Positions 1 to 64,000 of a DNA stretch of 64,000 bases are shown one piece after another. This DNA is from Verrucomicrobia bacterium LW23 (GTDB lineage Bacteria; Verrucomicrobiota; Verrucomicrobiia; Methylacidiphilales; UBA1321). The stretch covers positions 186,001 to 250,000 of the forward strand of contig QAZA01000039.1 of NCBI GenBank assembly GCA_003054695.1, given 5' to 3'. The first letter of the stretch is position 1. Each line of letters begins with the position of its first letter. The translations under genes were made by a program, and so were the position numbers. The notes beneath the pieces were generated by a model. It was not told where the DNA came from and did not search any database. It saw only the letters and a list, made by a program, of their open reading frames with translations.

Positions 1-1
1 G

Positions 2-1765
2 TCCTCCATCCCGTGCGCCCAGGTCGCACCAGCACCGGCACCCGCTCCGGCGGGGGCGCTTGGCCTTGCGCTCGCTCTTGCCCTCGCCCTTGCCGGCCTG
101 CTTGCCCCGGACACTGCCCGCGCGCAGGATCTGGACGACGAGCCGGCGGCGCAGCAACGCGGGGGAGGGATGGACTCCGACGCGCCGCTCGGGCCGCCCA
201 CGCCACCGGCCGAGTGGCATCGCAAGGAGAGCGTGGACCGCCAGTTTATGGTGGAGAGCCAGGACACCCGCGCCAATCTGCTGCTGATGGAAGCGGCGGA
301 GGAGTTCCATGGCAAAGCACAGGCTTTTCTGGATCTGCCCAAGCCCTGGCGCCACCGCGTGTACATCCAGGCCAACAAAATCGACGACATCTCCGAGTAC
401 CGCCCGGCGGTTATCGCGGCGGGGCTCAGCCGCGGCTTGCTGCAGTTTAAGGTGGCCATGTGGTACCCGGCGCCGCAGGCCAAGGAGGAGCTGCTGCGCG
501 CCCTGGCCACCATCTTTATTTACGAGAAGCTGCTCTCCGCCCGCAGCACCTGGCAGCAGGGCGAGGTGCTGCCGCCCCTGCCCCTGTGGCTGACGGAGGG
601 CGTGCTGCAAAATCTCCTCGATGGCTCTCACCGCCAGTTTTACCAGATCGTCAACCACGGCTACAGCAACAGCCGCGCGCCAAAGCTGGAGACGATCGCC
701 GCCTGGACGAGCCTGAGCGACGACCCCGTTTACCGCATCTGGCAGCAGGCGTTCAGCTACTACCTGGTCAACATGATCCACAAGGGGCACATGCAAGGCA
801 CCCTGCCGGACTGGCTGGCGGCCGGCGCCAATCTCTCGCCGGCCGCCGCACCGCCCAGCACGGCGACCACGCCGACGCTGGCCCCAGCCCCGGCAACTCC
901 CCCCGCCGCGCCGGAGGGGGAGGCCGCACCTGCCCCCGCTCTGGCTCCGCCCGCCGCGCCTCCCTCTGGCGCGCCCTACCCGCGCCTGGCCTCCGAGCAG
1001 GAGTGGGAGAAGCTGCTCATCAAAGCCGACGACCTGAGCAAGGAGATCGTCTACACGTTTGAGGAGACCGCCTACGCGCTTGCCCTGGCGGAGAATATGG
1101 ACCTGGAAGACATGGTACCCATCCCCGGCGCCGCGCCCGACCCCGCCCGCCTGGCCGCCGCCGAGCAGGCCCAAAAGGAGGCCGCAAAGGCCGCATCCGC
1201 GCCGTCCGTACCCACGGCCGTCATCAACCCCAAAACCGGCAAAGTCTACGCGTTGCCGGAGGGCATGCGCCCCATCACCTCCATGCCCGGCAAAGGCAAG
1301 CACAAAAAGGACGACGGCATCCCCAGGGAGAAGAAGACCATCAGCGTGCGCATCGATTCCCTCGCCTCGCGCCGCGGCCACCCGGGCCTGCCCAAAGCGC
1401 TCAACGGCAAGATCGCCGAGCTGACCAGCCTGGAACTTCGCGCCCATTTTGCGTGGCGCCCCGTCATCGCCATCTACCGCCAGGCGCTGATTAACCTGGC
1501 GCACGAGAACGCCAGGCCCTCGTACGAGAGCCTCATTACCAGCGCCAACAACGCCCGCAAACAGCTCACCGCCTTTCGCGACAAAGTGAGCGATTACATG
1601 AACTGGTACATCGTGCGCGGCCCCGTCAGCTCCGCCGAGGTCGCCGGCGAAACGTTCGCCGACTACGTGCACATGCGCCAGCAGCTGGAGAAAGAAGAAA
1701 AGACCTCCCCCGAACCAACGCGCCGCATGATCCGCCGCCTGCTGGGGCCGAATGCCAAGTGGTAG
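2..1765 (+). CDS. Secreted peptidase-MA-like protein, 5' end outside window
   Basis: The reading frame is open from the first bases and no ATG, GTG or TTG lies before position 170, so the gene starts upstream; 587 residues are visible. The ATG at 170 is unlikely to be the start, because the codons before it encode a clear export signal: an Ala/Leu core at visible residues 17-35 followed by ARA-Q. The mature N-terminal half has the LPLWLTEG motif (about residue 193) typical of gluzincin peptidase-MA domains. However, the helix that should carry HExxH reads ALATIFIYEKL, so metal binding appears lost. A Pro/Ala-rich linker and a charged helical C-terminal domain follow. Probably an exported, catalytically dead protein; its role is unknown. 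Confidence 0.72.
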   Translation, partial: SSIPCAQVAPAPAPAPAGALGLALALALALAGLLAPDTARAQDLDDEPAAQQRGGGMDSDAPLGPPTPPAEWHRKESVDRQFMVESQDTRANLLLMEAAEEFHGKAQAFLDLPKPWRHRVYIQANKIDDISEYRPAVIAAGLSRGLLQFKVAMWYPAPQAKEELLRALATIFIYEKLLSARSTWQQGEVLPPLPLWLTEGVLQNLLDGSHRQFYQIVNHGYSNSRAPKLETIAAWTSLSDDPVYRIWQQAFSYYLVNMIHKGHMQGTLPDWLAAGANLSPAAAPPSTATTPTLAPAPATPPAAPEGEAAPAPALAPPAAPPSGAPYPRLASEQEWEKLLIKADDLSKEIVYTFEETAYALALAENMDLEDMVPIPGAAPDPARLAAAEQAQKEAAKAASAPSVPTAVINPKTGKVYALPEGMRPITSMPGKGKHKKDDGIPREKKTISVRIDSLASRRGHPGLPKALNGKIAELTSLELRAHFAWRPVIAIYRQALINLAHENARPSYESLITSANNARKQLTAFRDKVSDYMNWYIVRGPVSSAEVAGETFADYVHMRQQLEKEEKTSPEPTRRMIRRLLGPNAKW

Positions 1766-1893
1766 GGGACGGCAGAAAGAGACGAAGTTTCCAGCACGGC
1801 GCTTATCGCCTTAACGCCTTATCGCTTTACATTACCCAGGCTCATCGTAAAGACGAATAAGAACTACCCATTACCACAATGAGAGAGCCCTCC

Positions 1894-2406
1894 ATGAGGC
1901 GGCTGGCGTGGATCTGCATCGGCGCCGTTTTCCTGGGCTGCGTGGCATTGGCCTACGCCATTCCGCATCGCTACCCTGTCCCGACCGATGTCGCGCTGAT
2001 ACTGGCCGGAAAGTGCGACGTGCCGGTAACGCTGCGCGCCATCGAACACATACACGAGACCAACAAGGGAATGCCTGCGCTGCACGGTTACGCGGAGGTC
2101 GGCAAGGTGGAGCTCTCCGCCCCGGCAGCCTCCGTCGCACTGAGCAAAGGCGTGTCCGCTGTCAATCCAGAGGAGCGGGGGCTAAGGCTCACTCGCGGCG
2201 GCAAACTATGCGCGTTTGACCCACACCACGCCGTCTCCTTTACCCGCAGCGGGCACTCATACGACGTCATCATTTGCTTCAGCTGCGGCGAACTCCTTGT
2301 CTATCGCGACGGCTGGCGCCTCAGCGGCGTCTGGGACTTCACCGGCCACCCCCACAACTTGAACCACGCCCTGGCCGAGTCTACACGGGTGTTGAACCCG
2401 CTTTAG
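1894..2406 (+). CDS. Small exported or membrane-anchored hypothetical protein
   Basis: About 170 residues. I chose the ATG at 1894 over the one at 1879 because a GAGAG ribosome-binding site sits 8 bases before it and it gives a compact signal anchor (MRR, then a hydrophobic stretch to about residue 22). The C-terminal part has a CFSCGE motif next to predicted strands ending in a VYRDGW-type segment, as in small uncharacterised proteins of Verrucomicrobiota and Planctomycetota. The two close cysteines could bind metal or form a disulfide. No function can be assigned. Confidence 0.65.
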   Translation: MRRLAWICIGAVFLGCVALAYAIPHRYPVPTDVALILAGKCDVPVTLRAIEHIHETNKGMPALHGYAEVGKVELSAPAASVALSKGVSAVNPEERGLRLTRGGKLCAFDPHHAVSFTRSGHSYDVIICFSCGELLVYRDGWRLSGVWDFTGHPHNLNHALAESTRVLNPL

Positions 2407-2411
2407 AGGCT

Positions 2412-2650
2412 GTCCACATTCGCACTCGAATCGCACCTCAGGATCACTCCATCGCTTCCGTGCAATCCGCGTAATCCTTGGTTCACTATCGGTTCAAGTG
2501 GAGGAGTTGTTAACCACGGAAAACACGGAGTACACGGAGGGGAAGAGGGGAATTTTTTCCACAGGAGTCGAATGTCGACACGCTTTAGAGCATTTTCCAG
2601 ATAGCTTGTCGCGAAATTGCCAAGCTCCGCCGTTCGTACGCAACGGGGTA
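2412..2650. repeat. Composite dispersed inverted repeat in the 2407-2830 gap
   Basis: This 424-base gap contains no convincing gene. Positions about 2412-2587 form an imperfect inverted repeat: one arm reads CCGTGCAATCCGCGTAATCC (2459-2478), and the opposite arm starts TTAACCACGGA and continues with CACGGA units (2510-2541). The same arms recur at 40456-40636. Positions 2585-2640 carry a second unit whose reverse complement recurs at 45106-45172, including the GCTCCGCCGTTC core. The stretch looks like two non-autonomous repeats joined end to end. Confidence 0.7.
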
Positions 2651-2830
2651 CGAGATACGGAAAGGGCCAGTCAAGGCGTTTACTCAACTGACCACAGATG
2701 ACGACGGATATGATTGTCGACAGCCTCTGGTCTTACTGCCACATCCAAACGTTTAGTGCCTGGGCGCGATGCCGCGGCCTCTTCACAAAATAATCGCCCC
2801 GCGCGCCGGCCCGCGCTATAGTAGGGCTTC

Positions 2831-3256
2831 GTGAGCAAGAAATCCGCCAAAATAGCCGATCTTATCGCCAACTGCGACACGCTGGGCGGCCGATATGATC
2901 CGCACTACCCCGGCTACTTTGCGTGCTTTAACGCCAACCTCTACTACGAGGCGCACGACGTCCTGGAGGAACTGTGGCTGGCCGAGAAGCCTGCGCCGAA
3001 CTCGGATTACTACAAGGGCCTCATCCAGTTTGCAGGCGCCTTTGTGCACCTGCAAAAGCAGCGGCTCAACCCGTCGTTTCGCCTCTTTAACCTGGCGCTC
3101 AACAACTTCGAGAAGTACCCGGAGCAACATCTGGACTTCGATCTGGCCAACGCCAAGCGCCTCTGCCGCAAGTACATGGGGCTGCTGGCAGATTCCGGCT
3201 TTACCGTCAACCCTTACACACCGGAGAGCGCGCCCCGGCTGGGGCTTACCGCGTAG
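2831..3256 (+). CDS. DUF309-family protein
   Basis: A 141-residue soluble protein with a GTG start; no in-frame ATG lies upstream. The core YYEAHDVLEELW (H42, E46, E47, W49) is the signature of the DUF309 all-helical family, followed by a GLIQFAGAFVHLQ helix that matches the family's second conserved block. Length is normal for the family. Family members are small cytoplasmic proteins of unknown function, sometimes suggested to bind metal through the His/Glu pairs. It stands alone, with repeats before it and a 539-base gap after it. Confidence 0.8.
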   Translation: MSKKSAKIADLIANCDTLGGRYDPHYPGYFACFNANLYYEAHDVLEELWLAEKPAPNSDYYKGLIQFAGAFVHLQKQRLNPSFRLFNLALNNFEKYPEQHLDFDLANAKRLCRKYMGLLADSGFTVNPYTPESAPRLGLTA

Positions 3257-3795
3257 CACCGGTACATCAGCCATGGCGTCCGCCCGCGCGGCGGGCCCGG
3301 CCGGCATGACAGTAATGGAGCGCTCCGTGTCGCGCAGTGGTTCTCGCCCCAGGTTTGCGCTGCAAACTTTCAATCCGCGCGACGCAAGCAACTCGCGCCG
3401 TTTTTTCTGAAAATTCAGCGCATCCCGCCTTGCCACTTCCCCCACAATAGTGGATCGTGTAATCAGCCCAATCCGCCCTCCCCACATGCGCCTCGCTCCA
3501 CACTCCCCCGCGACGCGCTCCCGCAGGGCCCGTCAGCCACTGGGGTCCAGCGCCCCGCGCTGGTGGGCGATAAGGGCGATTGTGCTAAAAAATTGCCTTA
3601 TACCTACCATTCCATAGCCGCTTCTACTTGAATCTTTGCGGGACATCCTTTTGAATCCCAAGGACAAGCCCACGCACGCCCGGCCCCCGCGGCGCGCGCT
3701 TTGTCCTTGCCGCCACCAAACGCCTCGCCCTCAATACCTTACCCGATCGCCCGGGCCCGCCCGCGCCGCCGCCACAACCCGCACCGCCCCCCTGC
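3257..3795. other. Long leader region upstream of the PUFA synthase operon
   Basis: No gene is recognised in these 539 bases. Positions 3509-3542 resemble a small hairpin-forming stretch found again between sucC and sucD at 55690-55725 (CACTCCCC, then a CGACG and CGTCAGC pair around CTCCCG). An A/T-rich patch at 3580-3605 (ATTGTGC then TTATACC) could be a weak promoter for pfaD, but the spacing is poor. The rest is G+C-rich with no clear operator or terminator. Confidence 0.4.
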
Positions 3796-5610
3796 ATGAA
3801 CTTACCCCCGAAGATCGGCACCTGGATGCGCGGTGGCACACCCGACAGCGAACTCCTCTCCCCGGCGGCCCTCAGCGCCGCCCTGCGGAGCGTCCGCAAA
3901 CCCCTCTTTGCCGTGCGCACCGACGGCAAAACTCTCGGCTTTACCACCGAAGGCGCCGCTATTGCCTTCGCCCCCGGCGGCAATATCGCCGCGGACCTCG
4001 AAGTCACCGCCGAAGATGGCTCCCCCGCACTGCCGCCCCTTCCCCTCCACGGCCTCGCCATGCCCGTCGCGCCCGAGCTCCTGGGCGACGCCGGTTTCCG
4101 CGAAGCCTACGGCCTGCGCTACGCCTACGTGGCCGGCGAGATGGCCAACGGCATCGCCAGCGCCGAGATTGTCGAAGCCATGGGCAACGCCGGCATGATC
4201 GGCTTCTTCGGCGCCGCCGGCCTTAGCCTGGAGCGCGTGGAAGCCGCGATCGACCGCATTCAGCGCAACCTCGGCGCCCCCGGCTCGCCCCACGCAAAGC
4301 CTTATGGCTTCAACCTTATCCACAGCCCCAGCGAGCCCGACCTGGAGGCCGCCGTGGCCGACTTGTACCTGCGCCGCGGCGTCACCCGCGTCTGCGCCAG
4401 CGCCTACCTGGACCTGACGCTCCCCGTCGTCAAATACCGCCTGGCCGGCATCCACCGCGCCGAGGACGGCACCGTCGTCACCCCCAACAAGCTCATCGCC
4501 AAGATCTCCCGCGTGGAGGTCGCGCGGCATTTCCTCGCCCCCGCGCCGGAGCGCTTCGTCAGCACCCTGGTCGCCAGCGGATTCCTGACAGCCGAGCAGG
4601 CGCAGCTTGCCGCGCTAGTGCCTGTGGCGGAAGATCTTACAGCTGAGGCGGACTCCGGCGGCCACACCGACAACCGCCCCGCTGTCTCGCTCATCCCCAC
4701 TATTATTGCGCTGCGCGACGAAATGCAGGCGCGCCACCGCTACGCCGTCGCCCCGCGCGTCGGCGCGGCCGGCGGCATCTCCACACCCGCCTCCGCCGCG
4801 GCCGCCTTTGCGATGGGCGCCGCCTACATCGTCACCGGCTCCGTAAACCAGGCCTGCGTGGAGGCCGGCATCTCCGCGCCCGTCAAGCAGATGCTGGCCG
4901 AAGCCGGCCAGGCCGACATCGTCATGGCCCCCGCCGCCGACATGTTTGAGATGGGCGTGAAAGTGCAGGTCCTTAAGCGAGGTACCATGTTTGCTGTGCG
5001 CGGCCGTAAACTTTACGAAATTTACCTGCAATACCCCAGCATCGACGCCATCCCCGCCGCCGTGCGCCAGCCGCTGGAGCGTGACATGTTCCGCTGCACG
5101 CTTGAAGAAGCCTGGGCCTCCACCAAATCGTATTTCGCCACCCGCGATCCCCGGCAGATCGCCCGCGCCGAAAAAGATCCTAAACACCTGATGGCGTTGG
5201 TCTTCCGCAGCTACCTCGGCCAAACCAGCCGCTGGGCCATCGCCGGCGATTCCAGCCGCAAGGTGGACTACCAGGTGTGGTGCGGCCCCGCCATGGGTGC
5301 CTTTAACGAATGGACACGCGGCAGCTTTTTGGAAAAGGCCGAAGCCCGCGATGTCGTCACTGTCGCGCTTAACATCCTCTACGGCACGGCTATACAATTG
5401 CGCGCCGCCTCACTGCAAAGCCAGGGCATCCCGGTGCCCAGCGAAGCTGCCTCCTTTCAACCCCTGCCCCGGGCCGAGGTGCAGGCCGCCATCGACGCAG
5501 ACGCTGTGCAGGACGATCTCGACAACTCTGAATCCCTTGACTGCGAGGCACTTGCGGCTCTGGACAAAACCTTCCCCGAACTCGCCGCCGCAGCCAGCGT
5601 GGCCCCATGA
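3796..5610 (+). CDS. pfaD: PUFA synthase enoyl reductase PfaD
   Basis: 604 residues, the trans-acting enoyl reductase of the polyunsaturated fatty acid synthase. It is a TIM-barrel FMN enzyme of the nitronate monooxygenase/2-nitropropane dioxygenase fold. PfaD hallmarks include the glycine-rich segment around GNAGMIGFFGAAGLS, the FNLIHSPSEPDLE strand, the GAAGGISTPASAAAAFAMGA phosphate-binding region, and the C-terminal block with TRDPRQ, QVWCGPAMGAFNEW and the closing helices. In the pathway it removes double bonds on selected cycles while the dehydratases of PfaA and PfaC set or keep the others. The stop overlaps the pfaA start (ATGA at 5607-5610), so the two are probably translationally coupled. 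No strong ribosome-binding site is visible before its own ATG. Confidence 0.93.
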   Translation: MNLPPKIGTWMRGGTPDSELLSPAALSAALRSVRKPLFAVRTDGKTLGFTTEGAAIAFAPGGNIAADLEVTAEDGSPALPPLPLHGLAMPVAPELLGDAGFREAYGLRYAYVAGEMANGIASAEIVEAMGNAGMIGFFGAAGLSLERVEAAIDRIQRNLGAPGSPHAKPYGFNLIHSPSEPDLEAAVADLYLRRGVTRVCASAYLDLTLPVVKYRLAGIHRAEDGTVVTPNKLIAKISRVEVARHFLAPAPERFVSTLVASGFLTAEQAQLAALVPVAEDLTAEADSGGHTDNRPAVSLIPTIIALRDEMQARHRYAVAPRVGAAGGISTPASAAAAFAMGAAYIVTGSVNQACVEAGISAPVKQMLAEAGQADIVMAPAADMFEMGVKVQVLKRGTMFAVRGRKLYEIYLQYPSIDAIPAAVRQPLERDMFRCTLEEAWASTKSYFATRDPRQIARAEKDPKHLMALVFRSYLGQTSRWAIAGDSSRKVDYQVWCGPAMGAFNEWTRGSFLEKAEARDVVTVALNILYGTAIQLRAASLQSQGIPVPSEAASFQPLPRAEVQAAIDADAVQDDLDNSESLDCEALAALDKTFPELAAAASVAP

Positions 5611-8600
5611 CCACCCTCCCCATGCCGACCACGCCCGCCACAGCCACCGAGTCCGCCGAGACGCCGACGATGCACCCCGTCGCGATCATCGGCATGGGCG
5701 GCCTTTTCCCTAAAGCGCTCAATATCAGAGACTTCTGGCGCAATATCCGCAACGGCACGGATTGCATTACGGACATCCCCGCAAGTCACTGGCGTGCAAG
5801 CGATTACTTTGACGGCGATCCCTCCGCGCCCGACAAAACCTACGCCCGCCGCGGCGGCTTCCTATCTCCGTATCCCTTTGATCCACTGGAGTTTGGCATC
5901 CCGCCCAACGTCCTGGAAGCCACCGACACGTCACAACTCCTTGGCCTCGTCGCCGCCCGCGCCGCGCTGATGGACGCCGGCTACGCCAGCCAGCCCGGCG
6001 CCCCCGGCAAAGCCTTCGATCGCGACAAGTGCTCCGTCATTCTCGGCGTCACCGGCGCCCTCGAACTCGTCATCCCGCTCGGTGCGCGCCTCGGTCATCC
6101 GCTTTGGCGTAAATCCTTGCAGGACGAAGGCGTTACGCAGGAGCAAACTGACGCGGTCATGCGCCGCATCGGCGAAGGCATGGTGGCCTGGCAGGAGAAT
6201 TCCTTCCCCGGCCTCCTCGGCAACGTCGTCGCCGGTCGCATCGCCAATCGCCTCGACCTCGGCGGCACCAACTGCGTCGTCGACGCCGCGTGCGGATCCA
6301 GCCTCAGCGCCACCCACCTGGCGTTGCTGGAAATCGCCGCCGGCAAGGCCGAAATGGTGATTACGGGAGGTGTCGATACGTTTAACGACATCTTCATGTT
6401 CATGTGCTTCAGCAAAACGCCCGCCCTCTCCCCCAGCGGCGACGCGAAACCTTTCGACATCACCGCCGACGGCACCTCCATCGGCGAGGGCTTGGGCATG
6501 GTCGTGCTCAAACGCCTTGATGCGGCCGAACGCGACGGCGACCGTATCTACGCTGTTATCAAAGGCTTAGGCACCGCCAGCGACGGTCGTTTCAAAAGCA
6601 TCTACGCCCCGCGATCCGACGGCCAGGCCAAGGCCCTGCGCGCCGCCTATCGCCAGGCCGGCATCACGCCCGATACCATCGACCTCCTCGAAGCCCACGG
6701 CACCGGCACCAAAGCCGGAGACCTGGCCGAGTTTAACGCGCTGAAGGATGTCTACCGCGAGGCACGCGCCGAAGGTACCTGGTGCGCCATAGGTTCCGTC
6801 AAATCGCAAATTGGCCACACCAAAGCCGCCGCCGGTTCCGCTGGCCTTATTAAGGCTGCGTTAGCCCTTTATCATAAGGTACTTCCGCCAACCGCCAAGA
6901 TTACGGAGCCCAATCCGAAAATGGGGATGGAATCGAGCCCGTTCTATCTCAATACCCAGGCGCGCCCCTGGCCCGCTCCCGCCGGCCACCCCCGCCGCGC
7001 TGCCGTCAGCGCGTTCGGCTTTGGCGGAAGTAACTTCCATACCGTGCTGGAGGAGCATGCGCCGGCACAACGTGTTGCCGCACAAAGTGATAGCACCATC
7101 GGTGATAGCCCTTTCTCCCGCGAGCCCGCGTGGGATGGCTCCGTCGAAATCGCCGCGTTCAGTGCCCCCAGCGCCTCCGCGCTTGGGGAACTTCTGCGCC
7201 CGCTTGCCGAAATTCTGGACGAAACGGAGCCAGATCCCGTCACCCTAAAGCCTTCCACCACAGCAGTTTCGCCAGCTCGCGCCGCAAGGCTCTCCCTGTT
7301 TGCGTGGCAATCCCGGCAAACCTTCGACGTCGCCTCCCCGTGGCGATGCATCGTCGTCATCCGTCCCACGGACGGCGAATCACTCGCACGCCAAGCCCGC
7401 GCCCTGCAGGGACATTGCATGTCCCTTGCGTCGCAAGCCCCTGATAGCAAAGCATTACCCGCGCTGGAGTCCAGCCTGGGTATATTTACAGGGACATCGC
7501 ATGTCCCTGGCAAGCTCGCCCTCCTTTTTCCCGGCCAGGGCTCCCAGTGCACGGATATGGGCCGCGAACTCGCGACGCTCTTCCCGGAGTTTCAAAGCTC
7601 CCTGGACGCCGCAAACCGCGAAGTCCCCGGAATCACCTCCCAAATCTATCCGCAACCCGCTTATAAGGAAGAGGATAAGAAGACTCGCGCAGCCCTGCTA
7701 ACCCCCACCCGAGTCGCCCAGCCCGCCCTTGCCGCAGTGTGCCACGGATGGCTCGGCGTCCTGCGCCGCTTCGGAGTCTCCTTCGACGCCGTTGCAGGCC
7801 ACAGCTTTGGCGAACTACCCGCGCTTGCGGCAGCCGGCGTACTGGACGAAGCCGGCCTGATGACCGCAGCCCGTGCCCGGGGACATGCCATGTCCCTGGC
7901 TGCCGCCGCTGCAGGCAACGGCGCGTCCACTGGTGCCATGCTCGCCGTCCGCGCTCCCTTGACAGAGCTCGAACAACTGATTGCAAGTAAAGGACTTGCG
8001 GTCGTCCTGGCTAATCGCAACAGCCCTCGCCAGGGTGTTCTCTCCGGCCCCTCCGATGCCATCGCTGCCGCCGAAGCCGCATGCGCTGAGCGCCAATGGA
8101 CAACACGCCGCCTGGAAGTCTCCGCCGCTTTCCACAGCGCGCAGGTTTCCGATGCCGTCGGCCCATTCGCAGCAGCGCTCGGCAGGCTCTCTTTTGCAAA
8201 GCCAACCGTGCCTGTCTACGCAAACACGACCGCCGAGCCCTACCCGGAAGCGGCCGCCAGGCAGACGGAACTCCTTGCCGATCAACTGGCTAAGCCGGTG
8301 CGCTTTGCTGAGACACTCGAAGCGCTCCATAAAAGCGGCCATGCTATCTTTGTCGAGGTGGGCCCTAAATCGGTCCTGACAGGACTCGTTCGGGACACCC
8401 TGGGCAACGAAGCGGTTGCTATTCCCTTAAATCCCTCAGGAACAAAAGGTTGCGCGCTAACGGAGCTGGCTGCGGCCCTCGCTCGTCTCGCCGCGCTGGG
8501 CGTACCTGTGCGCCTTAAGGAAGAGTGGGAGCCGCTGGGCAACAGCTTCGCCATCACCCCAGCAAAGGGCAGGCTCATCGTCCCCATTTGCGGGGCCAAC

Positions 8601-11600
8601 TACCGCAGCCCGCAGCCCGAACGCCCGCCCGCACCCCGCCCTTCGAGCCCTACTCCCACCCAAAAGGTTGCCGCAAACGGGCAGTCCAACACAATTTCCG
8701 TCGAGAAGTCCGTTTCGCCCGCCCGCGCCGCAACTCCCTCTGCTACAAGCACCTCCACCCTCCTGACCAGAAGTGCCGCACCCGTCGTCGCCCCTGCCGA
8801 AAAGAGCAGGCTTGCGAATGGCAACGGCTCTGCTACTAGCTCAGGACCCCGCGCGACGCCGCCGCCGGCTCGCTATCCCACCTCCGCCATGAACGCCCAG
8901 CCCCCCGGTAACGACCTGCCACACCCCCTTACCGCCCAACCGCCTGCCCCAGAAAGCCTTACGCTAGTACGCGACGCCTTCTCCGCTACTCAGGAGAGCC
9001 TCCGCGCCCTGCACACGCTTTCCACGCAGACGGCAGCGCTGCACCAAAAGTTTCTGGAGGGCCAGGATAACGCGCAACGCGCTTTCCATCATATTTTTGA
9101 TCAGCAAAGGCGCATTATCGAGCGTGCGATGGGCATCGCTTCGTCTGGAGACACCGCGCCTCCGCCCTACGTTGCGCCGCCTGCGCCGGTGGTTCCCGTC
9201 TACGCCGCTCCCGCAGTCACGCCCATGCCGCATGGCAATGGGATTGCTTCTCCCATAACTCCTGCTTCTGTAAGCACTTATGCACGCAGCAATGGAGCGC
9301 ATCCGACGTCTCCTTTGCCAAGCTACACGCCGGCCTCGCCCAGCACAAATGGCGTCTATGCCGCATCTGCTGCAGCTGCCCCAGCTGATATGCCTGCACC
9401 TTTGCGCCCGCAGGCGCCCGCAACGCCGCCTACGGCAGCTGAGCCTACGACGCCCAAAGCGGCCACCCCCACAGGCGCAAGTATTGACGCCGCTCGTCTG
9501 GAAGGCGTTCTTCTGGATGTAGTTGCGGATAAAACCGGCTATCCTCGCGAGACCCTGGGTTTGGAGATGGATTTCGAGTCCGACCTCGGCATCGACTCCA
9601 TCAAACGCGTGGAGATTCTTGCGGCCCTGCGCGAGAAAATGCCCGAAGCCCCCAGCGTCGAACCCGAGCACCTGGGTACGCTCCGGAACCTGCGTGATAT
9701 CATTGCGTTCATCACAGAGAAGGCGTCTCCTGCAGCTTCGACGCCGATTTCCACTGGCACTCCCGTGTCTGCCCCAGCCCCCAAACCTGCGGCTTCGGCG
9801 TCCTCCAACTTTGCGGAGATCCTGCTGGATGTGGTTGCTGATAAGACAGGTTATCCGCGCGAAACCCTTGGGCTGGAGATGGATCTGGAATCCGATCTCG
9901 GTATCGACTCCATTAAGCGCGTCGAAATCCTGGCAGGTATGCGCCAGCGCGCTCCGGAGGCTCCAAGCGTGGAGCCTGAGCATCTCGGCAGCCTGCGGAC
10001 GCTTCAGGATATCCTGAATTTCCTGGGAGAACGCATGAATACCGGTGACTCGCCGCCAGGTCATTCCTCGCCCCCGGATACAGCCATTGCGGCAACCGCG
10101 TCCGGAGCCTCGCGCTCTTTTTTTGAACAAGCCTCCCGCCCCCCTGCGGTCGAGCGCAGGGAACTGATTGCCACCGCAATCGCCCCCGCTCCGACTGCGA
10201 CGCTTCGTGTCGCGCCCGACCACGAAGTGCTGGTGGCGGGAGGCGGCGGATCTCGCATCGGGCAAGCTCTTGTGGAGGCTCTCCGCTGCTCGCAGATTTC
10301 TGCCAGGCTGGTTGATCCCGCTTCTGCAACGCACATTTCGTCGGATTCGTCGAGCCTCCGTACCGGTGGACTCGTTATCGTTGCCGAGCCGGTCGGCACG
10401 GCAGGGACAAGCCTTGTCTCTGAAGCGTCAGAACAGCTTATCAAACAAGCCTTTGCGTTGCTTAAGAAGCACAACGCCGATATCCGGTCCGCAGCCCGAA
10501 AGGGCGGTGCATTCGTTGCTACGGTAACGTGTCTGAACGGAAAGTTTGGCCTTGGCGGCCCCCTTATCGCAAGCGCAGCTGACGGCGGTCTTGCCGGACT
10601 GGCAAAAACCGTGGCGTCCGAGTGGGCTGGCGTTCGGTCCATCGCCTTCGATGTAGCTGCTGAGGACCCAGCAACCGCAGCGCAAATCATTCTCCAAGAA
10701 CTTGCTGCTGAACGTGTTGTAGAGCTTGGAGTCGCAACCTCGGCGGATTGCGAAGTAGAATTGACGCAGTTGCAACTCGTCGAGCGCCCTTTCCCCAGGC
10801 CGGAGGTTGAATCTCGCTGGGGCTCCAACGACGTTATTGTCGTTACAGGCGGAGCCCGTGGCGTAACTGCCGCATCGGCCCTTGGGCTTGCAGAACATTT
10901 TGCAGCGCACGGACTTAAGCCAACAGTTGTGTTGATGGGAAGAAGCGCCGCGCCTAAACCGGAGCCCGCCTGGCTGAACAAAATTGAGGGTGAGGCCGCA
11001 ATCAAGCGCGCCGTGCTGGAGAACGGCAAGGCAGAAGGTAAACCTCTCAGCCCCAAAGCTATAGGTGATGCTTACCGCCTTATTGCTTCAAATCGCGAAG
11101 TTTCAGCGACCCTCGAAAGGTTGAACAGCCTTGTGCGCGGCGCCTACGTGCAGGCGGACGTTCGCGACAAGGCGTCCATGCAAGCTGCTCTGCATCAGGT
11201 ACGTACGCAGTTCGGTCCAATTACGGGTATCGTGCACGGCGCGGGATTGCTGGAGGACAAACGGATTGAGGATAAGACGACCGCGCAGTTTGACACGGTT
11301 TTCGACACGAAGGTTCACGGCCTGAGGCACTTGCTTCAAGCTGTGTCGAAGGACCCTCTCAAGGCGATTGCGTACTTTTCCTCCGTTAGTGGTCGCTTTG
11401 GCCGGCGCGGACAAATCGACTATTCGATCGCCAACGAAGTGCTCAACAAAGTGGCTCAGGCTCAAGCACTTGCGCTTAGCGCATGCAGAGTCGTCTCCCT
11501 GAACTGGGGGCCCTGGGAAGGCGGAATGGTGACGCCCGGCCTGCGCCGCGAGTTCGAGAAGGAAGGCGTTGGGCTGATTCCCCTGCAGGAAGGTGCGCGA

Positions 11601-12665
11601 GCGTTTGTCGCGGAGTTTCTTGCCGTGCCAGGTGTTGGAGCTGTTGAAGTTACGCTGGGGTCCGTACTGGCCGAACCCGAGTCAACTTCACAAGCGACCG
11701 CGACCTCGGAGGGGCCCGTGATGGCGGCACCCGCGGTTGTTGCCAGCCACAAGATTTCGGCGGCTGCAATCCCCGTGCTGCGTGCGCACCAGCTGGCCGG
11801 CCGCTCAGTGGTGCCCCTGGCCCTTATGATGGAGTGGTTCGCCGAAGCCGCCGCCAGCCGTGGAACGGGTACGCTGAATGGCCTTGAGCGAGTGCAAGTG
11901 CTTAAGGGATTGACACTTGAGAAGAACGGTGTGCTGGAGGCACGCATCATCGCAGGATCTCTTGTCGTCGATAAGGATACCTTGTTGCCGCTGGAGCTCG
12001 TCTCCTCTCAGGACGGACGAGTTCACGCCCGCGCAACGGCAATCTACACGGCATCAGGCAGTTCCACGGTGACAGGGACGCGAGTTGTCCCTCCCCAGGT
12101 TCCCCAGCCCCAGCTTTCGGATCTGCTTCCCTACCGCCTGACAGCTGCGCGCGCATACCGCGACATTCTGTTCCATGGTCCTGAGCTTCAAGCAATTACA
12201 CATATTGGCGGTTGGAGCAAGGAAGGCATGATCGCGACTGCTAACGTGGCGCCCGCGCCCTCGGAGTGGATTGCCGGACGGACAACGCCCTGGCATACGG
12301 ACCCGCTGGTCATCGATGCCGCATTTCAGCTGGCTATCCTTTGGTGTCAGGAAGCGCTGGGCTCGCCCTCGCTCCCGTCGCGCCTGGGTAGCTATAGGCA
12401 ATTCGCACCTTTTCCGCCAAATGGCACCGTGGACATCCTGTTTCATGTGCGTAAGTCTAATGCTCACATGGCTTTGGGCGATTTTTATGTGACTCGGGAT
12501 GGTCGCGTTATTGCGTCGATTCACGAATTTGAATGCACCGTTAATGCGGCTCTTACGGAGGCCTTCAAGGGCGGAGCCACACGCGATACGGCTGCATCCA
12601 AAGCGCACGGCGGCAATCACTTATCAACATCTCCCGTCCTTCGGGCGCCCCTTGCCGGTGAGTAA
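5607..12665 (+). CDS. pfaA: PUFA synthase PfaA-type multidomain protein (KS-AT-ACP-ACP-KR-DH)
   Basis: 2352 residues. Domains in order: ketosynthase (from residue 22; active-site C229 in DAACGSS, H364 in HGTGT, H404 in IGHTKAA), malonyl-type acyltransferase (about 636-950; FPGQGSQ, catalytic S733 in GHSFGE), a Pro/Ala linker containing a helical segment HQKFLEGQ (about 1145), two acyl carrier domains with the LGIDSIKR motif (S1331 and S1435, the phosphopantetheine sites), ketoreductase (TGGARGV near 1745; Y1939 in DYSIANE), and a C-terminal hotdog dehydratase pair (H2061 in AHQLAG, D2237 in IDAAFQ). This is the PfaA order, but with only two carrier domains where many PUFA synthases carry four or more. 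No phosphopantetheinyl transferase is visible in the window. Five copies of the GGGACAT palindrome lie inside it. Confidence 0.93.
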   Translation: MTTLPMPTTPATATESAETPTMHPVAIIGMGGLFPKALNIRDFWRNIRNGTDCITDIPASHWRASDYFDGDPSAPDKTYARRGGFLSPYPFDPLEFGIPPNVLEATDTSQLLGLVAARAALMDAGYASQPGAPGKAFDRDKCSVILGVTGALELVIPLGARLGHPLWRKSLQDEGVTQEQTDAVMRRIGEGMVAWQENSFPGLLGNVVAGRIANRLDLGGTNCVVDAACGSSLSATHLALLEIAAGKAEMVITGGVDTFNDIFMFMCFSKTPALSPSGDAKPFDITADGTSIGEGLGMVVLKRLDAAERDGDRIYAVIKGLGTASDGRFKSIYAPRSDGQAKALRAAYRQAGITPDTIDLLEAHGTGTKAGDLAEFNALKDVYREARAEGTWCAIGSVKSQIGHTKAAAGSAGLIKAALALYHKVLPPTAKITEPNPKMGMESSPFYLNTQARPWPAPAGHPRRAAVSAFGFGGSNFHTVLEEHAPAQRVAAQSDSTIGDSPFSREPAWDGSVEIAAFSAPSASALGELLRPLAEILDETEPDPVTLKPSTTAVSPARAARLSLFAWQSRQTFDVASPWRCIVVIRPTDGESLARQARALQGHCMSLASQAPDSKALPALESSLGIFTGTSHVPGKLALLFPGQGSQCTDMGRELATLFPEFQSSLDAANREVPGITSQIYPQPAYKEEDKKTRAALLTPTRVAQPALAAVCHGWLGVLRRFGVSFDAVAGHSFGELPALAAAGVLDEAGLMTAARARGHAMSLAAAAAGNGASTGAMLAVRAPLTELEQLIASKGLAVVLANRNSPRQGVLSGPSDAIAAAEAACAERQWTTRRLEVSAAFHSAQVSDAVGPFAAALGRLSFAKPTVPVYANTTAEPYPEAAARQTELLADQLAKPVRFAETLEALHKSGHAIFVEVGPKSVLTGLVRDTLGNEAVAIPLNPSGTKGCALTELAAALARLAALGVPVRLKEEWEPLGNSFAITPAKGRLIVPICGANYRSPQPERPPAPRPSSPTPTQKVAANGQSNTISVEKSVSPARAATPSATSTSTLLTRSAAPVVAPAEKSRLANGNGSATSSGPRATPPPARYPTSAMNAQPPGNDLPHPLTAQPPAPESLTLVRDAFSATQESLRALHTLSTQTAALHQKFLEGQDNAQRAFHHIFDQQRRIIERAMGIASSGDTAPPPYVAPPAPVVPVYAAPAVTPMPHGNGIASPITPASVSTYARSNGAHPTSPLPSYTPASPSTNGVYAASAAAAPADMPAPLRPQAPATPPTAAEPTTPKAATPTGASIDAARLEGVLLDVVADKTGYPRETLGLEMDFESDLGIDSIKRVEILAALREKMPEAPSVEPEHLGTLRNLRDIIAFITEKASPAASTPISTGTPVSAPAPKPAASASSNFAEILLDVVADKTGYPRETLGLEMDLESDLGIDSIKRVEILAGMRQRAPEAPSVEPEHLGSLRTLQDILNFLGERMNTGDSPPGHSSPPDTAIAATASGASRSFFEQASRPPAVERRELIATAIAPAPTATLRVAPDHEVLVAGGGGSRIGQALVEALRCSQISARLVDPASATHISSDSSSLRTGGLVIVAEPVGTAGTSLVSEASEQLIKQAFALLKKHNADIRSAARKGGAFVATVTCLNGKFGLGGPLIASAADGGLAGLAKTVASEWAGVRSIAFDVAAEDPATAAQIILQELAAERVVELGVATSADCEVELTQLQLVERPFPRPEVESRWGSNDVIVVTGGARGVTAASALGLAEHFAAHGLKPTVVLMGRSAAPKPEPAWLNKIEGEAAIKRAVLENGKAEGKPLSPKAIGDAYRLIASNREVSATLERLNSLVRGAYVQADVRDKASMQAALHQVRTQFGPITGIVHGAGLLEDKRIEDKTTAQFDTVFDTKVHGLRHLLQAVSKDPLKAIAYFSSVSGRFGRRGQIDYSIANEVLNKVAQAQALALSACRVVSLNWGPWEGGMVTPGLRREFEKEGVGLIPLQEGARAFVAEFLAVPGVGAVEVTLGSVLAEPESTSQATATSEGPVMAAPAVVASHKISAAAIPVLRAHQLAGRSVVPLALMMEWFAEAAASRGTGTLNGLERVQVLKGLTLEKNGVLEARIIAGSLVVDKDTLLPLELVSSQDGRVHARATAIYTASGSSTVTGTRVVPPQVPQPQLSDLLPYRLTAARAYRDILFHGPELQAITHIGGWSKEGMIATANVAPAPSEWIAGRTTPWHTDPLVIDAAFQLAILWCQEALGSPSLPSRLGSYRQFAPFPPNGTVDILFHVRKSNAHMALGDFYVTRDGRVIASIHEFECTVNAALTEAFKGGATRDTAASKAHGGNHLSTSPVLRAPLAGE
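7408..7426. repeat. Coding palindrome AGGGACAT-TGC-ATGTCCCT
   Basis: Perfect 8-bp arms around a 3-base centre, inside pfaA. Read in frame as GHCMSLA, in a poorly conserved linker just before the acyltransferase domain. Confidence 0.85.
7490..7508. repeat. Coding palindrome AGGGACAT-CGC-ATGTCCCT
   Basis: Perfect 8-bp arms inside pfaA, 63 bases after the previous copy. Read in the other frame as GTSHVPG, immediately before the acyltransferase strand KLALLFPGQGSQ. Confidence 0.85.
7880..7896. repeat. Coding palindrome GGGACAT-GCC-ATGTCCC
   Basis: Perfect 7-bp arms inside the acyltransferase domain of pfaA, read as GHAMSLA. Acyltransferases often have an RG.xM segment here, so the copy either replaced or grew from native sequence. 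Confidence 0.8.
10403..10421. repeat. Diverged coding palindrome in pfaA
   Basis: AGGGACAA-GCC-TTGTCTCT: the outer A/T pair has changed in both arms, so pairing is kept, with one mismatch. Read as GTSLVSE, between the second carrier domain and the ketoreductase. Confidence 0.55.
12074..12092. repeat. Diverged coding palindrome in pfaA dehydratase region
   Basis: AGGGACGC-GAG-TTGTCCCT, imperfect arms. Read as GTRVVPP, in the same frame class as the GTSHVPG copies, between the two hotdog halves. Confidence 0.5.
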
Positions 12666-15600
12666 CTCCGACTTTGGGCGTCGTCCGCGCGCCATTGCTG
12701 TTATTGCCTGGAGTGGATGTTTTCCAGGCGCCAATTCACCTGAAGAATTCTGGCAGAATCTCGTCAACGCGAGGGACGCTTCCTCCGACACGCCTCCCGC
12801 CGGCCGCTGGGTGCTGGATCCTGGAAGCGAACCGCTCTTGGCGTCCTTTCCCGCCGAGGCCGACAAGGTAGCGTCTACCCGGGCCTATTTTCTGCGATCC
12901 GACCCCACCGCTGGAGGTGGACCAGACGCCCAACTGCTTGAAGGCGAAGCACTTCTCGATCCGCTATGCCAACTGGCCTTGCACGTGGGGCGCCGGGCCT
13001 GGAGCAACGCGGGGTGTCCTCTGCCATCCGACCCCACGCGGGCCGGAGTTATCCTTGCTAACATCGCGCTGCCCACGGATTCCATTTCCGACCTGGCCCG
13101 TGAAGCGGCGGCTGGACCTGTGCAACAAGCTGTGGCTGAGCATCTTGGCGTTCCCATCGAGCCCGGCGTCAGCCCGTGCGCGACGCCCGGCGGCCCTGGT
13201 GATATTCATCCTACAGCACGCGCCGTTGCTGGTTTGCCTGCGGGGCTCCTCGCGTCCGCGCTGGGGGTGCAAGGCGGTGCGTACACGCTGGATGCCGCGT
13301 GCGCTTCGTCTCTGTATGCCATTGAGCTTGCGGCACTTGAGTTGGAGGCGGGCCGTGCGGACGTCATGATCTCCGGCGGGATGTCGCGGCCGGATTCCCT
13401 TTACACGCAGATGGGTTTCTCCCAACTGCGCGCCCTCTCCGCAAAGGGGCGTTGCGCTCCGTTCGACGCCTCCGCAGACGGACTGATGGTGGGCGAAGGA
13501 GCCGCCTTTTTTGTTCTCAAACGCCTGGATGATGCCATCGCCGCGGGTGATCCGATCCATGCCGTTATTCGCGGCATCGGTCTTTCCAATGACGTTGGGG
13601 GTAAACTACTTGCGCCGGATTCCGAGGGTCAGCTGCGGGCAATGAATATTGCCTATCAGCAGGCGGGTTGGCAGGCGCAGGACGTCGACATGATCGAGTG
13701 CCATGGCACGGGTACCCCCCGCGGTGATGCAACGGAACTCACGAGCCTTCGCACGCTTTGGGAGGCTTCCGGCTCCAACGTCGCGGCGGCCCCCCGTTGC
13801 GCGGTAGGCTCCGTCAAGGCGAATGTGGGGCACCTGCTTACGGGCGCGGGCGCCGCCGCTTTGTCTAAGGTTCTGCTGGCGCTTAAGCACGAGACGATTC
13901 CGCCTCAGCCTAATTTTACGCAGGCCGCTTCGGATTCTCCCCTTCAGGGCAGCCCGTTCTTTGTGCCTGTGGCGCCGGTTTCCTGGAAGCGGCGTGAGGC
14001 TCTGACGCCGCGCCGTGCGGCGGTCAGTGGGTTCGGGTTTGGCGGTATTAACGCGCATCTTCTTCTGGAAGAATGGCTTCCGCAGAGTGAAAGCAACCTT
14101 GCAGGTCCGGCGATTCACGTGACTGAGCCCCCTGAGCCAGTCGCGATTGTGGGGATGGAGGCGTGCTTTGGTCCGTTGGCAACGCTTCGCGATTTTCAGA
14201 CGGCCCATTTTCATGGCACAAGCGCCATCCGGGAGAATCCGCCAGCATCGCGTGCACGTTCTATCCAACTTGCGAGCGGTGCTGGGAAATCGGGGACATC
14301 GCATGTCTCTGGCCAGGCGCAACACTTGCAGCCAAAAGACGTTGCGTTGGCACGTGGTGCCTATTTGCCCGATTTGGCAATTCACGCCGGGGAGTTCCGA
14401 ATCCCACCGGTGGAGCTTACGGATATCCTTCCACAGCAGTTGCTTATGCTTAGGGTGGCGAAAGCTGCGCTGCAAGACGCTGTTGGTGAGGCGGGTGCGC
14501 AGCGTAAATTGCGGACGCGAGCGGGCGTCATTTGTGGAATGAGCCTTGACCTGGGGACCACCAACTTTCATCTGCGGTGGACGGCGGAGAGACTTGTGCG
14601 GCGCGCCTTGGCGGAGCTGGGTATCCAACTTGCTGGCAACGAGTTAGCTGCGCTTGTGGCGGCCGTTCGGGAGCGACTTTCGCCTCCTCTTACGGCGACG
14701 CGCACGCTTGGAGCGCTTGGAGGCATTATCGCGAGTCGAATCGCCCGGGAGCTGGACCTGGGGGGGGCCAGCTTTACCATCTCCAGTGAGGAAAGCTCCG
14801 GGCTTCGCGCCGTTGAGGTAGCGACTAGACTTTTGCAGGCGGAGCGACTGGATCTGGCGATTGCCGGGGCGGTTGATCTGCCGCTGGACTGGCGTTGCAT
14901 CTTCGCTCGCGAGACTTTAACCGCACAGCAGCAACATGTTGCGCAAAGCGCGTACGGCGATGGCGCAGGCGCCGTTGTGCTCAAGCGCCTTAGCGATGCG
15001 CAGCGCAACGGGGATCGCATCTATGCGGTCCTTCGCGGTATTGGCTGCGCAAACGCCTCTGGCCCAATCGCTAATGCCTTCCCTGCGTTTAAGGGTGCTG
15101 CAGCATCGCTGAGTCACGCCTGCCGGCGAGCGGGACAGGATGTGCCGGGCGCTATGCCGGGGCTGTGGGAGACAAGCGGGCAGGCCGATTCCTTAGTTAC
15201 TGAGCTTCAGCAGCTTCCAGAAAGAAGTAATGCCTTCCAACCTTGTGCTCTTTCCACGGCGCATGCAGTTGCTGGCGATTGCGGGGCGGCGCACGGCATG
15301 GTATCGCTTCTGCGCGCTGTGCTGGCCCTTCATACCGCCACCTTGCCCGCGCAAACGGTTGTTGACTGTTCACTTGCGCCACAGGGACATGCTATGTCCC
15401 TGGCATCCGCGAGCGAAGGACTGAACGAAGAGACCTGGCACATTCCCCGGCAGGCTCTGCCATGGATTCGCGATCGCGTCGACGGCCCGAGGATTGCGGC
15501 AGTCAGTTCCCTGGGCAGCGATGGCACTGCGCTGCACGCGCTGTTGGAGGAAGCACCGGCCGTTACGAGCGCTACCCGTGCCCCTGCGTTAAGGCAAAGC

Positions 15601-18600
15601 GATCGCTTTTACCCTTTGGCGCCGGCACCTCATGCATCGCGGGAAGCGCTGTTTCCTGTTGCAGGCAAAGATGTTAGGGAGATTTCAAGGCAGCTTGACG
15701 TTCTGCTGACCTGGGCGAAAGCCAATTGCGAAGCGAAGGGCGCAGCTGTTACTGATGAAGATCGCGGTTCCGACGCTGAGCTTCTGGAAGGTTTTGCACG
15801 GCAATGGGTTGGAGAGCATGCCGGCGATTGCCTCGCGGAATCTCCATCCGTACTGCGCCTTGCGATTCTCGCAGGATCGGTTGACGAGTTGCGCCGGCGT
15901 GTGGCGGATGCTGCGACCCAGTTCAGGACGGCGTCGGCTCGCCTTCCCCAGGCAATGGATGGAAGGAAAGGGATTTTCTTTTCTCCTGAACCGATGGCGC
16001 CGCAAGGGCAAACGGCCTTCTTGTTCCCGGGCTCCTGCAACCACTATCTGGGCATGGGCCAAGGGTATGCCCTGCGCTTTCCTCAGGTGCTTGACTCACT
16101 TGACGCTGATAATCAAAGACTTGCATCGCAATCAATGCCTCGTTGGCTCGCGCCGTGGCGCCTTTCCTGGCCGGCGGACTGGGAGGCCCAATCGGCCGCC
16201 GCCCTGCTGGATGACCAGCACAGGATGATTTTTGGGCAGGTTACGCATGGTGTTGTGGTGCACGATGTTCTGCGCCTCTTTCTGCCGCAGCCGGACGCCG
16301 TGATCGGCTATAGCCTGGGCGAGACAGCATCGCTCTTCTCCACGCGAACGTGGCGTGGCCGCGACGAGCTGCTGCGTCGCATGCAGGCTACCGACCTTTT
16401 CCGCACCCAGCTGGGCGGCACTTATGAGGCAGCCCGCCGCCACTTGAGATGGCCACGCGATATGGAGATCGACTGGCAGGCCGCCGTTGTCAATCGCCCG
16501 GCGGAAGCTGTTCGCGCCGTACTCGACGATCCCGCCCGACGCGACGAGTTTCGCGCCGTTTTCCTTTTGATTGTGAACGCGCCGGAGGAGTGTGTTCTTG
16601 GCGGCCACTGGCCCGATGTTCAGCGCGCCGTCGCAGCCATGGGCGGGCGCGCGTGGCCGCTCTCCGGAATTTCGATTGCGCATTGTGCTGTGGTGCAAGA
16701 AGTTGCGGATCAATACCGTGATCTGCACCGCCTTCCCGTGACGCCCCCTCAGGGCATGCGCATTTACAGCGGCAACCTTGCTGCGCCGTACGAGGCAACT
16801 ACCGAAAACTGCGCAAACTCGGTGCTGCGGCACGCCCTTTATGGCTTCGACTACCCCGCCGTTATCAACCGGGCGTGGGACGACGGGATCCGGATTTTCG
16901 TGGAGCCCGGTCCGCAGGGCTCCTGCACGCGCGCCGTTGGTCGGATTCTGCGCGACAAGCCGCATGTGGCCGTAACAGCATGCGTGCGGGGACAAGATGA
17001 CTGGGCAAGTCTCCTGCGCGTGCTGGGCAGGCTGTTTGCGGAGGGTGTGCCCGTTCGCTTTGATGCATTGTATCCTGTTGTCCATAAAAAGCTTGCATCT
17101 CCTGCCAAGGACGGCCGCACCATCCTGGTGCCGATAGAACTTCCGGCGATTCGACTGGAGGCAGGGACATGGCACGTCCCCGGACAAACGCAAGCGCCTG
17201 TGCCGGAGTATGATGGGCATGAGCTATTAGCACAGGAGTCAGCTCCTCAGGCGAGTAGTTTCGCAGCCGTTACCATTGTCTCCCCGCTCGTCCAGGATGT
17301 TGCAGAAACCTTTGCGGCACAACCTGTTGCCATTTCTACCACCACACAAATGATCCGTCAGGAATCCTCACCACTTGTGTCCACCACCCGCTTTCAGCTA
17401 CAGGAAGTGTTGGGCGGTGCCGAAAGCGCGACGTTGCAAGTGTCTCAGGCTACGGGGGATGCGCATGCCTCTTTCCTTGCCCTCTCGCAGACAACCAACG
17501 GTGCGATGTCGGCAGCTATCGAGTTCCAGCTCAAGTTGATGGAGAGCGCGGGGCTGGCCTCTTTTGTGCCCGGTGGCGTTGAGCAATCGCCGGCCGTCTA
17601 TAGCCGGCAGGGACATGACATGTCCCTGCATGACGAGCCTCTTTCCACCCATGCACAAGTTTCCTTCAGTCAGGCAGATCTTCCTCATTATCAACAAGAT
17701 CCAGCAACACCTCCTCGCGCCCTCAACCGGGCGGCGTGCCTGGAGTTCGCCATCGGCTCCATCAGCCGGGTCCTGGGCCCCCTTTATGCCGAAGCCGACA
17801 ACGTGCCCAACCGCGTTCGTTTGCCCGACGAGCCGCTGATGCTCGTGGACCGCATCACCGACATCCAGGGCGAACCGCTCTCCCTGGGCAGCGGAATGGT
17901 GGTTACCGAGCACGATGTTCTGCCCGGCGCCTGGTACCTGGACGCAGGCTGCGCACCCGTATGCATTAGCGTGGAGGCGGGCCAGGCCGACCTTTTCCTC
18001 TCCGGGTACCTGGGGATTGACCTGGCGACGCGCGGTGAGCGTCGATACCGGTTGCTCGACGCCAGGATCGCCTTTCACCGGCATTTGCCGCGTCCGGGCG
18101 AGACGATTCGATACGAGATTCATATCGACAAGTTTATACAGCAGGGTAACACCTGGCTTTTCTTCTTCCGTTTTGATGGCTTTATCGGAACCGAACCGCT
18201 GCTGACGATGCGCGACGGCTGCGCCGGGTTCTTCTCCCAGCAACAGCTGGATAACTCCGCAGGCATCGTCCTTACCCCGGAGGAAGCGAATCCAGGCTCC
18301 CGCACCTTGCCCTCCGACTGGCTGCGGCTCGTCTCAACGCCCGTCGCCGCAACTACTTACAGCGCCTCCCAGCTGGAGGCTCTGCGTCACGGCAACCTCG
18401 CCGGCGCCTTCGGTCCGGAGTTCGCCAACCTCCCCTTGCGGCAGGCATCCGGACTGCCGGGAGGGCGCATGACGCTGATCCACCGCGTTACGGCTCTCGA
18501 CCCGCGGGGCGGACGATACGGCCTGGGCTCCATTACCGCCGAGGCGGATGTGAAGCCCGACGACTGGTACCTGACATGCCATTTTATCGACGACATGGTG

Positions 18601-20190
18601 ATGCCCGGCACACTGATGTACGAGTGCTGCCTGCACACCCTGCGGGTTTACCTGATGCGCCTGGGCTGGGTGGGCGAGGAAGGCGCCGTAACCTACGAGC
18701 CGGTACCCGGGCGCGCCAGCAAACTGCGATGCCGCGGCCAGGTGCTGCAATCCACCCGCGTGGTGCGCTACGAGATTGAGCTGAAGGAACTGGGCTATGC
18801 GCCGGGCACCGGCCAGCCCTACGCCATCGCCGATGCCTTCATGTACTCCGACGGCAGGCGCATCGTGTTTATGAGCGATATGTCGCTGCGCCTGAACGGC
18901 TTAACGCGCAACGGCCTGGCAGCCATGTGGGCGGGACAGGCACGTGCCGCAGCTGGTACCTACGGCGTACCTTCGGCCGACGCCTCGCCCGCAGTCTACA
19001 CGCAGCAGCAGATTTTGCAGTACGCCATTGGCGAGCCCTCGCAGGGATTTGGCGAGCCTTACCGCATCTTTGATCACGGCACAGGCCGCGTGCTGGCTCG
19101 CCTGCCGGGGCCGCCCTACCTTTTCGTGGATCGTGTGACCCAGACGCACGGCGCGCGTGCCTGGGAGCTTGCCGCCGGCGCCTGGATTGAGGCACAGTAT
19201 GATGTCCCCCGCGACGCCTGGTACTTCTGGGCCAATCGCCAGAAGAGTATGGCGCTGAGCGTGTTACTGGAGATTGCGCTACAGCCGTGCGGCTGGCTGG
19301 CTGCCTTCCTGGGCTCCGCCTTGCGCTCGCCGGAGATGGATCTGCACTTCCGCAACCTCGGTGGCACCGCCGTGCAGCTCCGGGAGATCCTGCCCGGCAG
19401 CGGCGAGTTGACCACGCAGGTAAAGCTGACAAGCTTTAGCGAAGCGGGAGGAATGATCATTCAGAAGTACGACATGTGCGTTTGGCAAGGCGGGGAACCT
19501 GTGTACAAGGGGGATACCTCCTTTGGCTTTTTCTCCAAAGCTGCTCTGGCCCAACAAGTTGGCGTGCGCGGCGCCCGCGAGCGGCAATGGAAGCCGACAG
19601 CCGAGGCGCTTGCATCCGCGCTTGCACTGGAGATAGCACCCGAAGCCCCGTTGACGCCCGAAGATGCAGAAGTCCTTGCCAGGCAGGATGTTGCTGAGGG
19701 ACATGCTTTGTCTCCGGGACACGTCATGTCCCTGGGTATGCATCTGCCCGCCCGAGCATACCGGATGGTGGAGTCCGCGCAATTTATCGCGGATGGCGGT
19801 CCGCATGGCCTCGGCTATATCCGTGGCGAGGCGGCCGTCGATCCCGGCGCCTGGTTCTTCAAGGCACACTTTTACCAGGATCCTGTGTGGCCAGGCTCGC
19901 TTGGCCTGGAGTCCATGTTGCAACTGCTCAAGCTTGCGGCTCGCCAGCTGTGGCCGCAACTTATTGCCACGCAACGGTTTACGCCCATCGGGATTGGGCG
20001 GCCTCATACCTGGGCCTATCGCGGCCAAATCATTCCGCGCAACAAAAGGGTGTGTGTGGATGCCGTGATTACGAAGCAGGAATTTGATCCCGCCTCCGGT
20101 ACTGCTATGCTTACGGCGGACGGATTTCTCGAGGTGGATGGAATTATCATCTACGAGATGACCGGCTTTACCCTTGGTCTCACTACTTAA
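12658..20190 (+). CDS. pfaC: PUFA synthase PfaC-type protein with embedded acyltransferase (KS-CLF-AT-DH-DH)
   Basis: I chose the GTG at 12658 as the start. It overlaps the pfaA stop by 8 bases and opens just before the first ketosynthase strand; an ATG at 12499 would put 53 unrelated residues deep inside pfaA. About 2510 residues. Domains: ketosynthase (C215 in DAACASS, H349, H392); chain-length factor, a ketosynthase fold with Glu (about E712) in place of cysteine and the first His motif replaced by ETSG; acyltransferase (FPGSCNHYLG near 1122, S1219 in GYSLGE, with Tyr replacing the usual His); a helical segment near 1603; then two FabA-like dehydratases, each a double hotdog in which only the second half keeps the histidine (H1975 in CHFIDD, H2404 in AHFYQD). 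PfaC normally lacks the acyltransferase, which sits in PfaB; the fused order matches myxobacterial Pfa3, but no C-terminal lysophosphatidate acyltransferase domain is present. Confidence 0.9.
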   Translation: MSNSDFGRRPRAIAVIAWSGCFPGANSPEEFWQNLVNARDASSDTPPAGRWVLDPGSEPLLASFPAEADKVASTRAYFLRSDPTAGGGPDAQLLEGEALLDPLCQLALHVGRRAWSNAGCPLPSDPTRAGVILANIALPTDSISDLAREAAAGPVQQAVAEHLGVPIEPGVSPCATPGGPGDIHPTARAVAGLPAGLLASALGVQGGAYTLDAACASSLYAIELAALELEAGRADVMISGGMSRPDSLYTQMGFSQLRALSAKGRCAPFDASADGLMVGEGAAFFVLKRLDDAIAAGDPIHAVIRGIGLSNDVGGKLLAPDSEGQLRAMNIAYQQAGWQAQDVDMIECHGTGTPRGDATELTSLRTLWEASGSNVAAAPRCAVGSVKANVGHLLTGAGAAALSKVLLALKHETIPPQPNFTQAASDSPLQGSPFFVPVAPVSWKRREALTPRRAAVSGFGFGGINAHLLLEEWLPQSESNLAGPAIHVTEPPEPVAIVGMEACFGPLATLRDFQTAHFHGTSAIRENPPASRARSIQLASGAGKSGTSHVSGQAQHLQPKDVALARGAYLPDLAIHAGEFRIPPVELTDILPQQLLMLRVAKAALQDAVGEAGAQRKLRTRAGVICGMSLDLGTTNFHLRWTAERLVRRALAELGIQLAGNELAALVAAVRERLSPPLTATRTLGALGGIIASRIARELDLGGASFTISSEESSGLRAVEVATRLLQAERLDLAIAGAVDLPLDWRCIFARETLTAQQQHVAQSAYGDGAGAVVLKRLSDAQRNGDRIYAVLRGIGCANASGPIANAFPAFKGAAASLSHACRRAGQDVPGAMPGLWETSGQADSLVTELQQLPERSNAFQPCALSTAHAVAGDCGAAHGMVSLLRAVLALHTATLPAQTVVDCSLAPQGHAMSLASASEGLNEETWHIPRQALPWIRDRVDGPRIAAVSSLGSDGTALHALLEEAPAVTSATRAPALRQSDRFYPLAPAPHASREALFPVAGKDVREISRQLDVLLTWAKANCEAKGAAVTDEDRGSDAELLEGFARQWVGEHAGDCLAESPSVLRLAILAGSVDELRRRVADAATQFRTASARLPQAMDGRKGIFFSPEPMAPQGQTAFLFPGSCNHYLGMGQGYALRFPQVLDSLDADNQRLASQSMPRWLAPWRLSWPADWEAQSAAALLDDQHRMIFGQVTHGVVVHDVLRLFLPQPDAVIGYSLGETASLFSTRTWRGRDELLRRMQATDLFRTQLGGTYEAARRHLRWPRDMEIDWQAAVVNRPAEAVRAVLDDPARRDEFRAVFLLIVNAPEECVLGGHWPDVQRAVAAMGGRAWPLSGISIAHCAVVQEVADQYRDLHRLPVTPPQGMRIYSGNLAAPYEATTENCANSVLRHALYGFDYPAVINRAWDDGIRIFVEPGPQGSCTRAVGRILRDKPHVAVTACVRGQDDWASLLRVLGRLFAEGVPVRFDALYPVVHKKLASPAKDGRTILVPIELPAIRLEAGTWHVPGQTQAPVPEYDGHELLAQESAPQASSFAAVTIVSPLVQDVAETFAAQPVAISTTTQMIRQESSPLVSTTRFQLQEVLGGAESATLQVSQATGDAHASFLALSQTTNGAMSAAIEFQLKLMESAGLASFVPGGVEQSPAVYSRQGHDMSLHDEPLSTHAQVSFSQADLPHYQQDPATPPRALNRAACLEFAIGSISRVLGPLYAEADNVPNRVRLPDEPLMLVDRITDIQGEPLSLGSGMVVTEHDVLPGAWYLDAGCAPVCISVEAGQADLFLSGYLGIDLATRGERRYRLLDARIAFHRHLPRPGETIRYEIHIDKFIQQGNTWLFFFRFDGFIGTEPLLTMRDGCAGFFSQQQLDNSAGIVLTPEEANPGSRTLPSDWLRLVSTPVAATTYSASQLEALRHGNLAGAFGPEFANLPLRQASGLPGGRMTLIHRVTALDPRGGRYGLGSITAEADVKPDDWYLTCHFIDDMVMPGTLMYECCLHTLRVYLMRLGWVGEEGAVTYEPVPGRASKLRCRGQVLQSTRVVRYEIELKELGYAPGTGQPYAIADAFMYSDGRRIVFMSDMSLRLNGLTRNGLAAMWAGQARAAAGTYGVPSADASPAVYTQQQILQYAIGEPSQGFGEPYRIFDHGTGRVLARLPGPPYLFVDRVTQTHGARAWELAAGAWIEAQYDVPRDAWYFWANRQKSMALSVLLEIALQPCGWLAAFLGSALRSPEMDLHFRNLGGTAVQLREILPGSGELTTQVKLTSFSEAGGMIIQKYDMCVWQGGEPVYKGDTSFGFFSKAALAQQVGVRGARERQWKPTAEALASALALEIAPEAPLTPEDAEVLARQDVAEGHALSPGHVMSLGMHLPARAYRMVESAQFIADGGPHGLGYIRGEAAVDPGAWFFKAHFYQDPVWPGSLGLESMLQLLKLAARQLWPQLIATQRFTPIGIGRPHTWAYRGQIIPRNKRVCVDAVITKQEFDPASGTAMLTADGFLEVDGIIIYEMTGFTLGLTT
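14293..14309. repeat. Coding palindrome GGGACAT-CGC-ATGTCTC in pfaC
   Basis: One mismatch in the right arm. Read as GTSHVSG, near the N-terminal side of the chain-length-factor domain. Confidence 0.7.
15383..15401. repeat. Coding palindrome AGGGACAT-GCT-ATGTCCCT in pfaC
   Basis: Perfect 8-bp arms, read as GHAMSLA, in the C-terminal part of the chain-length-factor domain. Confidence 0.85.
17163..17181. repeat. Coding palindrome AGGGACAT-GGC-ACGTCCCC in pfaC
   Basis: Two changes in the right arm. Read as GTWHVPG, in the linker after the acyltransferase. Confidence 0.7.
17609..17627. repeat. Coding palindrome AGGGACAT-GAC-ATGTCCCT in pfaC
   Basis: Perfect 8-bp arms, read as GHDMSL, in the linker before the first dehydratase. 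Confidence 0.85.
19697..19732. repeat. Tandem pair of coding palindromes in pfaC
   Basis: Two units directly abut: AGGGACAT-GCT-TTGTCTCC (19697-19715) and GGGACAC-GTC-ATGTCCC (19716-19732). Both are read in the GHxMSL frame (GHALSP then GHVMSLG), in the linker between the two halves of the second dehydratase. Confidence 0.75.
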
Positions 20191-20211
20191 CCCTTTGCCG
20201 ACGTTGCGTTT

Positions 20212-20568
20212 ATGACGACATCCATGCCATCACAGGATCCCGGCGAAACGCGCCCGGCCGCCTCGCGAGAAGAGGCGCCGGCACCTGAGGCACAGGGGCA
20301 CGAGGAGGAATCGGTACTGGTGGTGATTGAGGTGGTAAAGCTTTACATCTGCGCGATCATGCCCATCGTCATCCTCTTTTTCTTGCCAATTGGCGAGGTC
20401 CAGCCCATTCGCCGTGTCTCAATCGCACTCCCGATGATCGGCCTGATTGTGGCGCTGCTGATGGCCATGAACGCCCGCAGCCGCGGCCCCGCCTGGTGGT
20501 GGTGGCTGGGTGGCGCCCTCGCCGCTCAAATGGTCGGCCTCTTTTATATCTTTCTCCATTCCTGGTAA
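20212..20568 (+). CDS. Small three-helix membrane protein downstream of pfaC
   Basis: 118 residues. A charged, Glu/Pro-rich cytoplasmic-looking N-terminus (about 40 residues) is followed by three hydrophobic segments: VVKLYICAIMPIVILFFLP, VSIALPMIGLIVALLMA and a Trp-rich GGALAAQMVGLFYIFL. It begins 22 bases after the pfaC stop on the same strand, so it may be co-transcribed with the PUFA genes. I recognise no family. A role in membrane adaptation to unusual lipids would be speculation. Confidence 0.65.
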   Translation: MTTSMPSQDPGETRPAASREEAPAPEAQGHEEESVLVVIEVVKLYICAIMPIVILFFLPIGEVQPIRRVSIALPMIGLIVALLMAMNARSRGPAWWWWLGGALAAQMVGLFYIFLHSW

Positions 20569-20628
20569 AGCTTGCACGACGGCACCACCAGGGCGAAATT
20601 AGGAAAACAAACTGCGGAGGACGGCGCG

Positions 20629-20913
20629 ATGAAATCTGACACGCTATCTCTAACTCCTTGGTTATCAACGCGTTCCACCAACAAGCGGAACCATTCCCCG
20701 GCCGTGGCTCGTGCTGCGGCCGCAATACTGGCAACCGGCTTCCTGACGGCCTGCGCCACAACGGATACCGCCGGCAGGTCCTCGCGCACAACCTCTAAGC
20801 CTAACGAGGAGAACGTGTTGCGTCCCACCAACACTCCCCCGCCGGACTTCAGCGGCCCCCCCGCCTACGTACCGCCAAAGCGCTCCAACCCAACGCCGGG
20901 GATCTATCGCTAG
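20629..20913 (+). CDS. Small proline-rich lipoprotein
   Basis: About 94 residues from the ATG at 20629, which has a GCGGAGGA ribosome-binding site 8 bases upstream; an in-frame TTG at 20572 has no such site. The N-terminal hydrophobic stretch ends in LTAC, a lipobox, so the protein should be lipidated at that Cys. The rest is short, Ser/Thr- and Pro-rich and probably disordered (PPPDFSGPPAYVPPK). It lies 60 bases after the small membrane protein and converges on the GH31 gene. No family recognised. Confidence 0.6.
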   Translation: MKSDTLSLTPWLSTRSTNKRNHSPAVARAAAAILATGFLTACATTDTAGRSSRTTSKPNEENVLRPTNTPPPDFSGPPAYVPPKRSNPTPGIYR

Positions 20914-20947
20914 ATAGCGCCCACTGGTTGGCCAGGCAAGTTGAATA

Positions 20948-23209
20948 TTACGCAACCACTTCGGCCCCAACAATTTCATACAGGTCCTCGCGAGGAGGCG
21001 GCCGACCCGCGATGGTCAGACGGCTCGTCAACCCCGTTTCCTTGCGCCAGGACAGCGCAAGCCAATTATAGCTTGCGCCGTTCTCAAAGTCGTACGACAG
21101 CCCGTCATCGCAATAGAGTTTGAAGTCGGCCGGAGCATTACCGTAAACCTGGATTGTAAGCTTAAAGCGGGGCTCTCGCCCAACAAACGGAAGCGCTTCG
21201 GCCAAAGGCAGTAACGTGTTTTCGCGCACAAAAACAGGCAAGGCATTCAGCCCGGGCGCTTCGAAGTCGATCCACTGGCCGCCCTCATAGCGCATGGCGC
21301 CTTGCGATGTGTTGAAGTCCTTGTTGCTGAACAAGATCCATGCATTGCCGCGGGGCAGATAAACGCGACGCGTCGTCTGGCCGGTCATAATCGGCGCGAC
21401 CAGGAGGTGCGGCCCAAGCACATACTGGTCGTCGATCATGCCATTGGCCAGATCATCCGGATCGTCCAGCACAAGGGCGCGACAGACGGGAGTACCACAA
21501 AAGTGATACTGCGCAAATGAGCTGTATAGGTAGGGCACCAGCTGCATGCGCAGCTCAAGCACAGCACGGGCCTGACCTTCCAGCGCCTCCCAGCCGGGCA
21601 TCAGCTCCCCGGCGCGATTTTTCTCGCCGTCGAACTGGCGCCAGGGTGGCATGGGCACCATCCACGCGTTGATAAGTGCCTGAGGGGAAAGGACTACCAT
21701 CTGCAGGCGGCGAATCAGATCTTCCTCGCTGGCACACTGCCTTACTTCCGGTGACCATAGTTGCCCGGAAAAGCCGCTGTTAATGACGCCGCGTAAAAAA
21801 TCGCGCTGATCGTACAAATCACTGTACAGCACAAACGGAAGCGGAGCGGCAAAGGCGTGACCCGAACGTACTTCGCTGTACGTGCGGAAGTTTCTCTCGC
21901 GGAATATGTTCCACATAGTGCGTGCGTAAAGATTTCCGAACAGACTGTGCATCTCCTCGCCATCGAGCCCGCCGGGAAATGCCGAATGCTCGGGAAAGGA
22001 CCAGGGGCTGGCGATGAAGTCGGAGTGGTCGCATTCATCCAGCTTAAAGCCTGTTATGTCCTTCTCCACAAAGGCTTTACAGTGGTATCCGGCAAAAACA
22101 TCCCGGGCCACGCTCAGCGTAAAATCCGGTACCAGCCCCTTCCACACTGCAAGGTCGCCGGAGACGGGTCGGAGGGCATCAAAGATGGGCGAGGTGGGGT
22201 GTACAAATGCGTGCTCCCACAGGTTAATCTCGAAGTGCTGACGGCGCAGCTCGGCAATCATGGCGTCCGGGTCCGGGAAACTTCCGGAATTCCATAAGTA
22301 GCTGCAACTATAAGCCTTTGTCTGCCATCCCGGCTCCAGGCCGAGCACGTCGCAGGGCATGCGTGCGGCCCTTAGCTCACTTGCAAGGCCCAGCACTTCG
22401 CGTTGGTTAAACTTGCCAAACGCGCGGTACCATATGCCCAGGCCCCACAAAGGGGGCAGGGCTCCGCCGCCGGAGTACAGGTTGTAGCGGCGAACGGCGT
22501 CCAGCATGGTTGGGCCGGCGAAGACAAAAATGTCAACCGCCGACTCGAAAGGAACCTCCACCTGCACAAAGCTGGAGACTCGTTTAGTGCGATACAGATC
22601 TTCCGTATTGGTAGCGATATACGCCGGCTTCCAATCGCCGGCTTCTGCAGGTGGTTGCGAGTGTGGAGCTGGAGCTTTGTGTGACGCAAAGTAAAAGGAG
22701 GCGTAACGCGTTGTGTCTACAAGCACGCCGTAACCGGCGGTACTTATGTAGAAGGGGACCGGGGCATGGGAGTCGCCGGTGTCGGCGATAGGATCGCTGT
22801 TTACACGCAACGTCTTCTTCTTGCCTGTCTGACGTAAGCTCTTGAGTTGCAGGCCCAAACCGTACACTTCCTCCGTGGATCCAAGCGGGATTTCCACCAG
22901 AATGCCGCGCTGCGCAAGTCGTCCGGTAATCGCAGCAAGCGGGATGGGCGGCTCGGCCACAGGTACCATCTCTGCAAGTGCTTCGCGCGCAGGCGGTAAC
23001 GCGCGGTGCGAGGACGAGGTGACAGGCGATCCTGTGGGCTCGCCCCAGGCGGGCTTAAGGCTGACGCGCCAAACGCCAAGGCCGGGGTAAATCTCTATGG
23101 CTGTGGAGGTTACCTCATGCGAAGAGGATTCCGCCCGGGGCATGGCTGCCGCCTCGTCAGGCGATCCCGATGGAGTGGCAAGCGGCGGAAGCTGATGATG
23201 CGACGACAT
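20948..23209 (-). CDS. Glycoside hydrolase family 31 protein
   Basis: 753 residues on the reverse strand. It has a GH31 layout: an N-terminal beta-sandwich (to about residue 230), then the (beta/alpha)8 barrel opening with PPLWGLGIWYRAFGKFNQ, the catalytic nucleophile D391 in FKLDECDHSD, a second acidic region LYSDLYDQRDFLRG where the acid/base should lie, and C-terminal beta domains with the LPRGNAWILF and FVRENTLLPL motifs. GH31 enzymes cleave alpha-glucosidic or alpha-xylosidic bonds; the substrate cannot be told from sequence alone. No signal peptide is visible, so it is probably cytoplasmic. It is transcribed alone, convergent with the lipoprotein gene. Confidence 0.87.
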   Translation of the reverse strand: MSSHHQLPPLATPSGSPDEAAAMPRAESSSHEVTSTAIEIYPGLGVWRVSLKPAWGEPTGSPVTSSSHRALPPAREALAEMVPVAEPPIPLAAITGRLAQRGILVEIPLGSTEEVYGLGLQLKSLRQTGKKKTLRVNSDPIADTGDSHAPVPFYISTAGYGVLVDTTRYASFYFASHKAPAPHSQPPAEAGDWKPAYIATNTEDLYRTKRVSSFVQVEVPFESAVDIFVFAGPTMLDAVRRYNLYSGGGALPPLWGLGIWYRAFGKFNQREVLGLASELRAARMPCDVLGLEPGWQTKAYSCSYLWNSGSFPDPDAMIAELRRQHFEINLWEHAFVHPTSPIFDALRPVSGDLAVWKGLVPDFTLSVARDVFAGYHCKAFVEKDITGFKLDECDHSDFIASPWSFPEHSAFPGGLDGEEMHSLFGNLYARTMWNIFRERNFRTYSEVRSGHAFAAPLPFVLYSDLYDQRDFLRGVINSGFSGQLWSPEVRQCASEEDLIRRLQMVVLSPQALINAWMVPMPPWRQFDGEKNRAGELMPGWEALEGQARAVLELRMQLVPYLYSSFAQYHFCGTPVCRALVLDDPDDLANGMIDDQYVLGPHLLVAPIMTGQTTRRVYLPRGNAWILFSNKDFNTSQGAMRYEGGQWIDFEAPGLNALPVFVRENTLLPLAEALPFVGREPRFKLTIQVYGNAPADFKLYCDDGLSYDFENGASYNWLALSWRKETGLTSRLTIAGRPPPREDLYEIVGAEVVA

Positions 23210-23447
23210 AACGTCCTAAAATAGAAAAGCTTACGCAAATAAGCACGGGGTACTCAACACGTTCAGGGTTTGAGAATGCCCTGCCCGGTACGCAGCGACG
23301 AGAAAAAAAGTGAGGCAACCACGTTTGCCGGTCCAGGCGCTGGCACAATCTATTACAATATTGATCCCTTTCTTTTCTTAATGCAGGGGTTATGCTTGGA
23401 AAGCTTTCGGACATCGCCGGCGCCCCCATTTCTTTGCCTCAAACACC

Positions 23448-24527
23448 GTGACACCAACTATTTACAACACACTTCGGGAGCTCTGCGATGGCGACGGGCC
23501 GATGGCCGCCGGCGAGACGGCGGCGTTGGGGATAATCACGGACGTCCGTGGTTCAAGTCCGCAAAAGCGGGGAGCGAAGGCAGTGTTTTTTGCGGACGGG
23601 CGTATTATTGGGACGATGGGGGGAGGCTGTCTGGAGGCCGAGATTCAGGAGCGGGCGCGGCGAGCACTCCTTAACGGCCGCGCAGAGACGTTTGACCTGG
23701 TGCTGGACCACGATTTTGGCTGGGACGACGGGCTGATTTGCGGTGGACGCGTGAGCGGAGTGATTCTACCCGACATACGCGCCGGGGAGAGTCTATGGCG
23801 CGAGCTGGCGCGACGCGATGTAAAGCGCACGTGGGCTGTTACTTCCGACTTTCGCATCTGCGGGTTGGATGGGACACGGCATGTCCCAGGGACACAGAAT
23901 GTCCCTGGCTCAGATAGCGCCTGCCTGTATACCGAAACCGTCACCCCCCCCTTTGCTCTCTGGATTGCCGGCGCAGGACATATTGCGCAAGCTGTTGCCC
24001 CCATGGCACTTGCAGTGGATTTCGAGGTTACGGTGTTTGACGACCGGGCGGCTCTGGCGTCCCGATCCTGCTTTGCGTCGCCGGTTCATCTTCGCTCCGG
24101 GGGCTGGGACGAGTTGCTTGCGCAACCTCTGCCTGAGGAGCGCCCGGCGTTCGGGCTGATTGTGACGCGGGGGCATCGCCATGACGCGCTGGTGCTGCGG
24201 CAGTGGATTGGCAAGCCGTTTGCATTTTTGGGCATGATTGGCAGCCGTCGGAAGGCGCGCACCATCCTGGACCATTTTCTGGCGGAAGGAATTGCTGGCG
24301 AAGAGGCGCTAAAGAGCGTATCTTCCCCGGTGGGGCTTGATATCGGGGCGATTTCGGTGCCGGAAATCGCCGTAAGCATTGTTGCACAACTAATTGAAAA
24401 ACGAGCCGCTTATGTTGCTGAATCGCAATCGGATTCTGCCGGCCGCGGGGCTGCTGCTTGCAGCCGGCGCGGGAGTCTTTCTTCAAGCCCAGCCAGCCGC
24501 GCCGACGCTATCGGCGCAAGCGGTTGA
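23448..24527 (+). CDS. XdhC/CoxI-family molybdenum enzyme maturation protein
   Basis: 359 residues from a GTG start. The N-terminal XdhC domain shows DVRGSSPQKRGAKAVF and TMGGGCLEAEI, and the C-terminal Rossmann-like domain begins FALWIAGAGHIAQAVAP and contains MIGSRRKAR. XdhC-type proteins bind molybdenum cofactor, help its sulfuration and insert it into xanthine-dehydrogenase-family enzymes; PaoD of E. coli does this for PaoABC. The hydroxylase subunits lie 2.7 kb downstream. Two palindromic repeats (23871-23906) are read through as GTRHVPGTQNVPG in the loop between the domains. The last 38 codons overlap the next gene's signal peptide in another frame and look like non-conserved tail. Confidence 0.87.
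   Translation: MTPTIYNTLRELCDGDGPMAAGETAALGIITDVRGSSPQKRGAKAVFFADGRIIGTMGGGCLEAEIQERARRALLNGRAETFDLVLDHDFGWDDGLICGGRVSGVILPDIRAGESLWRELARRDVKRTWAVTSDFRICGLDGTRHVPGTQNVPGSDSACLYTETVTPPFALWIAGAGHIAQAVAPMALAVDFEVTVFDDRAALASRSCFASPVHLRSGGWDELLAQPLPEERPAFGLIVTRGHRHDALVLRQWIGKPFAFLGMIGSRRKARTILDHFLAEGIAGEEALKSVSSPVGLDIGAISVPEIAVSIVAQLIEKRAAYVAESQSDSAGRGAAACSRRGSLSSSPASRADAIGASG
23871..23906. repeat. Tandem pair of coding palindromes in xdhC-like gene
   Basis: GGGACAC-GGC-ATGTCCC (23871-23887) abuts AGGGACAC-AGA-ATGTCCCT (23888-23906). Read as GTRHVPG then GTQNVPG, in the interdomain loop. The protein is not a PUFA synthase, so the repeats are not a polyketide-type protein motif. Confidence 0.8.
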
Positions 24528-25191
24528 TACGCAAGCTGCTGCAAAGGGCGTCATACCTTTTGGGCGCTTTGCGGAGCTGCACAGCTGCGAGCTGTACACA
24601 GGGGGGTGCACCGCGTCGTCCGAGGCCACTCTTGAGGGGCGCTATATGTTGCGTGTGTGGAAATTTGAAGGGGGCGCCGGCGCTAACGGGACGAACCTGG
24701 CAGGCCTTTCCGTCATGCTGCTGGAGAAGGGCTCCGAGAACATTGCGTCGGCGGAAAACGCTGCGCAGGAGGCCTTTGCGTATTTGCCGGAAGGCCTGGA
24801 ACCCGCGCAGCGCGAGGCTCTCGTGGGCTGGGTGCGCTCGCAGACTCCCGCTTCGGTGGGCGAGGAAAACATCCGCGTCGTGCCGATGCGCGCCTATCTT
24901 TGGGAGGGCAATGCGCAAGTGGCAGCGGGCCAACACATTGCGTTTTCCAGTCGTCGCCCTGCCCCGTGCGGCCCGGCGAGCTGCGGGGAGCGCCTCTGGT
25001 ACGAGCCCCGCAATGCGGCGGCCAACTTTATGGTGGAGGAAGTTGCCTCGGCTCGGGTTTCTGAGCCTGCGCTTTCGCTCTCGTGGAAGGACCATGGGCG
25101 GCGCACTCTATTTATGGGGCAGTTTGGCCCCATGGAAGGCCGTACGCCTGCGTTCTGTGGCAACACGCCCGGGCTTTTTACAAAGCTGTAA
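24412..25191 (+). CDS. Secreted hypothetical protein inside the molybdenum enzyme locus
   Basis: About 259 residues from the ATG at 24412; a TTG at 24394 is possible. The N-terminus is a signal peptide (ILPAAGLLLAAGAGVFLQAQ-A). The mature protein opens with the cysteine pattern SCELYTGGCTASS and has two more cysteine pairs (PCGPASCG and FCGN), so disulfides or metal binding are likely. The start lies 116 bases inside the xdhC-like gene, so the two are tightly linked. The first block loosely resembles DUF1326 proteins, but I cannot confirm the family. Its position between maturation genes suggests a periplasmic accessory role, which is inference. Confidence 0.6.
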   Translation: MLLNRNRILPAAGLLLAAGAGVFLQAQPAAPTLSAQAVDTQAAAKGVIPFGRFAELHSCELYTGGCTASSEATLEGRYMLRVWKFEGGAGANGTNLAGLSVMLLEKGSENIASAENAAQEAFAYLPEGLEPAQREALVGWVRSQTPASVGEENIRVVPMRAYLWEGNAQVAAGQHIAFSSRRPAPCGPASCGERLWYEPRNAAANFMVEEVASARVSEPALSLSWKDHGRRTLFMGQFGPMEGRTPAFCGNTPGLFTKL

Positions 25192-25227
25192 GCACCTGCG
25201 CTTTAATGCTTTAAGGACTCGCAATGT

Positions 25228-25998
25228 ATGCATAACACTCCCCCTGCTGTCGGGGAGCGGTCGTTCGCAGTGGGCATACCCGCCGCCGGCCTGTCGCGCC
25301 GGCTTGGCGTTCCAAAGCTTTGCCTGCCATGGTGTTACGGGGTTTCGAAAGGCGATGTGGACGCTTCCGTTCTATCGCATTTGATCCGGACTTGGTGCCT
25401 GCTGGGTGCGCAACGCATTGTTGTTGTGCATGGCGGCGGTGCGCATCCTGTTGCGGAGGAGTTGGATAGAGTTCTGCAACGTTTTCCGGAATGGGGCGAT
25501 CTCGTTTGCGGAGTTCCCACCCTGTACTCGGATCGAGATATGTATGGTTCCGTGCAAACAGTGGCTCATCAACTACTTGCGGAGTCTGAGACCAATGCGG
25601 GAGGGTGTTCGACACACCATTGCAGACTGCCTGTGCGGCTGATCCTGTCGCCGGGAGATCAACCGCATCTGCAATTTGGTGCCCTGCAACGCCTTATGGA
25701 TGTAGCTTTGCTCCCGGAGCACGCATCCGGCATTGTCCGTGCCAGGTATCAGGGCAGGGGGGGACATCCCGTGTCCCTCCCCAGTGTACTTCTGCCCAGG
25801 CTTGCCGAGTCGACGCACCCTACGCTCAAGCATTTTCTGGCGGCGCAAGTGCCGGAGGGTGTGCGCATTAGCGATGTGGAATGCGGCGATCCAGGATTGC
25901 TGCTGGACATTGACACGCCGGGGGATCTTGACGCAGCGTTGCGGTTGGCTTGTGCAGACAAGGTGCAATCAGTGTTACGTGATGAAGGCAAGTCTTAA
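25228..25998 (+). CDS. MocA/MobA-like molybdenum cofactor nucleotidyltransferase
   Basis: 256 residues. The N-terminal P-loop-like motif IPAAGLSRRLGVPKL (residues 17-31) is the nucleotide-binding signature of the MobA/MocA family, and the central GGHPV segment is the conserved substrate loop. The C-terminal LLDIDTPGDLDAA is also typical. In this setting it most likely makes molybdopterin cytosine dinucleotide for the adjacent aldehyde oxidase-type enzyme, as E. coli MocA does for PaoABC. The middle of the domain is somewhat divergent (LCLPWCYGVSKG), so activity is not certain. A palindrome-like stretch coincides with the codons for GHPVSL. Confidence 0.75.
   Translation: MHNTPPAVGERSFAVGIPAAGLSRRLGVPKLCLPWCYGVSKGDVDASVLSHLIRTWCLLGAQRIVVVHGGGAHPVAEELDRVLQRFPEWGDLVCGVPTLYSDRDMYGSVQTVAHQLLAESETNAGGCSTHHCRLPVRLILSPGDQPHLQFGALQRLMDVALLPEHASGIVRARYQGRGGHPVSLPSVLLPRLAESTHPTLKHFLAAQVPEGVRISDVECGDPGLLLDIDTPGDLDAALRLACADKVQSVLRDEGKS
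25761..25777. repeat. Palindrome GGGACAT-CCC-GTGTCCC in mocA-like gene
   Basis: One mismatched pair. Read as GHPVSL, where GHP is itself a family motif, so this copy may be partly native sequence that resembles the repeat. Confidence 0.5.
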
Positions 25999-26246
25999 TC
26001 GTTAATTTCATTCGCATTATTCCTGTCGAGCAACAGGCATCAGCAAAGCTGATAGAGCGACGTGCGGGCAGGCAATAACGCTAATTATTGCATTCGGTAT
26101 TGCAATCCCGGTTGATGATCCGTTGCAAGGTGCGATAGTCGCAGGGACATGGGTCCCGTCGCACAGGGGCATGCGCATGCGCCACCGCATTGCACCGTGG
26201 CGGGACGTTCCGGTTGTCGCCAGCTCACCTCCATTTGAAGTATTTC
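25999..26246. other. Leader of the molybdenum hydroxylase subunit genes
   Basis: A 248-base gap with an A/T-rich patch (about 26075-26105, repeated ATTGCA words) and a G/C-rich hairpin-prone stretch at 26136-26165, where GTCGCAGGGACATGGGTCCC lies next to GTCGCAC. The latter looks like a decayed copy of the GGGACAT palindrome. No known molybdenum riboswitch could be recognised by eye. Confidence 0.4.
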
Positions 26247-26924
26247 ATGAGCCCTGACTCCTCATCTCAACCGCCCGCGTCGTCGGGCACAGGTTTCAAT
26301 CGCCGGTCCTTTTTGCGAGGGCTGGGCACAACCGTCGTGGCGGCTGCTTCGGCGCAGGTAAACGCTGTTGCCCAGGAAGTCGGCAAAGCGGCCGGCCCGG
26401 GCGTGCAAGGGCCTGGCGCTGTGCCGGTTACGCTTAAGATTAACGGAAAGCCGGTAAAGCTGACGCTGGAACCGCGCGTCACGTTGCTGGAGGCGCTCCG
26501 CAACTCCACGGCCAACACGGGCGCCAAGGAGGTATGCGACCGCGCCACGTGCGGTGCGTGCACCGTCCTCCTGGATGGCAAGCCGATCTACGCCTGCAGC
26601 GCGCTGGCGATTGATTGCGAGGGCTCGGAAATCATTACGGTGGAGGGCCTTGCGAAGGACGGCAAGCTCACGCCCGTGCAGCAGGCGTTCGTGGAGTGCG
26701 ATGCGATGATGTGTGGCTTTTGCACACCCGGCTTTGTGCTCTCAGTAACGGCGCTGCTTAAGGAGAAGCCCAGGCCTACTGAGGCCGAAGTGCGCCACGC
26801 CTGCGCGGGAAATCTCTGCCGCTGTGGCACTTACCCGCACGTGTTAAAGGCGGCGCTTAAGGCCGGCGGCGTTAAGGTTGCGGAAAACACCACTACCGTC
26901 ATCAACTATGCCGACATTGCCTGA
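26247..26924 (+). CDS. Tat-exported 2Fe-2S subunit of a PaoABC-type aldehyde oxidoreductase
   Basis: 225 residues from the ATG at 26247. The N-terminus has a twin-arginine signal (NRRSFLRGLGTTVVAAAS). A plant-type ferredoxin domain follows with the cluster motif CDRATCGACTV and a later Cys in YACSAL. A helical domain then holds the second 2Fe-2S cluster (MMCGFCTPGF and CAGNLCRCGTY). This is the small electron-transfer subunit of the xanthine oxidase family. The Tat signal points to assembly in the cytoplasm and export of the folded complex, as for PaoA of E. coli. It overlaps the large-subunit gene by 17 bases. Confidence 0.92.
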   Translation: MSPDSSSQPPASSGTGFNRRSFLRGLGTTVVAAASAQVNAVAQEVGKAAGPGVQGPGAVPVTLKINGKPVKLTLEPRVTLLEALRNSTANTGAKEVCDRATCGACTVLLDGKPIYACSALAIDCEGSEIITVEGLAKDGKLTPVQQAFVECDAMMCGFCTPGFVLSVTALLKEKPRPTEAEVRHACAGNLCRCGTYPHVLKAALKAGGVKVAENTTTVINYADIA

Positions 26925-29064
26925 CCACACTCCCATTGCCGCAGCAGCGCTTGGCCAGGGGCGGGGGCCCCAGGCGGCGAAGGCCGAGATTTTGTGGCCC
27001 ACCCCGGCGCGTGTGCTCAGCACGGACGTGCTGCGAGTCGACGCCCGCGAAAAAGTGACGGGCGAGGCGAAATACGCCAGCGATGTGCAGCCGCCCGGAT
27101 GGTTGTACGCGATGATTTTGCGGTCCCGCTGGGCTGCTGCAAAAGTCACAGCCATAGATACTTCCGAAGCGCTGAAAGTGCCGGGCGTCAAATCGATTGT
27201 GCTGGCCGGCGGGGAGCAGCGGCGTGTGCGGTACTACGGCACCGAGCTGGCCGCCGTTGCCGCCACCTCTAAGCAGGCGTGCCTGGATGCGCTGCGCGCG
27301 ATCAAGGTAACCGCCGAGCCTCTGCCCTTTGTGGTCGACGAGCGCGATGCGATGAAAGAGGACGCGCCCCGCGTGTTTGACGGCCCGAACCTCAGCGCCC
27401 CCGGCGTGAAGCAGGAGGGCGATGTCGCGAATGCGCTCAGTAGTGCCGCGGCCGTTGTCGAGGGCGAGCTTTCCACGCAGGTGCAAATCCACCATCCGCT
27501 GGAAAGCCATGGCAATACGATAGTTGTGAAGGACGACGGCGCCACCGTATGGGCCAGCACCCAGGGCATTTTCTCCGTGCGCGATGGTATTGCGGGTAAC
27601 CTCAAGCTGCCGCAAAGCAACGTGCAGGTCATTTGCGACTACATGGGCGGCGGCTTTGGCGCCAAGTTTGGCCCGGGCGTGGAGGGCGGCCTTGCGGCGC
27701 GCCTTAGCAAGGAGACGGGCCTGCCCGTGAAGCTGATGCTGACGCGCCTGGAGGAAGGGCTTGCGGTGGGCAATCGCCCGTCGTCCATCCAGAAGATTAA
27801 AATGGGCGCCTCTGCCGACGGTAAGCTGACGGCGTTTGAGGCGGAAACCGTCGGCACTCCCGGCACAGGCGGCGGCGGCGAGACAGCGGGCGGCAGCGGC
27901 GGTGCCAACGTGGCAACGCCCTATATTTACAAGGTGCCCAACTTTAAGGTGCAGCAGCGGGCCGTGGCAACTAACGCTGGGGCCTCGCGCGCGTTCCGGG
28001 CACCGGCGCATCCGCAGGGATCGTTTGGCACGGAGTGCATGCTGGACGATCTGGCCGTCAAGCTCGGAATCGATCCGGTGGAGATTCGCATCCTGAACGA
28101 CCCGGGCGAGAATCGGCGCAAGGAGTACGCGCTGGGGCGCGACAAGTTTGGGTGGAAGGAGAAGTACAAGAAGCCGGGCAGCTCGCCGGGGCCGATCAAG
28201 ACCGGCGTGGGCTGCGCGGGCGCCACGTGGGGCGGCGGCGGCCGCGGCACACGCGCGGAGGCGCAGATTAACAGCGACGGCACGGTAGAAGTGCGCGTGG
28301 GCACGCAGGATCTCGGCACGGGCTCGCGCACGCTGGTGGCCATGGTGGCTGCGGAGGCGTTTGGCATCCGCCCGGACCAAGTGGTGGCGCGCATTGGCGA
28401 CACGCGGTTTCCGCCCAGCGGCGCCAGCGGCGGAAGTACCACAACGGCAAGCCTTTGCCCCGGTGTTTGGGATGCGTGCCAGAACGCGCTGGCGGAGCTG
28501 AAGACGCGCTCCGGCATGGCGGACGTGGCGGGGCCGAACTGGGCGGTGGCGTGCCGCAAGATCGGAATCAACCCCATAAGTGCGCAGGGCGAGTGGAAGC
28601 AGGGGCTTTCCAGTAGTGGCTCCGGTGGAGTGCAATTTGTTGAGGTGGAGGTAGATACGGATACCGGCTACATCCGCGTCAAGAAGGTGCTGGCGCTGAT
28701 GGATTGCGGTCTCATTGTCAACACGCTGACGACGACGAGCCAGATCAACAGTGGCATTATTATGGGGATGAGCTATGCGCTGCATGAGGAGCGGGTGATG
28801 GACAAGGCGACGGGCGTCGTGCTGAATCACAGCTTTGATACGTACAAGATCACGAATCTGGCGGATACGCCGGAAATCGAGTGCATTTTGCTGAACATGC
28901 CGGAGCGCGGTGTCATCGGCATCGCGGAAGTCTCCAACGTGCCGACGGCCTCGGCCATAGCCAACGCGGTGGCCAATGCCATAGGCGTGCGCGTTCCCTC
29001 GCTGCCTATAACGCCGGCCAAAGTGCTGGCGGCGCTGGGAAAAGTGCCGAAAATGAGCGCTTAG
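26908..29064 (+). CDS. Molybdopterin-binding catalytic subunit, xanthine oxidase family
   Basis: 718 residues from the ATG at 26908, which overlaps the small-subunit gene; a TTG at 26878 is a weaker alternative. Family marks: the N-terminal RVDAREKVTGEAKYASDV block, molybdopterin loops GGGFGAKFG and RAPAHPQGSFGTE, GTQDLGTGSRT, and near the C-terminus GIAEVSNVPTASAIANA, where Glu matches the catalytic glutamate that activates the Mo-bound hydroxyl. It hydroxylates an aldehyde or heterocycle with water as oxygen donor. It has no export signal of its own and would cross the membrane with the Tat-tagged small subunit. The substrate cannot be read from sequence; the PaoC likeness favours aldehydes. 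Confidence 0.92.
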   Translation: MPTLPDHTPIAAAALGQGRGPQAAKAEILWPTPARVLSTDVLRVDAREKVTGEAKYASDVQPPGWLYAMILRSRWAAAKVTAIDTSEALKVPGVKSIVLAGGEQRRVRYYGTELAAVAATSKQACLDALRAIKVTAEPLPFVVDERDAMKEDAPRVFDGPNLSAPGVKQEGDVANALSSAAAVVEGELSTQVQIHHPLESHGNTIVVKDDGATVWASTQGIFSVRDGIAGNLKLPQSNVQVICDYMGGGFGAKFGPGVEGGLAARLSKETGLPVKLMLTRLEEGLAVGNRPSSIQKIKMGASADGKLTAFEAETVGTPGTGGGGETAGGSGGANVATPYIYKVPNFKVQQRAVATNAGASRAFRAPAHPQGSFGTECMLDDLAVKLGIDPVEIRILNDPGENRRKEYALGRDKFGWKEKYKKPGSSPGPIKTGVGCAGATWGGGGRGTRAEAQINSDGTVEVRVGTQDLGTGSRTLVAMVAAEAFGIRPDQVVARIGDTRFPPSGASGGSTTTASLCPGVWDACQNALAELKTRSGMADVAGPNWAVACRKIGINPISAQGEWKQGLSSSGSGGVQFVEVEVDTDTGYIRVKKVLALMDCGLIVNTLTTTSQINSGIIMGMSYALHEERVMDKATGVVLNHSFDTYKITNLADTPEIECILLNMPERGVIGIAEVSNVPTASAIANAVANAIGVRVPSLPITPAKVLAALGKVPKMSA

Positions 29065-29149
29065 CGCATAGAAGCGCGTTACTTTGCGGTAACGTGCGCG
29101 AGCGAGAAGCGAAATAGTCGTACAACAATTTTCTAGCTAACACATTGGT

Positions 29150-30190
29150 ATGCATTCATTTACGTATAGCACTGCGCGCTCGGTGGACGAGGCGATTGCC
29201 CTGGTGGGCGATAAGGGCCGATACCTGGCCGGCGGCATCGATCTGCTGGCGGAGCTGAAGGATTACCTCGTAACGCCCGCGCCTGACATTCTGGTGAATG
29301 TGAAACGGGTGGGCCAGCCCGGCGGCCCTGCCGGAGGCGCGGGTGACGCAAAGATGGGCCTCCTAAACGGCATTGTGCACGTGGCCCCGGCGGGTAAGGA
29401 AGGGGAGGCGTACAAGCTTGGCGCGAATGTAACGATCGCGGAAGTGGCTGCCAATGCAGCACTTAAGAAGGCTTTCCCGGGCCTGACGCACGCGGCCGGC
29501 GAGGTGGGGAGCACGCAGATTCGCAACGTGGCGACGCTGGCGGGCAACCTGCTGCAGCACAGCCGCTGCTGGTACTACCGGCATCCGGACGTAACGTGCC
29601 AGAAGAAGGGTGGCGACAAGTGCCTGGCGCGGGATGGAGAGAACCGGTATCACGCGCTTTTTACGGGGGGCTCGTGCGTCACGGTGGCGGCGTCCAACAT
29701 GGCGATGGTGCTTACCGCGCTGGATGCAAAAGCTACCGTGCGTCGCGGTAAGGAGACGGTAACTCTCTCCATGCCAGATCTTTACGCCAAGGCGTGGACG
29801 GACGCGGCAGCGCATCACTCGCTGGCGCCACAAGACTTTTTGACCAGCGTAACCGTGCCGACGCTTCGCAAGCGCTCTGCCTATCGGCAGCAGAGCGAGA
29901 GGAAGGAGTTTGACTGGGCGCTGGTGAGCTGCGCGGCGGCCGGCAACGTGAACGGCGGTGTGTTAACCGACGCGCGCGTGGTGCTGGGCTGTGTGGCGCC
30001 GATTCCTTATATGTCGTTGGAGGTCAACAACTTCCTGCAAGGAAAGCCGCTGAATGAGGCGACGGCCACTGCCGCGGCGGATATGCTTCTTAAGGGCGCC
30101 AGGCCGTTGAGCCAGAACGGGTACAAGGTGCCGCTGGCGCAAGCGCTGGTAAAGCGCGCGTTGCTGGCGCTGAACGAGACGGCCGGGTAA
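29150..30190 (+). CDS. FAD subunit of PaoABC-type enzyme, likely with a [4Fe-4S] cluster
   Basis: 346 residues. The N-terminal FAD-binding fold of the CO dehydrogenase flavoprotein family (YLAGGIDLL, then EVGSTQIRNVATLAGNLLQ) is followed by an insertion with cysteines C140, C150, C158 and C176 (CWYYRHPDVTC, DKCLARDGENR, GGSC). This insertion is characteristic of PaoB/YagS and of 4-hydroxybenzoyl-CoA reductase beta subunits, where it holds a [4Fe-4S] cluster. The subunit passes electrons from the iron-sulfur centres to the final acceptor. It follows the large subunit by 85 bases; the gene order small-large-FAD differs from E. coli paoA-paoB-paoC. Confidence 0.9.
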   Translation: MHSFTYSTARSVDEAIALVGDKGRYLAGGIDLLAELKDYLVTPAPDILVNVKRVGQPGGPAGGAGDAKMGLLNGIVHVAPAGKEGEAYKLGANVTIAEVAANAALKKAFPGLTHAAGEVGSTQIRNVATLAGNLLQHSRCWYYRHPDVTCQKKGGDKCLARDGENRYHALFTGGSCVTVAASNMAMVLTALDAKATVRRGKETVTLSMPDLYAKAWTDAAAHHSLAPQDFLTSVTVPTLRKRSAYRQQSERKEFDWALVSCAAAGNVNGGVLTDARVVLGCVAPIPYMSLEVNNFLQGKPLNEATATAAADMLLKGARPLSQNGYKVPLAQALVKRALLALNETAG

Positions 30191-30353
30191 AGCCTTGGCG
30201 CGGGATCGGGTCCGGCCGCCGCGCATCGTGCAATCGTACGTTCCGCGACAAGAGCCCGGCCCGTGAGGAGATTTGCTTGATCTAACGCGCTTAACATCAA
30301 CACTTAATGCAGTCCAAGTTCAACTCCAACACTGCCGTTACGTACGTACTGCC

Positions 30354-30713
30354 ATGAAAGCCGAAACCTCCCCTCCTTCCCTGCTCGCGCAAGATCCTGC
30401 CGCGGCGCCCCGCCCGGCAGTCCAGACCGGCGCCGCCACCACCGACGGGGGCCTCACGGCCGCCATGCCCGGCGCGTGCGGCACCGCCTGCGCGCCTGCG
30501 GATGGCTGCGGCCCGGGCCAGGCCTGCCGTCACCTTCGCACCAAACGGATGTTTATACCCGCGCAGGCGGATGGCGCGCTGGATGTGGAGTCCGAGCGCA
30601 ACGACCGCGCGTTTTACTGGTGCAACATTACGCTCTCGGAGATGGGCTGCGACGACGACCGCGTCCACACGCGGCTGTGCCTTAGCCATCGCTCGTGCTA
30701 TCAGGAGGCGTAG
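30354..30713 (+). CDS. Small cysteine-rich hypothetical protein
   Basis: 119 residues from the ATG at 30354. A Pro/Ala/Thr-rich N-terminal half is followed by a cysteine-rich half: ACGTACAPADGCGPGQACRHLR, then FYWCNITLSEMGCDDD and RLCLSHRSCYQ. The spacing of the last four cysteines suggests a metal or iron-sulfur site. No signal peptide is visible, so it should be cytoplasmic. It follows the molybdenum hydroxylase operon by 163 bases on the same strand but has no evident link to it. Function unknown. Confidence 0.55.
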   Translation: MKAETSPPSLLAQDPAAAPRPAVQTGAATTDGGLTAAMPGACGTACAPADGCGPGQACRHLRTKRMFIPAQADGALDVESERNDRAFYWCNITLSEMGCDDDRVHTRLCLSHRSCYQEA

Positions 30714-31194
30714 CGCATTTTCAGCCTGCGTTGTGCGGCTCCATCCCAAGCCTGTTTTCGCACTATGGGTGAGAGTGCGAACGAGATCACGTCGTGCAGC
30801 GACGCAACAGCTTCTGCCTGTAGATGTTGCGTTCCTGCAGAACGCTGCGGATTTTCATCCCCACCCAGGGCTTACGCCTGGGGAAGCGCGGTGCCTCTCC
30901 CGCACTTCCCTCCTCCTCTGGGGCAAAGCCCACTTTATTCTCGCGTAGGGTATCATCGAGTATGGCGGAGCCGTTCCGTAACTTGGCGTGGGAGGGCTAC
31001 CGCTCGCGTCGTGATGCGAGAGAACCCCTGGGTTAGCCGCTGTGCTTCAGATAGCTCGGGCATCCCCATTAGCAGGAATCTCCGAACGAGACTTCCTCCC
31101 ATTCTACCCTTTTCGTGGTAAAACTTCCTCCTCCTTCCTCTTCTCCTTCTCCCCCCATTGCGCCGCGCGCCGCCAATGCTATCTTTGTAACCCG
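30714..31194. other. Gene-free stretch with decayed repeat pieces
   Basis: This 481-base gap has no convincing gene. Positions 30866-30882 (CCCAGGGCTTACGCCTGGG) form a short hairpin. Positions 30945-31035 hold pieces related to the repeats at 44.7-45.1 kb: TAGGGTAT, GGCGGAGCCGTTC, a GATGCGAG word and CCCTGGGTTAG. They look like a degraded copy of the same element. A pyrimidine-rich tract precedes the next gene. Confidence 0.5.
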
Positions 31195-32196
31195 ATGATT
31201 TACACCAAACTCGGTAGCACCGGCCTGGATATCTCACGCATATGCCTGGGCTGCATGACCTTCGGTGACCCCAACCGGGGCAACCATACCTGGACGCTCC
31301 CGCTTGAGCAAACCCGCCCCATCGTCCACAAGGCCCTCGATCTAGGCATCAACTTCCTCGATACCGCCAACGTCTACTCCGACGGCTCCAGCGAGGAAAT
31401 CATCGGCCAGATCCTCCGCGACCTCGGCACCCACCGCGACGCCCTCGTCATCGCCAGCAAAGTGCACGGCCGCATGCGCGGCGGCCCCAACGGCGCCGGC
31501 CTCTCCCGCAAAGCCATTTTTGCCGAGCTCGATAACTCCCTGCGCCGGCTCGGCACCGACTACCTCGACCTCTACCAGATCCACCGCTGGGACTCCACCA
31601 CCCCCATCGAGGAGACCCTGGAAGCGCTGCACGACTCCGTTAAATCCGGCAAAGTGCGCTACATCGGCGCCAGCAGCATGTACGCCTGGCAGTTTGCCAA
31701 AGCGCTCTACCTGGCGCAAATGCATGGCTGGACGCGCTTTGTAACCATGCAAAATCACTACAACCTCATCTACCGCGAGGAAGAACGCGAGATGAACCCG
31801 CTGTGCCTGGCGGAGAAAGTAGGCCTGCTGCCCTGGAGCCCCTACGCCCGGGGCCGCCTTACCCGCCCGCCCGGCTCCGCCACCGCCCGCCAGAATACCG
31901 ACGCCTTTGCGGGCATTTTATACGACAAGAAATCCGCCGCGGTGGAGGCGGCGGACCAGTCCGTCATCGCCGCCGTGGCCGCCCTGGCCGAGAAGCGCGG
32001 CGTGCCCCGCGCCCAGGTGGCCCTGGCCTGGATGCTGACCAAACCGGCCGTCTCCGCCCCCATTATCGGCGCCTCCAAAGTGGAGCAACTGGACGACGCT
32101 GTGGCCGCGCTGGATCTGGCGCCGACGCTCACCGCTGAGGAAATCGCCACCCTGGAGGCCCCCTACGTGCCGCACCCCATCGCCGGCTTTGCCTGA
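31195..32196 (+). CDS. Aldo/keto reductase
   Basis: 333 residues from the ATG at 31195. It has the NAD(P)H-dependent (beta/alpha)8 aldo/keto reductase fold with the full catalytic tetrad D56, Y61 (FLDTANVYSDG), K89 (IASKVHG) and H130 (YQIHRWD). The TKLGSTGLDISRICLGCMTFG opening and the LPWSPYARGRL segment place it with the YajO/Tas-like group that reduces small aldehydes and ketones. Length is normal. It stands alone between repeat-rich DNA and a membrane protein gene; the physiological substrate cannot be inferred. Confidence 0.9.
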   Translation: MIYTKLGSTGLDISRICLGCMTFGDPNRGNHTWTLPLEQTRPIVHKALDLGINFLDTANVYSDGSSEEIIGQILRDLGTHRDALVIASKVHGRMRGGPNGAGLSRKAIFAELDNSLRRLGTDYLDLYQIHRWDSTTPIEETLEALHDSVKSGKVRYIGASSMYAWQFAKALYLAQMHGWTRFVTMQNHYNLIYREEEREMNPLCLAEKVGLLPWSPYARGRLTRPPGSATARQNTDAFAGILYDKKSAAVEAADQSVIAAVAALAEKRGVPRAQVALAWMLTKPAVSAPIIGASKVEQLDDAVAALDLAPTLTAEEIATLEAPYVPHPIAGFA

Positions 32197-32290
32197 TGCA
32201 CGCGCGCCTTACGCCCCGGCCCCGCCCCGGCCGCGGTGCCGGTACGTCCAAAAACGCTGGAGTGCCCGCCCGGCGCGCGTATTGTATAGC

Positions 32291-32806
32291 ATGACGCCCT
32301 TGACGCCGCCCGCCACGCCCGATCCGGAGCCCGCCGCCGCCGCCCGCGCCCGCCCGCTCTCCAGCGTAGACGCGGCCGTACCGCCGGCTCACGAGAACGG
32401 CCACGTGCACGGCCCGCGCCCGCCCAGGGAGGTACTGCTGCGGTACTGCCGCACCTTTGCCCTGATGTTTGCCGCCACCCTGGTGCCCACCGGCGTCCTG
32501 TGCTGGCTCAGCGCCCCACAGTTCGGCCCCCTCCACCCGTGGTTTGTGCTGGGCAACGTGGCCGCGCAGGCCGCCATGGTGGTGGCCTGCATGCGCCACC
32601 TGCACGCCCTGCAATGGCTGGGCCTGGGCGCCTGCATTTTGACAGCCGAGTGGATTGCCAACCTGGGCCAGCTGGACGCCACGCTGTCGATGGAATCCGC
32701 CCGCTCCCTGTTCCTCACCCTCACCATCGTAAGCGCCGTGCCCGCCATGCTTTACGTGGCTCTTGCGCTGGGGATGCGCGAGCGCGGGGCAGCCCCGGCC
32801 GCGTAA
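32291..32806 (+). CDS. Four-helix membrane protein of unknown function
   Basis: 171 residues from the ATG at 32291. A Pro/Ala-rich N-terminus (about 40 residues) is followed by four hydrophobic segments: TFALMFAATLVPTGVLCWL, PWFVLGNVAAQAAMVVACM, LGLGACILTAEWIANL and LFLTLTIVSAVPAMLYVALAL. I do not recognise the family. It follows the aldo/keto reductase by 94 bases and precedes the menaquinone cluster by 192 bases, so its operon membership is unclear. Confidence 0.55.
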   Translation: MTPLTPPATPDPEPAAAARARPLSSVDAAVPPAHENGHVHGPRPPREVLLRYCRTFALMFAATLVPTGVLCWLSAPQFGPLHPWFVLGNVAAQAAMVVACMRHLHALQWLGLGACILTAEWIANLGQLDATLSMESARSLFLTLTIVSAVPAMLYVALALGMRERGAAPAA

Positions 32807-32998
32807 TGTGAGTGCGGCATCATGCCCTTGGTGGTGAAATCGTCCCGCTTGGCCAAAAGTCGTGCTTGCACGTTGTCGCGGAACGTCGTAAAGTTATAGA
32901 ACTTTCAGAAAATTCTGAAAATAGAGGCACTCTCAAACAACCCGTTTGTCAGTGCCGCATCCTCCCCCTTTTCACGCAACTCCTTCCCCCCCAGCACC

Positions 32999-33913
32999 AT
33001 GAACATCGTCGTCGCCGTCACGGGAGCCAGCGGGGCCATCTACGCCCAGCGCCTGCTGGAAGCGCTGGCACTCATGCCCGAGCACCGCGTGCACCTGCTC
33101 GTCAGCACCTACGCCAAACAGGTCATCGCGGAGGAAATTGGCGAGCTCCGCCTGTCGCAAGACGTTGTGGTGCATGGCGATAAGTCGATGAATGTCCCCT
33201 TCGCCAGCGGCTCCACGCGCTGGGATTGCATGGTCATCATCCCCTGCACCATGGGCACCGTCGGCCGCATCGCCCACGGCGTCTCGGACAGCACCATTAC
33301 CCGCACCGCCGACGTCTTTCTGAAGGAGCGCCGCAAACTCGTCATCGTCCCCCGCGAAACCCCCTGGAACCTTATCCACGCCCGCAATGTCGTAACGCTG
33401 CTGGAGGCCGGCGCCGATGTCATTCCCGCGGCGCCAAGCTTTTACAACCGCCCGCAAACCATTATGGATGTGATAGATACGGTGATTGCGCGCGTTCTGG
33501 ATCACATGGGGGTGGAGCACAACCTCAGCCGCCGCTGGATGGAGGGTAACCCACCGCGCAACCACCACCCCACAGCCACCCGCCGGGAGCCCGCGCATCC
33601 GCCGCAACACACGTACCCGCAACATGTTGCGCCGGCCAAAGGCGGCGCCGACGCCGGCCAGGGGCAACGCTTCGGCGGCTACGTATCCGCCGGCCCCACG
33701 GCAACGCAAGCTGCTCCGGCTGAAGATGTTGACATCGACAACCGCAAGGCCGGCCAGTACTCCGCAATGATGCAAATCCTGCACGAGGACGAAAACCCCG
33801 CACCGCCGCCCATGGCGCCGCCCACGGCCGACACTCTGCCGCCGGAGCCCCCGTTTTGGGAAGTGAGCGGCGACGAAGGCGACGACCGCCGCAGCCGTAA
33901 CCATGGCGAGTAA
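32999..33913 (+). CDS. ubiX: UbiX-type flavin prenyltransferase with a long C-terminal tail
   Basis: 304 residues. The first 190 or so form a complete UbiX domain: VAVTGASGAIYAQRLLEAL, the SGSTRWDCMVIIPCTMGTVGRIAHG loop, and ERRKLVIVPRETPWNLIHARN. UbiX joins a prenyl group to FMN to make the cofactor of UbiD decarboxylases, one of which acts late in menaquinone synthesis by the futalosine route. The remaining 110 residues are His/Pro/Ala-rich and probably disordered, which is unusual because UbiX normally ends soon after the RVLDHMGV helix. It opens a same-strand run of five menaquinone genes; no ubiD homologue is in the window. Confidence 0.9.
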   Translation: MNIVVAVTGASGAIYAQRLLEALALMPEHRVHLLVSTYAKQVIAEEIGELRLSQDVVVHGDKSMNVPFASGSTRWDCMVIIPCTMGTVGRIAHGVSDSTITRTADVFLKERRKLVIVPRETPWNLIHARNVVTLLEAGADVIPAAPSFYNRPQTIMDVIDTVIARVLDHMGVEHNLSRRWMEGNPPRNHHPTATRREPAHPPQHTYPQHVAPAKGGADAGQGQRFGGYVSAGPTATQAAPAEDVDIDNRKAGQYSAMMQILHEDENPAPPPMAPPTADTLPPEPPFWEVSGDEGDDRRSRNHGE

Positions 33914-33976
33914 CCCTCCCTTTAGCAAAACGTTTAACTTACCCCCAACCGGACACTCCCTTTCTCCCAGTCACCC

Positions 33977-34990
33977 ATGAACACCGCCGCCCCGCTTCAC
34001 CCGCCCGCCGGTGCGGACGCGCCCCTGCCACCGCGCAGCGTGGCCGGGCGAATTCACGACACGCTGGAGTTCGTCAAGTTCTCGCACACCATCTTTGCCC
34101 TGCCGTTTGCGCTGATTGCCATGCTTTTGGCCGCCAACGGTTTACCTCACTGGACAGTCATCGCGCTCATTCTCGCCTGCATGGTGTCGGCGCGCACCGC
34201 CGCCATGGCGTTCAACCGCTGGGCAGACTGGCAATTCGATATCGCCAACCCGCGCACCGCGGGCCGCAGCCGCCTGGCCACCAGAGGCACGGCCCTGGCC
34301 CTGTGGGTGGGGTGCGCGGCCCTGTTCGTTGCGGCGTCATTCGCGCTTAATCCACTGTGCGGATGGCTTAGCCCGGTGGCCCTGGCACTGGTACTGGGCT
34401 ACTCGCTGACAAAACGTTTTACCGCCTACTGCCACGCCTTCCTCGGCTTCGCCTTGGCCGCCGCACCCATGGGCGCCTGGGCCGCCGTCCGCGGCGATCT
34501 GCTCGATCTCGTCCCCTGGACGCTCGCCCTCGCCGTCCTTGTCTGGGTCTTCGGCTTCGACATCATCTACGCCACCCAGGATGTCGACTACGACCGCGGC
34601 GCCGGCCTCTTTTCCTTCCCCGCGCGTTACGGAATTGCCAACGCGCTGATCCTTGCTCGCACTCTGCATGTGCTTGCACTGCTTGCACTTGCAATGTTTG
34701 GCTGGGTCGCCGGCCTCGGCCCCGCCTGGTGGGCCGCCCTTCTCGTCGTCCTCGGCGCACTCTGGTACGAGCACCGCCTGACCCACGAGGCCGTCGCCGG
34801 GGATTCGTCATCGACGCGCGGCACCAAAAATGCTACCACCATCCCGCCCGAGGGGGCCGCTCCGGCCGCCGCGGTAGATATAGGCAAGATCAATCTCGCC
34901 TTCTTCAACATCAACGCCTTTGTCAGCACAACATTGCTTGTCGGCGTCATCCTCCATCTCTTCGCCTGGCTTCCCCTATGGACAAACTAA
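33977..34990 (+). CDS. mqnP: UbiA-family prenyltransferase of menaquinone synthesis (MqnP-like)
   Basis: 337 residues, a polytopic membrane protein with about eight or nine helices. Both UbiA prenyl-diphosphate motifs are present: NRWADWQFDIANPRT (NxxxDxxxD) and YATQDVDYDRGAGLFSFP (DxxxD). The FVKFSHTIFALPFALIAM opening and the neighbouring mqn genes point to MqnP, which attaches the polyprenyl chain to the 1,4-dihydroxy-6-naphthoate-derived ring. A Ser/Thr/Pro/Ala-rich loop of about 30 residues is inserted before the last helix. The stop overlaps the mqnE start by 13 bases. Confidence 0.88.
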   Translation: MNTAAPLHPPAGADAPLPPRSVAGRIHDTLEFVKFSHTIFALPFALIAMLLAANGLPHWTVIALILACMVSARTAAMAFNRWADWQFDIANPRTAGRSRLATRGTALALWVGCAALFVAASFALNPLCGWLSPVALALVLGYSLTKRFTAYCHAFLGFALAAAPMGAWAAVRGDLLDLVPWTLALAVLVWVFGFDIIYATQDVDYDRGAGLFSFPARYGIANALILARTLHVLALLALAMFGWVAGLGPAWWAALLVVLGALWYEHRLTHEAVAGDSSSTRGTKNATTIPPEGAAPAAAVDIGKINLAFFNINAFVSTTLLVGVILHLFAWLPLWTN

Positions 34991-36120
34991 TACACAAAGC
35001 AGGAATCGCCGACATCGCCGAACGTGTCTACGCGGGCGAGCGGATCGACGACGCTATGGGGGTGCGCCTGTACGAATGCAAAGACGTGCACGCACTGGGC
35101 CTGCTTGCTAATTATGTACGCGAACGCAAGAACGGCAATCGCGCCACGTATGTCTACAATCTCTACATCAACTACAGCAACGTCTGCATCCTCAGCTGCC
35201 AGTTCTGTGCCTTCGCCCGGCGCCCCAAACAGGAAGGCGGGTTTCAGTACGATGTAGACGAAATGATCCATCTGGCTCGCGAAGCCTATGAACAAGGAGC
35301 GTCGGAAGTACATATCGTCGGCGGCCTGAACCCGAAGCTTCCCTTCCAGTATTATCTGGACTTTATCTCAGGAATCAAGAAAGCGTGCCCGGAGATGATG
35401 GTGAAAGCCTTCACCGCAATTGAGATTCGCCACCTTGCCGAACGCATCAACAAAAAGTCCATCCGCGAAACGCTCGAAGAGCTTCGCTCCGTGGGACTTG
35501 CGGCGTTAACCGGCGGCGGCGCCGAGATCTTCGATCCCGAAGTTCGCGACAAGATTTGCCGTGGCAAAGAGACTGCGGACGAGTGGATTGAAGTGCACAA
35601 GATCTGGCACCAGATGGGCCAGCGCAGCACATGCACGATGTTGTACGGACATATCGAGACTTTACAACAACGCGTCGACCATTTAAGGCGCCTTCGCGAG
35701 TTGCAGGATGAAACGAAAGGCTTCACAGCATTTGTCCCTTTCGCATTCGAGCCCGAGAACAACAAACTATCCTATCTTAAACGCGTCACGGCGATGGAAG
35801 ACCTGCGCAACCTCGCGGTCAGCCGCATTTACCTTGATAATTTCGACCACATTACCGCCTACTGGATCAGCATGGGCCTCCCCCTCGCGCAAATTGCGCT
35901 GAGCTACGGGGTGGACGACCTGCACGGCACCATCCAGAAGGAGCGCATCTTTCACATGGCTGGCTCGCAAACGCCTCAGGAACAACGCGTTGCAACGCTG
36001 GAGCGCGCCATCCGCGAGGCCGGCCGCGAACCGGCGCGCCGCAATACGGTGTACGATATCATCCCCGACGCCGTGACGCGTCGCGCCACCGAGCCCGCCT
36101 CCACGGAGGTGCCTGCATAA
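34978..36120 (+). CDS. mqnE: Aminofutalosine synthase MqnE
   Basis: 380 residues from the ATG at 34978, which overlaps the prenyltransferase gene. It is a radical SAM enzyme with the cluster motif C70-x3-C74-x2-C77 (CILSCQFCAF), the EVHIVGGLNPKLPFQYY strand and the LTGGGAEIFDPEVRDKICRGKE block that marks MqnE. It adds the product of MqnA to S-adenosylmethionine to give aminofutalosine, the second committed step of the futalosine menaquinone pathway. Length is normal for the family. Confidence 0.94.
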   Translation: MDKLIHKAGIADIAERVYAGERIDDAMGVRLYECKDVHALGLLANYVRERKNGNRATYVYNLYINYSNVCILSCQFCAFARRPKQEGGFQYDVDEMIHLAREAYEQGASEVHIVGGLNPKLPFQYYLDFISGIKKACPEMMVKAFTAIEIRHLAERINKKSIRETLEELRSVGLAALTGGGAEIFDPEVRDKICRGKETADEWIEVHKIWHQMGQRSTCTMLYGHIETLQQRVDHLRRLRELQDETKGFTAFVPFAFEPENNKLSYLKRVTAMEDLRNLAVSRIYLDNFDHITAYWISMGLPLAQIALSYGVDDLHGTIQKERIFHMAGSQTPQEQRVATLERAIREAGREPARRNTVYDIIPDAVTRRATEPASTEVPA

Positions 36121-36167
36121 CAACGCTTTGCGGGCCGCGCCGCGGATTTCTTTTCCTCACCGACACC

Positions 36168-37169
36168 ATGCTGTGGAAGTCGTATCCCCCACAGCCACAA
36201 CCATATACCACCATGCACACTCCCGCCCCCTCCAGCCGATTCCCTTCCGCCTCCCCCGGCGGCGCGGGCGCGGGGGATTCGTGCCAGGCGCCCCGCCCCT
36301 TCGGCCCCGCCCCGTCGGAGCCGCTTCCGCCTCCCGTCCAGGTGCCCGCCGTCGCCAGTTCCATCACCGCATCGTCGCGCTGCCGGTGGCGCATCGGGTC
36401 GGTGCCCTACCTCAACGCCAAGCCGCTCGTCTCGGGTCTGGAGACGGGCATTTCCCTCGCCCACCCCACCACCCTTGCCGCGCAACTACGTGCGGGAGAA
36501 CTGGATGCAGCGCTGGCGCCGATCATGGAATGCATCGAGCACCCGGAGTACGAGGTGGCCGACGGCTTTGGCATCTGCTGCGAGGGCGAGGTGCGCAGCG
36601 TTTTTCTGCATCTGCAACGCCCGCTTGAGCACGTGCAGTCGGTGGCGCTGGATGCCGCGTCCAAAACCAGCGCCATGCTCACGCGCGTTGTCCTTCATGA
36701 TTATGGACTTAGAGACGTAACGTACCTGCCCCAGGGCTCCCGCGCCGACGCCCATTTGTGGATCGGCGACCAGGCGCTCGCCTTTCGCGACGACCATCCC
36801 ACCGCCCGCGTGCTGGACCTGGGCGAGGCGTGGCTGGAGCTGACGGACCTGCCCTTCGTCTTTGCCGTGTGGGCCCTCCGCACCGATACAAAACCCTTGC
36901 CGGCAACTACTTCGGACTTCGAATCCGAAGTCGTAACGTCCTGTAGCCGCGCCCGTGCGGAGCTGGCGGCTACGCTACGCGCCACCGCGGTGGAGGGCCT
37001 GCGCCGCCGCCGCGCAATTGCGCGTAACATGCTTGAACTTACGTACCTGACCCGGCACATTCAGTACGACATCGGCCCGCGGGAAAAGCGCGCCGCCGCC
37101 CTATTTGCCGAAAAACTGGCCGCGCTCGGCCTCATCCCCTCGCCACCCCCCACCCTTCGCTGGATATGA
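36168..37169 (+). CDS. mqnA: Chorismate dehydratase MqnA with an N-terminal extension
   Basis: 333 residues from the ATG at 36168; the ATG at 36213 is an alternative. The MqnA domain begins near residue 74 with RIGSVPYLNAKPLVSGLE and continues through LRAGELDAALAPIMECIEHPEY and LWIGDQALAF to DLGEAWLELTDLPFVFAVWA, the periplasmic-binding-protein-like fold of chorismate dehydratase. It converts chorismate to 3-enolpyruvylbenzoate, the first step of the futalosine route. The first 70 or so residues are Pro/Ala/Ser-rich and have no counterpart in the family; a later start is possible. The stop overlaps the mqnC start (ATGA). Confidence 0.9.
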   Translation: MLWKSYPPQPQPYTTMHTPAPSSRFPSASPGGAGAGDSCQAPRPFGPAPSEPLPPPVQVPAVASSITASSRCRWRIGSVPYLNAKPLVSGLETGISLAHPTTLAAQLRAGELDAALAPIMECIEHPEYEVADGFGICCEGEVRSVFLHLQRPLEHVQSVALDAASKTSAMLTRVVLHDYGLRDVTYLPQGSRADAHLWIGDQALAFRDDHPTARVLDLGEAWLELTDLPFVFAVWALRTDTKPLPATTSDFESEVVTSCSRARAELAATLRATAVEGLRRRRAIARNMLELTYLTRHIQYDIGPREKRAAALFAEKLAALGLIPSPPPTLRWI

Positions 37170-38356
37170 TCCAATCCCTGCTTTACTCGGATATTCGCGC
37201 CAAAGTGTTTGATGGCGAGCGCATTACGCCTGCCGAGGCGATGGAGCTTTACCACGCCCCGCTGCCGGAGCTGGGGGCTATGGCCAACGCTCGCCGCGAG
37301 CAGCTGAAGGGCCCTGCCTATAATGGGCGCGGTAATGATATTGTCACATATATTATCGATCGCAATATCAACTACACGAATGTATGTAACGTGTACTGCA
37401 AATTCTGCGCGTTTTATCGTACAGAATCTCAGCCGGACAGTTATGTACTTTCGCCCCAGGCTATAGGCGAAAAGATTAAAGAGCTGGAAAGCATTGGCGG
37501 TACGCAGATTCTGATGCAGGGTGGGCATCATCCCAAGCTTAAGATTGATTATTATCTGGAGCTGTTGCAGTACATCCGCCAGCACCATCCCACTATTAAT
37601 ATCCACGGCTTTTCGCCGCCGGAGTTTAATCATTTTGCGGAAGTCTTTAACATGCCGCTTAAAGAGGTTATCCGCCGCTTTAAAGAGGCCGGCCTGGGCA
37701 GCATCCCAGGCGGCGGCGGCGAGATTCTCATTAACAGCGTGCGCAAGCGCATATCGCCCCTTAAGTGCGACGCGGACCAGTGGCTGCAGGTGATGCGCGA
37801 CGCGCACGAGCTGGGGCTCAACTCCTCGGCCACGATGATGTTCGGCCACGTGGAGACGGTGGAGGATCGCATCCAACATCTTCTGCGCCTGCGGGATACG
37901 CAGGACGAAACGGGCGGCTTCACGGCGTTTATCTGCTGGACGTTCCAGCCCGACAACACAAAGCTGCGCGCGGAGCCGGTCGGCTCCCACGAGTACCTGC
38001 GCATGCAGGCGCTCAGCCGCATCTTCCTCGACAACTTTGAGAACGTGCAGAGCAGCTGGGTAACGCAGGGCCCGCGTATTGGCCAGATTGCGCTGAAGTT
38101 TGGCGCCAACGACTTTGGCAGCGTGATGATGGAGGAAAACGTGGTGTCCTCCGCCGGCACGTCGTTCCGCCTTACCGTTGCGGAGATTCAGCGGCTGATT
38201 ACGGAGGCCGGGTACGAGGCGCACTGCCGCAACAACTGGTACGACCTGCTGGACTACGATCCCGAAGCGTATTTTGGGGCGGAACGCGACCGCGACGCGG
38301 AGCCTCCCGTACGTGCAATCGCGCCGGTTGCGCTGGCGGATATTGTTGAACCTTAG
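37166..38356 (+). CDS. mqnC: Cyclic dehypoxanthine futalosine synthase MqnC
   Basis: 396 residues. A radical SAM enzyme with C74-x3-C78-x2-C81 (CNVYCKFCAFYR), the QILMQGGHHPKLKIDYY strand, SIPGGGGEILINSVR and ENVVSSAGTSF, all matching MqnC. It cyclises dehypoxanthine futalosine to the naphthoate precursor. Start and stop codons overlap with mqnA, so translation is probably coupled. The A/T-rich codon use at 37310-37680 differs from the flanking genes. The pathway genes mqnB and mqnD are not in the window. Confidence 0.94.
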   Translation: MIQSLLYSDIRAKVFDGERITPAEAMELYHAPLPELGAMANARREQLKGPAYNGRGNDIVTYIIDRNINYTNVCNVYCKFCAFYRTESQPDSYVLSPQAIGEKIKELESIGGTQILMQGGHHPKLKIDYYLELLQYIRQHHPTINIHGFSPPEFNHFAEVFNMPLKEVIRRFKEAGLGSIPGGGGEILINSVRKRISPLKCDADQWLQVMRDAHELGLNSSATMMFGHVETVEDRIQHLLRLRDTQDETGGFTAFICWTFQPDNTKLRAEPVGSHEYLRMQALSRIFLDNFENVQSSWVTQGPRIGQIALKFGANDFGSVMMEENVVSSAGTSFRLTVAEIQRLITEAGYEAHCRNNWYDLLDYDPEAYFGAERDRDAEPPVRAIAPVALADIVEP

Positions 38357-38380
38357 CATGTTAGCAAGCCTGACGACGGG

Positions 38381-38845
38381 ATGGACGACAAAGCGATGAC
38401 GCGAGACGACTGGCAACAGCAGCTTAACGAATGGGTCGCGACGTATGACTTCAAGCCCCGGCCGCCTGTCGTGCCCGCGCCGGAGGACGCTGCGCTGTTT
38501 GAGGCGTTGCCACCCGTCTTTCAGGCCTTTTACCAGGCGGCCAACGGGTTCCGATCCGACTGGTTCAACATGCTCCCTTTTCACTCGGCGGCCGACCCCC
38601 ATCGCACACGCGATAACCTGGGTCGCGCCAACGACTTACGCACAACCCGCTTTCTCTGGCAGGACGCCGAGCTGATGCAGCGCTTTGTTGTGTTTGCCCA
38701 CAAGGACGGCGGCGCCGCGTGCTCCTGCGTCGACCGGCGCGAAGGCGCCATATGGGTGCAGGACGAGTCGGGCATCCACCAGACAAATCTTGCCCTGCGG
38801 AATTACCTGGAATCGTGCCTGCGCAAGGTGGCGGAGCTGCCGTAA
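38381..38845 (+). CDS. SMI1/KNR4 (SUKH)-like protein
   Basis: 154 residues. The pattern LPPVFQAFYQAANGFRSDWFNMLPF, then FVVFAHKDGGAACSCVDRREGAIWVQDESG, then a closing helix, fits the SUKH superfamily, whose members include immunity proteins against contact-dependent toxins but also housekeeping proteins. No toxin gene lies next to it. It starts 24 bases after mqnC and could be transcribed with it, yet no link to menaquinone synthesis is evident. The family call is tentative. Confidence 0.6.
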   Translation: MDDKAMTRDDWQQQLNEWVATYDFKPRPPVVPAPEDAALFEALPPVFQAFYQAANGFRSDWFNMLPFHSAADPHRTRDNLGRANDLRTTRFLWQDAELMQRFVVFAHKDGGAACSCVDRREGAIWVQDESGIHQTNLALRNYLESCLRKVAELP

Positions 38846-38869
38846 CTCACTGGCAGCGCGGCGCTTGCG

Positions 38870-40171
38870 CTACACCGACACCAGGCCAACAGGCTTGAAG
38901 GTGTGGCCGGGCAGCACGGTTTTCAGGTTGTCGTTGCCCAGGTGCACGCTCACGACTTCGCCGAGGACATCGCGAAAGTCGGTAGTGTGGGCCAGGTCGC
39001 GCTTTTCGTACAGCTTTTCGCGGGCAAGGCCGGGCCAGGTGCCGAGGACGGGCTTGAGGGAGCCGCCGGTGGCTTTGCGGGCGGGGCCGCCGATGGCCAG
39101 CATGCAGTTGGCCCAGCCGTGGTCGGTGCCGCCGGTGCCGTTCTCGGCGGCGGTACGGCCAAAGTCGGAGAGCGTGAGCACGAGGACGTCGTCCAGGCGG
39201 TCCTCCAGGTCCTTGCAAAAGGCGGCGATGCCGTCGGCCAGGCCTTGCACCAGGTTGCCGTAGCTGTTGAGCTGATTCTGGTGCGTGTCCCAGCCACCGT
39301 AGTCGATCTCCGCCACCTCCAGGCCGATGTCGGCCTTGATGAGGCGCGCGACGTCCTCCAGTTGCTTGCCAAACTTGCCTTTCGGGTACACGGCCTTGGG
39401 CTTGTAGGGGGTGGCGGTGACCTTCTTGATCTGCTCGATGCCTTCCATCGTAGTCATCGCGCTATCCGCAAGTAGCTGGCGCGCATGGGGTTGCGCGGCT
39501 TTGGGGTCGACCTTGTAGGCGTGTTCCAGCGCGGCGCCCATCACGGCCTGCGCCTCGGGGGGCAGGGCGCCGCCGGGCATCGCCAGGTCCGTAATGCCGC
39601 GCACGGCAAACGCGCTGGCCTGGCCGCGGAGGATGCGCGGGAGGGTGTCGCCCAGGGCCACGGCGCGGATGACGCCGTTGCCTTTGCTTGTCACCAGGTG
39701 GCGGTTCAGCCAGCCGTCGGAGGCGATGGTGTTGCCGATCATGCCGGTCTCCCAGGTATCCTGCTCCTCAAAGTGACTGCGCGTGTTGCGGCTGTAACCC
39801 ACGGCCTGCAGCGCGGCAGCCTGGCCGGATTTGAACAGCGGCATCAGCGGGGCGGCATTGGGGTGGAGGCCAAAAAAGCCATCCAGGTCTAACGCGTTGC
39901 CTGTCCTGAGGTTAGCACTGCCCATGCCGGGCGCGGGCACGGCGATGGAGCCGCGCATGGCGTAGTACTGGGGATCGCCAAACGGCACCACAAAATTCAG
40001 GCCGTCCATGCCGCCGCGGAGAAAGATCGTGACCAGCGTCTTTTTGCGCGTTACCTGCTTCAACTTGTCGTCCGGCAGCGCGGCGTTGCCGAGGGAGAGG
40101 CTGGGCGCCAGGCCGCAGTAGGCAGCGGCCAGACCGGAGGCTTGCAGGAAGTAGCGGCGGGTCATCTTCAT
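38870..40171 (-). CDS. Tat-exported DUF1501 protein
   Basis: 433 residues from the ATG at 40171 on the reverse strand. The N-terminus is a twin-arginine signal (MTRRYFLQASGLAAAYCGL). The rest shows the DUF1501 plan: KTLVTIFLRGGMDGLNFVVPFGDPQYY, the SHFEEQDTWETG block, YGGWDTHQNQ, LTLSDFGRTAAENGTGGTDHGWANC and a C-terminal HTTDFRDV-like motif. DUF1501 proteins belong to the alkaline phosphatase/sulfatase-like superfamily and are abundant in Planctomycetota and Verrucomicrobiota, usually paired with a DUF1800 partner. No partner is seen here. Substrate unknown. Confidence 0.9.
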   Translation of the reverse strand: MKMTRRYFLQASGLAAAYCGLAPSLSLGNAALPDDKLKQVTRKKTLVTIFLRGGMDGLNFVVPFGDPQYYAMRGSIAVPAPGMGSANLRTGNALDLDGFFGLHPNAAPLMPLFKSGQAAALQAVGYSRNTRSHFEEQDTWETGMIGNTIASDGWLNRHLVTSKGNGVIRAVALGDTLPRILRGQASAFAVRGITDLAMPGGALPPEAQAVMGAALEHAYKVDPKAAQPHARQLLADSAMTTMEGIEQIKKVTATPYKPKAVYPKGKFGKQLEDVARLIKADIGLEVAEIDYGGWDTHQNQLNSYGNLVQGLADGIAAFCKDLEDRLDDVLVLTLSDFGRTAAENGTGGTDHGWANCMLAIGGPARKATGGSLKPVLGTWPGLAREKLYEKRDLAHTTDFRDVLGEVVSVHLGNDNLKTVLPGHTFKPVGLVSV

Positions 40172-40455
40172 GGCGATGGGAAGGGGGTGTGGAGGGTTTT
40201 GGGTGAAGCTAACCTGCTGACACACAATGCTTTAAGCAGGCGAATGGGCGCGACTGGTGATCCCCTCCCATTGATAACCCGCGGGGATGCCGAAGGCGCC
40301 GGCGCAACGCGCTGTCTCTCTAGCAGTAGCCTAGTACATGGGCGGGCCCGCTGTCAGCGAAAAACCGTCGCTTAGCGCAAGAAAAGTCGCGTGCGCCATC
40401 TTTCTCGCCAAAGCATCAAAGCCGGTTGCGGTAGGTATGATTTCTGCTTGAGGCG

Positions 40456-40636
40456 GTCGACACTCGATCTCGAACCCAATCGCACTCTGGAATCTCTCCG
40501 TCCCCTCCGTGCAATCCGTGTAATCCGTGGTTCAATTTCAGCTGAAAGGGGCGTTATTTAACCACGGACTGCACGGATTGTACGGAGGGGAGGAAAAAAG
40601 GAATGTTCTCCACGGCGGGCGAAGGTTGACACGCTA
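40456..40636. repeat. Dispersed inverted repeat, second copy
   Basis: One arm reads CCGTGCAATCCGTGTAATCC (40507-40526) and the other TTAACCACGGACTGCACGGA (40558-40577). Outer parts also match the copy at 2412-2587, including a pair of GTCGAC-like ends (GGTCGACACTCG here, and GTTGACACGCT at the other side). The element can fold on itself almost end to end. Confidence 0.7.
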
Positions 40637-40925
40637 CGAAGCGTCGCCCCCTGTTTCCCCCCATCTGGCAGAAATCTCGCAAAAGCGTACAAAACGGGGG
40701 CGCGCTTACGTCATATGGCGAAGGCGTGCGCTTTTTCCGCATGCATTGAGCATCGGGGGACGCGGTGTCTGATCAAAATGCACCAATGGGGGAAGATCGA
40801 TAAAAAACTAGGCAAAAAGAGCCTATACGTTCTTGCCTAAGCGACGATAATCCTCTTTCACACATCGCTCCTGTTATTTAACCTTGCTTACGCTTGCATT
40901 TTCAACCGGACAAACGCGCCTTTTT

Positions 40926-40955
40926 TTGACAATCTTTCGATGCTTTGTAGTGTAC
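40926..40955 (+). promoter_or_regulatory. Candidate sigma-70-type promoter before the histidine kinase
   Basis: A perfect TTGACA at 40926-40931 is followed after 16 bases by TAGTGT (40948-40953), a weak -10. It lies in A/T-rich DNA about 105 bases before the kinase start. Motif match only. Confidence 0.3.
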
Positions 40956-41058
40956 AGAGTGCTTAATCACCGCCGGGTTGGATTCGCCCCGGCCTGCACA
41001 CCACAGCCTCAACAGGTTACCTCGCAACGCCCGCCTTCTGATACGAGTAGTGAAGTGA

Positions 41059-42891
41059 ATGGCACATCTCATGCTTCCCCCACATCTGCCAGCCCCACCT
41101 GAAGCTCCGCCCATGGATTACAACCCTATTGCACCTGCGTTGCGCGATGTCCTGACGGCCATCCGTCATCGCAAGCGTGTGGATGAGGTTGTGGAACTCA
41201 TTCTGGATCGATCGTGTCAAATTGCCAACGCGTTGCACGGCAGCTTTATTACAGTGGATCACCAGACGCGCCGCCTCATCATTACCAGCACGCACGGGCC
41301 GGACTGGACGCTGGAGAAGCAGGCGTGCCAGCTGAAGCTGGGCCAGGGCATCACCGGTCGCGTGGCGCTTACCGGCATCGCACACTTGTGCGGCGACGTG
41401 ACGCGCGATCCCGAATACTACCCGCTCTTCGACTACGTCCGCTCCGAACTCGCCGTGCCCGTCATCGTCAACGACCAGGTGTGGGGCATCATCAATATGG
41501 ACGGCCTTTCCGTCCACGCGTTTAACGAGAACACCCTGGCCACGCTCAGCGTCTTTGCGGAGCTGGCGTCGTTCGCCATCACGCTGCGGCTGGAAGTGAA
41601 TGAGCAGGAACGACTTCAGCGGCACCTGGTGCAGAGCGAGAAGCTGGCCTCGCTGGGCGAAATCATCGCGGGCATCGCGCATGAGATCAACAACCCACTC
41701 ACCTCCGTGCTGGCCCACGCCTCGCTGCTGACGCTGAAGCGGGGGCGCGAGACGGACGAGCAAAGCGTGCAGGCCATCCTTAACGAGTCGCGCCGCGCGG
41801 CGGACCTGGTCAAATCGCTGCTCTCCTTTAGCCGCAAGGAGGCGGGGGGCAAGGAGATAATCGGCATTAACGAGCTGATTAACCGCGCGTGCAGCATCAA
41901 GCGTTACCAGTTGAAGGTCAACAACATCAATCTGATGGCGGACCTCGATCCGGTGTCGTTTCCCGTGTATGTTTCCGCGCAGCAGGTACAGCAGGTGTTT
42001 CTTAACCTGATTAACAATGCCGAGCAGGCCATCCCGCCCAGCCGCAAGGACGGCACCATCCGGGTGACGACCAAGCGGTACGGGGAGAAGGTGCGTATCT
42101 CCGTTACCGACAACGGGTCCGGCATCCCCAGCGAGGTGCAGAAGTTCATTTTTGATCCCTTCTTTACCACCAAACCGCTGGGCGAGGGCACCGGCCTGGG
42201 CCTCTCCATCGCGCACTCGATCATCGAGACGCACGGCGGCGACATTACGGTGGAAAGCAGCACCAACCGCGGCAGCTGCTTTACGGTGGAGCTTCCCCTG
42301 GCCCTTAGCCCGGAGACGCCGCGGCAGACGGCCGTGAGTGATCCCGACCCGACCGCGCCGCTGGAGCTGCCGCCCGCCGTGGCCGCCGCTTCCACCCCCA
42401 CTGCCGCAGCCGGCACCGCCACACCCGCGGAAGGCGCCACGCAGCCCGCCACGCGCCGCACGGGCCGGGTGCTGCTGGTGGACGACGAGCCGCAGATCCT
42501 GGAATCGCTAAGCGACTACCTGGAGCTGATGGACGTGAAGGCAACGAGCGCCGGCGAAGTGACGACCGCGCTGGAAATCCTTCGCAAGGAACGCTTTGAC
42601 GTGATTGTGAGCGACATCCGCATGCCGGGCATCGACGGCCTGCGCTTTTACGAGATGGCGCGCGCGATCGACAAACGCTACTCCCGCAACTTTGTGTTTA
42701 TGAGCGGCGACCTTGTGCGCGAATCCACCAAATCGTTCGTCAACAGCAGCGGCTGCGTGTGCCTGGAGAAGCCCTTTAACCTCGGCACCCTCTACAAAAC
42801 CCTGGTGCCCCACTTTGGGGGGGCCGACGCCGCCGGCGAGAAGCCGACCGCCGCGCAGGAAACGGAATCGGCGGGGGCGTCGGGGAAGTAA
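41059..42891 (+). CDS. Cytoplasmic hybrid sensor: GAF, histidine kinase and receiver
   Basis: 610 residues with no membrane segment. Domains: GAF (about 30-185; GQGITGRVALTG, then SELAVPVIVNDQVWGIINMD), HisKA dimerisation helix with phosphorylated H208 (AGIAHEINNPLTS), HATPase with N box (NLINNAEQAI), G boxes (DNGSGIP and GEGTGLGLSIAHSI), a Pro/Ala linker, and a C-terminal receiver with D519 in VSDIRMPG and the acid pair in LLVDDEP. It probably senses a soluble ligand or redox cue through GAF. No separate output regulator is adjacent. The start could also be ATG 41113. Confidence 0.92.
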   Translation: MAHLMLPPHLPAPPEAPPMDYNPIAPALRDVLTAIRHRKRVDEVVELILDRSCQIANALHGSFITVDHQTRRLIITSTHGPDWTLEKQACQLKLGQGITGRVALTGIAHLCGDVTRDPEYYPLFDYVRSELAVPVIVNDQVWGIINMDGLSVHAFNENTLATLSVFAELASFAITLRLEVNEQERLQRHLVQSEKLASLGEIIAGIAHEINNPLTSVLAHASLLTLKRGRETDEQSVQAILNESRRAADLVKSLLSFSRKEAGGKEIIGINELINRACSIKRYQLKVNNINLMADLDPVSFPVYVSAQQVQQVFLNLINNAEQAIPPSRKDGTIRVTTKRYGEKVRISVTDNGSGIPSEVQKFIFDPFFTTKPLGEGTGLGLSIAHSIIETHGGDITVESSTNRGSCFTVELPLALSPETPRQTAVSDPDPTAPLELPPAVAAASTPTAAAGTATPAEGATQPATRRTGRVLLVDDEPQILESLSDYLELMDVKATSAGEVTTALEILRKERFDVIVSDIRMPGIDGLRFYEMARAIDKRYSRNFVFMSGDLVRESTKSFVNSSGCVCLEKPFNLGTLYKTLVPHFGGADAAGEKPTAAQETESAGASGK

Positions 42892-43010
42892 GACGTTGCG
42901 TAGCGGGCGCATTTACATATAGTTAGCCTTGTCTGATTTCCTTTGCCGACAGGCGTTTCAAAGCGTAATCTTCCGGGTATTCTTCTGTATCAACCCGCAC
43001 CTGAAATACC

Positions 43011-44627
43011 GTGGCCCGACGTAATCCTTTTGTTCCGCACCCCGAAGACGATGATGATGACAACCCGATGGGCCCGGGCAACGGGCGGCCGTGGGCGGGC
43101 GGGATTGATCCGGACGCGCCGCATCGCGCGCTAAGGCGGCGCGGGCCGGGAACGCAGGGGCCGGCGGTGGTGATCGGGAGCGGCTTTGGCGGGCTGGCGG
43201 CGGCGATCCGCCTGCAGGCGCGCGGCTACACCGTAACGCTGGCGGAGATGCGCGACAAACCGGGCGGACGCGCGTATGTGTATAAGCAGGACGGCTTTAC
43301 GTTTGACGCCGGGCCTACGATTATCACAGCGCCTTTCCTTATTGATGAGCTGTTTGACCTGGCAGACAAGAATTCCGAAGACTACGTCAAGATGGTGCCG
43401 TGCACGCCCTACTACCGCATTATTGATGCGCAGGGGCGTACCTTTGACTACACGGGCAACGAGGAGGAAATCATTGCGGAGATCCGCAAATTCAATCCGG
43501 CGGATGTGCCTGGCTATCTGGAGTTTGTAAAGCAATCGCGCGCTATTTTTGAGCGTGCCTTTATCGACCTGGCGGACAAGCCCTTCTCCAGCTTTATGGA
43601 CATGGTGAAGGTGGCGCCCGATCTCGTCCGCCTGCGCTCGCACGAGAGTGTGTTTGCGCTCACCTCGCGCTACATCAAGGACCCGTTTTTGCAGATTGTC
43701 TTCTCGTTCCATCCGCTGCTTGTGGGCGGTAACCCGTTCCAGTCCAGCAGCATATACAGCATGATCCACTATCTGGAGCGCCACTGGGGCGTACACTTTG
43801 CGATGGGTGGCACGGGAGCGCTGGTGGACGCGCTGGTGCGGCTGTTTACGGATATGGGCGGCACGCTGCGCCTCAACACGCGGGTGGAGGAGATTCTACT
43901 ACGCGACGGCGCGGTATCAGGCGTGCGGGTGGCGACGGAGCGCGGATCGGAAGTCATTGATGCGCCCGTAGTTGTGGCCAACAGCGATGTGGCAAACACC
44001 TACCGCAAACTCATCCCCGCCGCCGCCCGCCGCACGTGGACAGACGCGAAGCTGGCCAAAATGAAGTACAGCATGAGCCTGTTCCTCATCTACTTTGGCA
44101 CCGACCGCACCTACCCGGACCTGGCGCACCACAGCATTATCCTCTCCCCGCGCTACAAGCCGCTGTTGGACGACATCTTTCATAACAAGGTGCTGGCCAA
44201 GGACTTCTCTCTATACCTGCACGCGCCCACCCGCACGGATCCCTCCCTCGCCCCCCCGGGCTGCGAGTGCTTTTATGTGCTCAGCCCCGTGCCGCACCTG
44301 GGCGGCAAGATCGACTGGGAGGCCGAAAAGGAGCGGTACGCGGAGGCGATCCTGGAATCGCTGGAGACCCATGTGCCGGATCTGCGTAAGCACATCATTA
44401 CCAAGAAGATATTTACGCCGCGCGACTTTGAGAAGGACCTCGACGCCTACCTGGGCTCCGCCTTTCAGTTCGAGCCGATCCTGACGCAAAGCGCCTGGTT
44501 CCGCCCGCACAACCTGGCGGAAGACATCCCCGGCCTCTACCTGGTGGGCGCGGGCACGCACCCCGGCGCCGGCCTGCCCGGCGTGCTCTGCAGCGCCAAG
44601 GTGCTGGAGAACGTGCTGCCGCGGTAG
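43011..44627 (+). CDS. CrtI-family carotenoid (phytoene) desaturase-like oxidoreductase
   Basis: 538 residues from a GTG start; ATG 43068 is possible, since the first 45 residues are a charged low-complexity lead. The FAD-binding Rossmann motif is VVIGSGFGGLAAAIRLQ, followed by DKPGGRAYVYKQDGFTFDAGPTIIT. The segment from NPFQSSSIYSMIHYLER through VHFAMGGTGALVDAL and the C-terminal LVGAGTHPGAGLPGVLCSAK are classic for bacterial CrtI-type phytoene desaturases. It would introduce double bonds into a C30 or C40 carotenoid precursor at the membrane. No phytoene or squalene synthase is nearby, so the exact substrate is open. Confidence 0.9.
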   Translation: MARRNPFVPHPEDDDDDNPMGPGNGRPWAGGIDPDAPHRALRRRGPGTQGPAVVIGSGFGGLAAAIRLQARGYTVTLAEMRDKPGGRAYVYKQDGFTFDAGPTIITAPFLIDELFDLADKNSEDYVKMVPCTPYYRIIDAQGRTFDYTGNEEEIIAEIRKFNPADVPGYLEFVKQSRAIFERAFIDLADKPFSSFMDMVKVAPDLVRLRSHESVFALTSRYIKDPFLQIVFSFHPLLVGGNPFQSSSIYSMIHYLERHWGVHFAMGGTGALVDALVRLFTDMGGTLRLNTRVEEILLRDGAVSGVRVATERGSEVIDAPVVVANSDVANTYRKLIPAAARRTWTDAKLAKMKYSMSLFLIYFGTDRTYPDLAHHSIILSPRYKPLLDDIFHNKVLAKDFSLYLHAPTRTDPSLAPPGCECFYVLSPVPHLGGKIDWEAEKERYAEAILESLETHVPDLRKHIITKKIFTPRDFEKDLDAYLGSAFQFEPILTQSAWFRPHNLAEDIPGLYLVGAGTHPGAGLPGVLCSAKVLENVLPR

Positions 44628-44709
44628 CAACGGGGGGCGGCGGGCAAAGACGAAGGGGCAAGGCGCCGCGCTAGAGCAAAGCCCATTTAAGCTGTCGCGG
44701 GGGTTAGGT

Positions 44710-45023
44710 CTCCGAGAACGGTGGAGCCGTTCTATACCCTACCCGGGGTTGCCCGCAGCATTCTGATGCGAGGACTACCCCGGGTAGGCTGGAATCAGAA
44801 CCCCCACGCGAAGGGTTCTTCCGTTGGACCCTTCGCGCTCGTTCCTCGCGCGTGCCATGTTCAGAGCCACAGAGAAGGCCTCGCGGTAAACGAGCGCGAG
44901 TGGATCGACATAAGAACGCTTCGCGTAGGGTTGCTGAGGCGAACTTTCCCGGGGTAGTCCTCGCATCAGAATGCTCCGGGCAACCCCGGGCTAGGGTATG
45001 GAATGGCTCCGCCGTTCTCGGAG
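44710..45023. repeat. Long inverted repeat (arms about 75 bp, extended pairing to about 150 bp)
   Basis: Positions 44710-44784 and 44948-45023 are near-perfect reverse complements (five or six differences by eye). Both contain the words GTTGCCCG, ATTCTGATGCGAGGACTACC and TACCCTA, or their complements. The inner 160 bases also pair imperfectly (ACGCGAAGGGTTCTT with its counterpart near 44915; GCGCTCGTT with AACGAGCGC). The whole element could form one large hairpin. It contains no transposase. Confidence 0.8.
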
Positions 45024-45172
45024 CCTTGTGCTCGGTCGCCTGTATTTGCAAACGCTCGGCTCCGCCGTTCTCAGAGCGCTATGCCTGGGGCTACGCCCTT
45101 TTGCGAACGTCACGGCTCCGCCGTTCTTGGAGATCGGCAAATTCGCGACAGGCTGTCTGGAAAATGCTCTAA
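45003..45172. repeat. Direct GGCTCCGCCGTTCTYGGAG repeats abutting the rtcB stop
   Basis: The word GGCTCCGCCGTTCTCGGAG occurs at 45005-45023 and, with small changes, near 45058-45080 and 45112-45133. The last unit continues into a stretch (GGCAAATTCGCGACAGGCTG, then TCTGGAAAATGCTCTAA) whose reverse complement is at 2585-2640. The match runs to the reverse-strand rtcB stop codon at 45169-45171. Confidence 0.65.
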
Positions 45173-46608
45173 TCCTCGGCCTTCTCTCCGGCCGGGCACA
45201 TCTTTACGATTCGCGGGTGGAACTCGCCAAGCACTTCGACCAGGTCCGTCTGTGCGGCCATTACCTGGTGGATGTCCTTGTAGACGCCGGGCACTTCGTC
45301 CAGGCCGCTGGAGAGGAGCTCCACGCCGGCGGCGGCAAGCTGCTTGCGTACGGCGCTCCATGTAAAGCTTTCCATTGCTTTGGTGCGACTCATCACGCGG
45401 CCGGCCCCGTGGCTGGCACTGTGCAGGCTCTCCGCGTTGCCCTTGCCGCGCACCACATACCCGGGCGTGGCCATGCTGCCGGGTATAACGCCGAGCACGC
45501 CGCGGCCGGCCGGGGTAGCGCCTTTGCGATGCACAATCACCTCCTGCTCCCGGCCGTGGATGAGGTGCGTCTCCTTCCACGCAAAGTTGTGGTGGTTCTC
45601 GATATCCACCACCACGTCCTCGCCCAGCTTTTTGGCAATGTGCTTGTGAATACAAGCGTGGTTGGCCGCCGCATAGCGCCCCATCAGGTTCATCGCCGCC
45701 CAGTATTCCTGCCCCTCCGCCTCGTCCAGCCCCAGCCATGCCAGGTGCTTCAGCTCCTTCGGCAAACGGCTGTGGCGTTCCATGGCAATGCGGCTGTAGG
45801 TCTCGCAGATTTTGGCGCCGGAGCCCCGCGAGCCGCTGTGCGACAGCAGCGCCACGTACTCGCCCGGCTTCAGCCCCAGCTCGGACTCCTCGCTTACCTT
45901 AAATGCGCCAAACTCCACAAAGTGATTGCCGCTGCCGCTGGTACCCAGCTGCCCCCACGCCTTGTCGCGCAGGTGCGCGATCATGGGCGTCGTGTCCCAG
46001 GCCGGGTCGTCCATCACGGGGTGATCGCGCCGCTGCTTAAAGCTGGCGCCCACACCAAACCGCGTCTCGCTCTCCAGAATGTTGGCGAGGCGATCGCGCA
46101 TGCCCGACATGCGTGACGCCTTGCAGTCAAACACCGACATCCGCATCCGGCACGCGATATCCACGCCCACCGCGTAGGGGATCACCACACCGGCCGTCGC
46201 CAGCACGCCGCCGATGGGCAGGCCGTACCCCACATGCGCGTCGGGCATCAGCGCGCCCGCCACGGTGACGGGGAGCGTGCACGCATTCACAAGTTGTTGC
46301 ACGGCAGAGGCTTCCAGGCCCGTGCCCCACTGCTTCCACGGCGCGGGCTCGCCACGGCGTACGGAGGAGGCGGATGCCTCGACTTCGCCCGCCGCCTCCG
46401 CCTTCGCACGCGTAAGTTCCCCCGCCAGCGCACCGCGCAGGAGATCCTTCACAAAGCGTTGAGGCTCGGCCACTATCGCCGCAATCTCCTCCTCCAGCCG
46501 CGCTCCGTCGGCGTCCGGCGTCGCCATGTACCCGCGGATAAAGTCATGCGCCAGCCCCAGCGCCACGCCCTCCGGCACGCCCAGGCGGATCAAGTCATTG
46601 GATTTCAT
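45169..46608 (-). CDS. rtcB: RtcB-family RNA-splicing ligase
   Basis: 479 residues from the ATG at 46608 on the reverse strand. RtcB motifs are in order: MPDAHVGYGLPIGGVLA, GVDIACRMR, TSGSGNHFVEF, LLSHSGSRGSGA, NHACIHKH, ENHHNFAWKE, HRKGATPAGRG and SASHGAGRVMSR (the last His is the guanylylated residue). RtcB seals RNA 2',3'-cyclic phosphate ends to 5'-OH ends with GTP and manganese. In well-studied RtcB the metal-binding motif reads DIGCGM; here it is DIACRM, keeping Asp and Cys but changing both glycines, so this belongs to a divergent branch. Divergent from the TPR protein gene. Confidence 0.88.
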   Translation of the reverse strand: MKSNDLIRLGVPEGVALGLAHDFIRGYMATPDADGARLEEEIAAIVAEPQRFVKDLLRGALAGELTRAKAEAAGEVEASASSVRRGEPAPWKQWGTGLEASAVQQLVNACTLPVTVAGALMPDAHVGYGLPIGGVLATAGVVIPYAVGVDIACRMRMSVFDCKASRMSGMRDRLANILESETRFGVGASFKQRRDHPVMDDPAWDTTPMIAHLRDKAWGQLGTSGSGNHFVEFGAFKVSEESELGLKPGEYVALLSHSGSRGSGAKICETYSRIAMERHSRLPKELKHLAWLGLDEAEGQEYWAAMNLMGRYAAANHACIHKHIAKKLGEDVVVDIENHHNFAWKETHLIHGREQEVIVHRKGATPAGRGVLGVIPGSMATPGYVVRGKGNAESLHSASHGAGRVMSRTKAMESFTWSAVRKQLAAAGVELLSSGLDEVPGVYKDIHQVMAAQTDLVEVLGEFHPRIVKMCPAGEKAED

Positions 46609-46763
46609 ACAGTTGGACCGGAAATATGCCACAGGCGCCGCGCATTGACGAGGCCGAATACTCGATTGTCGGCACATGCTCTTGGTACATCACCCACACA
46701 ACGGAGCAAAAGCGGCGCACAACCTTGTTGACACGCCGCTCCACCCCGCACCATCCTCTCCCC

Positions 46764-48251
46764 ATGGGCGCGTCGCTGCATAGCTTACTGCACGAAGATC
46801 CCGACGGGCTCGTGCTCGTCATGCTTGGCCTGACCTTTGTGGTGCTCGCAGGCTTCTTTCTCTACCCGCTTCTGTTTCCCCGGCACTCCGGCTGGACGGC
46901 GCCGCGAGGAGCGGCCGACAAGGCCAGGCACAAGGATAACGACGCGCGCCCCTCCCCACCCAGGCCAGGGGAGCCCGGCAGCGAAATCAGCATCGCCGAC
47001 ACCTTCAACGCCGATCTGGAACGCCTGAACCTGCGTATTGACCGCGAGCCCAAAGACGCCGAGGCGTTTGCCGAGCGCGGCCGCGTGCACCTTGTCGCCC
47101 GGGACTACCCCGCCGCCCAGTACGACCTGACCCGCGCGCTGGAGCTGGGCCCAAATGGCACCCTTGCCGCGCTTTCCGGCCCGGAGGCGCAGGCGCAATG
47201 GCTCTTTGCCACGCGCTACCACCTGGCGGCCACCCTCATAGGTCTGCGTCAACCGCGCGAGGCGCTGGAGCAGCTGGACGCCGCCGTTGCGGTGGGCGTG
47301 GACATCAGGACCCTGCACAATTCCGATCTCACCGAGCTGTATCTTTACGGCTTCGCGGGCCTCCCCATCAGCTACGTTGCCGTGCTGCAGTACCGCGCCA
47401 TGGTGCGGTGGTATCAGGACGACAACGCCGGATCCCTGGACGACATGCGCCAGGCCTGCAACATCATGCTTGAGGAATCCCGGAACCGGCTGGGGGCCCA
47501 CGCCCCTTTTCCGGACCTGCCCGACAGCGAAACCCTGGTGTACCTGCGCGCCGCCGTTGCGCTGGATGAAGGGAACTTCGAGGCCGCCGCGCGCGACTTC
47601 TTCTACGTGGCGCACCATAACAGGGGCTCCGCCGAGTACTGGCACCACCTCATCGCCATGGCCCTGCTTGCGGGTAAGCCCCAGCACGCCGTGGATGTGG
47701 CGAACGGAGCCGTCAAACTGCTCGGCCATAAAGGGGACCTCCAATCGATGGGCGTCCATATGCTCCGCGCCGTCGTCCACCGGGCGGTGGGGAAGACGGA
47801 ACGCGCCATTGAGGAGCTGGACTACCTCTCCACATACGCCCTGCCCGAGTTGCCGCACCTGCGCGGCGATACGTGGCTGCAATCCGCCGGCAGTCCCAGG
47901 TCAGTCCGCGAGGGCCAGGACAAGGCAGGCGCAATGCCCCACCCCTGGCGAGAGGCCCTGGCAGACTACGCCGCCGCCGCCCAGCGCGACCCGAACGACG
48001 CCGACGCCCGCCTCAAATCCGCCCTCATCCACCGCGCCGCGGGGGACCTGACCCAGGCCCTGGCCGAGCTGGACGCGACACTCAGCATCGCCCCGTGCGA
48101 CTACGTCGCCATGATGTTCCGCGCAAGCACCCGCACCGCGCTGGGCGATACCCCCGGCGCCGCCGCGGACATAGCCGAGCTTAAGCTGATGTGCCCGCGC
48201 CTGGCGCGGATGTTGGAGGGTGGACAAGCGCCGGACATCGCGAAGATGTAG
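46764..48251 (+). CDS. Membrane-anchored TPR protein
   Basis: 495 residues from the ATG at 46764; an upstream ATG at 46626 would add an unrelated tail. One transmembrane helix near the N-terminus (GLVLVMLGLTFVVLAGFFLYPLLF) is followed by a charged Pro-rich linker and a chain of tetratricopeptide-like helix pairs: AEAFAERGRVHLVARDYPAAQYDLTRALELG, ATLIGLRQPREALEQLDAAV, AVALDEGNFEAAARDFF, ALIHRAAGDLTQALAELDATL. Likely a protein-protein interaction scaffold at the inner membrane; partners unknown. Confidence 0.75.
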   Translation: MGASLHSLLHEDPDGLVLVMLGLTFVVLAGFFLYPLLFPRHSGWTAPRGAADKARHKDNDARPSPPRPGEPGSEISIADTFNADLERLNLRIDREPKDAEAFAERGRVHLVARDYPAAQYDLTRALELGPNGTLAALSGPEAQAQWLFATRYHLAATLIGLRQPREALEQLDAAVAVGVDIRTLHNSDLTELYLYGFAGLPISYVAVLQYRAMVRWYQDDNAGSLDDMRQACNIMLEESRNRLGAHAPFPDLPDSETLVYLRAAVALDEGNFEAAARDFFYVAHHNRGSAEYWHHLIAMALLAGKPQHAVDVANGAVKLLGHKGDLQSMGVHMLRAVVHRAVGKTERAIEELDYLSTYALPELPHLRGDTWLQSAGSPRSVREGQDKAGAMPHPWREALADYAAAAQRDPNDADARLKSALIHRAAGDLTQALAELDATLSIAPCDYVAMMFRASTRTALGDTPGAAADIAELKLMCPRLARMLEGGQAPDIAKM

Positions 48252-48278
48252 GGCGCTCGCGTCGAGCGGAGTTCTGGA

Positions 48279-48956
48279 CTATGGGCTCTCTCCTTCGCCC
48301 CTGGCACCGGACTTCTTGCGGGGCGCGCGTTTGGACGGGCGCTTCGGTACGGCTTGCTGCTCACCGGCTTTCAGCAGGTTGCGCACGATCTGGTCTGCAA
48401 GCGCGGCGCACTGGTCCTCAGGGATGCGGGGGAAGCGTTTGGCTATCGAGGCGTTGGCCTTATCGCGGAACGTTGCGACGATGGCGCCGGCCTCCTGGGC
48501 TGTTGGCAGGTCGTCCTGGAGGCTCGGCAAAATCTCGTCCTCCACAAGCCTCTCGAAGCCAAAGGGCGGCTCATCCTGAATCCACGAGCGCAGCCAGGCG
48601 GCAAAGTCGGGCGTTGTGGGGAGGGCCCTCGTGGAGTCGCGCATGTTTTCCAGCGCGGCAATTTCGTAGGTGATTTCCCGCACGATGGAGGCGTCGTGAC
48701 GGAACAAGCGTAGCAGCGGGCGGAGGCGCCGAACGGCCAGGGCCTGGGTCTTTTCCAGGTTGTCGATGTCGGGCTACATAAAAACGTGGCCGAGCATGAT
48801 AACAAGCGTGGCGGCGGCGCGCACTTCCTCCGCACTTGTGCTGTTGTCTGAGAGGGTTGCGACGATCTTCTGATGTAGGGGATACTCTTCGAACAAAGCG
48901 CCGTACCAGTCGGCGGCCTTGTCGTTTCTCCAGGGCTTCGATCCAAAGTATCCCAT
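48279..48956 (-). pseudogene. DUF4259-like gene interrupted by one in-frame TAG
   Basis: On the reverse strand the ATG at 48956 opens MGYFGSKPWRNDKAADWYGALFEE, which resembles DUF4259-type openings. The frame continues to HVFM, meets TAG at 48774-48776, then carries on in the same frame as PDIDNLEKTQALAVRRLRPLL and ends at 48279 with a Lys/Arg-rich tail. Both halves look like one helical protein of about 225 residues. A single base change (TAC or TAT to TAG) would explain the break. No recoding signal was seen, so a recent nonsense mutation or a sequencing error is most likely. Confidence 0.65.
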
Positions 48957-49013
48957 GGCTATGTCATCCTGATGCGGCGCCGTCAGACGCATTGCGCGCC
49001 TGCGCAACACGCT

Positions 49014-50327
49014 CTAAATCAGCAGGATAGCGGGCTTCTCGATGAGCGAGCGCAGGGCGGCCATGTAGTCGGCGGCTACGGCGCCGTCGACGACACGGTG
49101 GTCGCAGCTGAGGGTGAGGCACATGCGCTGGCCGACGACGATCTCGTCGCGCTCGTTGACGACCGGCTTTTTGGTGGTGGTGCCGATGGCGAGGATGGCG
49201 CTTTGCGGGGGGTTGATGATGGCGCTAAAGCTGTCGATGCCTTTCATGCCCAGGTTGGAGAGGCAGAAGGTGCCGCCCTGGAACTCCTCGGGCTTCAGCT
49301 TGCCTTCGCGCGCCTTGCCGGCCAGGGATTTGGTTTCCTCGCTAATCTGGCGGATGTTCTTGTCCTGCGCCTTTTTGATGATGGGCGTGATGAGGCCGTC
49401 CGGGATGGTGACGGCAAAGCTCAGGTCTACGTCGGCGTGCTGGATGATGGAGTCGCCGTTCCACGAGGCGTTGACGGCGGGCACCTTGCGGATGGCCTCG
49501 GCGGCGGCTTTGGTGATGAAGTCGTTGACAGTGAGCTTGATAGGCTTGGGCAGCTTGCCCAGGGATTCGTTCAGCTCCACGCGCAGCGCGCTGATCGGGC
49601 CGGCGTCCACCTCAATGGTGAGGTAGAAGTGCGGGATGGTCGTCTTGCTCTCCAGCAGGCGCTTGGCAATAACCTTGCGCATGGCGCTGAGCGGCAGCTT
49701 GGCGGCGTTGGAGACCGGGCCGGTGGGCAGCACGCCCCAGCCGCTGCCGCCGCCGGTGCCGGAGACGCCCGGGGGCAGGCCTTTTTCCACGTCGCGCTTG
49801 ACGATGCGCCCGCCGGGGCCGGAGCCGTGCAGCAGGCTGATATCAATGCCCTTGGTGATGGCCAGCTTGCGGGCAAGCGGCGACGCCTTGACGCGGCCGC
49901 CGGCGTGGGCGGGCGGCACGGGGGTGGAGACGGGCGCCATGGGCGCAACGGCTTCGGGCTTAGGCCCTTCCAGCGGTACTTTGCCGGCGGCGGCTTCGGG
50001 CGCGCCGTTGGATCCCCCGGAGGCTTTGGCAGCGGCGGCGGGCTCGGCCTTGGGCGCGGTCTTCAGCATCTCCTCGGTCACCTTTTCGTCCTTGGCGCCG
50101 ATGATGGCGATGCGGGCGTTCACTTCCACCCGCTCGCCTTCGGGGACCAGGATTTTGAGGATGTAGCCGTTATCGTACGACGTCATCTCCATCGTGGTCT
50201 TGTCGGTCTCCACGTCCGCGATCGGCTCGCCGATCTTGATGGGATCACCTTCCTTTTTAAGCCATTTGGCAAGAGAGCCTTCCGTCATCGACGGGCTAAG
50301 CGCGGGCATCAACAAATCTTTGGCCAT
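49014..50327 (-). CDS. pdhC: Pyruvate dehydrogenase complex E2, dihydrolipoamide acetyltransferase
   Basis: 437 residues from the ATG at 50327 on the reverse strand. Domains: lipoyl (lipoylated K43 in VETDKTTMEM), a Pro/Ala linker, a peripheral-subunit-binding domain (ASPLARKLAITKGIDISLLHGSGPGGRIVKRDVE), a Gly-rich linker, and the catalytic domain with H410 and D414 in CDHRVVDGA. It moves the acetyl group from E1 to CoA and forms the complex core. It is the third gene of a pdhA-pdhB-pdhC series; the E3 dehydrogenase is not in the window. Confidence 0.94.
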   Translation of the reverse strand: MAKDLLMPALSPSMTEGSLAKWLKKEGDPIKIGEPIADVETDKTTMEMTSYDNGYILKILVPEGERVEVNARIAIIGAKDEKVTEEMLKTAPKAEPAAAAKASGGSNGAPEAAAGKVPLEGPKPEAVAPMAPVSTPVPPAHAGGRVKASPLARKLAITKGIDISLLHGSGPGGRIVKRDVEKGLPPGVSGTGGGSGWGVLPTGPVSNAAKLPLSAMRKVIAKRLLESKTTIPHFYLTIEVDAGPISALRVELNESLGKLPKPIKLTVNDFITKAAAEAIRKVPAVNASWNGDSIIQHADVDLSFAVTIPDGLITPIIKKAQDKNIRQISEETKSLAGKAREGKLKPEEFQGGTFCLSNLGMKGIDSFSAIINPPQSAILAIGTTTKKPVVNERDEIVVGQRMCLTLSCDHRVVDGAVAADYMAALRSLIEKPAILLI

Positions 50328-50477
50328 AAGGGGGATAGAGCGGTGTGGAGTGAGGGAAAAGTGTGAGGGAATCGGTGTCGGGAGGCGGGAATCGCTGTCG
50401 CTGTCCAATGCGCCCGCATGCCGCGCTGCCCGTGCCCTGTTGGATTGGGGCCAGGCAACGCGCTGGGGCGCATGCAC

Positions 50478-51452
50478 TTACGCAAGCACGGCCTTGGCGG
50501 CTTTTACCACGCGGTCGGCGCTGGGCATCAGGTAATCTTCCAACTTGGCGTTGTAGGGTTGCGGGGCGTCGAGGGAGGCCACGCGGATGACCGGGGCGTC
50601 GAGCTCGTCGAAGAGGTGGCGCTGGATCATGTAGGCGACCTGGGCGCCCCAGCCGGCGAAGGGCTTGTTTTCCTCCACAATAACGGCGCGGTTGGTGCGG
50701 CGGATGCTCTCGGCAATCAGGTCGAAATCGAGCGGCTTGATGGTGCGCAGGTCAATCACTTCCGCCTCAACGCCCTGCGACGCAAGGGTTTGCGCGGCTT
50801 CCAGCGCGCGGTGGGTGCTGGCGCTGTTGGCGATGAAGGTGATGTCGGAGCCTTCGCGGCGGATCCTGGCCTTGCCAATCGGCGTAAGGTGCTCACCTTC
50901 AGGCACTTCGTCCTTGTAGTTATACAGGATCTCGTTCTCGATGAAGATGATCGGGTTGTTGGAGCGGATGGCGCTCTTCAGCAAGCCCTTGGCGTCGTCG
51001 GGGAAGGCTGGGGTGATGACCGTGAGCGCGGGGACGTTGGCGTACCAGTTCTCCGGGGTGTGGGAGTGGGTGGCGCCGACGCGCAGGCCGCCGCCGGAGT
51101 TGCCGCGGATGACCATCGGCACCTCAAACTGGCCGCCCGCCATGTAGCGCACCTGGCCGGCGTTGTTGATGATCTGGTCGAACGCGACGAGGGAGAAGCT
51201 CCACGTCATGTACTCCACAATGGGGCGCAGGCCGTACGTGGCGGCGGCGACGGCCAGGCCGGTGAAGCCGCCTTCGCTGATGGGCGTGTCGATAACGCGC
51301 CTGGGGCCGAACTTGTCGAGGAGGCCCTCGCTGACCTTGTAGGCGCCGTTGTATTCCGCGACTTCCTCACCGAGAATGAAGACGTTGTCGTCGCGCTCCA
51401 TTTCCTCGGCAATCGCCTGATTGAGAGCCTGTCGATACGTGATGATGGGCAT
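50478..51452 (-). CDS. pdhB: Pyruvate dehydrogenase E1 beta subunit
   Basis: 324 residues from the ATG at 51452 (MPIITYRQALNQAIAEEMERDDNVFILGEEV). Family marks are DTPISEGGFTGLAVAAATYGLRPIVE, GGLRVGATHSHTPENWYANVPALTV and the C-terminal VIRVASLDAPQPYN. With the alpha subunit it forms the thiamine-diphosphate enzyme that decarboxylates pyruvate. The gene follows pdhA after a 376-base spacer containing a possible terminator, and precedes pdhC by 150 bases. Confidence 0.94.
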   Translation of the reverse strand: MPIITYRQALNQAIAEEMERDDNVFILGEEVAEYNGAYKVSEGLLDKFGPRRVIDTPISEGGFTGLAVAAATYGLRPIVEYMTWSFSLVAFDQIINNAGQVRYMAGGQFEVPMVIRGNSGGGLRVGATHSHTPENWYANVPALTVITPAFPDDAKGLLKSAIRSNNPIIFIENEILYNYKDEVPEGEHLTPIGKARIRREGSDITFIANSASTHRALEAAQTLASQGVEAEVIDLRTIKPLDFDLIAESIRRTNRAVIVEENKPFAGWGAQVAYMIQRHLFDELDAPVIRVASLDAPQPYNAKLEDYLMPSADRVVKAAKAVLA

Positions 51453-51828
51453 GTGGGTGATGTCCTGTGCGTGCGTGCGGCGGTAAGTTAAAGTGTTGCG
51501 GGGGAAAATCTTGCGCCTGGTGCCTGGTGTGGCGTGGTGTGCCCGGCCTTTTTCTCCGGTCGCGAATCTCTGCGATGTGCTGGTGCGGGCTGCGGAAAGA
51601 ACGAGCCCCGGGAACGAAAAAATCCCCGAGGGGACCAAACGCCCGGGGGTGGGGCGAGGTTCGGACCTGGGGAAGCTTAGTGAGACTGCGTGCTATTTCC
51701 GAGAAAAATCAGAGAATCCGAGGAAATATCGAGCATGTCCACTGAGCCGCCCCCGGTGCGGTGCGCATGCCGGCCCGGCGTGGTTTCCCAAGGCCGGGTG
51801 GCTTGCGTAAGATGCTTAGCGGCAACGG
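51453..51828. other. pdhA-pdhB spacer
   Basis: These 376 bases contain no convincing gene. On the reverse strand a short G/C hairpin followed by six T lies at 51617-51634, about 200 bases after the pdhA stop. The rest is unremarkable G+C-rich DNA with an A/T-rich patch at 51690-51735. Confidence 0.45.
51617..51634 (-). terminator. Possible intrinsic terminator or attenuator between pdhA and pdhB
   Basis: Read on the reverse strand, TCCCCTCGGGGA runs directly into TTTTTT. The stem is only four or five pairs, so it may reduce rather than stop transcription into pdhB. Confidence 0.4.
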
Positions 51829-52911
51829 TTAGTCACCGTAGGACCACTTGGGGCGGCGCTCAATTTCGTCGATCTGCGTCTCCGGTGCAAAGATGTCGTC
51901 GAACACTTCTTCCAGCTCCGGATCGGGGGAGTTGAGGGCGAACTCGTAGGCTTCCTTCACCTCGGCGCCCACGCTGGCTTCGATGTCGTCGTAATCCTTC
52001 TCGGTAATGCTGCCGTCGTCGATAAGGCGCTGCTTGTAAATCTCGATCGGGTCGCGCTTGCGCTGCTGCTCTTCCTCGTCCTTGCTGCGGTATTTGCGCG
52101 GGTCCGTCATGGAGTGGCCGCGGTAGCGGTACGCTCGGATTTCCATGATGCTGGGGAGGCTTTCGGTGCGGGCCAGGTTAACGGCCTCGGCCGTCTTGGC
52201 GCGCACGTCGTCCACGTCCATGCCGTTGGCCACAATGCCGGCCATGTCGTAGCCGCTGGCACGCTTCACGAGCGGATCGCCGGCGGAGGAACGGGCGACG
52301 CTGGTGCCCATGGCGTACAGGTTATTCTCGATGATGTAGATGACCGGCACCTTCCACAGCGCGGCGATGTTCAGGGACTCATGGAACACGCCCTGGTTAA
52401 TCGCGCCGTCGCCCAGGTAACAGAGGGTGACGCGGTTGGTGTTGGTGTACTTTTGGGCAAAAGCGAGGCCCAGGCCCAGGGGCGTCTGGCCGCCGACGAT
52501 GCCGTGGCCGCCGTAAAAGTGCTTCGACTTATCAAAGAAATGCATGGACCCGCCCTTGCCTTTGGAGCAGCCGGTGGCTTTGCCCAAAAGTTCGGCCATG
52601 CAAGCCTTGGGACACATTCCCCGGGCTAACGCATGGCCGTGGTCACGGTACGCCGTAATGACGGCGTCGTCGCGGTTGATGACGGATTCGGTACCTACCG
52701 CAATGGCCTCCTGGCCACTGTATACGTGGCAAAAGCCGCGAATCTGCTGGCGCAGGTAGGCCTGCTCAGCCTGCTCTTCAAAACGACGGATCAACACCAT
52801 CATGCGCAGCATCCCATGCTTCTGATCGCGCGTGAGTGCGGGAAGCGCGGCGGGCTGAGGTGCCGAGGAAGAGGAGTCTTTGAGCCGTCCAGGTTTGTCT
52901 ACCGTATGCAT
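51829..52911 (-). CDS. pdhA: Pyruvate dehydrogenase E1 alpha subunit
   Basis: 360 residues from the ATG at 52911. The thiamine-diphosphate motif runs from GDGAINQGVFHESLNIAA to YIIENN. Other family blocks are GHGIVGGQTPLGLGLAFAQKY and the phosphorylation-loop region YRYRGHSMTDPRKYRSKDE. It is the acyl-forming half of E1 and acts with PdhB. First gene of the pdh series, 300 bases downstream of gltA on the same strand. Confidence 0.95.
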   Translation of the reverse strand: MHTVDKPGRLKDSSSSAPQPAALPALTRDQKHGMLRMMVLIRRFEEQAEQAYLRQQIRGFCHVYSGQEAIAVGTESVINRDDAVITAYRDHGHALARGMCPKACMAELLGKATGCSKGKGGSMHFFDKSKHFYGGHGIVGGQTPLGLGLAFAQKYTNTNRVTLCYLGDGAINQGVFHESLNIAALWKVPVIYIIENNLYAMGTSVARSSAGDPLVKRASGYDMAGIVANGMDVDDVRAKTAEAVNLARTESLPSIMEIRAYRYRGHSMTDPRKYRSKDEEEQQRKRDPIEIYKQRLIDDGSITEKDYDDIEASVGAEVKEAYEFALNSPDPELEEVFDDIFAPETQIDEIERRPKWSYGD

Positions 52912-53211
52912 ACGAGATAAAAATATGCACGCGCCCTGTGGCGGAATCAAGCGGGAAGCGACGAAGCAAAGCCGATTCTTTGCCCCGGAGCTTCACCCCC
53001 GCATTCGAGGTTATTTCAATCACTTCCCCATCTCGGGGAACGTGGGAGCGTTACCTCCTTTATCCCCACTTAGTGGGGATAAAGGAGGAGGGGAGCCAAA
53101 TGACGACAGCGCTTTGCCTGGGGGTGGCCTTGCTTCAGAAAGCTTGGCGTGGGCAACCCCAGGCTTATGTGGGGGAACGAACTCGACTGCTCCCGCGGGC
53201 GGAACGGTGCG
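52912..53211. other. gltA-pdhA spacer with a strong palindrome
   Basis: No gene. A 35-base near-perfect palindrome lies at 53054-53088. At 53117-53170 a CCTGGGGGTGGCCTTGC stretch pairs loosely with GGGCAACCCCAGGC, resembling the G/C-rich repeats near 44.7 kb. Confidence 0.5.
53054..53088. repeat. 17-bp-arm palindrome between gltA and pdhA
   Basis: The left arm CCTCCTTTATCCCCACT and right arm AGTGGGGATAAAGGAGG pair fully around one base. The core TATCCCCACTTAG also occurs in the repeats at 57431-57443. It may act as a bidirectional terminator of gltA or be a mobile repeat; it lacks a T-run. Confidence 0.75.
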
Positions 53212-54333
53212 TTAGCGCTCCGCGATCGGCACGACCGTCTTGCCGACGGGGAAGCCGACGTAGTCGCTTTGGGGGCGGAAGAGGCGGTTGTCTTTGAGCT
53301 GCTCGAGGATGTGGCCTGTCCAGCCGGCGGTGCGGGCGATGGCGAAGATGGGGGTGAAGAGGTCCTTGGGAATCTCCAGGGAGTGGTAGACCGTTGCGCT
53401 GTAGAAGTCGACGTTGGCGTTGAGGTTCTTCTCCTTCAGCATAATGGCGGCGATGCGCTCGCTCATTTCGATCCACTTGGGCTCGCCCAGCTCCTGCGTA
53501 AGCTTGATGGCCATGGCTTTGAGGTGCGGGGCGCGGGGGTCCAGTACTTTGTAGACGCGGTGGCCGATGCCCATGATCTTTTCCTTTTTGGCCAGCTTGT
53601 CGTACACCCAGGCGTCGACTTTATCGAGGGAGCCGATCTCCTCCAGCATGTCAATAACGGCCTCGTTGGCGCCGCCGTGCAGCGGGCCTTTGAGGGTGCC
53701 GATGGCGGAGGTGATGGCGCTGTAGATATCCGTGAGTGTGGAAATGGTGACGCGGGCGGAGAAGGTGGAGGCGTTGAAGCCGTGGTCCGCGTGCAACACG
53801 TAGGCGATGTCGAGGGTCTTCACCGTCTCAATGCCGGGCTCCTTGCCGGTGAAGAGGTAGAGGAAGCTGGCCGCTTCGTCCAGGTCGGTGCGGATGGGGG
53901 TGAGCTCCAGCCCCTGGCGCGCGCGGTGGAAGTAGGCGGTGATGATGGGGATTTTGGCCAGGATGGAGATGGAGCGCTTGAGGTTGGCGGCGCCGTCGTT
54001 GGCGGGGTCCTCGTCGTACAGGCCCAGCATGCTTACGCCGGTGCGGATGACGTCCATGGGCGCGGCGGTTTTGGGCGCGGCTTTGAGGAAGTCGATAACG
54101 CCCTGGGGCAGGCTGCGGGCGGCGCGCAGGTCGGCTTTCAGGCCGTCCAGCTCGGCCTTGCTGGGCAGCTTGTCGTGCCACAGCAGGTAGGTGATTTCTT
54201 CGAAAGTGACTTTGCCTGCAAGCTCGTTGATATCGTAGCCCGCGTAGACCAGCTGGCCTTCTTTGCCACGCACGTCGCTCAGGCGGGTTTCCGCCGCGAC
54301 AATTCCTTCCAGACCTCTCGAGATTAACGCCAT
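53212..54333 (-). CDS. gltA: Citrate synthase
   Basis: 373 residues from the ATG at 54333. The catalytic triad is H219 (GPLHGGANE), H258 (GIGHRVYK) and D309 (NVDFYS), with the additional HADHGFNASTF block. Length and motifs fit the shorter bacterial citrate synthases of the citrate/2-methylcitrate group. It condenses acetyl-CoA, made by the adjacent pyruvate dehydrogenase, with oxaloacetate. It lies between sucCD upstream and pdhABC downstream on the same strand. Confidence 0.94.
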   Translation of the reverse strand: MALISRGLEGIVAAETRLSDVRGKEGQLVYAGYDINELAGKVTFEEITYLLWHDKLPSKAELDGLKADLRAARSLPQGVIDFLKAAPKTAAPMDVIRTGVSMLGLYDEDPANDGAANLKRSISILAKIPIITAYFHRARQGLELTPIRTDLDEAASFLYLFTGKEPGIETVKTLDIAYVLHADHGFNASTFSARVTISTLTDIYSAITSAIGTLKGPLHGGANEAVIDMLEEIGSLDKVDAWVYDKLAKKEKIMGIGHRVYKVLDPRAPHLKAMAIKLTQELGEPKWIEMSERIAAIMLKEKNLNANVDFYSATVYHSLEIPKDLFTPIFAIARTAGWTGHILEQLKDNRLFRPQSDYVGFPVGKTVVPIAER

Positions 54334-54739
54334 ATTATGTTCTCTTCGTGTGAGTTACGCTGGTGCGGCGAAAAAAATCTCGCCTCGTGTTGTGATAAGT
54401 TGTTAAAGCCAAAAGCTTTATGCTTGCTGCATGGGGGTGGTGCCGGGCATTGCCGGCAACCGGATGGGATCTTTTTGCGGAGCGCAGTTAAACCACTTCT
54501 TAGCGAAAAAAATCGGGAGCAGGAATGGGAATGCAGCTTTTTCCGTGCCATGCTCGGGAAGGAACCCGGTGCTCCGGCATTTTCCGGCGTGGAGAGACGA
54601 TCGCGGAAAACGCCTGAGAGCACGGGGCTCTCATCAAAACTGCCACAAAGGCCGTTTTGGTGCAAAGGAAAGGCTCCTTGTACCGTTGTTATGAGTAAAA
54701 GGAGCCTTTGTCATGCACGTTGCTAATAGTAGGCGGGGC
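54334..54739. other. sucD-gltA spacer
   Basis: 406 bases with no gene. It contains the hairpin at 54669-54709 just after sucD. The A/T-rich part at 54360-54420 on the reverse strand probably holds the gltA promoter, but no clear -35/-10 pair stands out. Confidence 0.45.
54669..54709 (-). terminator. Hairpin downstream of sucD
   Basis: Arms AAAGGCTCCTT (54669-54679) and AAGGAGCCTTT (54699-54709) pair perfectly around a 19-base loop, 30 bases past the sucD stop. Only short T tracts follow, so termination strength is uncertain. Confidence 0.55.
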
Positions 54740-55609
<870 letters not shown>

Positions 55610-55739
55610 AAGTTATTGGGAAAAAGAGTGTTAGTTTAGGAATCAGGATCAAAGGCGCGGCGGGATCACAATCGAACCCGCCCTGCCGCCCACTCCCCAG
55701 CGACGGCTCCCGAAGGGCCGTCAGCTAAAGGGTGCAGCG

Positions 55740-56939
55740 TTACGCTGCTTCAGAGTGCTTCCTGGCGGCAGCCACCACCTTTTTGGCGGCGTCCGTGATG
55801 TCGTCGGCGGCCTCGAGCGGGAGATTGCTCTCCTGCAGGAGCTTTTTGCCGGCGGCCACGTTGGTGCCTTCCAGGCGCACCACGAGCGGCACGGGCAGGT
55901 TCGTCACCTTGACGGCGTTGATGATGCCCTGGGCAATGATGTCGCACTTCATAATGCCGCCAAAGATGTTGACCAGGATGGCCTCCACCTTGGGGTCGGC
56001 TATGAGGATCTTGAACGCCTCGGTTACCTGCTGCTCGCTGGCGCCGCCGCCCACGTCCAGAAAGTTGGCGGGCTTGCCGCCGTAGTACTGGATAATGTCC
56101 ATGGTGGACATGGCCAGGCCCGCGCCGTTGACGAGGCAGGCGATGTTGCCGTCCAGGCCAATGTAGTTGAGGTTGAACTTGCTGGCTTCCACCTCGCGGG
56201 GGTCTTCCTCCGCCACGTCGCGAAATGCCACGATGTCGGGGTGGCGATAGAGCGCGTTGTCGTCAAAGTTAAACTTGGCGTCCAGCGCGTAAACCTTGCC
56301 GTCGGTGGTGACGACCAGCGGGTTGATCTCCAGCAGAGAGCAGTCGCACTCGATAAAAAGCTTGTACAGGGCCAGGAAAAGCTTGCTGGCGGGGGCGATG
56401 TACTTGCCGCCCAGGTTAAGCTGGCTGGCGATGTTTCGCGCCTCGTAGCCCTGCAGGCCCAGCAGCGGGTCCACGCTCAGGCGGATCATCAGCTCCGGGT
56501 TGTGCTCGGCCACTTCCTCAATGTTTACGCCGCCCCTGGTGCTGGCGATGATGACGGGGCCGTGGGTGGCGCGGTCCATCACAATGGCAAAGTAGAGCTC
56601 GCGCTCGATGTCCTTGGCCTCGGCGACGAGCACCTTGTTTACCAGGCGGCCTTCCTCGCCGGTCTGCGCGGTTACCAGGGTCTGGCCCAGCATTTTCTCC
56701 GCCAGTTCGCGGACCTGCCCCGGCGTTTTGGCCAGGTGGACACCGCCCATGAATCCGTTTTTGAACGTGCCTTTGCCGCGTCCGCCGGCGTGAATCTGCG
56801 ACTTGACGACCAGAGTGGTCGCGCCCAGCGCGCGTGCTGCTTCCTCGGCTTCGTCGGGGGTGCTTGCCACCCGGCCAGGAGGAGTGGCCACGCCGAATTT
56901 TTCCATCAACTGCTTGGCCTGGTATTCGTGAATATTCAT
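55740..56939 (-). CDS. sucC: Succinate-CoA ligase beta subunit
   Basis: 399 residues from the ATG at 56939. The ATP-grasp domain shows [44 protein letters not shown] and the C-terminal [17 protein letters not shown] ligase-CoA block. It binds the nucleotide and pairs with SucD. It is the first gene of the reverse-strand central-carbon block; the promoter should lie in 56940-57100, but no clear motif was found. Confidence 0.95.
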
Positions 56940-57633
56940 GGGGGAGTGTGAATCTGCTGCTGTCAGCGCACGTCTTTTGGCCGAGAGATGTCGCGCGGAT
57001 GGGGAGCCAGTGGCGGGTCACTGCCGGCGGGCCCGCATTCTCCATGCGTCCCGCGTCGAATTCAGAGGCGCACCGGGGAGACTGATGAGGGAAATGTTGC
57101 GCGATGGATGAGGAACGGACCCGGCCGACGCACCGCAGCACGCAGCCAGCCCGCATCTCCAATCCGGCGCAACCTCAACAGCCCCAGCACGTTCCGATCC
57201 CGCATCGCCCATACGCGCCGACTCTTCGGCCAGACTTGCACTCACCAACCTGTCAGAAGGGCTGGAAAGCGTCAAGCCTTGCAGCCGCAGCATTAGCGGA
57301 TTTGATATTTGTACCGCAAAGGTATCCCCGGCCATCGGAGGCAGATTTTATCACGCGAAGGGGGACAAAGCCGCTAAGGGGGGACTTTGCTGGGGGGCTG
57401 TCGCTAAACATGTTCTATCCCCTTCCCCTCTATCCCCACTTAGCGGCTTCGTCCCCCTTAGCGTGATAAATCTGTCTCCGATCTGTCAGAGCAGAGTGGG
57501 ATGGGGATTGTTTCGCGCTAAGGGGGACAAAGCCGCTAAGTGGGGATCGAGGGGGGAGGGGTGCAAAAGGATTGCCTCTTTCGCCATCCATGCCATCATC
57601 GCCGCTTTCCTTATCCACACTCCCTCCCTTTGC
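56940..57633. other. Divergent intergenic region with repeat cluster
   Basis: 694 bases between sucC and the forward-strand isomerase-like gene. Reading frames present in 57018-57466 have no recognisable protein character. Positions 57336-57560 hold three copies of a 30-40-base repeat. The segment 57600-57633 is the leader of the next gene. Confidence 0.5.
57336..57560. repeat. Triple repeat unit, two copies inverted and one direct
   Basis: Unit 1 (57336-57378) and unit 2 (57439-57480) are reverse complements across about 42 bases (CGGAGGCAGATTTTATCACG in unit 1). Unit 3 (57513-57559) repeats CGCTAAGGGGGACAAAGCCG in the same direction as unit 1 and extends into CTAAGTGGGGAT, matching the outer side of unit 2. 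The core ATCCCCACTTAG links this cluster to the palindrome at 53054. Confidence 0.75.
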
Positions 57634-58425
57634 ATGAAAATCCTGTTCCTCAAGACTCTCTGGGGCATGGACGGCCCGCTGCCGGTCCAGCTCGATCGCA
57701 TTGCCGCCGCCGGGTATGACGGCGTGGAAGCGCGCACCCCCTCGTCGCCCGCCGCCGCGCAGGAGTTGCGGCGCGAGACGGAGGCGCGCGGGCTGCGGCT
57801 GGTGTGCCAGGCGTTTCACCAGGACTCCACGGCCGGTATTGAGGCTGATTGCCGGCTGGCCCTGGAGGCCGGCGCCATGCGGGTGGCCATGCAAGGAGGC
57901 GTGGACCGGATGTCGTGGGACGAGGGCTGCCGGTTCCTCGAAGGCACGCTTGCCGCCCGCGAGGCCTCCGGCGCGCGGCTGACGGTGGAGACGCATCGCG
58001 GCTACCTCCTGTTTACGCCGTGGACGACCGCCGCCTACCTGCGGAAGTTTCCCGAGCTGGAAATCACCGCCGACTTCAGCCACTTTGCGTGCGTGTGCGA
58101 GGGCTCGATCCACCGCTGCGCCGATGACATCGCCCTGGCGGCCACCCGCGCCGCGCATGTGCATGCCCGCGTGGGCTTTGCGGAAGGCCCGCAGGTCGCA
58201 GACCCCTCCGCGCCCGAGTACGCCGGCGCCGTGGCCATGCACACCGCCTGGTGGCAGGCCATCGCCGCCGCCCACCGCGCCCGCGGCGAGGAGTTCCTCA
58301 CCATCGACCCCGAGTACGGCCCCGCCGGCTACCTTTGGACACTCCCCCACACCCGCATGCCCGTAGCCGACCAGTGGACCGTGACGCTAAACGCCACCGA
58401 AGCGCTGCGCAAAGCGTTGGCATAG
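57634..58425 (+). CDS. Sugar phosphate isomerase/epimerase-like TIM barrel protein
   Basis: 263 residues from the ATG at 57634; the frame is open further upstream only because it runs through the repeats. It fits the xylose isomerase-like TIM barrel superfamily: AAAGYDGVEARTPSSPAAAQELRRE, LTVETHRGY with a metal-binding Glu, ITADFSHFACVCEG with Asp and His, and LTIDPEYGP near the end. Such proteins isomerise or epimerise sugars or inositols using a divalent metal. The substrate is unknown. Convergent with the DUF4886 gene (20-base gap). Confidence 0.8.
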   Translation: MKILFLKTLWGMDGPLPVQLDRIAAAGYDGVEARTPSSPAAAQELRRETEARGLRLVCQAFHQDSTAGIEADCRLALEAGAMRVAMQGGVDRMSWDEGCRFLEGTLAAREASGARLTVETHRGYLLFTPWTTAAYLRKFPELEITADFSHFACVCEGSIHRCADDIALAATRAAHVHARVGFAEGPQVADPSAPEYAGAVAMHTAWWQAIAAAHRARGEEFLTIDPEYGPAGYLWTLPHTRMPVADQWTVTLNATEALRKALA

Positions 58426-58444
58426 AAGGGGATGGCCAGGGCCG

Positions 58445-59410
58445 CTAAAGCGCTGCAGCAACGCGCTCCGCCGCGGCAAAGCGCGTGCAGGCCTGGTGGG
58501 CGATGGCACGCAGGCTGGCGCATTGCACGGGCGTTAGCTCGGGCGGGACGTAGGTGATGGTTTCCGCGCTGGCGCCGAACAGAGTCTCGAAGAAGACGGC
58601 GCCGGCAAGGTATTTGCCGGCGGGGTTGGCGTGCTTGTAGTCCAGGGCAAGCTGGCGGAAAGGGGCAGGGGAGGCGGGTTCTGAGGCGGCAGGGGGTATT
58701 ACTTCCGCCACAAACCAGCCGATGTTGAGGCTGCCGGGCTGCCGGGGCGCGGCGGTGGGGTTTTCCGCCGCGTAGTCGAACGCCGGGTCGGGGAAGGAGA
58801 AGACCCAGGGTGGCGTGGCGCGCGCAATCTGGAAGGCGAGGCCGGCCGGCACGGTGTCCATGCCGTGCGTGGTGGCGATGCCGGCGCAGGCGTCGCGGAT
58901 GCCCTCGTACATGCTCTGCTGCGTCATGCCGGGTGCGTAGTTGGCGAAGGGGCAGTCCTCGCGGTAGGGCCAGATCTGGTAGGCCAGCAGGCGGGTGGCG
59001 GGGGTGTGGCGCCGCACGGCGTCGACCAGTTGCGTGGTCCAGGGCTCGTAGGTCTCGCTGCGGAAGCTCATCCCGGTGACTTGCTGAAAGCTCACCACAT
59101 CCCAACGCTCCGCGCGAAGTGCCTGCAGCAAAGAGATTTGGGTTGGCGACGCGCCCGCCGCGCCGCCCGTGCCAAAGCCGGCGCGAGGCGGGGAGAACTC
59201 CGTACCGTAGCCGCAGGCGGACGGAGGCGCGGGCTGCCCGGCGGCCTCGGCCTCCTCGCAGGCGATCAGCCCCGCGGCGTGCTGCTCCAGGCTCCAGCCG
59301 CCGATGTTGGCGCCGTAGTGCACCAGCTCGTGTCCCGCCGCGCGCGCCATGGCGGGGAAGTAGGTCATTGCGTCGTTGGAGAGGGAGTTGCCGATGGTAA
59401 GGAACTTCAT
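58445..59410 (-). CDS. DUF4886/SGNH-hydrolase-like protein
   Basis: 321 residues from the ATG at 59410. The opening FLTIGNSLSNDAMTYFPAMA carries the block-I serine of the SGNH fold (GNS). WDVVSFQQVTGMSF and the closing YVPPELTPVQCASLRAIAHQA fit DUF4886 proteins found near polysaccharide-utilisation genes in Bacteroidota, Planctomycetota and Verrucomicrobiota. No signal peptide is evident from this start, although an upstream Met at 59431 exists. It is probably a carbohydrate esterase-like enzyme; activity unproven. Confidence 0.75.
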   Translation of the reverse strand: MKFLTIGNSLSNDAMTYFPAMARAAGHELVHYGANIGGWSLEQHAAGLIACEEAEAAGQPAPPSACGYGTEFSPPRAGFGTGGAAGASPTQISLLQALRAERWDVVSFQQVTGMSFRSETYEPWTTQLVDAVRRHTPATRLLAYQIWPYREDCPFANYAPGMTQQSMYEGIRDACAGIATTHGMDTVPAGLAFQIARATPPWVFSFPDPAFDYAAENPTAAPRQPGSLNIGWFVAEVIPPAASEPASPAPFRQLALDYKHANPAGKYLAGAVFFETLFGASAETITYVPPELTPVQCASLRAIAHQACTRFAAAERVAAAL

Positions 59411-59654
59411 GGGGGTGGGGCGAGTGTACATGAATGCGGCGCCGTGGCGAGCGGGCGGGGACGGGCGCTGACCCGCGCGGGGCGGGACTTTTATCGGCAA
59501 AGTGTAATTTTACCGCAATCGAAATTTAGGCTTGTTTTGATCTCACGATTGAATCACAATTGTCATCCAGTATCAGTCCCTTTACCAGAATAATTACTCT
59601 GGCAACGGGCTCTCTCGTTTGCTTCTTCCCTCCCTCTTCTCTCTCACAAGCTAC

Positions 59655-61808
59655 ATGAAACCAGCTTTTCGCTTCAATTTTGCCGCCGTACGGCGCTTGT
59701 GTTGCGCGGCCGCGGTCGCGCTCTCCATATCACTCGGGGCTCACACGTCCCTGGCTCAGGGCGTTGTGCCGGAAACGGACCCCGCGCCGGAGGGCAAAGT
59801 GCCCGAGATGGTGCCGGCCCTGCGCGGCAAGCACCCGCGCCTGCTGCTCAACGCCGCCACGCTGCCCAAACTGCGCGCGTTCTACAACAGCCCCGACGGG
59901 GAGCCGTGGCGCAAAAAGATAGAAGCCTACAACGCCGCCAGTCAGCCTCCCAAAGCGGGCGAAGTCAAGTTCCTGACGGACGCCACCGACGCCCAGCGCC
60001 AGGGTCTGTGGAAGCTGCCGACCACCGCCCTGCACTACCTGATGACCGGCGACGAGAAGTCCCTGGCCAACGCCAAGGGCTTTCTGGAGCTGTTCCTCTC
60101 CCTGCCCAACTGGGAGACCGGCGGCGAGCGGGACAGCGGTATGGGCGCGGCCAACATCATGATCGGCGCCGCGCTGGCTTACGACTGGATCTACGACAAG
60201 CTCGACCCCGATTTTCGCTCCAAATTCCGGGACAAGCTGCTCTACCACGCCCGCGCCATGTACCACGGCGGCCACCTCAAAAAGAACACCGAAGCCAAGC
60301 ACTACTGGCAAAACGATCCGGCCAACAACCACCGCTGGCACCGCAACGCCGGCCTCACCCTGTCCATCCTGGCCATTTACGAGAACAAGCCGGAGGAGCA
60401 GTGGATTTTGCAGCAAGCCATTAAGGATCTGGAGTTTGTGAAGGAATGGCTGCCGCATGACGGCACCTGCCACGAAGGCCCGCTTTACCTTACCTTTGGC
60501 GGCAATCACCTCACGCTGGCGTTCGACGCCGCCGACCAGTGCCTGGGCACGGACCTGATGCAGGCGCCTTACTTTAAAGCCACCGGCGTGCACCGCACCC
60601 ACGTGCTGCGCCCCGGGTTGAAGGACGTGCTTCCGTTTGGAGACTGCGGCAGCGGCTCCGTGGGGGGCTATAACAACTTCTTCCTCAAGGCGGCCAGCCT
60701 TAACCAGCAGGCGGACGTGAAGGACGCGCTGATGCGCATGCTGGAGAAGGACCCGAAGTCCTTTGAGTTCGGCTGGTTCTCCCTGCTGTGGGATGACCCG
60801 GCGCTCAAGCGTGGCAACATCGAGAAGCTGCCCACCTCCTCGTTCTCGCCCGACATCGGCTTTGCCACCATGCGCGAGAGCTGGGGCGACGACGCCGTGG
60901 CCGCGGCCTTTAAGTGCGGCCCCTTTGGCGGGTACGATCTGAACCGCTACGCCGCCGGCAAAAACTACATTAACGTGGCGCACGACGATCCCGACGCCAA
61001 CATGTTCCTTATTGCGATGGGCGACGAACTGGTGGCCGCCAACGACGGCTACAGCAAGCGCAAGTCCTCCAGAAACCACAACACCATCCTCATTAACGGC
61101 ACGGGCCAGATGAGCAAGGGCCGCCCCGACGGCGGCGAGTGGAGCCAGCCCGCCGTGGGGGGCGCCGACATGACCAAAATGGGCGTGGTGACCTCCTACC
61201 GCGATAACGGCGCCGTGGTGGCCGTGGAGGGCGAGGCCTCCGGCTCCTACCTGCCGCTCAAAGGCAAGCGCCCCGGTCTCGATCGCTTCCGCCGCACGAT
61301 GGTGTGGGTCAAAGGCGGCTACATCCTGCTTATTGACGACATCCGCGCCCCGTCTGAGGTGGATGTGGACTGGCTGGTGCAGGGCAAAGCGCTGGATGCC
61401 GCCGACGAGAAGGAAGGCCGCTTTGTGCTGAAAAGCGGCGCCAAAGAGTGCTCCTTCCAGATTGTAGCCGACAAGCCGCTCACCTTCGCCATCCAGGACT
61501 CCCCCGCCGACCACCGCGCCAAACCCATGGGCCTGAAGCAGTTGAAGGCCAACTCCAAGACACAGACCCTGCGCGTGGCCAGCGTGTTTAACCCCTGGAC
61601 GAAAAAGAACCTGAGCGTGAGCCTGGCCCCCGGAGCCTCCCCCGACGAAGCCACCATCCGCGTCGACGGCGAAGGCATCGCGGACACCTGGCAGTGGAAA
61701 GCCGGCCCCGGCCAGTTCGGCGCCGGCACCATCAGCGGCACCCGCACCTCCGGCGACAAAGCCGGCTTCCCCTTCAGGATGGACGCCAGCAACATCCCGC
61801 CGAAGTAG
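59655..61808 (+). CDS. Secreted heparinase II/III-like protein
   Basis: 717 residues from the ATG at 59655. Signal peptide (RRLCCAAAVALSISLGAHTSLAQ). The mature part opens with KHPRLLLNAATLPKLRAF, followed by an alpha/alpha-toroid-like domain (TALHYLMTGDEKSLANAKGFLELF, AAALAYDWIYD-like helix, HRWHRNAGLTLSILA), the GTCHEGPLYLTFGGNH region, and then a beta-sandwich (NHNTILINGTGQ, FRRTMVWVKGGYILLIDDIR) of the heparinase II/III C-terminal type. Likely a periplasmic or extracellular uronic-acid polysaccharide lyase. The neighbouring isomerase and esterase-like genes suggest a small polysaccharide-use locus. Confidence 0.82.
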   Translation: MKPAFRFNFAAVRRLCCAAAVALSISLGAHTSLAQGVVPETDPAPEGKVPEMVPALRGKHPRLLLNAATLPKLRAFYNSPDGEPWRKKIEAYNAASQPPKAGEVKFLTDATDAQRQGLWKLPTTALHYLMTGDEKSLANAKGFLELFLSLPNWETGGERDSGMGAANIMIGAALAYDWIYDKLDPDFRSKFRDKLLYHARAMYHGGHLKKNTEAKHYWQNDPANNHRWHRNAGLTLSILAIYENKPEEQWILQQAIKDLEFVKEWLPHDGTCHEGPLYLTFGGNHLTLAFDAADQCLGTDLMQAPYFKATGVHRTHVLRPGLKDVLPFGDCGSGSVGGYNNFFLKAASLNQQADVKDALMRMLEKDPKSFEFGWFSLLWDDPALKRGNIEKLPTSSFSPDIGFATMRESWGDDAVAAAFKCGPFGGYDLNRYAAGKNYINVAHDDPDANMFLIAMGDELVAANDGYSKRKSSRNHNTILINGTGQMSKGRPDGGEWSQPAVGGADMTKMGVVTSYRDNGAVVAVEGEASGSYLPLKGKRPGLDRFRRTMVWVKGGYILLIDDIRAPSEVDVDWLVQGKALDAADEKEGRFVLKSGAKECSFQIVADKPLTFAIQDSPADHRAKPMGLKQLKANSKTQTLRVASVFNPWTKKNLSVSLAPGASPDEATIRVDGEGIADTWQWKAGPGQFGAGTISGTRTSGDKAGFPFRMDASNIPPK

Positions 61809-62129
61809 TCGGCGGGAGGCAGGGCCGCGTTGCCGGTCGGAATGCTGAACCAAGGGCTCGGGGCCGGTACCCGGGCCCTTCTGCTCATTAATCGCAAGTT
61901 GTTCATGGAAAATGAGTTGGGTGTTCATCATTTTCCCTCCCTTCATCTCCTCTCTTAAACTTGGTGACTTGGTGGTTAGAATTTTCTTCGCACAGGACCA
62001 GCGAATGGAGCGGAACGAGGGAGATTAACCACCAAGGCACAAAGGCACCAAGTTTCGGATTGTGAGCGGCCACCGGAATTCATTGTTTTGTATAGGCATT
62101 CGCGGCGCGGGGGCTTAGATTAGAGGGGT
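61809..62129. other. Gap upstream of dnaE with an inverted repeat
   Basis: 321 bases without a gene. Positions 61957-62056 hold an imperfect inverted repeat described separately. The last 40 bases before dnaE contain a GAGGGG ribosome-binding site. Confidence 0.5.
61957..62056. repeat. Inverted repeat of the CCACCAAGGCACAAAG type
   Basis: The left arm AAACTTGGTGACTTGGTGGT (61957-61976) and right arm TTAACCACCAAGGCACAAAG (62025-62044), followed by GCACCAAGTTTC, pair with a deletion of several bases in the left arm. The inner 45 bases are not conserved. Confidence 0.65.
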
Positions 62130-64000
62130 ATGGCCGAGTCGACTCCGCAGACCACTTCCCCCGCCCCCGCCGCCCCCTCCGAAACCGCCGCGCCCGCCCC
62201 GGCGCCGCGCCAGTTTGTGCACCTGCACGTGCACACGGAGTACAGCCTGCTGGACGGCGCCTGCCGCACGGCGGATCTGGCAGCGAAGGCGAAGGCGCTT
62301 GGCATGCCGGCCGTGACGATCAGCGACCATGGCAACATGTACGGGGCGATCGAATTCTTCAAGGAGTGCAAGTCCGCCGGGGTCAAGGCGATCATCGGAT
62401 GCGAGGTGTACCTGGCGCCGGGCAGCCGGCACGACAAGAAAAGCACCTCCGCGCGCGATGCCTCCACGCACCTGCTCCTTCTCTGCAAGGACAAGGAGGG
62501 CTACCACAACCTCATCAAGATCGTCAGCGATGCGCACATGTACGGCTTTCACTATAAGCCGCGCACGGACAAGGAGATGCTGCGCAAGCACAGCAAGGGC
62601 CTCATCTGCACCAGCGCGTGTTTGAAGGGCGAGGTGGCGCAGGCGATCATAGCGGGGGATATCGCCGCCGCCGAGAAATCCGCCCTGGAGTTCGCGGAGA
62701 TTTTCGGCAAGGACGACTTCTACATTGAGGTAGCCAACCACGGCGTTGAGCTGCAACGCACTGTCAACAAGGAGCTTATAGCGCTGGCTAAACGCCTGGA
62801 TCTCAAGCTCGTGGCCACCAACGACGTGCACTACGTGGAAAAGGAGCACGCCGCCGCCCACGACGTGCTGCTGTGCATCGGCACGGGCAGCATGCTTGCC
62901 GACGAAAAGCGGATGCGCTACCCCTCGCAGGAGTTCTACTTCAAGTCAGCTGACGAGATGTACGAGCTGTTTCCCGATTGCCCCGAGGCCGTGGCCAACA
63001 CGATGGAGATTTGCGACAAGTGCAATCTCAAGATTGACCTGGGCATCAACAAATACCCCGCGTACGATCCGCCCGAAGGCTTCACCCGCATGGGCTACCT
63101 GCGCCACCTGTGCTACGAGGGCATGAAGGAGCGCTACGGCGCGCGCGCCGGCGACAAGGAGCTGACCGACCGCCTGGACTACGAGCTGACGATTCTGGAG
63201 AAGACCGGCTTTATCAGCTACTTCCTCATCGTGTGGGATTTCATTAACGCCGCGCGTGAGAGGGGCATCCCCGTCGGCCCCGGCCGTGGCAGCGCGGCGG
63301 GCGCGATGATTGCCTACGTGCTGAAGATCACGGATCTCGACCCCATCCGCTACGGCTTGTTCTTCGAGCGCTTTCTGAACCCGGAGCGCGTGTCGCCGCC
63401 CGATATCGACGTCGACTTCTGCTACAACCGCCGCCCGGAGGTCATCGACTACGTGCGCCGCAAGTACGGCGAGAGCTCCGTGGCGCAGATCATCACCTTC
63501 GGCACGCTCGGCGCCAAGATGGTCGTCCGCGACGTGGGTCGCACGCTGGGCCTGAGCTACGGCGAGACGGATCGCCTGGCCAAGATGATCCCCTTCGACC
63601 CGAAGATGACCCTCGAGAAGGCGCTGAAGGAGAACCCGGAGTTTCAACGCGCCTACGAGGAGGAGGAGAATCCCAGGCAGGTCATCGACTTTGCCCTTAC
63701 GCTGGAAGGACTTACGCGCCAGACCGGCGTGCACGCGGCCGGCGTGGTTATCGCGGATGGCGACCTTACCGACCAGGTGCCGCTCGCGCGGGACGACTCG
63801 GGCGGTGTGGTAACGCAGTACGCCATGGATCCGCTGGGCGAAGTGGGCGCGCTGAAGATGGATTTCCTTGGGCTCAAGACACTTACGGTCATCCAGGACT
63901 GCCTGGACATGATCGAGAAGACGACGGGGAAGAAGATCGTCCTGCACGAGATTCCCCTGGACGACGAGGCGAGTTACGAGATGCTGTGCAAGGCGCAAAA
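62130..64000 (+). CDS. dnaE: DNA polymerase III alpha subunit, 3' end outside window
   Basis: The ATG at 62130 follows GAGGGG by a short spacer and the frame stays open to the window edge (623 residues seen of an expected 1150 or so). After a 27-residue Pro/Ala lead comes the PHP domain (HLHVHTEYSLLDGA with H31, H33 and H35; ISDHGNMYGAIEFF), then the polymerase palm with VGPGRGSAAGA and the catalytic aspartates D425 and D427 in PDIDVDFCYNRR, and GLTRQTGVHAAGVVI. This is the replicative polymerase. The region preceding the gene is repeat-bearing. Confidence 0.94.
   Translation, partial: MAESTPQTTSPAPAAPSETAAPAPAPRQFVHLHVHTEYSLLDGACRTADLAAKAKALGMPAVTISDHGNMYGAIEFFKECKSAGVKAIIGCEVYLAPGSRHDKKSTSARDASTHLLLLCKDKEGYHNLIKIVSDAHMYGFHYKPRTDKEMLRKHSKGLICTSACLKGEVAQAIIAGDIAAAEKSALEFAEIFGKDDFYIEVANHGVELQRTVNKELIALAKRLDLKLVATNDVHYVEKEHAAAHDVLLCIGTGSMLADEKRMRYPSQEFYFKSADEMYELFPDCPEAVANTMEICDKCNLKIDLGINKYPAYDPPEGFTRMGYLRHLCYEGMKERYGARAGDKELTDRLDYELTILEKTGFISYFLIVWDFINAARERGIPVGPGRGSAAGAMIAYVLKITDLDPIRYGLFFERFLNPERVSPPDIDVDFCYNRRPEVIDYVRRKYGESSVAQIITFGTLGAKMVVRDVGRTLGLSYGETDRLAKMIPFDPKMTLEKALKENPEFQRAYEEEENPRQVIDFALTLEGLTRQTGVHAAGVVIADGDLTDQVPLARDDSGGVVTQYAMDPLGEVGALKMDFLGLKTLTVIQDCLDMIEKTTGKKIVLHEIPLDDEASYEMLCKAQ

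Follow-up and report, generated by a model that had tools for sequence, protein, structure and literature searches.

Several described synthases resemble the pfaD-pfaA-pfaC operon analyzed here. In Shewanella oneidensis a Pfa synthase and OleA, OleB and OleC occur in one genome, as they do in the host, and form a pfa-ole polyene pathway in which OleA takes 16:4 chains off the Pfa ACPs, leading to a 31:9 product (PMC6463001). The marine gammaproteobacterial PfaABCD synthases of Shewanella and Moritella have the same catalytic domains, but their order is A-B-C-D, they carry 4-6 ACPs and pfaB is a separate gene; PfaB is a terminal acyltransferase with a nucleophile motif of the GYSxG type, and in marine bacteria it decides the final PUFA (PMC12895367). 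In the myxobacterial Pfa1-Pfa2-Pfa3 systems (Sorangium, Aetherobacter and Minicystis; Type L) the order is pfaD-pfaA-pfaC, and in Aetherobacter and Minicystis the AT lies inside Pfa3 (PMC8436480, PMC4882568), which ends in an AGPAT domain; the relatives given for the Minicystis Pfa include Azospirillum (PMC8436480). The Type I pfa genes of Geobacter, Pelobacter and Gemmata (Shulse & Allen 2011) share a pfaBC fusion and a patchy distribution and often occur with ole genes, and a coupling of OleA to Pfa was proposed for them (PMC3098273). The text of that survey does not name the host phylum, and in the literature searched we found no treatment of PUFA-type synthases in Methylacidiphilales.

The host genome is 6.6 Mb in 56 contigs, with a completeness of 95% and 1.4% contamination, and it has no match to pmoA. 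A verrucomicrobial host had been suggested before, and its order is Methylacidiphilales, in the phylum Verrucomicrobiota, because a sister family of the same order, with genomes of 2.2-2.5 Mb, carries two to four pmoA/amoA-type genes, the pattern of the family that we take to be Methylacidiphilaceae.

All the coordinates of the locus (Table 1) are positions in the window, i.e., the whole 64,000-nt stretch of DNA analyzed, and not in the contig. The three genes overlap and lie on the + strand in the order pfaD-pfaA-pfaC. The longest pfaC ORF starts at 12499, giving a 167-base overlap with pfaA, but the GTG at 12658 is more likely to be the start, since it overlaps the pfaA stop in the same way as the ATGA at the pfaD/pfaA junction. 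This 16 kb of co-directional, open and motif-complete coding sequence far exceeds what chance could explain. Composition is not distinctive, because the GC3 of pfaA and pfaC (~0.66) is within 1 SD of the other genes of the window (mean 0.74, SD 0.08), and a recent transfer argued from composition was therefore dropped.

Table 1. Predicted features of the pfa locus and of the ORFs that follow it
Feature	Position in window	Strand	Evidence
pfaD (Pfa1-like), trans-acting enoyl reductase, 604 aa	3796..5610	+	PfaD domain ~4072-5403; TIGR02814
pfaA (Pfa2-like), KS-MAT-ACP-ACP-KR-DH, 2352 aa	5607..12665	+	TIGR02813 and Pfam domains
PfaA ketosynthase	5664..7076	+	Pfam, KS tree, motifs
PfaA malonyl transferase (MAT), GHSFG	7503..8486	+	PF00698
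PfaA tandem ACP domains (two)	9510..10025	+	PF00550, two stretches; serine motifs
PfaA ketoreductase	10836..11519	+	PF08659; aligned with three verrucomicrobial relatives
PfaA C-terminal PKS-type dehydratase	11733..12596	+	PF14765 and PF21089
pfaC (Pfa3-like), KS-CLF-AT-DH-DH, ~2510 aa from GTG 12658	12658..20190	+	Pfam domains, motifs
PfaC ketosynthase, C-H-H intact	12688..14091	+	best solved relative 6riw (ORF10)
PfaC chain-length factor (CLF)	14131..15618	+	alignment with 6riw; active-site Cys replaced
PfaB-type AT fused into PfaC, GYSLG nucleophile motif	16036..17298	+	9ry8; TIGR02816
PfaC FabA-type hot-dog units (four), two dehydratase/isomerase pairs	17710..20178	+	PF07977, four stretches; FabA structures
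118-aa ORF, 21 bases past pfaC, with two stretches judged hydrophobic by eye	20212..20568	+	
Lipoprotein-like ORF, LTAC motif	20572-20913	+	

The 118-aa ORF may be co-transcribed with pfaC, and is followed by the lipoprotein-like ORF and then by a GH31 glycosidase; neither of the two small ORFs had a Pfam match or an equivalent next to the pfa genes of relatives. No ole genes adjoin pfaC in the window, and no PKS, NRPS or glycosyl-transfer gene adjoins the operon there. Further along the + strand are a xanthine-dehydrogenase-like operon (23448-30190; XdhC, MobA-like, [2Fe-2S], molybdopterin-binding and FAD-binding subunits) and a set of futalosine-type menaquinone genes (32999-38356; a UbiX-like flavoprotein, a UbiA prenyltransferase, two CofH/MqnC-type radical SAM proteins and VitK2_biosynth).

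In profile searches PfaD scored 630.6 bits against TIGR02814 (cut-off 449.25) and PfaA 1437 bits against TIGR02813 (cut-off 1010). The best solved relatives of PfaD were the PfaD structures 6lkc and 4yx6 (554 and 538 bits), followed by the thraustochytrid ER (434/419 bits) and the trans-AT PKS ERs DfnA and MlnA (404/367 bits), and by these scores PfaD ranks nearer the true PfaD structures than the trans-AT PKS reductases. In PfaA, the catalytic residues of the KS (C229, H364 and H404), the MAT nucleophile (S733), the ACP serines S1331 and S1435 in the motif DLGIDSIK, and the DH motif AHQLAGRSVVP are all present. The best solved match of the PfaC KS, 6riw, was deposited as ORF10 and is presumably the Moritella marina PfaC KS-CLF; the marine gammaproteobacterial systems likewise supply the best solved relatives of PfaB and PfaD. 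The CLF here has SSEESS in place of the SAEENS of 6riw, so that neither has the catalytic Cys. The AT that lies between the CLF and the hot dogs has diverged too far for Pfam to detect it: in a PDB search its sole solved relative was 9ry8, the Shewanella baltica PfaB (E 2.4e-14), it scored 48 bits against TIGR02816, under the cut-off of 144, and its GYSLG motif differs from the GHSFG of the PfaA MAT. The first-pass annotation, which had placed an acyltransferase within the PfaC-type protein, was borne out by this PfaB-like domain. Of the four hot-dog units, 2 and 4 carry His and Glu. Since only 3 residues remain beyond the last hot dog, PfaC lacks a C-terminal AGPAT, as had also been claimed. 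The same method did detect the AGPAT tail (PF01553) of the Azospirillum lipoferum PfaC, a positive control that was the one exception among 42 complete PfaC proteins, the other 41 having at most 24 residues beyond the last hot dog. To judge by these domain searches, a missing AGPAT is the rule among the PfaC proteins compared.

All the catalytic motifs of the three proteins are intact. When conserved columns were defined as those kept in at least 93% of relatives (19-136 columns per domain), the host synthase departed from them at only 0-5 positions per domain. In the KS tree, which like all the trees here was a quick search with SH-aLRT support only, the PfaA KS and the PfaC KS were each placed inside the PUFA clade (98-99% SH-aLRT), far from the KS of a modular PKS and from those of Beijerinckia and Gloeothece; some loci that hold only PfaC also fell in the PfaC clade. 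The PfaC KS has a long branch (0.94), but degeneration of PfaC was not supported, as the conserved columns were retained. A KS phylogeny had been put forward earlier as the check on whether this was a PUFA synthase at all, and the domains grouped with PUFA synthases rather than with polyketide synthases. PfaA and PfaD passed their family cut-offs, and the KS, ER and AT were nearest to PUFA-synthase proteins. At the level of sequence, the pfaD-A-C operon was confirmed as a complete and intact PUFA-type (Pfa) synthase, and not a polyketide synthase, and its domains and clades mark it as a further member of a known and widespread synthase lineage.

Named genomes were scanned with the KR-DH part of PfaA, and domains were mapped in the best 80 of more than 560 relatives together with Verrucomicrobiota and plasmid-borne clusters. 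Among the mapped loci, pfaD-pfaA-pfaC with a KS-CLF-AT-four-hot-dog PfaC was the usual form across several phyla (Planctomycetota, Elusimicrobiota, Riflebacteria, Desulfobacterota, Acidobacteriota and other Verrucomicrobiota). The earlier comparison with the myxobacterial arrangement thus stood as far as the gene order and the KS-CLF-AT-DH-DH protein are concerned, but the trait is general rather than specific to myxobacteria, because it is shared by the mapped loci of many phyla. For the myxobacterial grouping the trees contained the proxies Azospirillum and Streptomyces in place of Sorangium and Aetherobacter, and both proxies fell elsewhere; the AGPAT-bearing Azospirillum synthase was outside the host clade in both the PfaA-KS and the PfaD tree (98% each). 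A "Myxococcales" MAG locus (L045) was rejected as a myxobacterial anchor, as its genome falls in a small phylum represented in the genomes compared by five members. This MAG and another titled Deltaproteobacteria (L026) represent that phylum (G384 and G385), in which PfaD was over the cut-off in 5/5 genomes. The Shewanella and Moritella synthases formed clades separate from the host; besides the gene order, they differ from it in that the host has a fused AT and two ACPs. The nearest named type in the scheme of Shulse & Allen appears to be Type I, since Gemmataceae sequences, which stand here as a proxy for the Type I strains, share the clades of the host; three Gemmataceae loci (L033, L085 and L101) are likewise built as pfaD-A-C(KS-CLF-AT-DH-DH). 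Unlike many Type I clusters, the host has its ole genes unlinked to pfa.

The PfaD tree put the host sequence in a group (98% SH-aLRT) with Phycisphaerae and Desulfobacterota; the remaining five Verrucomicrobiota, the PfaD of Shewanella, Azospirillum and the Streptomyces cluster all lay elsewhere in it. PfaD was over the cut-off in 0/59 sampled relatives of the host (family and order) and in eight genomes of the class sample (n = 384); the matches in two of these (G161 and G083) were discarded, as the PfaD tree identified them as trans-AT PKS-type reductases and not pfa. The pfa-bearing Verrucomicrobiota are the host and five others. A separate origin of the host pfa from the other verrucomicrobial pfa was favoured by the trees (98-99% SH-aLRT), and an AU test rejected a six-row verrucomicrobial pfa clade (p 0.015); when a Betaproteobacteria-labelled locus that sits among the Verrucomicrobiota (L081) was included, the clade was no longer rejected (p 0.30). 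A separate origin is hence suggested, but not established, by these sequences. Variants were also observed among the mapped loci. In three Desulfobacterium/Desulfobacter loci (L084, L102 and L105) PfaA, or its KR-DH part, carries hot dogs 3-4 as a fusion at its end, and in a Phycisphaerales PfaC of 1776 aa (L046), from a locus among the nearest PfaD relatives of the host, no AT was detected between the CLF and the hot dogs. Two MAG records titled Klebsiella pneumoniae (L054 and L100) carry a pfaD-A-C-ole cluster; they group with other Gammaproteobacteria MAGs and Planctomycetota, and their titles are almost certainly wrong.

When the genes beside pfa were clustered across loci, one family predominated immediately after pfaC, namely OleA (NF006720); after it came OleB (haloalkane-dehalogenase-like) and OleC (NF006754, with olefin beta-lactone synthetase as the next best models). 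Counted within 1.2 kb of pfaC, oleA was directly 3′ of it in 21 of the 42 loci with enough sequence. On a contig other than that of the window, the host has oleA (C45:52745-53782; 451 bits, cut-off 285), adjoined by oleB (~C45:52-54 kb), and oleC at ~C45:623092-624960 (616 bits, cut-off 478), so that the pfa, oleAB and oleC genes occupy three separate places. Read by eye, the host OleA has its catalytic motifs (Cys, Glu, His and Asn). OleA was found in 6/6 pfa-bearing Verrucomicrobiota and in 75/384 genomes of the class (hypergeometric p 4.7e-5), and in the sample of the host order both OleA and PfaD over the cut-off were found in the host only. In the OleA tree, a 100% branch split 26 OleAs that are pfa-linked or from pfa genomes from 16 OleAs of pfa-less Verrucomicrobiota, and the host OleA fell on the pfa side, with 47-59% identity to this side and 35-43% to the other. 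A long branch leads to the solved Xanthomonas OleA, which did not fall on the pfa side. By its position and identities the host OleA is classed as of the pfa-partner type, though unlinked; it may attach at the base of that side, with which an AU test was compatible (p 0.42). The five highest OleA scores of the class sample (L140-L144) are those of the five other pfa-bearing genomes, so that HMM scores suffice to recognize the partner type.

We consider it probable that this operon encodes a Pfa synthase that mainly feeds the formation of a polyene hydrocarbon of the C31:9 (hentriacontanonaene) type through the unlinked OleA, OleB and OleC, rather than serving mainly to produce an omega-3 fatty acid of the dietary type. 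The steps that concern the fate of the chain at OleA are drawn from co-occurrence, OleA type and published work, and the active sites from the sequence itself. The ACPs of PfaA would be activated by an Sfp-like transferase, a role assigned from its family. The first-pass annotation had proposed a genome search for a phosphopantetheinyl transferase, and this search gave a single match, at C50:24083-24376 in an Sfp-size ORF of 331 aa, with PF01648 over the cut-off; it presumably serves both the fatty-acid and the Pfa ACPs. Within the region C50:12000-31999 this ORF is flanked by fabD on one side and, on the other, by a second stand-alone acyltransferase gene whose product has a GYSLGE motif. The MAT of PfaA would load malonyl units, and the PfaA KS and the PfaC KS-CLF would extend the chain. 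The KR would then reduce the keto group, and the FabA-type hot dogs and the PKS-type DH would dehydrate and isomerise, the isomerisation of double bonds being assigned to the FabA-type pairs from their family. PfaD would act in some cycles only, and the skipped enoyl reductions would leave a polyunsaturated chain on the two ACPs. This ACP-bound chain may be captured by OleA, which would condense two chains head-to-head, and OleC and OleB would convert the condensed product into a long polyene hydrocarbon of the C31:9 type. The PfaB-type AT may release or edit the remaining chains, and is a likely exit for free or phospholipid PUFA.

The candidate products listed in the first-pass annotation (EPA, DHA, ARA, LA or another lipid) had left out the one that is best supported here, a polyene hydrocarbon made with OleA/B/C. 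The operon could, with a smaller though appreciable chance, be a membrane PUFA synthase: the PfaB-type AT would free C18-C22 PUFAs (LA, ARA, EPA or DHA), a stand-alone PlsC would place them in phospholipids, and the ole genes would serve FAS-derived chains or be incidental. The full domain set of a PUFA synthase is in keeping with this, including an AT of the type that sets the final PUFA in marine bacteria (PMC12895367), as is the unlinked position of the host ole genes, and one Shewanella synthase can yield both PUFA and hydrocarbon (PMC6463001). Furthermore, co-occurrence of the two pathways does not fix the product, since Photobacterium profundum SS9 has both of them and makes EPA, with hydrocarbon undetectable. 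However, a membrane role sits poorly with a host OleA that is of the partner type, unlike the OleAs of pfa-less Verrucomicrobiota, with the position of oleA directly behind pfaC in half of the comparable relatives, and with a PfaC that has no AGPAT domain.

The chain might also be passed to another enzyme, e.g., a type I PKS, to give a glycolipid, a phenolic or a polyketide-lipid. Pfa-like synthases of Types F, G and P can feed such pathways (PMC3098273), and the host genome encodes two further PKS-like proteins (C45:263669, 1602 aa, and C23:123502, 1848 aa), but no PKS, NRPS or glycosyl-transfer gene adjoins the operon and its KS domains are remote from those of Beijerinckia (Type P) and cyanobacteria, and we regard such a hybrid use as improbable. 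Less probable still is that the cluster is an acquired one which has decayed or is silent and yields no product: the patchy distribution (0/59 relatives) and the long PfaC KS branch would fit it, but the three frames are open over 16 kb with every catalytic motif intact, conserved columns are kept at normal rates and GC3 is within the range of the neighbours.

If a polyene hydrocarbon is the main product, the question of which PUFA is made gives way to a concrete and testable prediction of a long-chain polyene hydrocarbon. With the pfaD-A-C architecture so broadly spread, the myxobacterial order is no special case. PUFA-type synthases are also extended to a verrucomicrobial order that includes methanotrophs. 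Each pfa genome found in Verrucomicrobiota carries a partner-type OleA, and the split between pfa-partner and other OleAs is a possible sequence marker for a polyene product. We tentatively propose, at slightly less than an even chance, that pfa and a distinct partner OleA lineage stay functionally paired even in genomes where their genes are dispersed, and that this Methylacidiphilales lineage makes a C31:9-like hydrocarbon as its main Pfa product. If so, the type of OleA alone would predict whether a genome makes a C31:9-like polyene rather than FAS-derived olefins.
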